Positions 1 through 43,000 of a stretch of DNA of 43,000 bases are shown piece by piece. The notes beneath the pieces were generated by a model. That model had not been told where the DNA came from. It did no database searches and was given only the letters and a program-made list of their open reading frames with translations. Within the stretch, counting starts at the first letter, position 1; the number at the start of each line of letters is the position of its first letter. The position numbers and the translations under genes were made by a program. The stretch comes from a virus: positions 1 through 43,000 of the IMG/VR virus record IMGVR_UViG_3300022896_000003. The stretch is one strand, 5' to 3'.

Positions 1-134
1 TGCCTACCTTGTATTCTAAAATGAAAGCCTGGTAAAACTCGTCTCCCATTAACATGCGCAAGGTTTCTTGGGCGCGGTGGATCAGGTGAGATACTTCTTT
101 ATCCGGAAGGTTCTCGGGCATATCACACTCGTCT
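1..134. repeat. Terminal direct repeat, left copy
   Basis: Positions 1-126 are identical to 42869-42994. The copies then differ by two bases (CACAC here, CAC at the other end) before matching again to 134/43000. This is the overlap expected from a circular or terminally redundant phage genome written out linearly. The left copy keeps the adaptor reading frame open and is probably the correct one. Confidence 0.9.
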
Positions 135-175
135 TTTAGATACGCGTAGGTAATGAGTTTATCTAGTTTAGCCAT
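1..175 (-). CDS. Head-tail adaptor protein, N-terminal part (continues at the other end of the window)
   Basis: The minus-strand frame opens with ATG at 175-173 (MAKLDKLITYAY...) and runs off base 1 into the segment 42868-42498. The full product would be about 181 residues. The start overlaps the portal stop codon (163-165), as is usual for translationally coupled portal/adaptor pairs. The reading frame depends on the CACAC version of the terminal repeat; the right-end copy lacks two bases and would shift the frame. The gene assignment comes from position next to the portal and from the helical, adaptor-like C-terminal part. Confidence 0.75.
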   Translation of the reverse strand, partial: MAKLDKLITYAYLKDECDMPENLPDKEVSHLIHRAQETLRMLMGDEFYQAFILEYKVG

Positions 176-1776
176 GCGTCCAGTTCTTTAAGCTTTGTCT
201 CCAAGAAAACTTCCATGTCCTTCCCTCCCCAGGCGGCATACTGTAAAACATTGCATCCTTCGTTAAATGCGCTGCTGGCATATTCAGGACGCTTTTTAAG
301 GTATGAGTGAATCCGTTTAAGATTCCTAAGCCCGAGGTTCTGATTGTTTAAAATCGCCTCAGCTACCTCCCGCCCGCCTTTACCCCCACAGGTCAAACCC
401 ATTTTGTCTTGATAATCTAACGCTTTTTTTACCATTGCCCGAACATTTTCAGGAAAAGGAACAGGAACTGAGTTGGTTAATCGTGCTTGTGGTGGTGCTT
501 TTGGCTCAAGTGAATCGTCCATCAGCTCAATCTCTGTGTTCTGATCGATCCAAAGACGTTGTTCTTCCTCACTCAACACATTCCAGATCTTTTCATCGAT
601 TACTTCAAGTTCAGGATAAGGATTGTAAGGTGTAATGGTTATATCGCCCGTATAAGGCACTGAAAAATACTTCCAGATCATTTGATAGGCGTCTGTCAAG
701 AACCGCTGAGGCTTCTTAGATCGCTGCTGCATGAGCTTCACCGCGACTCGGACCGTATTCCCATCCCCGCCTAAACTCACGCCCTCATTGATGTTGGCTA
801 GAATAGAGGGTACTTTAAAAGCGATGGTTATCTTTTTGGTCGCCTGGTTGTCGATCGTAACGAACAAATCCCCGTTGTTATTGGATGGCATCGGTAGGAT
901 CTCAGGTTTTTCGTCTGGATTGGTCACCCAATAGACAAACATATTACCGATACGCTTGGCACCCATGAAATTATTACTCACAAGCTCATCGAACGCCTCG
1001 GCTACGGTCTGTCTTGGCTCTGTATCGCTGGCTTCCGGGTTATTTATCGGTTCGTTCGGGTTGCCCTTCATTAAAAGCATGAACGACTGAAGAAACCCGT
1101 TGTTGATATTGTCTTCGTGGTAGTCAGAAACCCCGCTTTCGATCTTCATCCACTTGATTGCTGAGTGTGCGGCCGGTAAAGGATAGAATCTACTCAGTGC
1201 TGTGGTGGTTCCAAAGAACAAAACTTGACCTTTGTAGTTGTTTCCCTGATCTTTTAGCTGCTCTTTGATCGTGCGTTGGTCGAATGCGTCATAGTAACAG
1301 GTGTCCTGCTGTTTTAACGTCGTAAAATCTGAGGTTCCAAAGTAAGGATTGTATAAAATCTTTGAGATATAGCCCGTACTATCGGGTTTTCCTAGTCTGC
1401 AGTTCTCAAAAGGCAGTACATACCACTCGGTTATACGTCCAAGGGCGTCAAACATGAACCGCCAGGCGAATCCTTCGAACTCTCCGAAGTCTTTTACCGT
1501 CTGCTGATGGATTTGGAAGAACGTTTCGCCTTTGGCGTTTACAATCTTCTTTTCTAGGCCTGTTTCTTTCGATCCTGCGAACCCTGAGCCTTCAAGAAAG
1601 TCTTGTATCGTTGAAACACATGAAGTCCCTGACGGGCTTTCTGATATGGCCTTATGCCACGTTAAAGGGAAGTCATCTGATCCGTGGAAATATGGGATGT
1701 ACTCGTTATAGTTGAGGTTTTGCCTCCGTGTCGGCTGACGGAATAGATTATAGATCTTGCCGAAGAAGTTCGCCAT
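163..1776 (-). CDS. Phage portal protein
   Basis: Predicted dodecameric portal at the capsid vertex, through which DNA enters and leaves and to which the tail attaches. From the chosen start (MANFFGKIYNLF, ATG at 1776-1774) it is 537 residues, a usual portal length. An in-frame ATG ten codons upstream lies deeper inside the preceding gene and is less likely. The N-terminal and central parts resemble Bacteroidota phage portals (segments FAWRFMFDALGR and LPFENCRLG, and a P-rich C-terminal tail after residue ~440). The start overlaps the end of a glycosyltransferase gene and the stop overlaps the adaptor start. It is unusual that the portal lies at the end of the head/tail genes and behind a sugar cassette rather than directly after the large terminase. 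Identification is by overall family resemblance, not by a catalytic motif. Confidence 0.8.
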   Translation of the reverse strand: MANFFGKIYNLFRQPTRRQNLNYNEYIPYFHGSDDFPLTWHKAISESPSGTSCVSTIQDFLEGSGFAGSKETGLEKKIVNAKGETFFQIHQQTVKDFGEFEGFAWRFMFDALGRITEWYVLPFENCRLGKPDSTGYISKILYNPYFGTSDFTTLKQQDTCYYDAFDQRTIKEQLKDQGNNYKGQVLFFGTTTALSRFYPLPAAHSAIKWMKIESGVSDYHEDNINNGFLQSFMLLMKGNPNEPINNPEASDTEPRQTVAEAFDELVSNNFMGAKRIGNMFVYWVTNPDEKPEILPMPSNNNGDLFVTIDNQATKKITIAFKVPSILANINEGVSLGGDGNTVRVAVKLMQQRSKKPQRFLTDAYQMIWKYFSVPYTGDITITPYNPYPELEVIDEKIWNVLSEEEQRLWIDQNTEIELMDDSLEPKAPPQARLTNSVPVPFPENVRAMVKKALDYQDKMGLTCGGKGGREVAEAILNNQNLGLRNLKRIHSYLKKRPEYASSAFNEGCNVLQYAAWGGKDMEVFLETKLKELDAWLN

Positions 1777-2518
1777 ACTCTGGGATGTTGAAGCGGTTCG
1801 GCACACGGACCAAACGCTTGCCGTAAAACTTACACATTTCCCCTTCTTTCGCAGACATTAAATCTTGCCTGATGGTCGAACGCTCTAAATTTGCGCGTGC
1901 GGTACTGTTGCGGATCTTTATTTCGTAGTCTTTGCGTACCCATGAGTAGTGGTGCATCGTTACTTCCTCGGTGTACTCAACCCCTGAGGTGATGTTCAGT
2001 GAGCGGGTAGGATCGATGCGGATTTTTCCATCAATCCAGGCGAAAGGGTATTTGCGGTTGAATTCGTGCTGTATTGTTGGCGTAAGTTCATGAATAAACG
2101 GAACGAGTGTCGTATCCCGTCCTATGGTTAATTCAGGGGACGCGAAGTAACAATTTAAAGGACACACAAGCCCTTTTAAATTTGGTTCGTCTAAAAACCG
2201 TTGCTTGGCTCGTTTAAATTCTTCCGGATCGTAGAATTCGTCTGCGTCCATGGTTAAAAAATGCGTGTAACCTGCCTTTCTTGCGATATTAAGGCCAAAA
2301 TTCCGTTTGTCTGTCTCACTGTGTACAGCCATTGGATGTGCTGGCTCCCTTAAAATGATGTTCCCGCGCCAGTGTTCCGGTATAGGAAAGTACTCCCCGT
2401 AGTTAGATTTCGATGATCCTACAACGATTATGCCATCCACCAAGTCATCGATGTTTTTAACCGCATGGTCGAGCAAATCCCAATCAGCCCAAACGTTAAA
2501 AATTGCGCATAATTTCAT
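1748..2518 (-). CDS. Glycosyltransferase, GT2-like (DxD motif)
   Basis: Predicted cytoplasmic nucleotide-sugar-dependent glycosyltransferase of 256 residues with a GT-A fold. The start reads MKLCAIFNVWADWDLLDHAV. A DADEF motif at residues 91-95, after a hydrophobic strand (HFLTM), matches the DxD metal/nucleotide-sugar site, and MHHYSWVRK near residue 190 fits the acceptor half. It is the last gene of the sugar cassette and its 3' end overlaps the portal start by 29 bases, so it is co-expressed with structural genes. A terminator-like hairpin lies just upstream (2577-2615), so this gene may have its own promoter in the 68-base gap. Acceptor and sugar cannot be told from sequence. Confidence 0.75.
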   Translation of the reverse strand: MKLCAIFNVWADWDLLDHAVKNIDDLVDGIIVVGSSKSNYGEYFPIPEHWRGNIILREPAHPMAVHSETDKRNFGLNIARKAGYTHFLTMDADEFYDPEEFKRAKQRFLDEPNLKGLVCPLNCYFASPELTIGRDTTLVPFIHELTPTIQHEFNRKYPFAWIDGKIRIDPTRSLNITSGVEYTEEVTMHHYSWVRKDYEIKIRNSTARANLERSTIRQDLMSAKEGEMCKFYGKRLVRVPNRFNIPEYGELLRQDL

Positions 2519-2576
2519 TTAAATGGATTTAAATTTCTAAATTGCGGTGTACTGTTATTTCCAATAGGCAGTAGGT

Positions 2577-2615
2577 AAAAAAACCATTAGCCCGGAGACT
2601 GGAAACCTTCGGGCT
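2577..2615 (-). terminator. Intrinsic terminator in the sugar cassette
   Basis: On the minus strand, AGCCCG (2615-2610) pairs with CGGGCT (2594-2589), followed closely by seven T at 2583-2577. The hairpin overlaps the last codons of the Cys-rich gene. It would separate the upstream cassette genes from the glycosyltransferase/portal segment, or act as a partial attenuator. Confidence 0.6.
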
Positions 2616-2817
2616 TATTTTTTTGCCAGTATCCCTTTGGGCATTCTTCTTCTGGTAGTCTTGCCTTTGCCTGTAGTACGCAACCGCAATATCCACATAA
2701 CATTCCATGGCGTACAGGGCACTCTGAACACACCTTTAAACGCTGCTGAGCTAATTTATTATTGGTGTTGGTAATCCAGTACCACCATCCGAGTAATATA
2801 GTTGTGATCTTTCTCAT
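2587..2817 (-). CDS. Small Cys-rich zinc-binding-like protein
   Basis: A 76-residue protein starting MRKITTILLGWWYW, with a hydrophobic N-terminus and then two Cys pairs (CSECP and CGYCGC) and a late Cys in EEECPKGYW, consistent with a small zinc-binding or disulphide knob. The start at 2817 is chosen because its ATG overlaps the stop of the preceding gene (2814-2816), the rule throughout this operon. Similar small Cys-rich proteins recur in Bacteroidota phages beside sugar genes, but no function is known to me. Confidence 0.65.
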   Translation of the reverse strand: MRKITTILLGWWYWITNTNNKLAQQRLKVCSECPVRHGMLCGYCGCVLQAKARLPEEECPKGYWQKNKPEGFQSPG

Positions 2818-3443
2818 GGCATCCCTTGTAGGTAAAAAACTACTCCTTGTTCCGGTGTGCTGTATCCAGGTCCCAAGTACGCACAATGTGAGCCCCCGCG
2901 CTGATACTTTAACCCCAACCTGGAAGCTATGATCGACGCGCAGGTCATGTCATGGCGGTGATCGAGCCAGTCCCCTGCGAAACATCCGGCTTTTGCTGAG
3001 GCCTTCCATTGCTTAAAGAACTCCATCGCAACTTCTGACTTTTTATTGAGCCCCAAGATGCCTGCCGAGAACATAAAGAACCCGCCCGGGACTTTGCTTT
3101 CCTCCTCTGTCAAATCAAAGTATTGCCGTGTGTGTTTATTGGTCCATGATCCGACCCAATGTCCTGCTTCTTCTCCAAAGAACCCTGTTTCCTTTACGAT
3201 GTTCTCAATTACTGAAATATCCCCAACCCGGTAAACAGAGCTGTCCAGCCATAGAACTATATCATCCTGCTCAAATGCTTTTTCGATGGCATAGATCTTA
3301 AACTCATAGGGGCTTTCCTGATGCGTAGGGCTTCCGATCTGTGCGTAATCCGTGAACATCAATTTAGGATAGTCACCCAAAGAGTTTATTAACCGGCGCT
3401 GAGGACGGGAATAGTTTTCGGTGGAGAAGTTGACTATGATCAT
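2814..3443 (-). CDS. Glycosyltransferase-like protein (nucleotide-diphospho-sugar transferase fold)
   Basis: A 209-residue protein starting MIIVNFSTENYSRPQRRL. The segment DDIVLWLDSSVYR (about residues 60-72) is a hydrophobic strand ending in an acidic motif like the DxD region of GT-A enzymes. FSAGILGLNKKSE and DHRHDMTCAS near 125-170 resemble the C-terminal half of GT8/capsular-polysaccharide-type transferases. It overlaps FkbM-gene end and the Cys-rich gene start by 4 bases each, so the three are co-translated. The donor sugar is unknown, and the canonical DxD is replaced by D-S-S, so activity is not assured. Confidence 0.6.
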   Translation of the reverse strand: MIIVNFSTENYSRPQRRLINSLGDYPKLMFTDYAQIGSPTHQESPYEFKIYAIEKAFEQDDIVLWLDSSVYRVGDISVIENIVKETGFFGEEAGHWVGSWTNKHTRQYFDLTEEESKVPGGFFMFSAGILGLNKKSEVAMEFFKQWKASAKAGCFAGDWLDHRHDMTCASIIASRLGLKYQRGGSHCAYLGPGYSTPEQGVVFYLQGMP

Positions 3444-4039
3444 CTCGCGTAAATTAAATTCTCAGGACTTGTATAGATCAACTTAAACCCTCCGAGATAC
3501 TTCTCATATTTGTCTTTTAATTCCTGGTTGCCATTGTACTCAATACAAATTAGCTTCGTGTCAATCAGGTTCATATCTGGCAGGATAGACATTTCATTTC
3601 CTTCTATATCGAGTGAAATAAAATCAAAAGTCTTTATCTTCAACCTGTTCAGGAATGTTTTCCACTTGAATATCTTAACCTCGACAGGCTCATATTTAAC
3701 CGTAGCTTTGAAGCGGTTCATTTCTGACTGATGAAAGGTTGAGACTAACCCCACATCATCACCGATCAGTTTGCCTGACTCCTGTAGTGTATCTGTCCCG
3801 TTGTGATCGCCCAAGGCGAAAGGATAAACGTAAATACCCTTATGCCCTTCATAGAGAGTCTTTAGTTTATCGAATGCCTTTGGGCTAGGCTCCACTAAAA
3901 CCCCTCGCCATCCTTTCAGAGCCAGTGCGCGTGTGTTGGAAAGTGTGGCCCCGTCATTTGCACCTATATCGATAAAGGTTCCGATGTGATCACCGAAGTA
4001 TTCAAGGATGTATTTTTCTTCTTCTGATTGTGAGAACAT
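3440..4039 (-). CDS. FkbM-family SAM-dependent methyltransferase
   Basis: A 199-residue cytoplasmic O-methyltransferase. The SAM-binding motif FIDIGANDG lies at residues 22-30, the acidic end of beta-2 is VLVEPSP at 48-53, and the FkbM signature FDFISLDIEGNE lies near 138-149. FkbM enzymes methylate hydroxyls of sugars or polyketides; within a glycosyltransferase cassette, methylation of a glycan is the natural inference. It overlaps its neighbours on both sides, and its first 38 bases lie inside the upstream 78-residue gene. Confidence 0.85.
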   Translation of the reverse strand: MFSQSEEEKYILEYFGDHIGTFIDIGANDGATLSNTRALALKGWRGVLVEPSPKAFDKLKTLYEGHKGIYVYPFALGDHNGTDTLQESGKLIGDDVGLVSTFHQSEMNRFKATVKYEPVEVKIFKWKTFLNRLKIKTFDFISLDIEGNEMSILPDMNLIDTKLICIEYNGNQELKDKYEKYLGGFKLIYTSPENLIYAR

Positions 4040-4238
4040 AATATTTAATTATTGTTGCTTTTAGTCTTTTCCAAAATGTAATCTTAAACGGGTAATAAAC
4101 CTTTGCTTTCCCTCCCCATAAAACTAGCACATCATATTCGCGCAATTGTTCATTGTCTATAATATAATCATCGAATTTTTTTGCATATTCTGGTGTGTAT
4201 GAATCACCATTAAACTCAATTATTATTAGTGGCTTCAT
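4002..4238 (-). CDS. Hypothetical protein in the sugar cassette
   Basis: A 78-residue protein starting MKPLIIIEFNGDSYTPEY, with an alternating hydrophobic/basic C-terminus (LKATIIKYYVLTIRRRK). It is inserted between the TylF-like and FkbM genes and overlaps the FkbM start by 38 bases. The stretch is more AT-rich than its surroundings. No family recognised; it might be a remnant of a larger sugar-acting protein or a small partner of the methyltransferases. Confidence 0.5.
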   Translation of the reverse strand: MKPLIIIEFNGDSYTPEYAKKFDDYIIDNEQLREYDVLVLWGGKAKVYYPFKITFWKRLKATIIKYYVLTIRRRKIHP

Positions 4239-4239
4239 G

Positions 4240-4917
4240 TCACTTAAAAAAGTAAGCTATATTTGAAATGAATTTGTAATCCGGTTCGTATCCGATTAAG
4301 GCGAAGTACTCTTTGCAGGCGGCTTGACAACCGGGTAGCTGCCAGTCATCAATAATAACCACGCCGCCCTTGATTACCTTCTCGAAAAGATGTTGAAGGC
4401 ACACCCATGTGGAGTTGTATAGATCGCCGTCGAGTCGAAGGATAGCTATATCTTCAAATAACATCCTATCAGGAAGGTCGGTAACTGTTTCCTCGAACCA
4501 TCCTTGTACAGTGTATAGATTATACTTTATCCTTGAATTGTAATCACTCAGATTTTCGCTAAACGCCATCCTAATATTATCCAAAAAATCATCAATAGAT
4601 ACAACGGTTGCGCCGCTCGTTAGTAGAGCCTGTTTACCAGGATCGGGCAAAGCCTTTTGTTCGGCCTTGGTAAGCATTATAATACCTGGCATCTGATCGT
4701 CTCTGTTACTTGGAAGTGGTATACCCTCGAATGAATCAAATGCAAATACCAATTTATTAGCACCATAAAGCATGGCAATTATCTGAGCCCCTGCCGCTAC
4801 CCCGCATTCAACGTATACGCCTTTAGAGTCAGCGTACTTCTTCGCCATTTCATACGTGAAGTTCAGCGTCTCAATTGAACTGTAAGCAATCCTAGCGGCG
4901 TAGTCTAATGGGGTCAT
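4240..4917 (-). CDS. TylF/MycF-type sugar O-methyltransferase
   Basis: A 225-residue SAM- and metal-dependent methyltransferase. VYVECGVAAGAQI (34-46) is the SAM motif, VFAFDSFEGIPLP (57-69) carries the family's FDSFEG signature, and LRLDGDLYNST (160-170) plus VVIIDDW (186-192) supply the acidic metal ligands. The family (macrocin and mycinamicin O-methyltransferases, and many in polysaccharide clusters) methylates sugar hydroxyls. It overlaps the upstream glycosyltransferase by 4 bases. Two methyltransferases of different families in one cassette suggest a multiply methylated glycan. Confidence 0.85.
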   Translation of the reverse strand: MTPLDYAARIAYSSIETLNFTYEMAKKYADSKGVYVECGVAAGAQIIAMLYGANKLVFAFDSFEGIPLPSNRDDQMPGIIMLTKAEQKALPDPGKQALLTSGATVVSIDDFLDNIRMAFSENLSDYNSRIKYNLYTVQGWFEETVTDLPDRMLFEDIAILRLDGDLYNSTWVCLQHLFEKVIKGGVVIIDDWQLPGCQAACKEYFALIGYEPDYKFISNIAYFFK

Positions 4918-5480
4918 CGTTTCGGTTTGTTAGTTATGTAATCGTATAGGTACATTGGCCTTGTGATATGAATCTCTGTCTTCAAAACTTTGCGTTGCAT
5001 TACCTCCGTTGCCCACAAGAAATCTTCACGCTCCCAAATAGGCTGAAAGGTTATTCCTTTAACTGCCTCGCGTCGCACACACGAAATATGATTCGGGTAT
5101 CTGAAATATTCACCGTTTCTTTCTTCGTACTTCTCCCCTAGCTTTATAGTAAACTTTCGCTTGTTAACTCCATTGGTGGTCATGTCTCCGATGAACGTTA
5201 CAACGTCAGGTCCTTCTGATATTGCCCTCATTAAATCATCAACATAATACGAAGGAACCAGATCGTCCGAATCGACAAAGACAAAGTAGTCAGAATCAGT
5301 ATTTCGAATAAGCTCATTGCGCTTTGTTCCTGTTGGCATTGATCGCCCGGCGTCGTGTATGTGCTTTGTAACCTGTCCATGCCATTTAGCAATCTGAGGA
5401 TCGAGGATAGTATTTAATCTATTCAGTAAGTTTATACTGTATGTTTCTGGTAATGTTGGAATGAGAATTGCTAACCTCAT
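4914..5480 (-). CDS. Family 2 glycosyltransferase
   Basis: A 188-residue GT-A glycosyltransferase domain without extra modules. The N-terminal strand is MRLAILIPTLPET. The nucleotide-sugar/metal motif is YFVFVDSDDL (65-73, D70-x-D72), preceded by the SMPTGTKRNELI helix. WEREDFLWATEVM around 150-162 corresponds to the ED acceptor-site motif. It is shorter than many GT2 proteins (usually 220-330). It overlaps both neighbours by 4 bases. Confidence 0.8.
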   Translation of the reverse strand: MRLAILIPTLPETYSINLLNRLNTILDPQIAKWHGQVTKHIHDAGRSMPTGTKRNELIRNTDSDYFVFVDSDDLVPSYYVDDLMRAISEGPDVVTFIGDMTTNGVNKRKFTIKLGEKYEERNGEYFRYPNHISCVRREAVKGITFQPIWEREDFLWATEVMQRKVLKTEIHITRPMYLYDYITNKPKR

Positions 5481-6124
5481 ACCGGAAACCCTTCTGCTTT
5501 ACGTCTTGCAAATGTAGCTTTACCTTGATCCCAATTAGCTTCGCTGCGTCGATAGGTTTCGTCTACAGGTGCTTTTCCTATTGAGTAGTGGTGATGTGGA
5601 AATTTTATCTGAGGAGCTAATTTTAAAGCCCCGATCTTTTTACAAGTGTGATATATGTCCTCGTCAACGTGCATGGATAAGTATGCAGGATGCCAAAAGT
5701 ATCCAAGCTTCTCATAGAGCGGCCTATTAATAATAGGGATTGTGCATACCTCTGTTTCGAATCGCTGCAAGCAATCATCAACCTTTAAAAGAATTGGTTT
5801 TTTTGTGAAGTCCCCACGTTGGTAAAACTGATCAATAATAAGACCTCCCCAATTTTCAGGGCACTTGAAATCATCACTCATATATACCAGAATCTTACCT
5901 GATGAAACCGATGCGGCTCTGTTTGTTGCTTCGACTACTGACTTATTATCGTGTATCAAGTATGGGAAATAAAGCTCCTTTGCATATTCCGGTTGTGCCG
6001 GATCTGTTGAATCGGTCGCAACAATAATCTCAACTGATGCACTGCATTTTTTTGTCCATTCAATGATGTTTTCTTTGCACTTTTTAGCGCGTCCTCTACT
6101 CGGATAAACACAACTTATTATCAT
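5477..6124 (-). CDS. Family 2-like glycosyltransferase
   Basis: A 215-residue protein starting MIISCVYPSRGRAKKC, the typical GT2 first strand. VEATNRAASVSSGKILVYMSDD includes the helix-strand that ends in S-D-D (83-85) in place of the DxD. HVDEDIYHTCKK near 150-160 fits the acidic acceptor-side motif. It overlaps the genes on both sides by 4 bases and is the second of two adjacent GT2 genes with different sequences, so two different linkages or donors are likely. Confidence 0.75.
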   Translation of the reverse strand: MIISCVYPSRGRAKKCKENIIEWTKKCSASVEIIVATDSTDPAQPEYAKELYFPYLIHDNKSVVEATNRAASVSSGKILVYMSDDFKCPENWGGLIIDQFYQRGDFTKKPILLKVDDCLQRFETEVCTIPIINRPLYEKLGYFWHPAYLSMHVDEDIYHTCKKIGALKLAPQIKFPHHHYSIGKAPVDETYRRSEANWDQGKATFARRKAEGFPV

Positions 6125-6777
6125 ATATGCGTTATTTTTAATCCCTCGTTCTGAACATAAACCGAAAATAGACGCTCCAAAAGAAAAGGGACAAGCGGGT
6201 AATAGTTAACTCCAATCTTTTTTTGAAGGTGTTCCGCTGATTGGTTGGTGAGGTCTGAATACTTGCTGTCTTGCATCGCAAGATTATTAATTTCCACATC
6301 ATCCATGATGGATTGCATTGCAGGAGATAGGTAGTTCTTAACATATTGAACATAGATTTCACGTTTCGCGCTAAAATGGTTCTGATAAATCGGTATTTTT
6401 ATCTCTGAGGGTCTGGTTTTTCCGATTGCAGACAGAATTTTGTCGAACGTTTTCAAAAATCCTGGGTGCCACTGCTCTGCTGCTGATAACATTCGATGTT
6501 CTTTCGTGTTTTTTGTGAAACTCATCACCTCATAGTCGCTTTCGAGTAGTTCCTGCGTCAATTCTCGCGGCCTGCCGATGTACCACCTGAACTTTTCCCT
6601 TAATTTCCAGCTACACACCGCTATTTTGTCGGCCTTTGTCTCGCTCACTAGCTTAACGATGCAATCATTTTCAAAGAATATCGTCAACTTATCGTTATAG
6701 TACGGCTCAGCGAACGGATACAGTTTTGAAAGCTGGCTTTCCTCATAATAGATCTGAACTAACTTGGCTTTAGCCAT
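6121..6777 (-). CDS. Hypothetical protein of the sugar cassette, possible glycosyltransferase-like
   Basis: A 218-residue protein starting MAKAKLVQIYYEESQ; the start at 6777 is preferred over one ten codons earlier, which lies deeper in the upstream gene. The segment PYYNDKLTIFFENDCIVKLV (about 25-44) followed by ADKIAVCSWKL resembles phage proteins seen beside glycosyltransferases. No catalytic motif can be assigned. It ends with a 4-base overlap onto the GT2 gene. Function unknown; a sugar-related role is inferred only from context. Confidence 0.6.
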   Translation of the reverse strand: MAKAKLVQIYYEESQLSKLYPFAEPYYNDKLTIFFENDCIVKLVSETKADKIAVCSWKLREKFRWYIGRPRELTQELLESDYEVMSFTKNTKEHRMLSAAEQWHPGFLKTFDKILSAIGKTRPSEIKIPIYQNHFSAKREIYVQYVKNYLSPAMQSIMDDVEINNLAMQDSKYSDLTNQSAEHLQKKIGVNYYPLVPFLLERLFSVYVQNEGLKITHI

Positions 6778-6941
6778 TTCAAAACACGTGAATAACATGA
6801 ACCGCACTTAGGATTTACCTTGTCACCAGTCGCGGCGGTATACAATTTAAAAGCGTGATCCCATGTAGCGTTGAAACTGTGACTGTAAGTATTGAATTCC
6901 CCTTTTGCGGTGAACTCTGCTATGATTTGCTCCTTCGTCAT
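6759..6941 (-). CDS. Small CxxC protein heading the sugar cassette
   Basis: A 60-residue protein starting MTKEQIIAEFTAKGEF, with a single CxxC (KCGSC) near the C-terminus. It could start two codons earlier (ATG at 6947). It overlaps the 218-residue gene by 19 bases and is the first gene after the terminator at 6961-7002, so it heads the cassette transcript if there is a local promoter. No function recognised. Confidence 0.5.
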   Translation of the reverse strand: MTKEQIIAEFTAKGEFNTYSHSFNATWDHAFKLYTAATGDKVNPKCGSCYSRVLKWLKPS

Positions 6942-6960
6942 GACCAAATTTAAAATTAAA

Positions 6961-7002
6961 TCTGAAATTAAAAAAGCCCTAGAAAATTAATTCCAGGGCT
7001 TT
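6961..7002 (-). terminator. Intrinsic terminator after the capsid/tail-tube genes
   Basis: On the minus strand, AAAGCCCT (7002-6995) pairs perfectly with AGGGCTTT (6980-6973) around a 14-nt loop, followed by a T-rich tract (TTTTTTAATTT). A well-formed rho-independent terminator, separating the abundant capsid/tail-tube messages from the sugar cassette. Confidence 0.8.
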
Positions 7003-7023
7003 CGTTTACAGTTAATGAGATGT

Positions 7024-7578
7024 TTACACAGTCATTGCGTTCAAGTAAGCCAGCGTAGTGCTTGAGCTTCCACCGATCAGAAGTCGTTTAGGCAAGTACC
7101 TTTCAGTGCCCACTAAAACGATTTGTGAGGTTGTAGCGTCAACCGCTTGCCGTCCTGCTCCACCGGTAGACCCGTCAGAAGTTAGGCCGTTCTCAGCCCC
7201 TAGGATAAGGAATTCACCGGCGTTTGTCTTCACAACAAAGACCGTATCCGCTACACCTAAGTCCTCGATAGCCGCGTCATCCGTTGGGTTAGAGTTGAAC
7301 AGGCGAAGCGTTAGGCTTTGCTGGTAGCTCTTGTTTCCGCCGTCTGATGTTTGTTCCGTCCATGTAAATTCATGGCTGAACTTTGTACCACCAAATTTAT
7401 AGAGTCCGCGGTACGTGTTTAGCGGCAAGTCTGTAACATAGGCAGCAGCAGTCACGGGAAGCGGATTTCTTAAATCAGAAAGATTGAACCCCCAGGCTTC
7501 ACGAGAAAGCCCGCCGGGTTTGCGGAGGTCATCGCAGTTTACGTCAACCCCCGCGCTTATTCCGCAGTTCAGTGGCAT
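7024..7578 (-). CDS. Putative major tail tube protein
   Basis: A 184-residue beta-rich protein starting MPLNCGISAGVDVNC. Assignment as tail tube is inference: it has the right length, lies one base from the capsid gene, precedes a strong terminator (as highly expressed structural genes often do), and has alternating strand-forming segments (TKFSHEFTWTEQ, QQSLTLRLFN, DTVFVVKTNAGEFLILGAENG). A head decoration or minor capsid protein is the main alternative. Confidence 0.5.
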   Translation of the reverse strand: MPLNCGISAGVDVNCDDLRKPGGLSREAWGFNLSDLRNPLPVTAAAYVTDLPLNTYRGLYKFGGTKFSHEFTWTEQTSDGGNKSYQQSLTLRLFNSNPTDDAAIEDLGVADTVFVVKTNAGEFLILGAENGLTSDGSTGGAGRQAVDATTSQIVLVGTERYLPKRLLIGGSSSTTLAYLNAMTV

Positions 7579-7579
7579 A

Positions 7580-8638
7580 TTAGTAAGCGATAGTTGTCAA
7601 ATCACATTGGATGAACTGAGCGCCGAAACGCATCTCCCCTTGTAGATACAGCGTCTTGTCCTTGCAAGTGTAGCAAGCCTCGATATTGTTAAGGTCTGCC
7701 ATGTTCTCCGTACCGAAAATTTGATTTTCTGGTATGGTCATGATTGCAAAGTGTCTCAGTAAGTTGTAGTAAGGGTTATCGGTGTCAAGCTCTAACGCAA
7801 GATCCCAAACATACATTGGAACGATTTCTATTCCTTTGTAGTATAGAGTTTTAGCGCCGTCCTGGCCGAGTTTCCAGCTACCTTCGACACAGCAGTTGTC
7901 GATAAGGGAATCTTCGTAGTTTTCCCACATTGAACCAGTGGCGAATATTTTTGCTTTACCTTGACGCGCCAATTGTTTCAGCAAAATGCCTGATTGAGCA
8001 TACATCAACTTAAATGTATCACGGGCTTGGTTAGCATTAAGCACTGAAGTAGCTCCGTTTGGAAGTGAGTTTGTAACTGGCTTAACGCAATAGCTTGCGA
8101 ATGAATCCAGGTACTTCGTCCACAGGCCGTCGATGGTCGTATACATATTTGAAGAAGAACTGAAAGAGTTATTCCCGAACATGTAAACTTTCCAAACGTC
8201 AATACGGCTTTGTTCAGTGATCTCGTCGAGAACCACATTTAAAAGGCGGCCCGTCAAATCGTAACCTCGAAGACCGTCGCCAATCAGTTTAGAGTCTCCA
8301 AGTACATTGGGGTTTGAAAGAAGTCCTTGGAATTCTTTTTTACACCATGATTTATTGATCTCAAAAAGACCGGTATCGATTTTGCGATCTGTGATAGCGC
8401 CTGACTGCGTATAGGTAGGAATACAGTTCGCGGTTCCTTTCTCAAGTACGCGGGTAAGGGGTTGAACCAGGTTTAAATGTTGACCGCTCCTGATGCCCGG
8501 CATAACCGTGGCAAAATCGGATATTGCAGGGGTTACAATCTTAGGCTTCTGAAGAAGCTCGTCTGTTAAAATTCCCGGATACGTGTACGTAGACAGATCC
8601 GGCGTAAACATGGAGTTTACAATTCTAGTCTTCTTCAT
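7580..8638 (-). CDS. Major capsid protein (HK97-type)
   Basis: A 352-residue capsid subunit, in the usual range for unprocessed or lightly processed HK97-fold proteins. Evidence is its position directly after the ClpP-type protease/scaffold gene (14-base overlap) plus family-like features: a long helix-rich middle (TGRLLNVVLDEITEQSRIDV) and C-terminal hydrophobic strands (HFAIMTIPENQIFGTEN). Cys clusters (SYCVKP, DNCCVEG, EACYTCKDK) are a feature of this Bacteroidota capsid type. No separate scaffold gene exists; the scaffold appears fused to the protease. Confidence 0.8.
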   Translation of the reverse strand: MKKTRIVNSMFTPDLSTYTYPGILTDELLQKPKIVTPAISDFATVMPGIRSGQHLNLVQPLTRVLEKGTANCIPTYTQSGAITDRKIDTGLFEINKSWCKKEFQGLLSNPNVLGDSKLIGDGLRGYDLTGRLLNVVLDEITEQSRIDVWKVYMFGNNSFSSSSNMYTTIDGLWTKYLDSFASYCVKPVTNSLPNGATSVLNANQARDTFKLMYAQSGILLKQLARQGKAKIFATGSMWENYEDSLIDNCCVEGSWKLGQDGAKTLYYKGIEIVPMYVWDLALELDTDNPYYNLLRHFAIMTIPENQIFGTENMADLNNIEACYTCKDKTLYLQGEMRFGAQFIQCDLTTIAY

Positions 8639-9776
8639 TTGGGATAAGGTTACGGTTTTTGTAGTATTTAAGCATGTACTCGCCCATAGGATCTTGCTGA
8701 TCCTGATTTTTAACGTTCTTGAACGAAGGTCCTTTACCCGGTTGTGAGTTGTCGCCTACAGTCTTGCCAGCTTCTTCCTGAAGGGCTAAGAATTGTTTTT
8801 CAATAGCTGCAACCCGGTTTTCAAACTTGGATGCTTTCGCGGTTGCCTGGGTAGCGAGTGCTTTTGCTTCTGCGGCAGCAGCCTCGGCGGTAGACTTAGC
8901 GGCGATGGCCTCGTCCAGTTGTTTTTGTAGTTCTTGAATCTTGTTGTCCATTTCTTCGGATTGTTGTTTGTCGGCCGGTGCTTCGGCTTGTTTGACTTCT
9001 GTGATGATCCCGGCGTCATCAACTGAAATAATTTTACCTGATTTGAGCGGGTGATCTCCTGCCGGAAGCGGTGATCCATCCTCAAGCACTACTTGTTTAC
9101 CGGCCCAATCTTCATCCTCGCTCATCACGATGATTACGCGGCCGTCAGCAAGAGTTTCGGTGAACTCGTTTTTAAATTTGGTCAGGTTAAAAAGATTTTT
9201 AAGCCTGCCTAAAAGTGTTGTTTCCATTCTGATTTGTGTTAGGTCTACTTTTGCTACGGCCTTGATGGCGTCTACTACTTCGTCAACAAACCCAAATTCA
9301 AGGGCCTGCTGAGATGTCATCCAAGTATCCTTATCGTATAAGTTACTCAGTTGATCTGCTGGTATGGATTTGCCGTTTCTTGCAACGCGTCGTTGGGAAA
9401 CGTCAACCAAAACATCTTTTATCTTATCAAGCTGATCGGCTACGTTCCGGATCTCACTTGAATTACCGCTTAAGTCTTTTATCTGTGGGGGATGGACCAT
9501 GAACTCAGAAGTCCGATTCATGATTATTTTCTCCCCTGCGAATGCGATCAGGGTCGCTATGGATGCGCAAAGTCCCTCAATGTGAGTGACAATTGGCTTG
9601 CCTGTATTCTTTAGAATGTTGTAGATTCCGTACCCCTCAAACACATCTCCACCCCTAGAAATGATGTGAATTATATAATCTGTCGCGCTCTTATCTAGCT
9701 GATCTCTCACAGCTTGGATCGATACCTCTCCCGTACGTGTCCCTATATCACTGTAAATGAATACGTGCCCTGTCAT
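8625..9776 (-). CDS. Prohead maturation protease with fused scaffold domain (ClpP/S14 type)
   Basis: A 383-residue protein. Residues 1-170 are a ClpP-fold serine protease: HIISRGGDVFEG (37-48) is the oxyanion segment, catalytic Ser72 lies in LCASIA, His95 in FMVHPP and Asp150 in YDKDTW. The C-terminal half, after a Pro/Ala linker, is a coiled coil (about 275-345, rich in Ala, Glu, Lys and Gln) typical of an internal scaffold. It would guide prohead assembly and then cleave itself and the capsid N-terminus. Its stop overlaps the capsid start. The 47 bases upstream are empty apart from a short AT-rich stretch. Confidence 0.88.
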   Translation of the reverse strand: MTGHVFIYSDIGTRTGEVSIQAVRDQLDKSATDYIIHIISRGGDVFEGYGIYNILKNTGKPIVTHIEGLCASIATLIAFAGEKIIMNRTSEFMVHPPQIKDLSGNSSEIRNVADQLDKIKDVLVDVSQRRVARNGKSIPADQLSNLYDKDTWMTSQQALEFGFVDEVVDAIKAVAKVDLTQIRMETTLLGRLKNLFNLTKFKNEFTETLADGRVIIVMSEDEDWAGKQVVLEDGSPLPAGDHPLKSGKIISVDDAGIITEVKQAEAPADKQQSEEMDNKIQELQKQLDEAIAAKSTAEAAAAEAKALATQATAKASKFENRVAAIEKQFLALQEEAGKTVGDNSQPGKGPSFKNVKNQDQQDPMGEYMLKYYKNRNLIPNEED

Positions 9777-9823
9777 TGCGTTTAAAATTGCAGGACATGG
9801 GCTTAAAAAGCAGACATGAAATT

Positions 9824-10054
9824 TTACCTTAGCCGTTGTATGGCTTGCTTGGCGGTGCTGTGGGATACTTTAAACTCGTCTGCTAACTGGTAACAAAGTT
9901 CGGATTGGCTCTTGTTGGGGTGCTCTTTTTTAAGTTCCTGGTAGCGGTCGAATAGGTCCGAGCGCATAGGCCAGGCGCAAGAGATAACGCCGTCTTTAAC
10001 CATCTTAAAAACTACTTCTGAGGGAATGCAATATTTATCGGCTAGTCTGCTCAT
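9824..10054 (-). CDS. Helix-turn-helix-like small protein between tape measure and protease
   Basis: A 76-residue basic, helical protein starting MSRLADKYCIPSEVV. Two HTH-like helical repeats are visible: ADKYCIPSEVVFKMVKDG and, near the C-terminus, LADEFKVSHSTAKQAIQRL. The start at 10054 is chosen because its ATG overlaps the tape-measure stop (10051-10053). The fold suggests DNA binding or assembly-chaperone function; a regulator within the morphogenesis operon would be odd, so the role is left open. Confidence 0.6.
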   Translation of the reverse strand: MSRLADKYCIPSEVVFKMVKDGVISCAWPMRSDLFDRYQELKKEHPNKSQSELCYQLADEFKVSHSTAKQAIQRLR

Positions 10055-12030
10055 CGTTTTGATGTTTGTTCCCTGAACTCTACCCGGCGTCCTACCTTCT
10101 GGCCTTCTACCCATGACACGTAAACGGGGGGCTGGTTCTTTATTGCGTTGGCTGTTATTAAAGCGTTCTGAGACGGTTGGGAGTTCTGATTAGTGACAAA
10201 CCCACCATCGGCGTATCCTCGTACCCTGGCTGTTTCTAAAGCGTTTATATGCTGTTTTCCCACCGGACTGTTAACGATGTGTTTGGGTACAACGTATTCA
10301 TCGGCGTGAACTATTCCGACTGCCTGGTATTTAGACCCTGGGCCTGTCCATCCTCCTTCCGCGAACTGTACGCCATTAATTGCTGCGACGTTGGCTAACC
10401 CTTGAGCGATGGCAGCAGCAGCATAAGCCGCACCGATAGCAGGGGATGCGATAGTAGGCGGAACAAAGGCAGCTTCATACGCTTTCGTCGCGGCAGCGTA
10501 GGTAGAAATCAATGCCTGAGCTGTGGCGAAGATCTTGTACTGTGCGCTCTGTTGGTCGAATAAAGAAGCCGCTGAATTAAGGATTGAAATCGTGCTGTTT
10601 AGTTGGGCCTCTTCGATCAGAGTTTTGGCTTGGGCCGCTGCGTTCGCCGCCTGAAGGTCCATCAAATACATCCGCTTATTTAAAGCTAGAATGTCGTTGT
10701 TGATCTTTTCGGTCTGGTTGATACGTATCTGACCCTCGTCAAACATCGCTTGGGTAATGAGCTTCTGCGTGTCTTGAGCGGCAACTACCTCCTCCGGTGT
10801 TTCTCCTGTCCGTTGTCCTCCTCCAAAAGATTGAAGGTTTACCCCTGTAGACAACCTCTTATCAGCAGCGGAAACGCCTTTATTTAAAGCGATCTCCTCG
10901 GCAATAGCCTTATTTAAATTCCGTTGAGCGGTAACATTCTCTGTTAACTTTCCGGTTATTTCTTCTCTTTTATCACTGATTTCAGCCTCCAACTGAGCCA
11001 CATGAAGTTGTGCCTCAAGGTTTTTGTCGTATGCTACCGTCGATCCTTTAACCGCGTCTATCTGTGCTTGGATAACGGTGATCGTTCTTTCTGCCGACCG
11101 TTCCAGAATAGGAGTAATTTCTTTAGATGCCTCAAGTCTTTCTTGCAACGATTTGGTTTCGTCGTCCCTTAACCGTCTGGCTATCTCGGCGCGTCGTTCA
11201 TCCTCTTTGGCAAACCCTTGAGCAAGTCCCCTAGCTATTTCTAGCTGCTTCTGGCGTTGTTGAGCGGCAGCGATAATAGCAGATTCAACCGCAACCCCTT
11301 GGTTTAAAGCAAACAGAAAAGCCCCTGTTAACTGGCTGACAAGTCCTATGCTCTCCTCTCCGTTATTAATGAAGTTTGAAAAAGATTCAGAGAGAATACC
11401 CGTAGCGGCTGCAAGCTGGTTTTGTGCGAACTCTAAATCCCTGGCTCCTGATGCTGAGTTGGCATACAGGGCTACCAATGATCCAAGTATCCCCACAGCA
11501 GCGGTTACCGCACCGTTAACACCTGCAAATTTTGTTGTAAGTCCGTTAACCGATACCCCTGCGACGTCGATGCTTTTGGCGGCTTCTGTGAATTTATCCG
11601 GGTAGTTTCCAATCTGATCTTTGAAGAGTCCAGCTTTCTTGGATGTGTCGCTGATCGTTGCTGAAAGTTGTTTTAACTCCTTCTCAAGCTCCTCAGCGCG
11701 TTTTGCCCCGGCAGCGGTAGACCTGTTTAAATTATCGTACTCTTTTACAAGCTCGGAGGTACGTAGTTTTACCGCGTTACGCGAATTACTCTCCGTAGTC
11801 AGTAACTTATTTAATGTAGCTTTTTGGGCTGTTTCTGCTTTTAAAGACCGTTGTAACTTCTGGTTTGACTCGATGTACTGATCCTCGGAAATCTTACCGG
11901 CTTTATATTCCTTGTTTAAGTCCGCCTGTTCTTTCTTAAGGGCAAGGATTGCTTTCTCAGTTGCAAGTAATTGTTTCTGAGCGTTGCTTTGATCGATCTC
12001 AAGATTTAATATAATCGTTTCCTCTGCCAT
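10051..12030 (-). CDS. Tail tape measure protein
   Basis: A 659-residue protein that sets tail length and is ejected with DNA. Residues 1-150 are an uninterrupted coiled coil (LLATEKAILALKKEQADLNK and similar). A hydrophobic stretch near 170-195 (AAVGILGSLVALYAN) and an Ala-rich segment near 505-555 (AAYAAAAIAQGLANVAAING) fit the membrane-interacting part. The C-terminus has the common FAEGGWTGPG...GIVHADEYVVP motif of Bacteroidota phage tape measures. The length would correspond to a tail of roughly 100 nm if it scales at the usual 1.5 angstrom per residue. Confidence 0.85.
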   Translation of the reverse strand: MAEETIILNLEIDQSNAQKQLLATEKAILALKKEQADLNKEYKAGKISEDQYIESNQKLQRSLKAETAQKATLNKLLTTESNSRNAVKLRTSELVKEYDNLNRSTAAGAKRAEELEKELKQLSATISDTSKKAGLFKDQIGNYPDKFTEAAKSIDVAGVSVNGLTTKFAGVNGAVTAAVGILGSLVALYANSASGARDLEFAQNQLAAATGILSESFSNFINNGEESIGLVSQLTGAFLFALNQGVAVESAIIAAAQQRQKQLEIARGLAQGFAKEDERRAEIARRLRDDETKSLQERLEASKEITPILERSAERTITVIQAQIDAVKGSTVAYDKNLEAQLHVAQLEAEISDKREEITGKLTENVTAQRNLNKAIAEEIALNKGVSAADKRLSTGVNLQSFGGGQRTGETPEEVVAAQDTQKLITQAMFDEGQIRINQTEKINNDILALNKRMYLMDLQAANAAAQAKTLIEEAQLNSTISILNSAASLFDQQSAQYKIFATAQALISTYAAATKAYEAAFVPPTIASPAIGAAYAAAAIAQGLANVAAINGVQFAEGGWTGPGSKYQAVGIVHADEYVVPKHIVNSPVGKQHINALETARVRGYADGGFVTNQNSQPSQNALITANAIKNQPPVYVSWVEGQKVGRRVEFREQTSKR

Positions 12031-14177
12031 TACGGAATTTTTATGAGTTCACAAACTGCCTCGCGTTCACTTCCCTGGTATCCTGATATGCGGTTAAGGT
12101 AAAATAAATTAGACGACTCTAAAGTTTTAACCTCTATCGGTCTAAGGAAATCCAATTTAAGGAAAATACTGTACGGCAAATGTACTGTATCGAATAACTT
12201 AACCGGGTCATTCACGATCCGTGAGAATAAATTCCAATAGCTTTCAATGATGGTCCTCTGATAGAACAACGGGTTTTGAATCTCCCCGAAGCTAAGAGAT
12301 TGTTTGAAGTCATCATTGATCTGCCTTCCAGTATTCAGCAACGCGAAGTAGGCCGTCGCCATTGTTTCTATATCCGTGTTCTCAAACCGTATGAATGTGT
12401 TACCGCTAAAGTTTGACACGGAGTAAAGCGGTATGTGATGCATGATGTACACATCGTCACTTTCATTGTATACAAAGTTCATCTTGGCTATTTCTGCCGT
12501 AGCATCGGTATCGAACTGTAAACCGGATAGTTCAATATACCCAGCTCCAAGTGTGACGACCATGTAATCCCCGTTGTACTTTGGGTTGGTGCTGTTTGAA
12601 ACTCTTACTAAATCACTTAAAAAGAACACGTCTTCACTGATGGCAAACCTCGCGTTGCCTAAGTTATTGGTCACTCCTGTAGCATCTATTTTTATTTCTT
12701 CGTCAAGGTCAATAATGTTCACCCGCTCCATACTCATATCAAATACAGGATTGATATAGGATAACGGATTAGAGAAATCGCTTTGTACCACATCCTCTGA
12801 GTCAGACAGAAATTCATTATCCGCCTCGATTACCCCTTGTGAGTACTTGAAGAAGTTGGAAATATTATAGGCCCGAAGATCGTCAATGTCCACCTCCTCA
12901 TAGCTTAGTAGGTTTCGTTTACCGTAATTCGAAATGAAGTCGATATAGTCTACCTCTGTGTTTGAAATGTATGGTGATAAATCAATAGGCGGTTTGCTCT
13001 TGATCTTGTCGAATAGATTAAAGGTTAATGTCTTGGTGACTGGTTCGTAGTGGGTGATCACGTTAAACATTCTCAAGATGTTTGAAACATACTCTTGTTG
13101 TGTCCAGTTTGGAACGATAGAGTTACCAAAAGCCTTGTATAAAAATATAGGTGTTATTTTTAAACTTGCTTTCGTTATCGGGTCTGAATAAATAGTAGCG
13201 TCATTATATACATACGTCTCAAGAATGTCCCCTGCCTCAAGGGTAACAAACGCTAGGAACGATGAAGAGTCGGCCGCTAATGTAATGTTCTTTTCCTGAT
13301 TCAAAACGCCGTTTACATAAAACGCAATCTTATAACTTCCAAACGCGCCGGGTACAATGGGTTCATTTATCGTTAGTTCAACTTTGACCTTCATCTTTAC
13401 GTCTGCCACATACCGGCTATTGGCCAGATCAAAGTTATTCTGTTCACCGTCGAAGTATGGGAATGTAGAGTCATCCGTCCACGTCATCTTGTGATAGGTA
13501 GCGTCGTGTGGTGAGGGTGAGTTTGTAGTATTCACAAATGATGAACGTGCATCTATTTGATCCTGGCTCTTTCCGTTACGTAAGGTTATGTCGGAATTGA
13601 ATTCCACATCTTCTAAAAGCTCCCCTTGTATTTTTATATCGTGGTAGGTGAAGATCTTTTTAAATACAGTCTTAACGTAGATGGCTGCGACGAAGTCTTC
13701 AACCTTCATTAAGTTAAACCCCCGTGTGACTAATACGCCATTATCCACTACCGGGAATACAACCCCTTCGGTATTAAATATAGCGGCCTGTATGTTTGTT
13801 TCTGTTTGGTCTACATCGAACTCTGAGAAGTTCACATCTGTCAACGGTCCAGACAACAACCCAAACCAGTTGTTATTCCCTGAGAAGAAAGCAACCTTTA
13901 TGACATCAGTTACCCCCTCGATCCGAAGATAACCGTCATACATTTGAAGACCGCTGTCACTTATTAGTTGACAGATTATCTTGTGATATACTAGCTTGGT
14001 GACCGAATCCGGGAATGGAAATCCTAACAGCTTTAAATTGTTGGATGTCTTTTGTAGTTCGAACTGATAGGAGTAGTCTCCGTCTGTGGTGTCTATATCT
14101 TCGAATAGCTTGGCCTGACGTTCGACTTCGATCGAATCGTTAAAGTCTAGGTATTCGTTTCCGATCTTGATCATCAT
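12030..14177 (-). CDS. Large tail protein, probable tail tip/baseplate component
   Basis: A 715-residue beta-rich protein starting MMIKIGNEYLDFNDSIEV. No catalytic motif is visible. Its size and position beside the tape measure suggest a tail-tip or hub protein (N-terminal half with FELQKTSNNLKLLGFPF and QMYDGYLRIEG, which look like tail-hub strands). It overlaps the tape-measure start by one base and the preceding 137-residue gene by 4 bases. In most siphophages tip proteins follow the tape measure; here they precede it. Confidence 0.6.
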   Translation of the reverse strand: MMIKIGNEYLDFNDSIEVERQAKLFEDIDTTDGDYSYQFELQKTSNNLKLLGFPFPDSVTKLVYHKIICQLISDSGLQMYDGYLRIEGVTDVIKVAFFSGNNNWFGLLSGPLTDVNFSEFDVDQTETNIQAAIFNTEGVVFPVVDNGVLVTRGFNLMKVEDFVAAIYVKTVFKKIFTYHDIKIQGELLEDVEFNSDITLRNGKSQDQIDARSSFVNTTNSPSPHDATYHKMTWTDDSTFPYFDGEQNNFDLANSRYVADVKMKVKVELTINEPIVPGAFGSYKIAFYVNGVLNQEKNITLAADSSSFLAFVTLEAGDILETYVYNDATIYSDPITKASLKITPIFLYKAFGNSIVPNWTQQEYVSNILRMFNVITHYEPVTKTLTFNLFDKIKSKPPIDLSPYISNTEVDYIDFISNYGKRNLLSYEEVDIDDLRAYNISNFFKYSQGVIEADNEFLSDSEDVVQSDFSNPLSYINPVFDMSMERVNIIDLDEEIKIDATGVTNNLGNARFAISEDVFFLSDLVRVSNSTNPKYNGDYMVVTLGAGYIELSGLQFDTDATAEIAKMNFVYNESDDVYIMHHIPLYSVSNFSGNTFIRFENTDIETMATAYFALLNTGRQINDDFKQSLSFGEIQNPLFYQRTIIESYWNLFSRIVNDPVKLFDTVHLPYSIFLKLDFLRPIEVKTLESSNLFYLNRISGYQGSEREAVCELIKIP

Positions 14178-14587
14178 CGTTGAGACGGGATTTCATCGGT
14201 GAACATCACACGAAACTGCAAGGTATAAAGTTTATCTGCCTCGTCGTACTTCTTAAATGAATCAGCATCTACCAGTAACGTCCTGCGATCTAACCGAGAA
14301 GTGATGACCTGAACTAACGGAGAGGTGCGGATATAAGATAAGGCTTCTAGTTGTTCTAAACTTAAATGCTGGCTTCTGATAATGATGGCGTTCTTTGAAT
14401 TGCGGAACGTTTGTTTATCGATCGTATCGGCGTTGAGTCCTCCCGAGTTTGGCCAGCCTGGAAACAAGTTTGTGCGTGTCTCTCCCACTTCCAATACGTC
14501 TACCTGGAATTCTTTCTTAGCTGTAAAAGGAAAGTATTCAAACCCTCCAAGATAGTTAAGCCACGATATGTAGTATAAGGTTCTCAT
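14174..14587 (-). CDS. Hypothetical tail-associated protein
   Basis: A 137-residue protein starting MRTLYYISWLNYLGGFEYF, without signal peptide or recognised domain. It is translationally coupled on both sides (4-base overlaps) to two large tail proteins, so it is probably a minor tail or tip component. Confidence 0.5.
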   Translation of the reverse strand: MRTLYYISWLNYLGGFEYFPFTAKKEFQVDVLEVGETRTNLFPGWPNSGGLNADTIDKQTFRNSKNAIIIRSQHLSLEQLEALSYIRTSPLVQVITSRLDRRTLLVDADSFKKYDEADKLYTLQFRVMFTDEIPSQR

Positions 14588-16374
14588 TCCAGTAGTCTAA
14601 AATCTCCGTCCTCTAACAAACGTCTGCCGTCTGATGACAGTAATGTATCTTCACACTCTTCTAAAACAGTTATGCAAATCTCCTCAGTGATCGGCGAGTC
14701 CTCTATCCACACCTGGATACAAGCCTCCTCGGCAACTGTGAACTCCAACGGCACGCGGATAACTCCTATACCTGGTCCTTCGATGGTGTCTATCAACACC
14801 CCGTTCTTCTTGATGAGTAAGTCCACCGGTCCGGCAGGAGTTGCGGGTATGTCTACAGTTTGATCGTCGATCGAGTTGATGGTAATAGTCTTGTTCTGTG
14901 TAGCTCCGGAAGGAAATTCGATCACAATTCCAAACTTAGTCATCCCGATAGGGGCAACAAATTCCCAGGTGCTTACATAGGTGTTCTCTGGAATATGGTC
15001 TTCTGTATACTCATCCAAGATTACATTAAGTACAGTCAGCGCCTGTAGTCTTAACCGGGTAGTGACAAGCTCTACGCCAACCCCGTCAACGGTCCATGTA
15101 ACTTCATACTTATAGGTTTGTCCTGCCTCATAGGTCATCGTTGTAGGCGTCAGGGTATCTGACTTACCCCCGGATGAAATAGGAGCGGTGCCGGTTACAA
15201 ATGGACTTGATATACCACCCGTCCATACAACAGGGTCGCTGCTATCTGCTATTATCCCCCAGGTGCTTAACCCTGGTAACGGAACGTGTGTAAACCCTGG
15301 GCTTCCGGCCTGGCCCTCATGTTGAAGAAGAAAAGACAGATCAAAGAACCGTCCCGCAATTGCGATAGGGTTTTCTTGTAAACATAACCATTTGGCTAAG
15401 TATACGTCCTCATCCAGGTAGGCCGATAAGAAGCTAATATTTGAATCTTTAAAAGGCATTTTGGCTTGAACCGCATACCCGACGAATGAGTCTAAGGTTT
15501 CAGCATCCTCAAATGTTGTTATCTCCGATCCGTCAGACTCATCGTAAGACTCAAAATATCCTATGCTAAATGAGGTCCAGAAGTCCGTATTGTTCGGTAA
15601 AGTATCTAACGTAAGGTTGTTGCGAAGCTTTAAATATCCCCGTAGAATATCGTTTATCGAGAACTTCACCCGGTTGTTCTGATCAGGGATTAGTCTCAAC
15701 GTCGCGGCCAGTTCAATGGGCTGTTCTGCTTCCCAAGGGTGACCGTCTGGTATTCCTGCGTAGATGTTAATGTTAACCGCGTAGTTATTGTAGTACTTCA
15801 CTACTGGTCCGAAAGTGTTACCTGCGTCATACGCCAGATCAATAACAATCTGCCACGGTTGTAAAACGGTGATCACCCGATAAACTCCCGGGGTTCCGCT
15901 TAACACCTGTATCCATGTTAGTTCCTCGGGTGTGCGTAGTGCGCCGGAAAGGTTGAGTAACGTATACCCGTTTGAGTCTGCCTGACTGACTACTGTGTTA
16001 GGGGTGTAGGTTTCCTCCACCGTGTTCGTCCGGTAAAGGTCTGATTCTAGTTCGTAAACAATTGGAAGATGCGCGCACTGCCATCCATGATCAAGTACCG
16101 ATATTTTGTAGACAATATCAGCGTCTTGTTTATAGGTGATATTGCTTTCATTCTCGGAGTTCCGGATTTTAAAGGAGTTGTATGCAGTTGAATCCACATA
16201 TTTGTAACCGTTGTAAGATTCGATATTAGACTGAATGAATATGAATTGACCGTCAACCAGGCCGTGAGCGAAGAGAGTCGTAACCAATGCCTCGCCCCCG
16301 GACGTTGAAACCGATCCTTCTAGCTCTTGGGTGGTGAGCTTGTGGCCCTGGGGTCTACTGATTACGGTTATCAT
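14584..16374 (-). CDS. Large beta-rich tail protein with C-terminal RLLEDG repeat
   Basis: A 596-residue protein starting MITVISRPQGHKLT, consisting of strand-rich, Ig-like segments (for example YKYEVTWTVDGVGVELVTTR and PVDLLIKKNGVLIDTIEGPG). It ends in RRLLEDGDFRLLE, a repeat that recurs at the end of the 60-residue protein at 41967-42149. Probably a structural tail or tip protein with host-contacting domains. The start overlaps the end of the tail-completion gene by 20 bases. Function is inferred from size, composition and place. Confidence 0.6.
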   Translation of the reverse strand: MITVISRPQGHKLTTQELEGSVSTSGGEALVTTLFAHGLVDGQFIFIQSNIESYNGYKYVDSTAYNSFKIRNSENESNITYKQDADIVYKISVLDHGWQCAHLPIVYELESDLYRTNTVEETYTPNTVVSQADSNGYTLLNLSGALRTPEELTWIQVLSGTPGVYRVITVLQPWQIVIDLAYDAGNTFGPVVKYYNNYAVNINIYAGIPDGHPWEAEQPIELAATLRLIPDQNNRVKFSINDILRGYLKLRNNLTLDTLPNNTDFWTSFSIGYFESYDESDGSEITTFEDAETLDSFVGYAVQAKMPFKDSNISFLSAYLDEDVYLAKWLCLQENPIAIAGRFFDLSFLLQHEGQAGSPGFTHVPLPGLSTWGIIADSSDPVVWTGGISSPFVTGTAPISSGGKSDTLTPTTMTYEAGQTYKYEVTWTVDGVGVELVTTRLRLQALTVLNVILDEYTEDHIPENTYVSTWEFVAPIGMTKFGIVIEFPSGATQNKTITINSIDDQTVDIPATPAGPVDLLIKKNGVLIDTIEGPGIGVIRVPLEFTVAEEACIQVWIEDSPITEEICITVLEECEDTLLSSDGRRLLEDGDFRLLE

Positions 16375-16837
16375 TGAACATATTTACAGTCGAAACTAAG
16401 TATTCCCTGGCAAATTGTTTTAAACTATCCTGACTTATTTGGTCGACAAGCGACTGATTGACCACGTTTGAAACGATGTCCTTCCGTCCTCCCTGTTGCC
16501 AAAGCTTCGTTCCGGTCTTATGGATCATCTTTGCAATCGCATACGCCGCGCCCTGATCACCACCGCGTGAAGCTATCCATAGCCGTATGTCGTTAACGAA
16601 ATCATAGGATGGTTTGGTGTACTGAGGGGTGGCCTTTCTTCCCGTCTCCACGACCATGAAATAAGGCTTGCCAGTTATTTTTAAGATAGCTTTGGTTTCG
16701 GTGTTGGTGACTGTGAACCGCAATGACTGAGCCGTTTTACCCGATGCGTTGGTGCCTGTGGTGGCAAGGTTGTTTCTTATCCTGTCTACTGTGGACTGTC
16801 CGTAAGTGGATAATATTTTGACGATCTCGGCTGTCAT
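16355..16837 (-). CDS. Tail completion / head-tail joining protein (HK97 gp10-like)
   Basis: A 160-residue protein starting MTAEIVKILSTYGQS. The central pattern TAQSLRFTVTNTETKAILKITGKPYFMVVETGRK (about 33-67, a helix, strands, and a Tyr-containing turn leading to ETGRK) and the following W-A-S-R-GG segment resemble HK97 gp10/virion morphogenesis proteins that cap the tail. The start is chosen where its ATG overlaps the previous stop (16834-16836); an in-frame ATG five codons upstream is possible. Confidence 0.6.
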   Translation of the reverse strand: MTAEIVKILSTYGQSTVDRIRNNLATTGTNASGKTAQSLRFTVTNTETKAILKITGKPYFMVVETGRKATPQYTKPSYDFVNDIRLWIASRGGDQGAAYAIAKMIHKTGTKLWQQGGRKDIVSNVVNQSLVDQISQDSLKQFAREYLVSTVNMFNDNRNQ

Positions 16838-17289
16838 GGACAATCTTCGCAATATTCAAAGTCGTCGTTTACCAGGATGTTGAAGGAGAGTATCCACCCA
16901 GTGACAATATCAGCCATCACTTTAATCGCGGGATCTTGAGAGGTGACCGTCAGAACAAAAGAATCAGATTTGGCCTGAAAGAAGTTTAGGTTTACTATGA
17001 ACCGATCGACTAGTTTATCCATTTCGTCGAGTATCTGCGAGTAGTCTTCCTGGTCGGAGTCCTCCTTATCTATCTTTAGGAATGCCATCTGGACATTCCA
17101 TTGCTTCATGTAGTTGGTGCCGTCTGTCCTGAACCCTGGAATAGAGTTTAAAGGGGAGGTGTTGATATAGGTAAAGGATTTTTTCTCCTCCTGGTTGAAG
17201 TCTGTGGTCTTTCCGTAGGTGTAATCAATGTCGTCCTGCAGCCCTGTGGCGGCGTCCTCGATTAGCTTACGTATGGATTTGTGACTCAT
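16834..17289 (-). CDS. Tail terminator/completion-like protein
   Basis: A 151-residue acidic alpha/beta protein starting MSHKSIRKLIEDAATGL. The size and its position beside a gp10-like gene match the small tail-terminator class of siphophages (gpU-like); no diagnostic motif is visible. It ends in EYCEDCP and overlaps the next gene by 4 bases. Confidence 0.5.
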   Translation of the reverse strand: MSHKSIRKLIEDAATGLQDDIDYTYGKTTDFNQEEKKSFTYINTSPLNSIPGFRTDGTNYMKQWNVQMAFLKIDKEDSDQEDYSQILDEMDKLVDRFIVNLNFFQAKSDSFVLTVTSQDPAIKVMADIVTGWILSFNILVNDDFEYCEDCP

Positions 17290-17429
17290 GATAGTTCATT
17301 TAGAAGTATGAGTACCAAACCAACAATATCAAAGATGATTAGCGATAAAATTATAGCTTCGAATAGAGAAGGTAATCCGCCAGACTTTACAGAAACCTCG
17401 TTACTAATGATAATTATCGGCTTGTTCAC
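17286..17429 (-). CDS. Small membrane protein (GTG start)
   Basis: A 47-residue frame beginning with GTG at 17429-17427 (read as fMet-NKPIIIISNEV) with one strongly hydrophobic C-terminal helix (AIILSLIIFDIVGLVLILL). Its TGA overlaps the ATG of the next gene, as most genes here do, and it fills the gap between the frameshifted gene and the tail-terminator gene. Role unknown. Confidence 0.45.
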   Translation of the reverse strand: MNKPIIIISNEVSVKSGGLPSLFEAIILSLIIFDIVGLVLILLNELS

Positions 17430-17437
17430 GCCACAAT

Positions 17438-17704
17438 TTAACTACTTTTTTTCATAATTGCTTTATGGTATTCTGCCTGAGCCGCCGACCTGTGAGATAA
17501 ATACAACTGAATGGTGTAGTATTCCCTCGCTGTCTTGCGGTACAAAACATCCGGATCAAGGTGTAAGGTTATCGCCGCTTCCGTGATGGTGGCGAAGGAA
17601 CCAAACGCCTTTTGGAGCCTGTCGAAGACTTCCTCCTCTGGTTCGGGGGTGTGTTGCGGGAGTCTTTCGTAGTACCACTGAAGGAGTTCGTTAGCTTTAA
17701 GAAA
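17438..17704 (-). CDS. -1 frame extension of the tail-chaperone-like gene
   Basis: An open minus-strand frame without its own good start continues the gene at 17569-18195 after a nine-T run. It encodes about 88 residues (…LKANELLQWYYERLPQHT… to …HKAIMKKSS, TAA at 17440-17438). Its composition is protein-like and amphipathic, whereas the overlapping zero-frame tail is Ser/Arg/Pro-rich and looks like out-of-frame reading. With a -1 shift on the T run the fusion would be about 252 residues, as in the G/GT-type tail assembly chaperones. A one-base sequencing error in the homopolymer would create the same picture. Confidence 0.65.
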   Translation of the reverse strand, partial: FLKANELLQWYYERLPQHTPEPEEEVFDRLQKAFGSFATITEAAITLHLDPDVLYRKTAREYYTIQLYLSHRSAAQAEYHKAIMKKSS

Positions 17705-18195
17705 AAAAAAGCACCCAAGGTAATAACCTGATAGGCAGGATAGCCTAGTATCTCCTGCTCGATCTCAGGCACTACCAAGGGGTTATACTCGTTGTCGCGG
17801 ATCTTCTGTAGGTAGATAGCCACGTACTTACCGTAAGCTTGCAGGACGGGCAACTCCTGTTTCATCACGTGCCTCATGTCCTCAAACTGACCTAGGGATT
17901 CAAATTGAATATCGAACGCGCCGCTTGAATTGTTGGGTATCTTGTAAGGGCCGCACTCGCTTACCGATCCAGGAAACTCGGGCTTGGTGTTGATGAAAGA
18001 CAATGCCGTTAAAATCTGATCCAAACCCACGATGACCATTTTCTTTAGCTGCTCGTACTCCATATCCGTGAAGATCGCAACGAGTTCTATCGTGTCGTCT
18101 TTCAGGGTCAGTAGTTTGATGTACTGCGCGTAGGTGACTTCTATCCACTGAGTCGGGATAAGAATAGGTTTGCCGTTTAGTTTGAAGTTTATCAC
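17569..18195 (-). CDS. Tail assembly chaperone-like protein, short (zero-frame) product
   Basis: A 208-residue product with a GTG start (MINFKLNGKPILIPTQW). Residues 1-165 form a mixed alpha/beta domain (EVTYAQYIKLLTL, MVIVGLDQILTALSFI). After GAFFFLK at about 161-167 the sequence becomes Ser/Thr/Arg/Pro-rich and ends RKRR. At this point a T9 run (TTT TTT TTC) permits -1 slippage into a good 88-residue extension. Assignment as tail chaperone is inferred from the shift and the place between terminase and tail completion genes; normally such genes sit directly before the tape measure, here they are 5.5 kb away. Confidence 0.55.
   Translation of the reverse strand: MINFKLNGKPILIPTQWIEVTYAQYIKLLTLKDDTIELVAIFTDMEYEQLKKMVIVGLDQILTALSFINTKPEFPGSVSECGPYKIPNNSSGAFDIQFESLGQFEDMRHVMKQELPVLQAYGKYVAIYLQKIRDNEYNPLVVPEIEQEILGYPAYQVITLGAFFFLKLTNSFSGTTKDSRNTPPNQRRKSSTGSKRRLVPSPPSRKRR
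17702..17712 (-). promoter_or_regulatory. Slippery T9 site for -1 ribosomal frameshift
   Basis: Minus-strand GCTTTTTTTTT then CTTAAAG. In frame zero it reads GCT TTT TTT TTC TTA; a -1 slip gives GCT TTT TTT TTT CTT AAA GCT. It is a T TTT TTT heptamer of the X XXY YYZ type. Supports programmed slippage, but polymerase slippage or a sequencing error are alternatives. Confidence 0.55.
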
Positions 18196-18254
18196 AGAAT
18201 ATTATTTGGTTTCGTTTGTGTCGTCTCGGTGGTCAACAGTATGAAATTTGGTTT

Positions 18255-19457
18255 TCATACCTTATGGAAGCTAGAGTGAAAGCCTGATTTAGGTTTCCTG
18301 AACGATATTGCGGCGTACCTCATGGCATCCATGGCGTGATCATTGAGTTTTAATGGTTCTTCGGGCTCGTTTGTCACCTTTTGGCCCTTGGTTTTGAACT
18401 TGTAGCTCTTGATCTCCTTCAAAAGGTTGGCCGATCCCTGATGAATGAACAGCTTTCTGGACTTAATGAAGTCAATACCTGCTTTTACGTCCTTATTTGC
18501 GGCTACGGCCTTGAATCCCGCCCTTCTGATCTCCTCAATACGCTGAGGCTCGGCAGCATCGCAGTAAATTGTCTCATGAGACTTGACTATTTGCTTGAGC
18601 ATACCTATCAGATCGGTGTTTGTGAGTCTGGACTGGTAGATTTCTTCTTCCGCGTATAGGTTCTTGTCGTTTTCAGTGACTCTAACAAGTGCTGTAGGGT
18701 TGTTGTAGCCGAAATCGAGCCCGAATACCGTCTGTCCCGCATTAGGCAAACCCTGGCTTGTTGTCCAGTGAGTGTAAATAACGCCTTCACTATGTCCTCT
18801 CTCTCCTTCTCCGTAGATTCTCCAAAAGTTAGGGTCAGCTTCACGGTATGATTCAATTTCATTTATTTGTTCTTTAGGTAAAAAAGGGTTGTCTCGGTAT
18901 GTAGACTTGATAAAGTAGCAATCGGGTCTGGTAAGAACTTTATCGTATAGCCAATGAAACTCATCAGCCGGATTATAATCAATAAAAATGCACTTTTTAG
19001 TCCGTAATAGAAGCTGACGAAACGTTTCATACTGGATTATATTTGCCTCGTTTATGAATAGAATGTCCCTACCCGGCCCCCGTACCTTCAATGTGTTGTC
19101 AACCGAAAAGAACTCCACGTATGACCCGCTCGGGTATGTGTACATCTGTTCGGTCTTCATGTGGCTGGCTGGATTGTAGAGTTTGAAGTCCTCCATGATC
19201 TTGCGCCAATCTCTCATTGCCCCCTTTCTAAGGTGAGGAAAAGCCACTGAACACACTGAAATAGAATACTTTTGCCGGAATGCCAGGTAGATCAAATACT
19301 GAGTTAACGAGAACGTCTTGCCCGATCTTGTGCCCCCTTGATTGACAATGATTCGATACCCTTGATCAAAGGCTTTCCGGGATTCCTGAATCACTTTGAT
19401 CCGAGGCAGGGTAAACGTAATCTCCTGGGTCCTGGAACTTGATTGTAATGCCTCCAC
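18255..19457 (-). CDS. terL: Terminase large subunit
   Basis: A 400-residue DNA-packaging motor. The ATPase has Walker A GGTRSGKT (41-48) and Walker B DILFINEAN (131-139, with the catalytic Glu137). The RNase H-like nuclease shows GLDFGYNNPTA (246-256, Asp248), YCDAAEP (Asp300) and NDHAMDAMRYA (373-382). This fits the Terminase_3 type. The ORF overlaps the small-subunit gene by 92 bases, much more than other pairs here; the alternative start would be Met81, which would delete Walker A, so the long form is right. It ends in an ATGA overlap with a tiny 18-codon frame. Confidence 0.93.
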   Translation of the reverse strand: MEALQSSSRTQEITFTLPRIKVIQESRKAFDQGYRIIVNQGGTRSGKTFSLTQYLIYLAFRQKYSISVCSVAFPHLRKGAMRDWRKIMEDFKLYNPASHMKTEQMYTYPSGSYVEFFSVDNTLKVRGPGRDILFINEANIIQYETFRQLLLRTKKCIFIDYNPADEFHWLYDKVLTRPDCYFIKSTYRDNPFLPKEQINEIESYREADPNFWRIYGEGERGHSEGVIYTHWTTSQGLPNAGQTVFGLDFGYNNPTALVRVTENDKNLYAEEEIYQSRLTNTDLIGMLKQIVKSHETIYCDAAEPQRIEEIRRAGFKAVAANKDVKAGIDFIKSRKLFIHQGSANLLKEIKSYKFKTKGQKVTNEPEEPLKLNDHAMDAMRYAAISFRKPKSGFHSSFHKV

Positions 19458-19755
19458 TTTGTTCTACCTCTTGTTTATCTTTCCATCCAAAGTTTTTCAA
19501 AGCAAATATTGAACCCGCTGGATTACGCCCAAACAGCTCCCTTTCGTAGGTTTCTTCGATTTTAAGCAGTGCTTTTTTAATCGGGTAAGAAAATCCTGGC
19601 TTTTTTTTATAGTCTTCTAGGCTTTGTCTGGACTCGAAACCCAGGTGAATAGCTAGCCCTGTCCATGTATGAATCCTTTCTTTATCTTCAAAGAATTCAT
19701 CTACTGCTTTTTCAAACGCCTCGGGGTCTTCCCATGTTGCTGGTCTTCCTGCCAT
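19366..19755 (-). CDS. terS: Terminase small subunit
   Basis: A 129-residue DNA-recognition subunit starting MAGRPATWEDPEAFE. The helical N-terminal half (HTWTGLAIHLGFESRQSLEDY, about 29-49) looks like the DNA-binding HTH of gp3-type small terminases, and GSIFALKNFGWKD near 83-95 is a common family motif. The C-terminus is acidic and flexible. It overlaps terL by 92 bases; the two act as one packaging complex. Confidence 0.88.
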   Translation of the reverse strand: MAGRPATWEDPEAFEKAVDEFFEDKERIHTWTGLAIHLGFESRQSLEDYKKKPGFSYPIKKALLKIEETYERELFGRNPAGSIFALKNFGWKDKQEVEQSGGITIKFQDPGDYVYPASDQSDSGIPESL

Positions 19756-19756
19756 A

Positions 19757-19876
19757 CTATAAATTTAATGATTTCTTTTTACCGCACCCGCTGTTGTTCT
19801 TATCGGGGCAAGGTTCGTCCTCTTCATGTTCACAACCGCAAACGATTAAGAAGAGGCAAAATAGTATTGTTTTCAT
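19757..19876 (-). CDS. Tiny lipoprotein
   Basis: A 39-residue frame starting MKTILFCLFLIVCGCEHEED, a Bacteroidota-type lipoprotein signal with lipobox VCGC, followed by a short acidic, Cys-containing tail (CPDKNNSGCGKKK). Its ATG overlaps the end of the upstream 134-residue gene and it stops two bases before terS. Predicted to be exported and lipidated, which is strange between packaging genes; it could act in superinfection exclusion or lysis, but this is only a guess. Confidence 0.6.
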   Translation of the reverse strand: MKTILFCLFLIVCGCEHEEDEPCPDKNNSGCGKKKSLNL

Positions 19877-20277
19877 ATTAATTTTCGGGTCAACGCTTTA
19901 TAAAGCCTGTCCTTTTCGGCAATCTCCTTGTCTTTCTCAGCAAGAAGTTTTTTATACTTTTCCTCAACTGAAAGCAAAGTTTCGTAACGAGTCTCAGCCA
20001 AAGATTTTTCTACTTCCAACTGCCTTGATAGACGGGATATTTCAGCGTCACGTTTCTCAGCGCTGTCTACAACTAGGTTTTTGCTCTCCATGAAGTCAAG
20101 GAAAACGTGATACCATTCCAAGTGAGTCAATTTATCTTTATAAGTATGCCAACGTGTGAAGTATTCCTTCATGTGGCTTTCAATGATTTCAGATCTTTCA
20201 AGACCGCCGAACTGAGCATTAAACATCATTTCAATGACCGGCACTTTTTTTGCGATAATGTATGGTATCTGGCTCAT
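19873..20277 (-). CDS. Coiled-coil hypothetical protein
   Basis: A 134-residue protein starting MSQIPYIIAKKVPVIEMM. A folded N-terminal part with aromatics (YFTRWHTYKDKLTHLEWYHVF) is followed by a long coiled coil (about 75-130; RLSRQLEVEKSLAETRYETL). It lies between HNH and the terminase genes and overlaps the lipoprotein gene by 4 bases. Perhaps an accessory packaging protein; no family recognised. Confidence 0.6.
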   Translation of the reverse strand: MSQIPYIIAKKVPVIEMMFNAQFGGLERSEIIESHMKEYFTRWHTYKDKLTHLEWYHVFLDFMESKNLVVDSAEKRDAEISRLSRQLEVEKSLAETRYETLLSVEEKYKKLLAEKDKEIAEKDRLYKALTRKLI

Positions 20278-20290
20278 AATTGTGGCTGTT

Positions 20291-20569
20291 TCATTTTGCT
20301 AATCGTGATAGACTGTAACTCTTTTCTTTTGCCCATTTTGGCCACATTTCTATTTTTTGGTGGCACGTATAACAAACGGCTAAGAAATATTTAGTGTCAG
20401 TCAATAACTCGCCAATACGTCCTTTTTTATGGTGTATTTGAAAGCTATGAAACCACCCACACACCTCGCATTCTGGATGGCTTTCCAAATACTCAACCCG
20501 AACCTTCGCATATTCCCGTTCCTGCGCTGCTCTTTTCTTGCTCCGGGGTTTTATCCTTGTTTTGATCAT
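20291..20569 (-). CDS. HNH endonuclease
   Basis: A 92-residue single-domain HNH nuclease. CEVCG (34-38) and CYTCH (66-70) are the two zinc-binding CxxC knuckles, QIHHKKGR (44-51) contains the catalytic His pair, and the basic N-terminus (KPRSKKRAAQERE) fits DNA contact. HNH proteins beside terminases are known to work with TerL in cleaving concatemers in cos-type phages, which suits its place as the first gene of the late operon. A homing-type role is less likely because the gene is well embedded. Confidence 0.82.
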   Translation of the reverse strand: MIKTRIKPRSKKRAAQEREYAKVRVEYLESHPECEVCGWFHSFQIHHKKGRIGELLTDTKYFLAVCYTCHQKIEMWPKWAKEKSYSLSRLAK

Positions 20570-20584
20570 GAGGTTAGCTAATTT

Positions 20585-20609
20585 AAAAAAAACACCGGTC
20601 TTTCCCGGC
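20585..20609 (-). terminator. Short terminator/attenuator before the late operon
   Basis: On the minus strand CCGG (20608-20605), a GAAAGA loop and CCGG (20598-20595) are followed by GTG and eight T (20592-20585). The stem is short (4 bp plus a G-T pair). An upstream CCCGG near 20655 could instead pair with the first arm. It lies between the RHH gene and the HNH gene, 16 bases before the HNH start, so late expression may need readthrough. Confidence 0.5.
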
Positions 20610-20706
20610 CGTCCACCAATTGACTGTTCTTCTAGCTACCCCCGTCGTTTGGCCACCGGGTCGTTCGATCTTTGGAGGTTTTGACGCTATCGCCCCTCTT
20701 TTTAGG

Positions 20707-20859
20707 TTAAACTTTTTGTTTCTTTTTGAACTTCGACTTTTGGATCAAGGCCGTGCGGATGTAATTACTCATACCGATTGATTTGAAGTCTGGTGTTGTA
20801 TCTATTATGTGAGTTTCCAGCTCCTTTTCAATTTTGCTTTGTACTTTACGATCTCTCAT
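20707..20859 (-). CDS. Ribbon-helix-helix (Arc/CopG-like) DNA-binding protein, likely repressor
   Basis: A 50-residue basic protein: MRDRKVQSKIEKELETHI... The first ~10 residues form the beta ribbon (R-K-V-Q-S-K-I), followed by helix A (EKELETHIIDTT) and helix B (GMSNYIRTALIQKSKF) and a Lys-rich tail. Such dimers bind short direct or inverted repeats. Its own promoter region carries two GTAGTAC repeats, and the divergent early promoter has two more, so autoregulation and repression of the early block are the obvious model. It is the only candidate regulator at the divergent junction. Confidence 0.7.
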   Translation of the reverse strand: MRDRKVQSKIEKELETHIIDTTPDFKSIGMSNYIRTALIQKSKFKKKQKV

Positions 20860-20876
20860 TTCCTTTATTCGTTTCA

Positions 20877-20909
20877 CGAAGGTAGTACCAAGTAGTACAC
20901 ATATCCAAA
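20877..20909 (-). promoter_or_regulatory. Leftward promoter with two operator repeats
   Basis: On the minus strand a TTTG box (20909-20906), 21-nt spacer and TACCTTCG (20884-20877; one mismatch to TAnnTTTG). Two GTAGTAC repeats at 20882-20888 and 20892-20898 (10-bp period) cover the spacer and the -7 box. It drives the RHH gene, 18 bases downstream. Confidence 0.65.
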
Positions 20910-21189
20910 TGTTTAGTTACATTTATTTTCTGCAAAGACTACAATTGCGGAGCAAAGGAAACGGTAATGAAGAAAGGTACAATAAAGAAGTTAACCCCCT
21001 ACCCCCTGAGAGAGTCAACCTCTATTATGTATGACCTTGCGTCGCAATAGGCGTCTAAAGTTAGATGAGGCTGTCAACCCTAAGAAGTTACCATCGGTAT
21101 TGACATTTAACACGTGCCTGATAGTTTCACTCTAATCAGGACTTATTTACCCTTGAACACGGGGAGCGTTATTTGGTATGGCTGTAAAT

Positions 21190-21235
21190 AACAAAAACCA
21201 GCCCCGAGATTGCGCCTCAAAACTGGTTTTGTTTT
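21190..21235. terminator. Hairpin with T tract
   Basis: AACAAAAACCAG (21190-21201) pairs with CTGGTTTTGTT (21223-21233) with one bulge, followed by further T. In the plus direction it looks like a rho-independent terminator, but no gene precedes it on this strand, so it may end a leader or antisense transcript coming from the control region. Confidence 0.5.
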
Positions 21236-21238
21236 CGA

Positions 21239-21273
21239 TATCGGAGTCATCAGCGCAATTGACATCTCCGATC
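21239..21273. promoter_or_regulatory. Second hairpin in the control region
   Basis: ATCGGAG (21240-21246) and CTCCGAT (21266-21272) form a perfect 7-bp inverted repeat around a 19-base loop, adjacent to the preceding hairpin and 45 bases before the early promoter. No T run follows. Could be a binding site or an RNA element. Confidence 0.4.
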
Positions 21274-21317
21274 TATTCAACAAAGTTAAAAATATTTTAA
21301 AGATTTATCCAAAAAAA

Positions 21318-21349
21318 CTTGACAGGTAGTACAAAAGGTAGTACGTTTG
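21318..21349 (+). promoter_or_regulatory. Main rightward early promoter with two operator repeats
   Basis: CTTG (21318-21321), 20-nt spacer and a perfect TAnnTTTG box TACGTTTG (21342-21349), as expected for the Bacteroidota primary sigma factor. Two GTAGTAC repeats, 21326-21332 and 21338-21344 (12-bp period), lie in the spacer and touch the -7 box. The first early gene starts 41 bases downstream. Confidence 0.8.
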
Positions 21350-21390
21350 TTAAGTCAAATCACTACAGAGAAATCTAAACAGAAAGAAAA

Positions 21391-21618
21391 ATGAGCTTTG
21401 AAGTTGAGAAAATAAAGTATCGCAACAAATCGCAACTATCTTATGTGGATTGCTGCATGAGACTGATCGATGAATCACGTCCTTTTGAAGCGATGACCGA
21501 CGAAGATCTGGATAGCATTTACCGTGTCGCTACGGACCGATGGGCATTTCATTTGACTAGACAGGGATATATCGACACTCTTAACACTGAACGCGCTAAA
21601 CGCATTACACAATCATGA
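21391..21618 (+). CDS. First early gene, hypothetical protein
   Basis: A 75-residue protein starting MSFEVEKIKYRNKSQ, preceded by an A-rich leader (AGAAAGAAAA). Predicted alpha-helical with an acidic segment (MTDEDLDSIYRVATDRW). Being first behind the strongest early promoter, it is a candidate host-takeover or regulatory protein, but no family is recognised. Confidence 0.65.
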   Translation: MSFEVEKIKYRNKSQLSYVDCCMRLIDESRPFEAMTDEDLDSIYRVATDRWAFHLTRQGYIDTLNTERAKRITQS

Positions 21619-21731
21619 CACCAGAACTCCAAGCCGCAATTAACCGCATCCATCGCCGCAACATCTTATGGATAGTTGTAGACTCTATCTTGATATTAGG
21701 GGGTATGGTGCTTTTGTATATAGCTTTTTAA
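21615..21731 (+). CDS. Tiny single-pass membrane protein
   Basis: A 38-residue frame starting MTPELQAAINRIHRRN, then one transmembrane helix (ILWIVVDSILILGGMVLLYI). Its ATG overlaps the stop of the first early gene. Positive residues before the helix predict N-in topology. Function unknown. Confidence 0.55.
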   Translation: MTPELQAAINRIHRRNILWIVVDSILILGGMVLLYIAF

Positions 21732-21751
21732 ACAACAAAAACACAGCAGAT

Positions 21752-21955
21752 ATGAAAACACAACCGAAAGTCACCTGCCCTTTTTGCGAAGGCACTGGTT
21801 GTTGTAATTGTGAGTACTCAGGAAAAGTGCCTTATGGTGAAGGTTGCATTTTTGCATCTGAATCCGAGGCCATCAACCACGATCCTGGAATTTCATACTT
21901 TGATTTAAAGTTGAGCAAGGCGCTAGTCTCTCCCCCTTCGTCAGTAGATAAATAA
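21752..21955 (+). CDS. Small zinc-ribbon-like protein
   Basis: A 67-residue protein starting MKTQPKVTCPFCEGTG, with CPFC...CCNC pairs typical of a zinc ribbon or rubredoxin-like knuckle. A longer in-frame form would begin inside the preceding gene; the ATG at 21752 follows an A-rich leader and is preferred. Function unknown. Confidence 0.6.
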   Translation: MKTQPKVTCPFCEGTGCCNCEYSGKVPYGEGCIFASESEAINHDPGISYFDLKLSKALVSPPSSVDK

Positions 21956-21961
21956 AAAAAT

Positions 21962-22234
21962 ATGAAATACTTACCGCTTTACTATGAATGGCTCGAAAAG
22001 GGGGAGATTCCACTAAAGGAAACTAGTCATCTATATGGTGGCCTATGTTCAATATTCCATACTGGCAAAAGGCGTAATAAATTTCTTTCGCTATTAGCTC
22101 CTGATTACGATCATGATTCTTATTGGGGTATTGAATTCCATGAGTGGCACACTATTAAAAACGCCGAGACGGATTTCACCCCGTTACGTCAAACAATTGT
22201 ACTATTTATGGCCGCAATGAACGGCGAGTTGTAG
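21962..22234 (+). CDS. Hypothetical early protein
   Basis: A 90-residue protein starting MKYLPLYYEWLEKGEIP, rich in aromatic and His residues (YWGIEFHEWHTIK). No domain recognised. Preceded by an AATAAAAAAAT leader. Confidence 0.6.
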   Translation: MKYLPLYYEWLEKGEIPLKETSHLYGGLCSIFHTGKRRNKFLSLLAPDYDHDSYWGIEFHEWHTIKNAETDFTPLRQTIVLFMAAMNGEL

Positions 22235-22254
22235 TCTCTAATCACAAAGAAAGC

Positions 22255-22470
22255 ATGGAAACAAAAACACATAAAATAATAAAAATGGAAAGAACATACG
22301 AATTTAAGATAGGGCAAAAAGTTAGAATGGTGGACCCTGATGATGGTGAAATGGTCTACGGCATTGTTACCGACAAAACCAGAGATTCAGTATTTATCAA
22401 ATGGGTAGATCTGAGCGAACCTACTGAACATACTCGTGATGAGTTTCCACAAATCAAACTTGGTATGTGA
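22255..22470 (+). CDS. Small beta-rich (KOW/SH3-like) protein
   Basis: A 71-residue protein. An alternative start is Met11 (22285, MERTYEFKIGQKVRMV). The segment IGQKVRMVDPDDGEMVYGIV and VFIKWVD have the spacing of a small SH3-like barrel. Function unknown. Confidence 0.55.
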   Translation: METKTHKIIKMERTYEFKIGQKVRMVDPDDGEMVYGIVTDKTRDSVFIKWVDLSEPTEHTRDEFPQIKLGM

Positions 22471-22516
22471 TGGAAACAAAAGAAATCGTTAAGCAGAACG
22501 AAACCGTAATACGGAT

Positions 22517-22909
22517 ATGTCTAAAAAAAGTAAAGTAACAAAAGTAACCAAGTTCGACAAGGTCGATAGCTATGGTAACATCTCTTTTTCAATTGAACTT
22601 GAAAATGGAGACAAGGGATTTTTCAGTACGAAACATGCAGACCAGACAAAGTTTGTCGTCGGTGTAGAGGCTGAATATAACATTGAAGAAAAGACTTCTC
22701 AGAAAGGTGGGGTGTATTATAAAATTACCTTGCCTCAATCCGAGAAACCTTTTACACCTGGTGGTCGCCCTCCTGTTGATCCTAAGGTGCAGATGATAGG
22801 ATTTGCTATGTCATATACCAAAGATTTGATAGTTGCGGGTAAGGTTGACATGAAGGAGCTATCGGTAACATTTGACGTAATCTATAACGAAATGACTGGA
22901 AAACTATGA
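22517..22909 (+). CDS. Hypothetical protein with possible OB fold
   Basis: A 130-residue protein starting MSKKSKVTKVTKF. The first 80 residues are a strand-rich basic domain (SFSIELENGDKGFFSTK, GVYYKITLPQ) that could be an OB fold, then a linker GGRPPVD and a helical C-terminus. With the next two genes, it is the best candidate for phage DNA metabolism, possibly single-strand DNA binding. Not a confident family call. Confidence 0.55.
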   Translation: MSKKSKVTKVTKFDKVDSYGNISFSIELENGDKGFFSTKHADQTKFVVGVEAEYNIEEKTSQKGGVYYKITLPQSEKPFTPGGRPPVDPKVQMIGFAMSYTKDLIVAGKVDMKELSVTFDVIYNEMTGKL

Positions 22910-23382
22910 CACCAGATACACCAATTTCAGCACTACGGTTGATGCCGTCAAAGACTTCCGAAATAGCCAGCTTCTCAAAAGGTGTAATTGAAAGCGTTCA
23001 ATCCGGGCATACAGATCCTATTGAAGTGCTGGTGATGCTCCGGTCGTTTGCAAAGGCATCTGAATTGATTCTGGATTGCATTAAACCGAACCTTTCCGCT
23101 GAGACTGATAAATACTCAGAGAAAACTATTGAAGCCTTTGGGGCCAAAATAGAGAAGGCTGAAGTAGGTACGAAGTACGATTTTAGTAAATGTGGTGATC
23201 CTACTTTTGAGCGGTTAGAGGTTGATTTCAATAAGGCAAAGAGCGATCTTGATGAAAGGAAGGAATTCCTTAAAACGATAAAGGTGCCCACCCCGATTGG
23301 AGATACAGTTACAGGTGAACTTGTGACTGTATATCCTCCAATCAAAACTAGTACATCGGGTTATAAAGTTACGCTAACATGA
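22906..23382 (+). CDS. Hypothetical helical protein
   Basis: A 158-residue protein starting MTPDTPISALRLMPSKT. Helical N-terminal half (VIESVQSGHTDPIEVLVMLR), a central segment of Lys/Glu and a strand-rich C-terminus (DTVTGELVTVYPPIKT). Overlaps both neighbours by 4 bases. It belongs to a recurrent three-gene set in Bacteroidota phages, role unknown. Confidence 0.6.
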   Translation: MTPDTPISALRLMPSKTSEIASFSKGVIESVQSGHTDPIEVLVMLRSFAKASELILDCIKPNLSAETDKYSEKTIEAFGAKIEKAEVGTKYDFSKCGDPTFERLEVDFNKAKSDLDERKEFLKTIKVPTPIGDTVTGELVTVYPPIKTSTSGYKVTLT

Positions 23383-23732
23383 ACGGAATTCTAGTTGGAT
23401 GTACAGTAGAAAAGATTTACACGATGAAGGATCGGAGTGTAAAAATTATCTTGGAAACTTCCGAAATTTCATCAGGCAAGGCCGGTGAACTATTTGCGCT
23501 CATGAACCAAGCCGCTACGGTGTATATTAAATCCGCTGAAATAAACCAAAAGGAGATCAACCAGGTAGACGCAATTGAGGTAGACTTAGGCGGCAAGACT
23601 CCAAGCAAGCGTATGCGCAACGTACTATTCCGGTGCTATGAGCAGGACAACGAAGGGTTTGCGGAGTTCGATAGTTATTACAAATCACGGATGGAGAAAT
23701 TTATTACTGAACTTAAAAACAACCTGCCATGA
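23379..23732 (+). CDS. Hypothetical protein of the possible DNA-metabolism trio
   Basis: A 117-residue protein starting MNGILVGCTVEKIYTMKD, with an N-terminal beta domain (SVKIILETSEIS) and a C-terminal segment SKRMRNVLFRCYEQ ... YKSRMEKFITELK which resembles conserved phage proteins of unknown role in Bacteroidota. Overlaps neighbours by 4 bases. Confidence 0.55.
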   Translation: MNGILVGCTVEKIYTMKDRSVKIILETSEISSGKAGELFALMNQAATVYIKSAEINQKEINQVDAIEVDLGGKTPSKRMRNVLFRCYEQDNEGFAEFDSYYKSRMEKFITELKNNLP

Positions 23733-24004
23733 AAAAACCACTTCTTTCCTCCGAGGATAAAATTTTCCTCAAATGCGAACAAAACCATGACCTCCCCGAC
23801 TCCATTGACTTCACGCGCTTCTTAATCAAGTCGCTGATCGTCTGCATCCTTATCGCCGGGGCTGCTTCCTACGCTGTTATCTGGCTCTCAGGACCGGTTA
23901 TAAACAAGATACCGGACTACATGAGGTTCCGGGTGTTCTGCTGGTTTATGTGCTTTGTGGCTATCGGTGTTTTGGTGTGGGTGGTTAAAGGGTTGAGGAA
24001 ATGA
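23729..24004 (+). CDS. Two-pass membrane protein
   Basis: A 91-residue protein with two hydrophobic helices, about 28-50 (LIVCILIAGAASYAVIW) and 66-85 (VFCWFMCFVAIGVLVWVV). Short basic ends. No signal peptide. Could be an early membrane effector such as an exclusion protein; not near the lysis genes. Confidence 0.6.
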   Translation: MKKPLLSSEDKIFLKCEQNHDLPDSIDFTRFLIKSLIVCILIAGAASYAVIWLSGPVINKIPDYMRFRVFCWFMCFVAIGVLVWVVKGLRK

Positions 24005-24279
24005 AAGTACTGAGTCTTGTTTTAAAAGGTAAATGGTTCCGAATGATTGAGTCGGGTATAAAGACCGAGGAATACCGAAATATTACCAATTATTGGCAGA
24101 AAAGACTTTCGAAATATACATTCGATGCGGTTGTATTCTATCATGGTTATTCGAAAGGTAGGCCTGAAATGACATTTAGAATAGAATCTATCATTCATGG
24201 AGATTTTGGAAAGACAGAATGGGGCGCTGAATCTTGCACAAGATACTTTGTAATTAAACTAGGAGAACGTATAGCATGA
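24001..24279 (+). CDS. ASCH-domain protein
   Basis: A 92-residue ASCH-like beta barrel: MKVLSLVLKGKWFRMIESGI is the conserved first strand/helix, followed by KTEEYRNITNYWQKR and the strand FDAVVFYHGY. ASCH domains bind RNA or modified nucleotides, and phage examples are common. Translationally coupled to the genes on both sides. Confidence 0.75.
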   Translation: MKVLSLVLKGKWFRMIESGIKTEEYRNITNYWQKRLSKYTFDAVVFYHGYSKGRPEMTFRIESIIHGDFGKTEWGAESCTRYFVIKLGERIA

Positions 24280-24623
24280 AACTCGTAAACGGCAAATTCT
24301 ACGAAGGTGACAAGGTCGTGCCGCTTGAATTCGGAAACAAAGAGCAGATACGATTGATTCGTAAGGCAGATGAAAAGATTGAAAGCCTAAAAGGTGATGG
24401 TTTATTCATAGAAACTCATATTCACCCAAACCAAAAAGGTATATGGGTTGTGTGGGCTGAGTTCGAATGCGTTTGCGGTGTTAGCTTTCAAATGTCTTCT
24501 CCCTGTGATGATGGTGAAGACGCCGATGCTATCTCAGGAACATACAAATGTAAGTCCTGTAAGAAGAAATACATAGTAGACGAAGATCCAGATATGGGAG
24601 AATTTTATATCAAATTCGCATGA
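24276..24623 (+). CDS. Zinc-ribbon protein
   Basis: A 115-residue protein starting MKLVNGKFYEGDKVVPL. CVCGVS and CKSCKKKY near residues 66-96 make a Cys4 zinc ribbon with an acidic insertion between the pairs. N-terminal half is strand-rich. Function unknown. Confidence 0.6.
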   Translation: MKLVNGKFYEGDKVVPLEFGNKEQIRLIRKADEKIESLKGDGLFIETHIHPNQKGIWVVWAEFECVCGVSFQMSSPCDDGEDADAISGTYKCKSCKKKYIVDEDPDMGEFYIKFA

Positions 24624-24784
24624 AACACACTCCCACCCCAAAGAAGCAGCAACACAAAAGCGCTGTAAGAGATCAGGAAATGAACGGATTTAGGTACGAT
24701 CTACGATTTTGGAGTTCTACCGATGTTAAGGACTGGTATCAGGGACTTTCAAAAGTAGCAAAGAAGTCGAAGCCACTATTCTAA
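24620..24784 (+). CDS. Small basic protein
   Basis: A 54-residue frame starting MKHTPTPKKQQHK, Lys/Gln-rich, with RYDLRFWSSTDVKDWYQGL in the middle. Its ATG overlaps the previous stop, and it is followed directly by a terminator, so it ends the first early transcription unit. Confidence 0.55.
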   Translation: MKHTPTPKKQQHKSAVRDQEMNGFRYDLRFWSSTDVKDWYQGLSKVAKKSKPLF

Positions 24785-24786
24785 CC

Positions 24787-24860
24787 CCTCTCCTCACCAC
24801 CCGAAACGACCTGGGAGGAAGTACGGGAGAACGGAGACGCCGGGGTGAGGGAGGGTTTTT
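24787..24860 (+). terminator. Terminator after the first early unit
   Basis: CCTCTCCTCACC (24787-24798) pairs with GGTGAGGGAGGG (24844-24855), with one mismatch, and five T follow. The loop of 45 bases is long and may fold itself. It ends the unit that began at the early promoter. Confidence 0.6.
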
Positions 24861-24873
24861 AAACGATAAAGCT

Positions 24874-25080
24874 ATGAGAAAGATCAGGGAACGAGAATTA
24901 ACACCGCCGTTTATGACGAAGGTACAATTGGAGACAGGATCGAAACTACCGTCTATAAACGATTTGGCGACCTGTAGCGCCCTACTTCAAAAGAAGATAC
25001 TCAAGAGTAAGAACAAGGGTAAAAAGCATCTCATGAAGGAAATACGGCAGGAAATTGAATGGTTAATTAATGCTTTATGA
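24874..25080 (+). CDS. Small basic hypothetical protein
   Basis: A 68-residue Lys-rich helical protein starting MRKIRERELTPPFMTK. It begins just beyond a terminator, so it depends on readthrough or an unseen promoter. Overlaps the GNAT-like gene by 4 bases. No family recognised. Confidence 0.55.
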   Translation: MRKIRERELTPPFMTKVQLETGSKLPSINDLATCSALLQKKILKSKNKGKKHLMKEIRQEIEWLINAL

Positions 25081-25424
25081 TAACAACACACGCACTTGAA
25101 TTCGAAGCAAGGCCTTGGGAGCCTTCTTTATCGATACGCGGTCAAAGAGACTATGCGGAATTCAGGGTAGGCACCTGTGAGGGCTTGTGGTCAACCATTG
25201 ACGATGCATATCAAATCTTGGTAATAACTAATCATGCCCCTGGCAATGGTCACCTGACAGATGTATTTGAATGGTTTGAGAACTCGTGTAAACGGGATGG
25301 CAAGCACCTCAGGATTTTAGAGGTATGGAACCAAGGATTTCGTAAACACCTGATCGAGAAGCGAGGATTTAAGCCAGACGGAGGGGATAACTTGATTAAG
25401 AAATTGAAGGCAATGAAAAAATAA
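25077..25424 (+). CDS. GNAT-like acetyltransferase domain protein
   Basis: A 115-residue protein. APGNGHLTDVFEWFENSCKR (about 59-78) resembles GNAT motif A (acetyl-CoA pyrophosphate loop and helix), and NQGFRKHLIEKRGFK (about 89-103) resembles motif B. It is shorter than the usual 140-180 residues, lacking part of the N-terminal strands. Might modify a host or phage protein. Moderate confidence only. Confidence 0.55.
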   Translation: MITTHALEFEARPWEPSLSIRGQRDYAEFRVGTCEGLWSTIDDAYQILVITNHAPGNGHLTDVFEWFENSCKRDGKHLRILEVWNQGFRKHLIEKRGFKPDGGDNLIKKLKAMKK

Positions 25425-25469
25425 TCCTCCTTTTTGTTTGGAGAATCTGAGAAGAGAAGTAAATTGGTC

Positions 25470-25500
25470 TTTGAATTGTAACTGATTCGCTCTACCTTTG
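25470..25500 (+). promoter_or_regulatory. Strong promoter for the structured RNA
   Basis: TTTG (25470-25473), 19-nt spacer and TACCTTTG (25493-25500) match the Bacteroidota -33/-7 consensus exactly. No start codon with a good frame follows; the structured segment begins within 25 bases. It drives the predicted non-coding RNA. Confidence 0.8.
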
Positions 25501-25506
25501 TATCGG

Positions 25507-25725
25507 TTTCTGAAGAAATTGTATAAAAGCCTTAGTGCAGCGGGAGTAGAGCCCCAACGTGCTGAGGCTTTTATCTTTAACGGCCTTCCGCTCTACAGGG
25601 CCACTCTCAGCAGTCAGCATAGCCGATCCAAGGTAAGAAGTCCCCGCTATAACACTTGTAAGACCTTAGCGCGGCATCCTGTTAAATCATGGCAAGCGTT
25701 CGCAACTTGACAGCCCCATGAGCCA
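25507..25725 (+). ncRNA. Predicted structured RNA with pseudoknot, family unknown
   Basis: ATAAAAGCCT (25523-25532) pairs with AGGCTTTTAT (25565-25574), with inner GCA/TGC and GGG/CCC pairs. The apical loop GTAGAGC (25546-25552) is complementary to GCTCTAC at 25590-25596, making a seven-pair pseudoknot. Further helices are CGCTA/TAGCG (about 25648-25674) and CATGG/CCATG (25688-25692 with 25716-25720). The transcript would be about 210-220 nt. No long open frame follows an ATG. I do not recognise it as tmRNA, 6S, RNase P or a riboswitch. Confidence 0.6.
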
Positions 25726-25767
25726 AAACAACAACTATACGGAAACTTCAGGTGATTGAATTTGTGT

Positions 25768-25817
25768 CAGGAAACTGGTTTACTTCCTTTAGGGGTAGGG
25801 GTAAACTTGTTTTCTGG
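25768..25817. repeat. Imperfect inverted repeat downstream of the RNA
   Basis: CAGGAAACTGGTTTAC (25768-25783) and GTAAACTTGTTTTCTGG (25801-25817) are inverted copies with mismatches around a G/T-rich loop. No T tract follows. Could be the 3' end or processing site of the upstream RNA. Confidence 0.4.
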
Positions 25818-25896
25818 CCTTCGTCCTTCCGTTTTCTTAGGCTCTTGAATATCACTTTTTTTAAATACTGAAAATAAATATTGATACATAGGTACC

Positions 25897-25920
25897 GTAT
25901 TATACGTATTATACGTATAC
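25897..25920 (+). promoter_or_regulatory. Operator of two ATACGTAT palindromes
   Basis: GTATTATAC is repeated at 25897-25905 and 25906-25914 and is followed by GTATAC. This creates two ATACGTAT palindromes (25902-25909 and 25911-25918) at 9-bp spacing, directly before an RHH gene. Such short palindromes are typical of RHH autoregulatory operators. A weak TTG-N19-TACGTATT promoter could overlap. Confidence 0.6.
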
Positions 25921-25926
25921 TTGTGT

Positions 25927-26079
25927 ATGAGAAAAGAAATAGACTTAACAAAAGAGCAATTGCGTGATATAAAAATACTCGCTGCTCACGACGGTACGAA
26001 TGCAAAAAACTATATCGAAACATTAGTTGCAATTCATATCGAGAAAGTAAGATCAGGGACGCGCAACATTTTAAAATAG
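25927..26079 (+). CDS. Ribbon-helix-helix-like protein, second copy type
   Basis: A 50-residue protein starting MRKEIDLTKEQLRDIK. The short strand (KEIDL) followed by two helices (TKEQLRDIKILAAHD and NAKNYIETLVAIHIEKVR) matches the RHH pattern. It lies six bases after the ATACGTAT palindromes, suggesting autoregulation. It heads an operon with a 183-residue helical protein. An antitoxin-like role is possible but the downstream gene does not resemble a known toxin. Confidence 0.6.
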   Translation: MRKEIDLTKEQLRDIKILAAHDGTNAKNYIETLVAIHIEKVRSGTRNILK

Positions 26080-26087
26080 TGTTTTTT

Positions 26088-26639
26088 ATGGGAACTCCTT
26101 TACATCAAATTGTTAAGAATCATCCTGAGCATGCAAGTACAATTGCTAAGCGTCAGGAGATAATTTCAAGGTTGAATGACGCACAGTTAAAACTTTCAGC
26201 ACAAATTAAAAACGGACCTGAAAGGCATCGACTGATAATAGAAAAAGATGAATTGGTCTCAGAGTTGAGAGAAATTAACAAAGACATAAGACAGAACGGT
26301 GCAAATGTTGCTTCCTTTTTTATGGAGGTTGTTACCGAATCGTTACCGGACTCTGTACGTCATCTTGTTTTGCATGAAGCTGATCGTCGTCAAAAGGGGG
26401 AACCTCCTAAAAGAGTATCACTCTATACAGAAGAAGAACAAAACGCACTGGATTACCATGTCCAACTTGATCGTCAATACAAGGAATTGCGAAAGAAGGT
26501 TTTTGAAATAAAAAAATGGATCGACGAGAAAATGCCGAATCTTAAAGGTTCATTGAATCAAAATGAGTATATGGTAAGGGCTCAGATAACAAAAGCATAC
26601 AGCAAGATTTTGCAAATACTCAATGATAAACAATCATGA
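26088..26639 (+). CDS. Helical hypothetical protein
   Basis: A 183-residue almost entirely helical protein starting MGTPLHQIVKNHPEH. Coiled-coil segments lie about 20-60 (QEIISRLNDAQLKLSAQIK) and 115-150. A GTG nine bases upstream overlaps the previous stop and is an alternative start. It lies in an operon with an RHH protein; unknown function. Confidence 0.6.
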   Translation: MGTPLHQIVKNHPEHASTIAKRQEIISRLNDAQLKLSAQIKNGPERHRLIIEKDELVSELREINKDIRQNGANVASFFMEVVTESLPDSVRHLVLHEADRRQKGEPPKRVSLYTEEEQNALDYHVQLDRQYKELRKKVFEIKKWIDEKMPNLKGSLNQNEYMVRAQITKAYSKILQILNDKQS

Positions 26640-26812
26640 AAATAAAAGTTGAATTAACAAAGGATCAGAGGCAAGAGATAAAACACGCTGCCCATGATTA
26701 TGCTAATCCTAAGACTAAAGTAATACAAAGTTACTGTCGTCTGCATGATGCTTTCCAAGCAGGTGCTTTATTTGCTATTCAATCAATCAGGGATAAAAAA
26801 CTCATCATATGA
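26636..26812 (+). CDS. Small hypothetical protein related to the RHH N-terminus
   Basis: A 58-residue frame starting MKIKVELTKDQRQEIK. The opening resembles that of the RHH protein at 25927 (LTK-Q---IK-AAHD in both), then diverges (QAGALFAIQSIRDKK). ATGA overlaps on both sides. Possibly a duplicated or partner DNA-binding protein. Confidence 0.55.
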   Translation: MKIKVELTKDQRQEIKHAAHDYANPKTKVIQSYCRLHDAFQAGALFAIQSIRDKKLII

Positions 26813-27417
26813 AAGACTTCGACGACTTCTACATTCAATTAATCGAAGACCAAGTATGGTTTGAAAACGCGAGTTTACATCACAAGCCAGAAACCTTTGA
26901 ATCCGTAGCCCGGAAAGTATGGACGTTGGGGCTTGCTGACTTTGAAGCGTTCAAATCCTGCCCTATGCGGGAACACCGGATGCACGTGTACAACAAGGTA
27001 AGCAAGCTACCACATGACAAACCTAAAGTAGATTGGGTTGCTAAAGCGTTACAGGAACAGGAAGCGGAGAAGAAAGCTAAGCAAGAAAAGGAAGAACCCC
27101 CGCTAGTCCGTGGTAGTGAGCAGTACTTGAAACGTACACAGGAATTTCTTGATGCCCTGCGAGCTTGTGAAGAGCCTAAGCGTGTAGCTCCTGTATCTGC
27201 AAAAGAAAGAATGGATGCTGAAAACTTAAGACCGAAGCCGTTTGACATTCGGGAACCAAGCCAGGAAGAAAAGATCCGCGCCGCTCAGAATCATTTAGCG
27301 ATGGCATTGAAGGCTAGGACAAAGATGTTCCGTGAGAAGTATCCGGACGGAACGGTGAAGGAGCTGCAAAAATATCTAAAGCAATTTAAGAACATCGACA
27401 ATCCGTTTAATCTTTAA
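26809..27417 (+). CDS. Hypothetical protein, charged helical
   Basis: A 202-residue protein starting MKDFDDFYIQLIEDQVW. A folded N-terminus (to about 70), a Glu/Lys-rich linker (QEQEAEKKAKQEKEE), then a helical C-terminus. No domain recognised. The largest protein of the early block. Confidence 0.65.
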   Translation: MKDFDDFYIQLIEDQVWFENASLHHKPETFESVARKVWTLGLADFEAFKSCPMREHRMHVYNKVSKLPHDKPKVDWVAKALQEQEAEKKAKQEKEEPPLVRGSEQYLKRTQEFLDALRACEEPKRVAPVSAKERMDAENLRPKPFDIREPSQEEKIRAAQNHLAMALKARTKMFREKYPDGTVKELQKYLKQFKNIDNPFNL

Positions 27418-27421
27418 TGAT

Positions 27422-27667
27422 ATGCCAAAACTAAAAGGACTCCCAGCGACAGTGCCCATTCATGAAGTATACAATGCGTTCCGGTTTGGATTTTACGCGG
27501 GGTGTAAATTTTCCCAACAGAGCACATCAAATGATGATAACAGTTATTTGAACATTAAACGACTTGAGTATCTTAAAAAGAGATTCAATTTCGAGCCACC
27601 GGGAGAAATGTGTAACCCACAACCATACAAAGGATTTACGAAGAATGGATCGAACTCCAAAATTTAA
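27422..27667 (+). CDS. Hypothetical protein
   Basis: An 81-residue protein starting MPKLKGLPATVPIHEVY, with an amphipathic N-terminal helix (NAFRFGFYAGCKFSQ) recalling many small phage early proteins. No family. Confidence 0.5.
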   Translation: MPKLKGLPATVPIHEVYNAFRFGFYAGCKFSQQSTSNDDNSYLNIKRLEYLKKRFNFEPPGEMCNPQPYKGFTKNGSNSKI

Positions 27668-27673
27668 TGAAGG

Positions 27674-28003
27674 ATGAAAGACTATAAACAAATATTTAGG
27701 TCTGAACAAATGGAAGGAAAGACCATTGCAAAGGCGAATGAGTCCAACGGAAATTTATATCTGATTTTTACTGACGATACATTCGTGTGCATCGCCCCAG
27801 GCGAAGAGGATGTAGAAGTCGCGTATTGGGACATGAATCTTCTGCCTACTTATCGAAACGTGTTTGATTTAAACCAGGCAGGTTTTATTGAAGATGACGA
27901 ATTCGAAAGACTTCAAAAAATGTTCGTCGAGCAGGAGCAGAAAGAACAGGAGATAAAGGACCGTGAAGCCCTGGCGCGATTGAAAGCGAAGTACGAGAAA
28001 TGA
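27674..28003 (+). CDS. Hypothetical protein
   Basis: A 109-residue protein starting MKDYKQIFRSEQMEGK. The N-terminal beta part (GNLYLIFTDDTFVCIAPGEE) is followed by a coiled-coil tail rich in Glu, Gln and Lys. Similar small phage proteins of this layout exist but function is unknown. Confidence 0.6.
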   Translation: MKDYKQIFRSEQMEGKTIAKANESNGNLYLIFTDDTFVCIAPGEEDVEVAYWDMNLLPTYRNVFDLNQAGFIEDDEFERLQKMFVEQEQKEQEIKDREALARLKAKYEK

Positions 28004-28052
28004 AGGACTAATTTTTAACCCTGCTCTCTCTGAGGGCGCAAAGAAAAGAAAG

Positions 28053-28190
28053 ATGAGAAAACTAATGAAATTATTTCGAATCATATGTGGATACTGCGGT
28101 GATGACATTGACGAAAAGGGTCAAGACAACATGTCCACAACAAACAGTCCCATGTGCGAAGACTGTCATAAGCTAATAAAACAGGCATAA
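28053..28190 (+). CDS. Tiny zinc-knuckle protein
   Basis: A 45-residue frame starting MRKLMKLFRIICGYCG, with CGYC and CEDC pairs 26 residues apart, so a four-Cys zinc site. Preceded by AAGAAAAGAAAG. Unknown role. Confidence 0.55.
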   Translation: MRKLMKLFRIICGYCGDDIDEKGQDNMSTTNSPMCEDCHKLIKQA

Positions 28191-28193
28191 ACG

Positions 28194-28421
28194 ATGAACC
28201 AAAAAACGTTTGACAATTTCAACAAGAACCTAAACGCTCAACTTGAGAAAGGCGAGGAAGGGCATCAGAAATTAATCGCGATGATTCAGAAAGAATTCGA
28301 GCATTTGCATTATCAGCCTTTCCGCGCATCCGTGGAGCACTTTCTTGAAACCGGGACTGTAAACGGAAGTCTGTTGCTTGCTATCCTATCTGTAATGCAA
28401 AAACATCAAGAGAAAAGATGA
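28194..28421 (+). CDS. Small helical hypothetical protein
   Basis: A 75-residue protein starting MNQKTFDNFNKNLNAQL, mostly helical. Overlaps the next gene by 4 bases. No family recognised. Confidence 0.55.
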   Translation: MNQKTFDNFNKNLNAQLEKGEEGHQKLIAMIQKEFEHLHYQPFRASVEHFLETGTVNGSLLLAILSVMQKHQEKR

Positions 28422-28627
28422 TAACACACTCGGAAGGAATAACCACAATTCAGTGCGACAAGTGCAAAGTTACTTCCTTGGCTGGATCATCTTGGTACAA
28501 CGAGGTGTTTTTTCAAGAGGGATGGCTTTTACATAAGGGGCGTAAATACGAACATCTGTGCCGCGAATGCCTAAGCCCGAAAGCGCGCCGAGCAATGGAC
28601 TTCGTAAAGGAAAAGTTTGGAATGTGA
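28418..28627 (+). CDS. Small zinc-finger-like protein
   Basis: A 69-residue protein with CDKC (13-16) and CREC (about 48-51) separated by an aromatic-rich loop, then a helical tail (ARRAMDFVKEKFGM). Likely a Cys4 zinc-binding fold. Role unknown. Confidence 0.6.
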   Translation: MITHSEGITTIQCDKCKVTSLAGSSWYNEVFFQEGWLLHKGRKYEHLCRECLSPKARRAMDFVKEKFGM

Positions 28628-28657
28628 TTTTTTGAACCAACAAAACCATAAAGGAAG

Positions 28658-28954
28658 ATGAAAGATCTAGAGCAAGAGGCAAGTAAAGCCGCGAACGAAG
28701 AAACCGGCTATGAACTCAGTGAAACACACAGGATTTTCAAAAAGGGTTACATCGCCGGAGCGCTGGCAGAGCGAAAGAAACTTATCGATGAGGTTATTTC
28801 CGAGATTAAAAACCTTGAAAACTATACGCTTTGGTGGGACGACGATGTAGCCAACGGTCAGGCGGTTCAGGTTGCAAAAGGCGCTTACAAATGGCTTTAC
28901 TCTAAAATAGAACCAATGAAATTAGAGAGCATCACACCTAAAGATAACCCATGA
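28658..28954 (+). CDS. Hypothetical protein
   Basis: A 98-residue protein starting MKDLEQEASKAANEETG. The segment HRIFKKGYIAGALAERKK (about 24-41) is a common motif in small phage proteins of unknown function, and YTLWWDDDVANG follows. Its stop overlaps the start of the candidate spanin. Confidence 0.6.
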   Translation: MKDLEQEASKAANEETGYELSETHRIFKKGYIAGALAERKKLIDEVISEIKNLENYTLWWDDDVANGQAVQVAKGAYKWLYSKIEPMKLESITPKDNP

Positions 28955-29373
28955 AAACCATCGCCGCAACCCTCGCCATACTTCTAGGACTAAGCAACTG
29001 CGGTCCAGCGTCTAAACTTCGCCGGGCTGAAAGACTCATTAACCAGGCCGAACAAGCCGGTTACACCTGGAAGATTGACACGGTGACCGTTAAAGTACCT
29101 GTAATTGTCACAGAAACAAGGCTAGATTCGATTTTGGTCGTAAAACCGGGCGATACCGTGGTTTTGACTAAAGATCGCTTAAAAGTCAAATACGTGCGTT
29201 TAGGGGCTGACACCGTTTTCCTGGAAGCTGAGTGCGCTGCCGACACGATTTACAAGGAAGTCCCGGTCCGGATTGAAAAGATGATCGCCGCAAAGTGCAA
29301 TCCTTGGTGGTGGCTGTTAGTTGCGGCTATAGTAGGTGTCGTTTTTGGAATGTTTTTGATGAGGCGAAAATAA
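28951..29373 (+). CDS. Candidate unimolecular spanin (lipoprotein with C-terminal membrane anchor)
   Basis: A 140-residue protein. A lipoprotein signal MKTIAATLAILLGLSNC (lipid-attached Cys17), a strand-rich periplasmic region with repeated D-T-V/D-S-I segments (43-100), and a C-terminal transmembrane helix (about 118-136) ending in RRK. This outer-lipid plus inner-membrane anchor layout defines u-spanins, which fuse the two membranes in the last step of lysis. It is not next to the amidase but in the early block on the opposite strand, so its timing is puzzling. Confidence 0.6.
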   Translation: MKTIAATLAILLGLSNCGPASKLRRAERLINQAEQAGYTWKIDTVTVKVPVIVTETRLDSILVVKPGDTVVLTKDRLKVKYVRLGADTVFLEAECAADTIYKEVPVRIEKMIAAKCNPWWWLLVAAIVGVVFGMFLMRRK

Positions 29374-29394
29374 ATACTAACAACCATGCATCTT

Positions 29395-29402
29395 TTACGT
29401 AA
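29395..29402. promoter_or_regulatory. TTACGTAA palindrome before an RHH gene
   Basis: A perfect 8-bp palindrome with the ACGT core, 20 bases before the RHH start. TATATTTA at 29411-29418 resembles a -7 box, though no good -33 box precedes it. Possible autoregulatory operator. Confidence 0.4.
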
Positions 29403-29422
29403 GTCGTGCGTATATTTACAGC

Positions 29423-29578
29423 ATGGAAAAAATAAGAAAAGAAGTTTATCTCGACCCCGCTGTAGTTGCGGCGCTTGAAACAATAGCCGGAAGCCAGAAC
29501 AGGAAAACAAAAAACTTGATGGAAAATGTTTTGATCTCATTCGCTTTGAACAACGCAATTAAATCCAAAAAGAAATGA
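29423..29578 (+). CDS. Ribbon-helix-helix-like protein, third
   Basis: A 51-residue basic protein starting MEKIRKEVYLDPAVVAALE. Strand KEVYL, helix A (DPAVVAALETIAG), helix B (RKTKNLMENVLISFALNNA) fit the RHH fold. Its TGA overlaps the next start. Probably an autoregulated transcription factor of the second half of the early block. Confidence 0.6.
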   Translation: MEKIRKEVYLDPAVVAALETIAGSQNRKTKNLMENVLISFALNNAIKSKKK

Positions 29579-29781
29579 AAACCCTCACAGAAACCGTAAT
29601 GGAAAACATTTTCTGCATCAACAACGACCGAGAAAGCATCGTGCTAAAAGGTCATGAGATCACAACACAGTGCCATCCTATTGACTTTCACACGGAGTTT
29701 AAGGTAAGGTCAGGAGATGACGCTAAATGGTTTGATACCCTGGAAGAATCTATTGATTACATTAACGAACTGGAAGCATGA
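29575..29781 (+). CDS. Hypothetical protein
   Basis: A 68-residue acidic protein starting MKTLTETVMENIFCINN, with alternating strands (SIVLKGHEITTQ) and a C-terminal helix (LEESIDYINELEA). Overlaps neighbours by 4 bases. No family recognised. Confidence 0.55.
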   Translation: MKTLTETVMENIFCINNDRESIVLKGHEITTQCHPIDFHTEFKVRSGDDAKWFDTLEESIDYINELEA

Positions 29782-30281
29782 ACAAAACAAAACACACCCC
29801 CGGACCTTGGAAACTCCATGAATGGGAAGACGGATGCTATGATGTATTACCTAACAACGGTGAAAGGCTTCATGTTTTAGCTATATTAAGATTGTGCTAT
29901 AACAAAGCCGATGCCCAACTTATTGCAGACGCGCCCCGGTTAGCCGAAGAGAACGCAAAGCTGAAAGAGGAATTAGAAGAAAGCAAGTATGAAACAGTTC
30001 AATGTACCTATTGCGGTCCTGGGGGCACTATACAAAAAGGCGATGATGAATTAATATGTCCTCATTGTCATGGCAGTGAAAAATTGAAAGTATTGCGCTG
30101 GGAACCTAAAGAACTCTCAGACCTCAAACAGATCAACGCCGAGTTAGTGAAATGCCTGAAATCATTTGTGGATGATGCTGAGGCATTGATGCAAAACGCT
30201 GGGCATAATACATCTTTTCCGATTAGAGACGCTAAAAAATTAATCAATGCTACGAACGATAATACCACAAAGATCGCCTGA
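29778..30281 (+). CDS. HTPGPW-type phage protein with zinc ribbon
   Basis: A 167-residue protein whose N-terminus (KHTPGPWKLHEWEDGCYDV) and DAQLIADAPRLAEEN are the hallmark of a widespread phage family of unknown role. It is followed by a Cys4 motif (CTYCGPGG ... CPHCHG), DnaJ-like in spacing, and a helical C-terminus. The zinc module is inserted in the usual coiled-coil portion. Confidence 0.7.
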   Translation: MNKTKHTPGPWKLHEWEDGCYDVLPNNGERLHVLAILRLCYNKADAQLIADAPRLAEENAKLKEELEESKYETVQCTYCGPGGTIQKGDDELICPHCHGSEKLKVLRWEPKELSDLKQINAELVKCLKSFVDDAEALMQNAGHNTSFPIRDAKKLINATNDNTTKIA

Positions 30282-30291
30282 AAGAAAAGGT

Positions 30292-30426
30292 ATGTGTCGC
30301 CGTTGTGTGTTTAGTGACAAGGCGCAACAACAGACGTGCGGTTTCTATGGATCTAAATCAATGTTAGTCGCCAGAAATTGCGCAGGACCATTTGAATCAG
30401 CAATCAATAAAGCCAAAGCACAATGA
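30292..30426 (+). CDS. Small Cys-rich protein
   Basis: A 44-residue frame starting MCRRCVFSDKAQQQ, with Cys at 2, 5, 16 and 30. Its TGA overlaps the next ATG. Possibly a zinc knuckle; unknown role. Confidence 0.5.
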   Translation: MCRRCVFSDKAQQQTCGFYGSKSMLVARNCAGPFESAINKAKAQ

Positions 30427-30617
30427 AAGACATTGAAAAACTAACACTATCGGAACTTCGTGGACTCATTGCCTGCGCTCGTTATCAGCTTCGTTCATGT
30501 GATTTAACCTACACGGAAATAGCAAAACGTCTAGATCAGATACAGGAATTACACGCTGAGATTCGACGCCGTAAGATTGTGAACATTACTCCAGCACCTT
30601 TAAATTTATCCATCTAA
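30423..30617 (+). CDS. Small helical protein
   Basis: A 64-residue protein starting MKDIEKLTLSELRGLI. One amphipathic helical hairpin (LTYTEIAKRLDQIQELHAEIRRR), basic. No family. Confidence 0.5.
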   Translation: MKDIEKLTLSELRGLIACARYQLRSCDLTYTEIAKRLDQIQELHAEIRRRKIVNITPAPLNLSI

Positions 30618-30628
30618 AAAATAACTAT

Positions 30629-31102
30629 ATGACGAACATTGAAAAGTTTAACGACACGGTTTCTATCCTTGTGAATGCGTATCTGAATAACGAACTTGAA
30701 CATGGTAATTGTGCCGCATGTGCAGTGGGTAATATTATTGCATCAAAAAGGGGCGTTAAACCTGTTCTTTCTTGCGAAATGGTAGCTAATGGGGGACGAT
30801 ACAGATTTTCAGATGGCAGCTTCCCGGCGTGGATAGATGTTTTTATAACAAGAACCAGATTCTCCAAACAAATATTCGTGCTCGATGGATACATTGGTGA
30901 GGCTAAAGAAGAGATTGATTTAACTGGATATTCTGTTTTTGACCTTGCAAAAATAGAGTTTGCTTTTGAGCGTGCACTGAATCAAGATACAGAGGAGAGG
31001 ATGTTTGAAGGGTTAATGAACTGCGTTGATGTACTTGCTGAAATCCATGGTGTACCTCTCACAACAACCGAATCAGCTAAGCAATTATTTGTACGCGCAT
31101 GA
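30629..31102 (+). CDS. Hypothetical protein
   Basis: A 157-residue protein starting MTNIEKFNDTVSILVNAY. A Cys/Ala segment (GNCAACAVGNIIASKRG, about 26-42) and a long C-terminal helix (FDLAKIEFAFERAL) are visible. Similar proteins occur in other Bacteroidota phages, function unknown to me. Confidence 0.6.
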   Translation: MTNIEKFNDTVSILVNAYLNNELEHGNCAACAVGNIIASKRGVKPVLSCEMVANGGRYRFSDGSFPAWIDVFITRTRFSKQIFVLDGYIGEAKEEIDLTGYSVFDLAKIEFAFERALNQDTEERMFEGLMNCVDVLAEIHGVPLTTTESAKQLFVRA

Positions 31103-31209
31103 CCACCGAATTTACCATGTACTTTATCTGGACAGCTATAGGGCTAGTGGCTGTAACAAACTGCTGGATTTTTCAGGATTTTACTTTGCAGGAAAACGAG
31201 AAAAGATGA
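31099..31209 (+). CDS. Tiny membrane protein
   Basis: A 36-residue frame with a central transmembrane helix (MYFIWTAIGLVAVTNCWIF) and an acidic C-terminus. ATGA overlaps on both sides support it. Function unknown. Confidence 0.5.
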   Translation: MTTEFTMYFIWTAIGLVAVTNCWIFQDFTLQENEKR

Positions 31210-31589
31210 GAGAGCTTAAATTCCGCGCTTGGGACAACGTAGATAAAAAGTGGTTGTTCGGATATGACTACAATGGACTTGGCGGCTTCAACCTGCTAGG
31301 AGAAGTGGTTTTGCTTGGAGAACTATCTAGCATCAGCTTAGATCGCCTGAAGGATATTGAAATAGATCAGTTCACCGGGCTACAGGATAAAAACTTGGTT
31401 GATATTTACGAGGGTGATGTTATTAAATGGTGCTTTGTTAACACTGGTGACCTGGATGAAAAAGAATATACGGAAGTTGTGGAGTGGAATGAATGTGGAT
31501 TTTTTCTTGATGGAGGCGCACCATTAACGGTTGCTATGGACGACTGTGAAGTAATCGGAAACATACATCAAAACCCTGAGCTTATATGA
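31206..31589 (+). CDS. YopX-family protein
   Basis: A 127-residue protein starting MRELKFRAWDNVDKKW, the YopX signature. IDQFTGLQDKN (about 58-68) and VDIYEGDVIKW (about 70-80), then VEWNECGFFL and VIGNIHQNPEL complete the family pattern. YopX proteins are common in phages of Bacillota and Bacteroidota and of unknown role. The start is set by an ATGA overlap; longer in-frame extension upstream is not needed. Confidence 0.85.
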   Translation: MRELKFRAWDNVDKKWLFGYDYNGLGGFNLLGEVVLLGELSSISLDRLKDIEIDQFTGLQDKNLVDIYEGDVIKWCFVNTGDLDEKEYTEVVEWNECGFFLDGGAPLTVAMDDCEVIGNIHQNPELI

Positions 31590-31807
31590 GAACAGAATTT
31601 ATCAAAGAACTAACAGGCCGATCTTTTGAAGATTACTCTAGTGCCGAGCTCGAAATACTTTTGGATGCTATCCGGTGCCGAATGGTTGAACTGGAAAAAA
31701 AAGGATGGGAACCTCTCGAAACTTATAACGTCTTGCAGCAATTCCGCACCAAGATAGTTGAGGCCAAGATTTTAGTTCTCCAAAGGGAAAAGGTTTTAAA
31801 CGGGTAG
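31586..31807 (+). CDS. Hypothetical helical protein
   Basis: A 73-residue protein starting MRTEFIKELTGRSFEDY. Helical throughout (AELEILLDAIRCRMVELEKK). Overlaps YopX by 4 bases. No family. Confidence 0.55.
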   Translation: MRTEFIKELTGRSFEDYSSAELEILLDAIRCRMVELEKKGWEPLETYNVLQQFRTKIVEAKILVLQREKVLNG

Positions 31808-31810
31808 GGT

Positions 31811-32050
31811 ATGAAAGAGAAAATTGGATTATTGTGTATTGGGTTCATATCTGGATGTATTTGCATAGCCGCAATTATGTCAGGAATGGAAATCACGGAA
31901 TACCAAAAAGCCGTGCGAGAAAGAGATGCGTATAATGAATTATACTTAAAATGTGAGCGAGATAAAGCTTACAAAGAAACAGAAGAAACGATTGAAGACA
32001 TAAACAAAACCATTAGAAGTATACAAAAAGAATTAGGAATAAAGCAATGA
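31811..32050 (+). CDS. Membrane-anchored coiled-coil protein
   Basis: A 79-residue protein with an N-terminal transmembrane segment (IGLLCIGFISGCICIAAIM) and a coiled-coil C-terminus (about 30-78). The layout resembles small Rz-like or exclusion proteins, but no clear assignment is possible. Confidence 0.55.
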   Translation: MKEKIGLLCIGFISGCICIAAIMSGMEITEYQKAVRERDAYNELYLKCERDKAYKETEETIEDINKTIRSIQKELGIKQ

Positions 32051-32211
32051 AACTCCTCATCCTCCTTCGTCTCTACATCTTATCCAAAAGATCAGAGCAT
32101 CCAGCACACAGAAAGATCTATTACAACGCTATTCAAGAGATACTAAACGAGAAAGAGTCGTTTGAATGGAAGGTGAAGGTGTTTAAATTGACGCAAGTTT
32201 GGCCTTTATGA
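32047..32211 (+). CDS. Small basic protein
   Basis: A 54-residue frame starting MKLLILLRLYILSKR, with a hydrophobic start and a basic, helical remainder. ATGA overlaps with both neighbours. Unknown. Confidence 0.5.
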   Translation: MKLLILLRLYILSKRSEHPAHRKIYYNAIQEILNEKESFEWKVKVFKLTQVWPL

Positions 32212-32399
32212 ATAAGCTTTATGACATGCTACAAGAGGCGTTTGAGGCCGGACAGGACCATGCTACTGACTACGAGCACGGATCAAGAGAATATTACCCT
32301 GATTTCAAAAAATGGGTCGAACAGAACCAAAAAGAAATTACAGAGCTTTACAACTTCATTAAAAAAGCCGCTGACATGGAGTCAAACGGCTTTCATTAA
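32208..32399 (+). CDS. Last early gene, hypothetical protein
   Basis: A 63-residue protein starting MNKLYDMLQEAFEAGQDH. Helical, acidic. The segment FEAGQDHATDYEHG resembles small early phage proteins. A terminator hairpin overlaps its final codons. Confidence 0.55.
   Translation: MNKLYDMLQEAFEAGQDHATDYEHGSREYYPDFKKWVEQNQKEITELYNFIKKAADMESNGFH
32364..32393. terminator. Bidirectional hairpin between convergent blocks
   Basis: AAAGCCG (32364-32370) and CGGCTTT (32387-32393) form a perfect inverted repeat with flanking A and T runs on both sides (AAAAAAGCCG ... CGGCTTTCATT). It would end both the early (plus) and the late (minus) transcripts. Confidence 0.6.
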
Positions 32400-32415
32400 C
32401 AGCCACTAAAAGCTA

Positions 32416-32847
32416 TTATGCCTCTGGTGTTACTGGCGGCTCTGTTGGCGCGTCAGCGATAGTTCCTTCCAAATCTGTTTTAATCGCAGACAATGCGTCA
32501 GTGTTAGCGGTAAGTTTGCCAACAACACGATCAATTATTTCTTGTGATGCTCCGAGTTCTGCAAGTTGTGCGGCGAGATCAGCAATTTGAGCAGTCTGGT
32601 TGCTTATGGTTGTACTCAGTCCGTCAATTGCCGTTTGAATTTGTCCTTGCTCAGTATCAAGGGTGGTTTGTAAAGCTGCAATCTGCTCACTTTGTGCGTC
32701 CACTTGCGCTTCTAGGTCTGTCAATTTTGCCATGATTTCAGTTTTTGAGGTTAGAATTTCTTTTAAAATTTTGTCTGCTTTCTCATCCAAACCTTTCAGT
32801 TCTACATGGATATGCAGCTCTTTTATTTCGAATGTGATTAAGCTCAT
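32416..32847 (-). CDS. Coiled-coil protein, end of late operon
   Basis: A 143-residue protein starting MSLITFEIKELHIHVEL, then a long coiled coil with heptads (LEAQVDAQSEQIAALQTTLD) and a Pro/Thr/Glu tail. No signal peptide. Similar coiled coils stand near the fibres or lysis genes of Bacteroidota phages; perhaps a fibre or virion accessory. No domain recognised. Confidence 0.65.
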   Translation of the reverse strand: MSLITFEIKELHIHVELKGLDEKADKILKEILTSKTEIMAKLTDLEAQVDAQSEQIAALQTTLDTEQGQIQTAIDGLSTTISNQTAQIADLAAQLAELGASQEIIDRVVGKLTANTDALSAIKTDLEGTIADAPTEPPVTPEA

Positions 32848-32873
32848 AGAAAGGCAATCTACAAATTTTAGTC

Positions 32874-33263
32874 CTACTTTGAAAACACTCTGTATGCAAT
32901 GGTAAAACTCACGCCGAACAATGCGAAGTACAGCAATGCGTCAGACAACCAAGCCCCGAACACCGGCCTGTAGAATACAATGCTCAACGTGAGTAATATT
33001 TTAAAGCAGAACTGGAAAAAATGGTAAGAATCGGTAAACGTCACAAAGATCGTAGCCGACCCCGGAAATCTTTCCTTATGAAGGATCTTGAATAGCTTAT
33101 AGTATCTGTTGTTGGGCGGTGCCTGTAATGGCTTCTTATACTTATTCAGCCACGATGCCGACCCGAACCAGCTTGCGGGGTCTTTTGACAGTTTTCCATG
33201 AATGGACATTTGTGATAATGTATAGAACACTACTGATAAAGCGAATAGAGGTAGCGAGATCAT
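32874..33263 (-). CDS. Multi-pass membrane protein
   Basis: A 129-residue protein with N-terminal (LPLFALSVVFYTLSQM) and two C-terminal hydrophobic helices (FKILLTLSIVFYRPVFGAW, ALLYFALFGVSFTIAYRVF). The central SWLNKYKKP ... ERFPGSATIFVTFTD ... HFFQ pattern is a recurring Bacteroidota membrane protein family of unknown function. Overlaps the next upstream gene by 4 bases. Confidence 0.65.
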   Translation of the reverse strand: MISLPLFALSVVFYTLSQMSIHGKLSKDPASWFGSASWLNKYKKPLQAPPNNRYYKLFKILHKERFPGSATIFVTFTDSYHFFQFCFKILLTLSIVFYRPVFGAWLSDALLYFALFGVSFTIAYRVFSK

Positions 33264-33448
33264 TTCTTATTCCAGATTACCAACTGAGTAATACAAGCCA
33301 CAATAAACAAGGCTGCACACACACCATAAGCCCAGGGAAAGCCTGGATCAGGACCGTATAAACGGCCCGACACGTAGATAAACAACACCGCAAAGCCTGA
33401 GAAGCCAGCCATTAGCACAGATCCGAAATTCCATTGGCGGTTTTTCAT
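33260..33448 (-). CDS. Small two-pass membrane protein, holin-like
   Basis: A 62-residue protein with two transmembrane helices (FGSVLMAGFSGFAVLFIYV and YGVCAALFIVACITQLVIW) and a positively charged end. Size and topology fit a class II holin, and it is in the lysis cluster, but several neighbours fit as well. Confidence 0.5.
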   Translation of the reverse strand: MKNRQWNFGSVLMAGFSGFAVLFIYVSGRLYGPDPGFPWAYGVCAALFIVACITQLVIWNKK

Positions 33449-33852
33449 GGTTTTGTTGGTGATGTCGGGGTTGGTGTACCTAGTGTTCCGTCTAAAGCAT
33501 CGCTCTTATCAGTTTTGAAATCTATACTTTTTCTAAAATTTGACTTAGCCACACTCATCAGTTGAAGTATCATATAACTACCGGAAAAACCGACCAGAAT
33601 AAATATTGATTTGATCTTGCCTAATATTCTCGGGTCCATATCCAGCCACTCGTCAGCAACAAACACAAGTCCGAACGAAGACAATGCGTCTACGATTAAC
33701 GCCCACTTGTCGTCTTTTAAATAACCTCCTAGTGAAAATTGGAGATTGGCTACCTTATGATCAACCGCCAAAGATCTAACCTTAAAAGCGATGTGTATAA
33801 TATTGCCGATAAGGCAAGCTATTACGCATTGGTAATATAGTTCGTGTGTCAT
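33445..33852 (-). CDS. Membrane protein directly after the amidase
   Basis: A 135-residue protein with two or three hydrophobic segments (YYQCVIACLIGNIIHIAF, DALSSFGLVFVADEW and IFILVGFSGSYMILQLM) and a Pro/Thr-rich hydrophilic C-terminus. Its ATG overlaps the amidase stop, so it is a holin or antiholin candidate by context. Confidence 0.6.
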   Translation of the reverse strand: MTHELYYQCVIACLIGNIIHIAFKVRSLAVDHKVANLQFSLGGYLKDDKWALIVDALSSFGLVFVADEWLDMDPRILGKIKSIFILVGFSGSYMILQLMSVAKSNFRKSIDFKTDKSDALDGTLGTPTPTSPTKP

Positions 33853-34460
33853 ATAGGCTTTAGTTTTTCTACCATCTTAATGCTTTCCAAAAGGCAATTT
33901 GCGATACTATTTTGACCCTCATCACTCAAAAGGAATCCCGCTTCCTTACGATTGTCAAAGAAAAGGTTCTCCACAAGCAACGCCGGGCAGTCCGTCTTTC
34001 TCAAAACGTAGAATTCCTCCTCTTTATCTGCATCTCCGTCCTTTTTATCCTCACGAAAGGGAATATTTGGGAACATTTTTTTATAAACATCGCAAAATAT
34101 CTGTGCAATCTTGTCACTTTTTGTTTGGCCCTTGGAGGTGAAGATCTCAAAACCTGATCCGGCACCGGCATTTGAGTGAATTGACAGGAAAATACACCGT
34201 TTATCTTTCGCGTATCGGTTGTCTGCCTTCTGTACCCGCGTCTGTAGACTAAGATCGTCTACATCGTCAGAGATAATGTCGTATTCAATCTTCTCATGAT
34301 CGAGCAACCTGGCTAATTTGTATGTGATCAGCCGGTTTATTACGCCTTCATAGATGATTGTGCCGTCCGGAAACTTGAACATCTTGCGCGGAGCGGTGAC
34401 ATAGTGGTCCTTTATCATACCCCCATGTCCTGCATCCAATAAAAACACGTAGTTGCTCAT
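33849..34460 (-). CDS. N-acetylmuramoyl-L-alanine amidase (Amidase_3), endolysin
   Basis: A 203-residue zinc enzyme that cuts the lactyl-peptide bond of peptidoglycan at lysis. DAGHGG (9-14) gives His12, IYEGVIN (36-42) gives Glu38, SIHSNAG (93-99) gives His95, the three zinc ligands, and VENLFFDN (163-170) carries the catalytic Glu164. There is no signal peptide, so it needs a holin. No cell-wall-binding domain follows. Coupled to the flanking membrane genes by 4-base overlaps. Confidence 0.92.
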   Translation of the reverse strand: MSNYVFLLDAGHGGMIKDHYVTAPRKMFKFPDGTIIYEGVINRLITYKLARLLDHEKIEYDIISDDVDDLSLQTRVQKADNRYAKDKRCIFLSIHSNAGAGSGFEIFTSKGQTKSDKIAQIFCDVYKKMFPNIPFREDKKDGDADKEEEFYVLRKTDCPALLVENLFFDNRKEAGFLLSDEGQNSIANCLLESIKMVEKLKPI

Positions 34461-34729
34461 CTCCCTTGATATTTTTGTGATGGTTTTTTACCCACTCCTC
34501 CAATTGCTGCGTGATTAGTCCTGCTGAAGTAGAACCCAATCACAAGCGTGAAGGCCATTTTTATGGCCGCACTGTCAATCTTTTTTATCTCGCAATATAA
34601 GAAGGCTATAGTTACAACAATCGCCACAATCGCCTGTGTGTACTCCCAAATCATATTTATCTTCCGCTGACCCGCTGTTACTACGTCCTCTTGCTCTGTC
34701 GTGGTCGGGGGAAGGGATTTGGCTCTCAC
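34457..34729 (-). CDS. Holin candidate
   Basis: A 90-residue protein beginning with GTG overlapping the previous stop; an internal start at Met26 (MIWEYTQAIVAIVVTI) is possible. Two hydrophobic helices (AIVAIVVTIAFLYCEI and IKMAFTLVIGFYFSRTN). VIGFYFSRTN resembles a motif of Bacteroidota phage holin-like proteins. It directly precedes the amidase. Confidence 0.6.
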   Translation of the reverse strand: MRAKSLPPTTTEQEDVVTAGQRKINMIWEYTQAIVAIVVTIAFLYCEIKKIDSAAIKMAFTLVIGFYFSRTNHAAIGGVGKKPSQKYQGR

Positions 34730-34989
34730 CTTGTTTTCCTCTTTTGAAGCTCTTTTATCTCCGCTGTGTGTATTTCTATGTCATCCGCATGGGTTTCCAG
34801 GATCACAGAGTGCCGTTCAAACCCTAAAACCAATTTATCAACTGTCACTTGAAGCTGTTTTAAGATCGCCGAAAGCTGATTGGCTATCAATCGGAACATA
34901 ATTAATCCCGCCGCGAACAGAAAAACTATCGCCCAAATCAGTATTTGCTTATCAATGGCCTGCGCCGTCTTATAGATGTCTTGCTCCAT
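34726..34989 (-). CDS. Membrane-anchored coiled-coil protein
   Basis: An 87-residue protein with one transmembrane helix (ILIWAIVFLFAAGLIMF, about 17-33) and a cytoplasmic or periplasmic coiled coil (about 38-86). The layout is like inner-membrane spanin (Rz) or Bdr/XhlA-type lysis accessories. Confidence 0.55.
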   Translation of the reverse strand: MEQDIYKTAQAIDKQILIWAIVFLFAAGLIMFRLIANQLSAILKQLQVTVDKLVLGFERHSVILETHADDIEIHTAEIKELQKRKTR

Positions 34990-35359
34990 TGTCTCTCATT
35001 GTTTGATACCGAAATACAACTAATCCAAAGATACAGGTCTTTACTACATTCCACGGAACGTCTTGCCAAAACCAACCCCTGTAGTATATCCGATACAAAA
35101 TCAAATCCACAACCTCAATACAAAAATAAACGACATAAGCGAACCTATGCCGTGTGTTTGCTGGCCAGATCATAAATGAAAGCATTACCCCGGCGAGGAT
35201 AATTTGCCCCACGTGTTCAAAAATGTGGTAGTAAAATACGTCTTTTGGGATATGCTGATAGTCATTCCCGAGAGGAAGGTAAACTACCTCCTTTGGATCG
35301 AACAGCTTAAACAGTACGCCGACTGCGTTAGCTAAAAATATTGCCCAAAGCCGTACCAT
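34970..35359 (-). CDS. Multi-pass membrane protein
   Basis: A 129-residue protein with three hydrophobic segments (LWAIFLANAVGVLF, IILAGVMLSFMIWPAN, FAYVVYFCIEVVDLILY). Aromatic-rich. Part of the lysis cluster; no family recognised. Confidence 0.55.
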   Translation of the reverse strand: MVRLWAIFLANAVGVLFKLFDPKEVVYLPLGNDYQHIPKDVFYYHIFEHVGQIILAGVMLSFMIWPANTRHRFAYVVYFCIEVVDLILYRIYYRGWFWQDVPWNVVKTCIFGLVVFRYQTMRDNGARHL

Positions 35360-35547
35360 TAATGAGGAGGCGGGAACGGAGCCGGTTTTCCAGAATTTTG
35401 CTTCATATTTCCGTTCACAGTGATGTTGTAGTCACCCGCGACGTGAATCGTGAAGTTGTAAATAATGTTTTGAGTGTAGTCTTCTGCCGGTTCTTCCTCA
35501 GTCAATGGTGAAACGGTCTTTGCTTTCAATTTCTTCAACATATCCAA
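35359..35547 (-). CDS. Small hypothetical protein
   Basis: A 62-residue hydrophilic protein starting MDMLKKLKAKTVSP, with a strand-like middle (NIIYNFTIHVAGDYNITVNG) and a Pro-rich end. No hydrophobic helix, unlike its neighbours. Its 3' end overlaps the next ATG by one base. Confidence 0.5.
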   Translation of the reverse strand: MDMLKKLKAKTVSPLTEEEPAEDYTQNIIYNFTIHVAGDYNITVNGNMKQNSGKPAPFPPPH

Positions 35548-35680
35548 GTATTTTATTGATCCTATTTATCACCTGTTTTATCATTATAATCCCCCAACTC
35601 ACCCCCGATACAAACATAACCGCTCCTAGGAGACATAAGTAAACTGCAACTGTCGCTACGGCCTCCTGATGTGGTGTCAT
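35498..35680 (-). CDS. Small membrane protein
   Basis: A 60-residue protein with one long transmembrane helix (AVYLCLLGAVMFVSGVSWGII) and a short helical tail. It overlaps the next gene by 50 bases in another frame. Lysis accessory candidate. Confidence 0.45.
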   Translation of the reverse strand: MTPHQEAVATVAVYLCLLGAVMFVSGVSWGIIMIKQVINRINKILGYVEEIESKDRFTID

Positions 35681-35762
35681 TTCATATTTTGTTTCCTAAA
35701 TTTACGCTAACGGTTGAAACCTTCCCATACCTAGGTTTGCGATCCAACTGACTTCCGGGGGT

Positions 35763-35794
35763 TTTTGCTAGCGACATTGATGTCGTGAGCAAAA
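35763..35794. promoter_or_regulatory. Long near-perfect hairpin after the CBM6-like gene
   Basis: TTTTGCT (35763-35769) pairs with AGCAAAA (35788-35794) and CGACAT (35772-35777) with ATGTCG (35780-35785), with 2x2 mismatches between. It lies right at the stop of the CBM6-like gene. No T run follows on the minus strand, so it is more likely an mRNA processing or stability element than a terminator. The remaining 80 bases to 35680 show nothing further. Confidence 0.5.
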
Positions 35795-36421
35795 TTATGG
35801 CTCCAATGTGAAGCTATCCAAGTTACAATTTCGGTTAGTTGTTAAGCTGATTGCCCCTGACCCTAGCCCCACAAAGTTAAATTTATCTGACGGCACCGGA
35901 GTTCCCCATCCGCCTGTGTGCTTCAAAGTAAACGTGCCTATTACGGTCGTTCCTGCCCTCACTGTGACCACCAAATTAGGAGGCTCGTTCGCTACTGCGT
36001 ATTTAAAAGTAATCGATTTAAAGCCTGCTGCTGTCTGTGAGTAGTTCGCTACACCACCCTGGCCACCTGGAGAAATGTAAGTACCTCGATTAGTGACGTT
36101 CGTGCTTGTTGGTAGGAAAGTTTCAGCCTCTACGGTTACCGGTTTGGGCGTTGGGGGGTCTACTGGGGGAATAGGTGTCGCCGTATCGCGAATGGTAAAA
36201 TCCAGCACTAATGTTTTACTTTCGAAGAGTAATTTATACAGTTCATCCCCTTGCGTGAGCGTTCCCTTTTGACCTGCTTTTAAAACCAGATCCTTTGAAA
36301 CATAATCTTTGTCGTCTCCTGATGGATCGGAACGGAGTTTTACGGATTGAGCCGCCAACCTCCCCGCTGTCGCGAGAAGGAACAGGGCTATGGTGAGCTT
36401 AATGATGGTGTTATTCTTCAT
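35795..36421 (-). CDS. Secreted protein with CBM6-like carbohydrate-binding domain
   Basis: A 208-residue protein with a Sec signal (LTIALFLLATAGRLAAQS, cleavage after AAQ), a short N-terminal region, a Pro-rich linker (DTATPIPPVDPPTPKP), then a CBM6-type domain (about 95-208). The domain has the pattern VEAETF ... GTYISPGG ... VANYS ... ITFKYAVA ... GTFTLKHTGGWG ... NLDSFTLEP. CBM6 binds polysaccharide ends or chains. Export from a phage late operon is unusual; it may act on host glycans or on the cell surface. Confidence 0.7.
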   Translation of the reverse strand: MKNNTIIKLTIALFLLATAGRLAAQSVKLRSDPSGDDKDYVSKDLVLKAGQKGTLTQGDELYKLLFESKTLVLDFTIRDTATPIPPVDPPTPKPVTVEAETFLPTSTNVTNRGTYISPGGQGGVANYSQTAAGFKSITFKYAVANEPPNLVVTVRAGTTVIGTFTLKHTGGWGTPVPSDKFNFVGLGSGAISLTTNRNCNLDSFTLEP

Positions 36422-36647
36422 TGTCTTTTTTGGCTGGTTGTTTCGCTGCTTTAATACTGTCCCGCTTTACTTGTGCCTGAACTCGTCTCATTTCAGTTTC
36501 CATGCGTCTTATTTCCGCTTTGTACTTTTCCGCAATCTGTTTACGTGAATCCGCGTTCTCTTTCGCAGTGTCAGCTTTGTGGTAGGTGCTTTGAGCGAAA
36601 ATTGTTCCGCTTACCAGCATTAAAAGGATTACTATTAAGTTTTTCAT
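36411..36647 (-). CDS. Small exported coiled-coil protein
   Basis: A 78-residue protein: Sec signal MKNLIVILLMLVSGTIFAQS, then a highly charged coiled coil (ADSRKQIAEKYKAEIRRMET). The start at 36647 removes nine upstream residues of an ATG deeper in the neighbouring gene. Predicted periplasmic. It overlaps the CBM6 gene start by 11 bases. Unknown role. Confidence 0.6.
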   Translation of the reverse strand: MKNLIVILLMLVSGTIFAQSTYHKADTAKENADSRKQIAEKYKAEIRRMETEMRRVQAQVKRDSIKAAKQPAKKDNEE

Positions 36648-36661
36648 AATATAAATATAGT

Positions 36662-38629
36662 TCAAAATCCACAACCCGGAACCCAGGCAGTTACCCCAAA
36701 TTGATACCCTCCAATCGTGACGCCGCTGCCAGGAGTAATGCCCGGAACTACAACCCCTGCGTTTATCGCTGCGCTCCCTGACTGCACTTGATATTGTCTG
36801 CCATCATGTGCACTGAACCCTCCAACAAAATTGGGGTTCGATGTTAAATTATTCGAAGCTGCACTTCCTGGCGCACAAGAAGGATCTCCATTACACCAAT
36901 TCAACCCGCTCCGGGCAATGTTATTGCGTATAACATCACGCGCGCCGTCCGTATAATTTATATATGATGCCGTCTCTGCTGTGTCCCACGTGTTGTTTAA
37001 AAATGAGCTGGCCGGTACGCTACCACCGGTTTGATGGAAAACAATTCCGTTTGTATAGTTCACTGTTCCCCAACCTATGTTGTAATAAAATGTGACCGGC
37101 CCCATATACTGGTCGCCATAGTGTGAAACGATCTGCGCGCCTTTATCTCCTCCCGCAGCTCCTTCTGTGAGTGCATTGAAATGATGCCACCAATTATGAT
37201 GCACAATCGTTCCGTCAGTTCTAACGCCTTGGCTACCGTATAGAAGAGAACCATCAGAACTGATGAGTCCGCCTTCGCCAAAGTTGTTCCAGGCAATGAC
37301 CATATCGTTATGTGTATCACTGGCCTGGTTACCGTAGTCAATCGCAGAACGTCCGAAAATTTCACCGGTATTATCTGTTATTCTTACTCTCGATTGTCCG
37401 GCCCATGGGCGTACAAAGGCTCCGTAGTTACCTAAATATGAAATTGCGTGTGCATGGTTATTATGAATGTTATCATCATTGTATCCCCAAATTGCTGTGC
37501 CTTGGCTGTTGGTTATGTAAAGGTTTCTGAATTCATTATTTCCACCTGTCACCTGAAATCCGGAATACGCATCGAGTCCTAGATTTTGATTACCTGCAAA
37601 CATACCGTGATATGGATAGGCCACAGTTGCATAAGTGAGTGTGTCAGTTGTTTCCGATGGACGACCGTCATAAATCATATGATCTGTATTGGTTCCAATC
37701 ACCCCGCAACCAAATAACTTGATACCTCTGATGGTTATGTAATCCTTGCCGTTAAAATCGATTCCGTTATTAAATTTCTTGTACGTTATATTGGTCGGTG
37801 ATGATGTGGCGTACACGTATAACACACCTCCTGAATAGTAAAACTCTCCTGGGTAATCTAGTAATCCGAGTGCCCCCCAAAGAAAATACCTTTTATGAAA
37901 ATCTGATCCTGATTCAAAACCAGCACCTAAGGTTAATGTCGTTCCGGATCTACTTGAAATCGGTGCTGATTTTGTAATGAACCATCCTGATGAAGTGGCC
38001 GCCGCGCCTGTGTAGTCAATCGTCGGTATACCCGTGTCAGAAATAGTAGAGTTTGTAAATGTAGTTGTGTTGCCGTCATCCCTCCATTTTGAGCGGTCAA
38101 ATAAATCATCGTATGAATCAATATTAGGCCATCTGGCTTGAATCATTGCGACACCATTGTCCCACACTTGGTTATTTAAAAGTGTTGTGTTTGTAGTTAT
38201 TGCCGTTATCCATTGTGCCGATTGTGGAAGCGTGATTGTTTTCTTCCACACGTTAGTACTGTGTAATGTCCATCCTGACGAACCGGCATCATCAGCGCCA
38301 GAAATAACAACTGTAGCCCCTGATGCGTTTTCAAAGACTATTCTGTTTAAAGCGGTGCCGGATGTGGCCATTAAAATAGACTCTCTATAAGTCTCAGTTT
38401 GTCCGCTTGTTCCTATTATGCACTTTCCACCTGGTTGTACAACATCTGCACACTTCTGACAAGTCAAAAAGGGCTGTGAGTTTGTTCCTGCGTTACCGTC
38501 TGACCCTGATTTCTTAACGTAATAATTTCCGGGTACTGTTGGTGTTCCTCCACCCCCATTTCCGACCGTTGTTAAAATAAGCTGCCCGAAGGAGCAGAAG
38601 GGGAAGAGAAGGAAGAGTAATATTTTCAT
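36662..38629 (-). CDS. Exported right-handed beta-helix protein, possible depolymerase
   Basis: A 655-residue protein with a Sec signal (MKILLFLLFPFCSFGQ), a Gly-rich linker, then YYVKKSGSDGNAGTNSQPF, the opening of DUF1565/pectate-lyase-like beta helices. Repeats such as YITIRGIKLFGCGVIG and NEFRNLYITNSQGTAI (about 290-400) and many Asn/Gly turns support the fold. Such proteins bind or cut polysaccharides; catalytic residues cannot be fixed. The signal peptide is unexpected for a virion spike. Followed closely by the 78-residue gene. Confidence 0.7.
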   Translation of the reverse strand: MKILLFLLFPFCSFGQLILTTVGNGGGGTPTVPGNYYVKKSGSDGNAGTNSQPFLTCQKCADVVQPGGKCIIGTSGQTETYRESILMATSGTALNRIVFENASGATVVISGADDAGSSGWTLHSTNVWKKTITLPQSAQWITAITTNTTLLNNQVWDNGVAMIQARWPNIDSYDDLFDRSKWRDDGNTTTFTNSTISDTGIPTIDYTGAAATSSGWFITKSAPISSRSGTTLTLGAGFESGSDFHKRYFLWGALGLLDYPGEFYYSGGVLYVYATSSPTNITYKKFNNGIDFNGKDYITIRGIKLFGCGVIGTNTDHMIYDGRPSETTDTLTYATVAYPYHGMFAGNQNLGLDAYSGFQVTGGNNEFRNLYITNSQGTAIWGYNDDNIHNNHAHAISYLGNYGAFVRPWAGQSRVRITDNTGEIFGRSAIDYGNQASDTHNDMVIAWNNFGEGGLISSDGSLLYGSQGVRTDGTIVHHNWWHHFNALTEGAAGGDKGAQIVSHYGDQYMGPVTFYYNIGWGTVNYTNGIVFHQTGGSVPASSFLNNTWDTAETASYINYTDGARDVIRNNIARSGLNWCNGDPSCAPGSAASNNLTSNPNFVGGFSAHDGRQYQVQSGSAAINAGVVVPGITPGSGVTIGGYQFGVTAWVPGCGF

Positions 38630-38638
38630 AAAAAGTTT

Positions 38639-41617
38639 TTAGTTAGCCGCTGGACCCCACCATGAACCAGTACCGATTTTTGCAGTTATGTCACCCGTGC
38701 CTCCACCTGCCCCGCCAGCCGTTCCGGTGATCTTTAAAATATTTGTGTTCGTGAAGGTTAATCCGGTCAAGTCCGTCTCTGTCGTATAAATTGCTGTGCT
38801 TGCTCCTGGCGTGCTGATCTTAACAGTTGATCGGGCAGTGCTTGCGCCGGTTCTTATGATCAAGACCTCGATATTCCAACCACCAGTGGCAGATATTGTC
38901 AAGGCTCCAGTATCTCCAATTGTAGTTCCTGCGAACAAAACTTTAAGTTGGCCTGTAGCGGTTATATCGCTGAATGTACCCGCATATTCAGCTTTAATCT
39001 TTTCACCGTTGGCTGCTAAAGTACTCGCAGGTGTGGTGTATGAATAAAGATCCGTTTCCCCGGTACCTGTATTTGAAGCGTCAGCAAAATTATCGAATAC
39101 CGTTCCACCTTGTGCGTACCTCAAAGCACTGGCCTTAGTTTCGTAATGAGAACCGTTATATTCGTGCGTGGCCGCTTCTGCTGTTGTGAGTATTGTACCA
39201 GACGTATACTTTAATGGTGCCGTGTTCGCAGTAGCGGTACCGGCTGGTAATTGAAGACGTGCCGTAGCTGTCGTACTTGCATTTCCTATGTTGACTCTAC
39301 CTGATGCCGATATATTCATTTGTACTGTTCCTGTCCCAGCACTATATGTACTTAATAAAAACTTAGCAGAATTATCTGCACCGTCTCTAACAAATCCCAA
39401 CGAACCAGCACTGTTATCCACTGCATCTGTATCCCTATTCTGAAAAAACAATAATCCACCAAACCCATCAGCCATCGTGCCCGTAGATATAGCTTTTATT
39501 ATAGATGAAGCAAATGATGTATTTGTATTCGCTACCTGTCTCTGCATTGCATAAGCACTGCTGTTACCATTACCAAAAACCAGATCGTTTACTCCCACCA
39601 GAGCGGAAAATGTAATAGAGGATTCGAATAAGTTTGACGCAATAACATTATTATCAGACGTAGAGGATGTCTTGACAGCTACGTCAGAAACTCCAGCAAG
39701 AAACGTATTACCAATAACCGTGTTATAAGATCCCGCCGTAAGCAATATATACCTGGAAGGAGCAGCAGCGTATGGGTCATTGCTTGCTGTTGTATGTAGG
39801 TTTGCAACGTTAAAAAAGTTGTCAGTTATCTTATTATAGAAAGAAGTTGTCGAAAAGATTATCGGTGTTATAGCGTTTGAAATAAAATTGTTGTTGCTGA
39901 TAATTGAAGGTCTGTATTGATCAGCAACAGTAGAGTAAATAATAGGTCCCCAGTTGTGATTAAACTGGTTATTAGAGATCTGCATCTTACCGTTATTGGC
40001 CGCACCGCCCTCCATGTGAATTCCGCCCCCATGATCAACACCACCCCACCTTCCAAGGGTACCGGTAAATTGACACTGCGACACAAGCCCATTCGCTCCG
40101 TTATAGCTCCATATGCCACAGTTAATATTACTAAAGCTACACCCCGTAATTTTATAGTATTCAACTGCGTCGTTAAGATACAATCCAATGCCTTTCGCTG
40201 TGTTCGAATTGTAGTCGAATGATGAGGAGCCTAGAACATTAAAAAATTGACAGTTTAATATAGTCGGTCCTGGAACCCTATAATCAGAAATAGTAAATGT
40301 GGGTGAATTAGCAAGCTTCAAACCTATATCATTTTCATCTTCAAAATTGAAAAAACTACAATCTTGAATTATTGTCACCCCCATAACCCCATCAATATCA
40401 ATACCTGTAGTATTTGCGGCTACGTTATTCAAGTCCATGTTAAGCCCTCGTATAGCGACCCCGGCAACGCCATCAATATCAATCATAGCAACGTTAGTGC
40501 TTGTTCCATTCACAAGGTTTGCCCCCTCAGAATAAATCCTAACGCGGTTCATATTAAATATTACAATAGGACTGGACACTGTGTACACTCCGGCCGGGAA
40601 CCAAATATTAACATCTGAACTTGCAGCTAGTCCAGCTAAGTATGTTTGAAGAGCTGCCACGGTTGAGACAACGTAAAAGTTACTGTAGTTGCCCTGCTTC
40701 AATGCCAAAGCATCAAAAAGTACATCTTCGCTTGGAGATGTGGTAGTTACCCCGTTGGTGATTGTCTGCGTGGTGACCGTCAAATTTCCGGACCCTAAAA
40801 TCGAAGTGCTATTAACAGTCTTGATGTTCGTTCCTGAAACTAAGGCCGCTTGTTTCTCTGCATCCAGTTCCGCGTTAGTCGCGGCTTGGTTGGTAGCCGC
40901 CAAATTTCCGGCAGGTGTGGTCACTACGTTGGCTGCTGGAATTGATCCGGTAGTTACCGTTCCTAAAGTCGTTATCGAAGTTTGGCCTACGTAAGTAGCC
41001 GCGATGTCAATTGCGGGAGTTGTACCCCCTGATGACGTAATCCTGTTTGTTGTTCCTGTTACCGCCGTTACCGATCCACCGCCAGCCTCGGCCGCAACCT
41101 CTGCAATAGCGGCTTGTACATCCGTTGCCGAAACTGTTCCACCTGGTGTAAATGGCACTTCTGAAGCCACCGGAAAGGTTAAAACAGGATTCGCCGGGTC
41201 AGTGTTGTCAACCCCGTCACCGGTTACGCTTTCAACTGTACCGGAACCCCCTCCGCCACCACCGATAGAATAATCCCATTTCCCTGATGCTTTATGAATG
41301 AAGATCATGTAAGCATCCTTAGTAGTCGAGATTACCGGCGTGGCATCTTGGAAATCACATCCTGAACAAACCACAGTGATCATTCCAGTGGTGTCAGGCT
41401 TGGCAACAAGCTGGGCTCCTATTGGAAATCCTGTCGCCTCACTGATCGTAAAGGTTACCCCTGTTAAAGAAGTCGTTTGAACGATCTTCGTGTTGGCATC
41501 TGCAAGTTCGAATGTCGTGCCCCCGCTTACTGTTCTATAAGTATAGTACCTGTTCGCGCTCTGACCGAAAGCCAGCGAGGTGATAAGTAGAAGAAATGGT
41601 ATGAGTAATTTTTTCAT
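38639..41617 (-). CDS. Large tail fibre/spike-like beta-helix protein with signal peptide
   Basis: A 992-residue protein starting MKKLLIPFLLLITSLAFGQS, a clear Sec signal. Residues ~130-320 are Ala/Thr/Val-rich fibre-like (VSATDVQAAIAEVAAEAGGG). About 330-700 is a parallel beta helix (IRGLNMDLNNVAANTTGIDI; ISNNNFISNAITPIIFS). The C-terminus has the common fibre pattern RLQLPAGTATANTAPLKYTS near residue 850. Probably the receptor-binding or glycan-degrading fibre. The ATG overlaps the stop of a typical fibre N-terminal protein. The signal peptide is the main oddity. Confidence 0.75.
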   Translation of the reverse strand: MKKLLIPFLLLITSLAFGQSANRYYTYRTVSGGTTFELADANTKIVQTTSLTGVTFTISEATGFPIGAQLVAKPDTTGMITVVCSGCDFQDATPVISTTKDAYMIFIHKASGKWDYSIGGGGGGSGTVESVTGDGVDNTDPANPVLTFPVASEVPFTPGGTVSATDVQAAIAEVAAEAGGGSVTAVTGTTNRITSSGGTTPAIDIAATYVGQTSITTLGTVTTGSIPAANVVTTPAGNLAATNQAATNAELDAEKQAALVSGTNIKTVNSTSILGSGNLTVTTQTITNGVTTTSPSEDVLFDALALKQGNYSNFYVVSTVAALQTYLAGLAASSDVNIWFPAGVYTVSSPIVIFNMNRVRIYSEGANLVNGTSTNVAMIDIDGVAGVAIRGLNMDLNNVAANTTGIDIDGVMGVTIIQDCSFFNFEDENDIGLKLANSPTFTISDYRVPGPTILNCQFFNVLGSSSFDYNSNTAKGIGLYLNDAVEYYKITGCSFSNINCGIWSYNGANGLVSQCQFTGTLGRWGGVDHGGGIHMEGGAANNGKMQISNNQFNHNWGPIIYSTVADQYRPSIISNNNFISNAITPIIFSTTSFYNKITDNFFNVANLHTTASNDPYAAAPSRYILLTAGSYNTVIGNTFLAGVSDVAVKTSSTSDNNVIASNLFESSITFSALVGVNDLVFGNGNSSAYAMQRQVANTNTSFASSIIKAISTGTMADGFGGLLFFQNRDTDAVDNSAGSLGFVRDGADNSAKFLLSTYSAGTGTVQMNISASGRVNIGNASTTATARLQLPAGTATANTAPLKYTSGTILTTAEAATHEYNGSHYETKASALRYAQGGTVFDNFADASNTGTGETDLYSYTTPASTLAANGEKIKAEYAGTFSDITATGQLKVLFAGTTIGDTGALTISATGGWNIEVLIIRTGASTARSTVKISTPGASTAIYTTETDLTGLTFTNTNILKITGTAGGAGGGTGDITAKIGTGSWWGPAAN

Positions 41618-41967
41618 ATAATTTTCCAGTCTGATAATGTGTTCCCGGGAGAATTTACGATCGCCTTTAAGATGGTCTTATCCCCGCTGCCTATTGCAAT
41701 CCCTCCCGGAAGTCCTGCAGTCGTTCCTACAGTCACTAGCCATTCGTCGCCAGCCGATATGGCCCCTGCTGTTCCCGATCCACCTGAAGAAGGATAGGCA
41801 TCTCCTGAGGCGTCATAGTTGCCCCGGAAGTGCTCCGCTCCTCCTGCACCCCCGACAACCTCAGCGGCGGTTATTTTTTTATTCAAACCCCCTTGTACGA
41901 CTTCAAAAAGCTCTGCGCCTGTTAAAGCTGTCGCGGTAGCTAGTTCGCTGATCCTTGCATTTGCCAT
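41614..41967 (-). CDS. Tail fibre/head fibre-type N-terminal protein
   Basis: A 117-residue protein starting MANARISELATATALTGAEL, the hallmark opening of many phage tail or head fibre proteins (ISEL-x-TA-x-LTG-x-EL-x-VVQGG). Gly/Ser-rich middle and a short C-terminal domain (AIVNSPGNTLSDWKII). It may be the virion-attached adaptor of the large fibre downstream. Confidence 0.7.
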   Translation of the reverse strand: MANARISELATATALTGAELFEVVQGGLNKKITAAEVVGGAGGAEHFRGNYDASGDAYPSSGGSGTAGAISAGDEWLVTVGTTAGLPGGIAIGSGDKTILKAIVNSPGNTLSDWKII

Positions 41968-42149
41968 TATTCTAAAAGTCTAAATCCACCATCTTCTAAA
42001 AGTCTATAAAATCCGTCTTCCAATAGTCTGAAACTCTCATTCGCAGGAGTCGAGCCGTTCACCTTAAACCGGTTTCTATTGCACAGTCCAGTCCGCACCT
42101 TGCCGGTGTTTATTTTCTGTCTGTTCGATATGCAAAGCCCTACTCTCAT
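41967..42149 (-). CDS. Small basic protein with RLLEDG repeats
   Basis: A 60-residue protein starting MRVGLCISNRQKINTGKV. Two RLLEDG units and a final RLLE at the C-terminus (residues ~41-60), the same repeat that ends the 596-residue tail protein at 14584. N-terminal part basic with NR-rich segments. Overlaps the fibre N-terminal gene by one base. Probably virion-associated. Confidence 0.6.
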   Translation of the reverse strand: MRVGLCISNRQKINTGKVRTGLCNRNRFKVNGSTPANESFRLLEDGFYRLLEDGGFRLLE

Positions 42150-42505
42150 TTCACTTTCAGTACTCCAAACATTAACGCGATCTCATAACCCCCGCTCTGA
42201 ACGTAGCCCATTTCATACCAGTAGTTGCCGTTGTCCTCGAAAGTCATATCCAGCACGCTAAAGTTCATCACAAGAGCGGATCCGTTCTGCGTCAAGACCA
42301 AATTTTTGATCAACGTCCCGATTCTTTCGTTATAAACCCGGAAATATCCTGAGCTAAACCCAGGAAAATCAAAGTCTACCTCCTCTTCCTCTAAATCATC
42401 GTCACAATCATCGGTAAAGAATTCAGTTTCACGTGAAACCACTGCTTGCCGGTTGAAAATAACCAGTTCTTGTTCCCTGCCATCGAATAAATTATGTCTA
42501 ATCAT
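42146..42505 (-). CDS. Hypothetical protein after the adaptor, probable structural
   Basis: A 119-residue protein starting MIRHNLFDGREQELVIF. An acidic stretch (TDDCDDDLEEEEVDFD, about 31-46) divides a short N-terminus from a beta-rich C-terminus (GNYWYEMGYVQSGGYEIALM). Overlaps both neighbours. Position suggests a connector or fibre attachment protein. Confidence 0.55.
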   Translation of the reverse strand: MIRHNLFDGREQELVIFNRQAVVSRETEFFTDDCDDDLEEEEVDFDFPGFSSGYFRVYNERIGTLIKNLVLTQNGSALVMNFSVLDMTFEDNGNYWYEMGYVQSGGYEIALMFGVLKVK

Positions 42506-42989
42506 GGCAGCGGCATTTATATTTATGTTCGCACTTGTGTTTGTTCTTCACCGCACTGATATGAAACGCATTTCCAGTAACTTTTTTGTTACAGGAGTAC
42601 GGATAAAGTGGATAGTCGGCGTAATGGTTATTTAGATAGTCTAAGAGCAGTTGTTTATAGTACGCTGCCTGGTATTTAGCATCCTTCGTAAGGATCGCCA
42701 TCTGAATATCTGTCGCCGCCGTACTGTTCTCCTCGGTATGCACTCTAAATCCTGCCCGAGTCTTTTTAAAGTTCGCCTTAGGAACCCAAAATTCATGCGT
42801 CTGCCAGGCCACATATTGTTTTACGTAAGGATCAAAGAGTGATTGATATACCACTGTCGTAAACGGGGTGCCTACCTTGTATTCTAAAATGAAAGCCTGG
42901 TAAAACTCGTCTCCCATTAACATGCGCAAGGTTTCTTGGGCGCGGTGGATCAGGTGAGATACTTCTTTATCCGGAAGGTTCTCGGGCAT
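42498..42989 (-). CDS. Head-tail adaptor protein, main part (joins to 1-175)
   Basis: The in-window frame starts at MPENLPDKEVSHLIHR, but across the circular join it extends 18 residues upstream to the ATG at base 175, giving 181 residues. Helical N-terminal part (AQETLRMLMGDEFYQAF), followed by YKVGTPFTTVVYQSLFDPYVKQYV, and a helical end with a Cys/His-rich tail (NKHKCEHKYKCRCHD), which could bind zinc. Between portal and fibre genes, it fits a head-tail connector. The two-base deficit at 42995 breaks the upstream frame in this copy. Confidence 0.7.
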   Translation of the reverse strand: MPENLPDKEVSHLIHRAQETLRMLMGDEFYQAFILEYKVGTPFTTVVYQSLFDPYVKQYVAWQTHEFWVPKANFKKTRAGFRVHTEENSTAATDIQMAILTKDAKYQAAYYKQLLLDYLNNHYADYPLYPYSCNKKVTGNAFHISAVKNKHKCEHKYKCRCHD

Positions 42990-43000
42990 ATCACTCGTCT
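42869..43000. repeat. Terminal direct repeat, right copy
   Basis: Repeats bases 1-134, identical for 126 bases, then lacking one AC dinucleotide (CAC instead of CACAC). Marks the join of a circular map. Because the repeat sits within a gene and is not flanked by special sequence, it is more likely assembly overlap than a biological end. Confidence 0.9.

Follow-up and report, generated by a model that had tools for sequence, protein, structure and literature searches.

In the 43,000-nucleotide stretch of viral DNA analysed here (the window), two divergent promoters of Bacteroidota type each contain a pair of exact GTAGTAC copies, four copies between them. Judged from sequence, these pairs are likely to be the operators of an autoregulated ribbon-helix-helix (RHH) repressor that binds both of them and turns down the early block of genes together with its own gene. 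The finding is real, and the core of its interpretation is probably right. The early promoter, TTG-N20-TACGTTTG (21319-21349, plus strand), reads into an early block at 21391-32409 (plus strand), delimited by the layout of its small ORFs and including a gene at 22517-22909 that is conserved in relatives. The leftward promoter, TTG-N21-TACCTTCG (20877-20908, minus strand), belongs to the probable-repressor gene, an ORF of 50 residues (MRDRKVQSKIEKELETHIIDTTPDFKSIGMSNYIRTALIQKSKFKKKQKV; 20707-20859, minus strand) with a match to the protein encoded at the same place in the related locus L109. Both promoters resemble the Bacteroidota -33/-7 consensus. Since the leftward promoter has one mismatch in its -7 box and a spacer one base longer, it looks weaker than the early one. 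Directly 3′ of the repressor gene lies a terminator-like hairpin with a T run (20594-20609, minus strand) which, with a gap of 137 bp, keeps the gene apart from the neighbouring HNH gene.

Between the divergent promoters the minus strand also contains two strong hairpins of 15-16 pairs (20986-21023 and 21194-21230), which may represent a small RNA or a leader; upstream of both, at 21281-21312, lies another sequence resembling a leftward promoter. A search of the gap between the promoters gave no Rfam match, and phage records contained no DNA similar to the switch region. The Pfam and PHROG families listed for the early block include no recognised replication enzyme, neither a DNA polymerase nor a helicase nor any other. 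A run of genes at 1748-6807, between those for portal and capsid, resembles glycosyltransferases and methyltransferases of the FkbM/TylF type.

The predicted operator copies occupy equivalent places in the two promoters. On the leftward side, OL1 (20882-20888) overlaps the -7 box and OL2 (20892-20898) lies 10 bp away in the spacer; on the early side, OR1 (21338-21344) overlaps the -7 box and OR2 (21326-21332) lies 12 bp away in the spacer. The earlier note had described the pairs at these positions and spacings, overlapping the spacer and -7 region, along with the early promoter and the 50-residue ORF, and all of this proved exact. The downstream copy stands in the identical register relative to the -7 box in both promoters, its TAC forming the start of that box, so those three bases do not count as independent evidence. 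GTAGTAC is a near-palindrome, GTA-N-TAC, which reads alike on both strands except at its centre base and would therefore fit a symmetric dimer. No description of it as a known operator was found in the literature searched.

This arrangement is not what random sequence would give. The window contains seven copies of GTAGTAC against 3.0 expected, a count of at least seven being reached in none of 100 shuffles, and the three copies outside the promoters (2673, 15790 and 17669) are singletons within ORFs. Only two close pairs exist, one per divergent promoter, and a search for relaxed GTANTAC pairs elsewhere in the window found none. A GTAGTAC pair appeared in none of 300 simulated first-order Markov windows, and a paired 7-mer common to both promoter regions in one of 5000 shuffles of those regions. 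The search of the rest of the genome that the earlier note had proposed thus came out in favour of its reading. Scanning IMG/VR for GTAGTAC pairs followed by NTTTG gave 16 loci, not far from the dozen or so expected by chance on a rough estimate that itself rests on an assumed collection size, and the scan was therefore not used as proof. A tighter promoter pattern gave four loci, against none for a scrambled control.

The conservation in relatives on which the earlier note had staked its proposal was found in L004, whose TerL is 87% identical to that of the window and which keeps both site pairs. This contig carries TTGACAGGTATTACAAAAGGTAGTATGTTTA (L004:60-89), in which 28 of the 30 bases of the early promoter are retained with both sites in place, as GTATTAC at the position of OR2 and GTAGTAT at that of OR1; in the early spacer, 19 of the 20 positions are identical to those of the window. 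The opposite strand, a short way upstream, has a leftward sequence resembling a promoter, in which GTAGTAT and GTAATAC are spaced 12 bp from each other. Spacer identity elsewhere is partial (13 positions in L005 and 12 in L111) and at background in most other relatives. Besides the terminase and structural genes, L004 and the window align in the switch region only at the early promoter, and the flanking early DNA of L004 does not align to the window. Because the contig stops at the switch and seems to be rearranged, the regulator cannot be read from it; a search for an overlapping contig that would extend past the switch returned only L004 itself. In this contig (L004:1-95 and L004:380-400) the early promoter and the beginning of the early gene run straight into the HNH gene, all in one orientation, as would result from a join made in assembly or from a rearrangement.

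The 50-residue protein has no match in Pfam (E up to 10), in a PDB sequence search or in a Foldseek fold search, and no homologue in IMG/VR or in phage records. An AlphaFold2 monomer consists of two helices and no strand with pLDDT 67-74, the models resting on 1-4 sequences with almost no alignment and being of low confidence. The protein has a G-x-S turn (G29-M30-S31) preceding helix 2, a helix of RHH type (GMSNYIRTAL), and shares with RelB the conserved G-x-S/T/N turn (PMC2812701). The protein from the corresponding position in L109 aligns with it from end to end (shuffle p = 4e-4), with a BLASTP E of 9e-5 for the one pair and identity at 10 of 18 positions in helix 2, and itself resembles RHH_1 weakly (E 0.0055, below the cut-off). 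The same shuffle test gave no signal against nine other proteins from this position or against two reference RHH proteins. It is mainly the 18-residue match in helix 2 that suggests an RHH assignment, and the protein is probably of this fold; the earlier note, which had called it RHH-like, gains from the presence of an RHH-like relative in the same place. No toxin gene was recognised beside the gene.

The position of this gene proved to be a regulator slot in related phages, which is the most interesting extension of the finding. About 25 related loci were found through TerL and the early gene at 22517-22909, and the slot could be placed in twelve distinct loci, the window and 11 related phages. 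It holds a small leftward gene with the HNH-terS-terL side on one flank and the divergent early block on the other. Its products in the 11 relatives mostly resemble DNA-binding proteins of the Arc/RHH, MerR-like HTH or XRE kinds: an Arc homologue in L111 (Pfam E 5.8e-7, above the cut-off; PDB pArc 1e-5), the RHH_1-like protein of L109, weak RHH candidates in L012 and L106, MerR-like HTH_17-type proteins, below the cut-off, in L005, L008, L014, L102, L105 and L108, and an XRE protein in L104 (HTH_3 2.6e-10). Regulator and HNH gene overlap by four bases in L008, L012, L014 and L108, so in these phages the regulator heads the packaging operon.

The early promoters of nearly all relatives show TTG-N~20-TAnnTTTG or a near match, with spacers that mostly differ; in relatives with other slot proteins, such as L008 and L014, the spacers are mostly unlike that of the window. 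In some of these phages a word of their own is common to the two promoters, AATGATATTA in L111 and GGTAGAAAG in L102, and L104 has copies of TAAACTA, among them the palindrome TAAACTATAGTTTA. Across the twelve phages, the longest word common to the two promoters of one phage exceeds that common to promoters of different phages (sum 88 vs 78, p = 0.014). For most single loci the word is not significant, significance being reached only in the sum, and the exchange of operators is therefore argued from the family rather than from each phage; the cases of operator sharing other than the window are individually not strong. None of the relatives found combines this protein with these sites.

The early promoter and that of the regulator thus contain the same predicted operator, the arrangement by which an autoregulated divergent phage switch is recognised in sequence. 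The 50-residue protein would form an RHH dimer, and each GTA-N-TAC pair would hold two such dimers side by side. Since the pairs sit over the -7 box and between the -33 and -7 elements, bound protein would block RNA polymerase at both promoters, repressing the early block from 21391 onward and, by negative feedback, its own gene. With sites in both promoters, the likeliest function is the one predicted in the earlier note, in which the protein represses its own gene and the early block alike; in a phage without a recognised integrase, this would probably serve timed shut-off or dosage control of the early genes.

Arc of phage P22 is an RHH repressor of about 50 residues, two dimers of which bind neighbouring half-sites over a promoter. 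The window protein is similar in size and has paired sites over a promoter, and the slot of L111 encodes a true Arc homologue; however, the window protein matches neither the Arc Pfam family nor Arc in the PDB, and its sites repeat a palindromic 7-mer in direct orientation. F55 of SSV1 is a very small virus-coded RHH protein that acts on tandem repeats in the early promoters and its own (PMC5569661). The window shares with it a very small viral protein, here a probable RHH, and tandem sites in the early and own promoters, whereas SSV1 has an archaeal host, TATA/BRE promoters and repeats of the form ATAGATAG, and a lysogeny role has been shown for F55 but not for the window protein. SvtR of SIRV1, likewise a small viral RHH repressor of its own and other viral genes (PMC5569661), has the role predicted here, but belongs to an archaeal virus and acts about 80 nt upstream through longer, imperfect inverted-repeat sites. 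In E. coli, RelB is an RHH autorepressor at relO, where palindromic 12-bp half-sites place two dimers 12 bp apart on one face of the DNA (PMC2812701); RelB is, however, part of a toxin-antitoxin pair, unlike the window gene, which has no recognised adjoining toxin gene. By analogy, the window switch would work most like F55 of SSV1 and P22 Arc. The kind of switch is familiar, and the window locus is a new example of it, with relatives that carry different repressors in the same place.

It is unlikely that some other protein, from host or phage, binds the GTAGTAC pairs while the 50-residue protein has a different role. This alternative draws on GTA-N-TAC pairs at promoters of unrelated viral contigs, near which no RHH gene was confirmed. 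In one set, probably Bacteroidota phages, they lie over the -7 box of TTG-N-TAnnTTTG promoters (L086, L088, L094, L132:3624-3653, L133:1164-1193 and L134:6020-6049); in another (L083, L084, L087, L089, L092 and L097; viral, most contigs mutually homologous), two to three GTAGTAC copies at 11-14 bp stand just upstream of TATAAT promoters, which are sigma-70-like. However, a search for paired sites with the -7 box came up empty in 296 Bacteroidota genomes, as did one for the full promoter form in 148, which leaves no sign of a host regulon; the slot gene of most relatives encodes a likely DNA-binding protein while the spacer varies between phages; and the window has no other recognised regulator among the families shown, with no HTH_3 match and no other transcription regulator among the 25/37 Pfam families listed. 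A 96-residue gene between the head protease and tape-measure genes (9824-10114, minus strand) has an HTH-looking C-terminal end and is a possible late regulator. That the sites are merely unusual promoter sequence or a chance duplication, with no regulator involved, is highly improbable: the membership of the downstream TAC in the -7 box lowers the surprise somewhat, but chance pairs in both promoters are very unlikely, and L004 keeps the spacer while most other relatives with the same promoter elements differ in it.

A repressor of lysogeny or of a carrier state, taking a cI-like decision and allowing persistence without a recognised integrase, is a rather improbable reading. Its precedents are F55, an RHH regulator of lysogeny that works on tandem repeats at early promoters (PMC5569661), and L104, which combines an XRE repressor in the slot with an integrase in one record. 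That integrase is the only one among the records tested: searches for a tyrosine integrase were negative for the window and for nine relatives, and neither an integrase nor a serine resolvase or ParA turned up in the window record of 43 kb or in five other relatives of about 40-49 kb, records which may be incomplete. The combination of an XRE repressor pair and an integration module that marks a cI/Cro-type switch is likewise missing from the window record. The earlier note's description of a phage without a recognised integrase thus holds for this record, but the decision it had considered, read as one for lysogeny, gains no support. With no integrase, resolvase, ParA or HTH_3 match in the window, early-gene shut-off by the small repressor is favoured over a lysogeny decision.

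To our knowledge, the control of early transcription in Bacteroidota phages has been little described. The host of the window phage is probably a member of the Bacteroidota, and the locus offers a specific, testable candidate repressor whose four defined sites lie over -33/-7 promoters of Bacteroidota type; the comparison across the family adds that both the type of regulator and the promoter spacers vary among related phages. Tentatively, and with some doubt, a family of integrase-less Bacteroidota phages could carry an exchangeable control cassette, with the slot itself fixed, the fold of its small repressor (RHH, MerR-like HTH or XRE) changing, and the operators in both divergent promoters swapped along with the repressor. 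If so, the cassette would resemble the immunity regions of temperate phages while serving early shut-off or superinfection control in virulent phages. If the predicted binding is true, the locus would yield a compact repressor-promoter pair for Bacteroidota, as well as an instance of immunity-like module exchange in phages without a recognised integrase.
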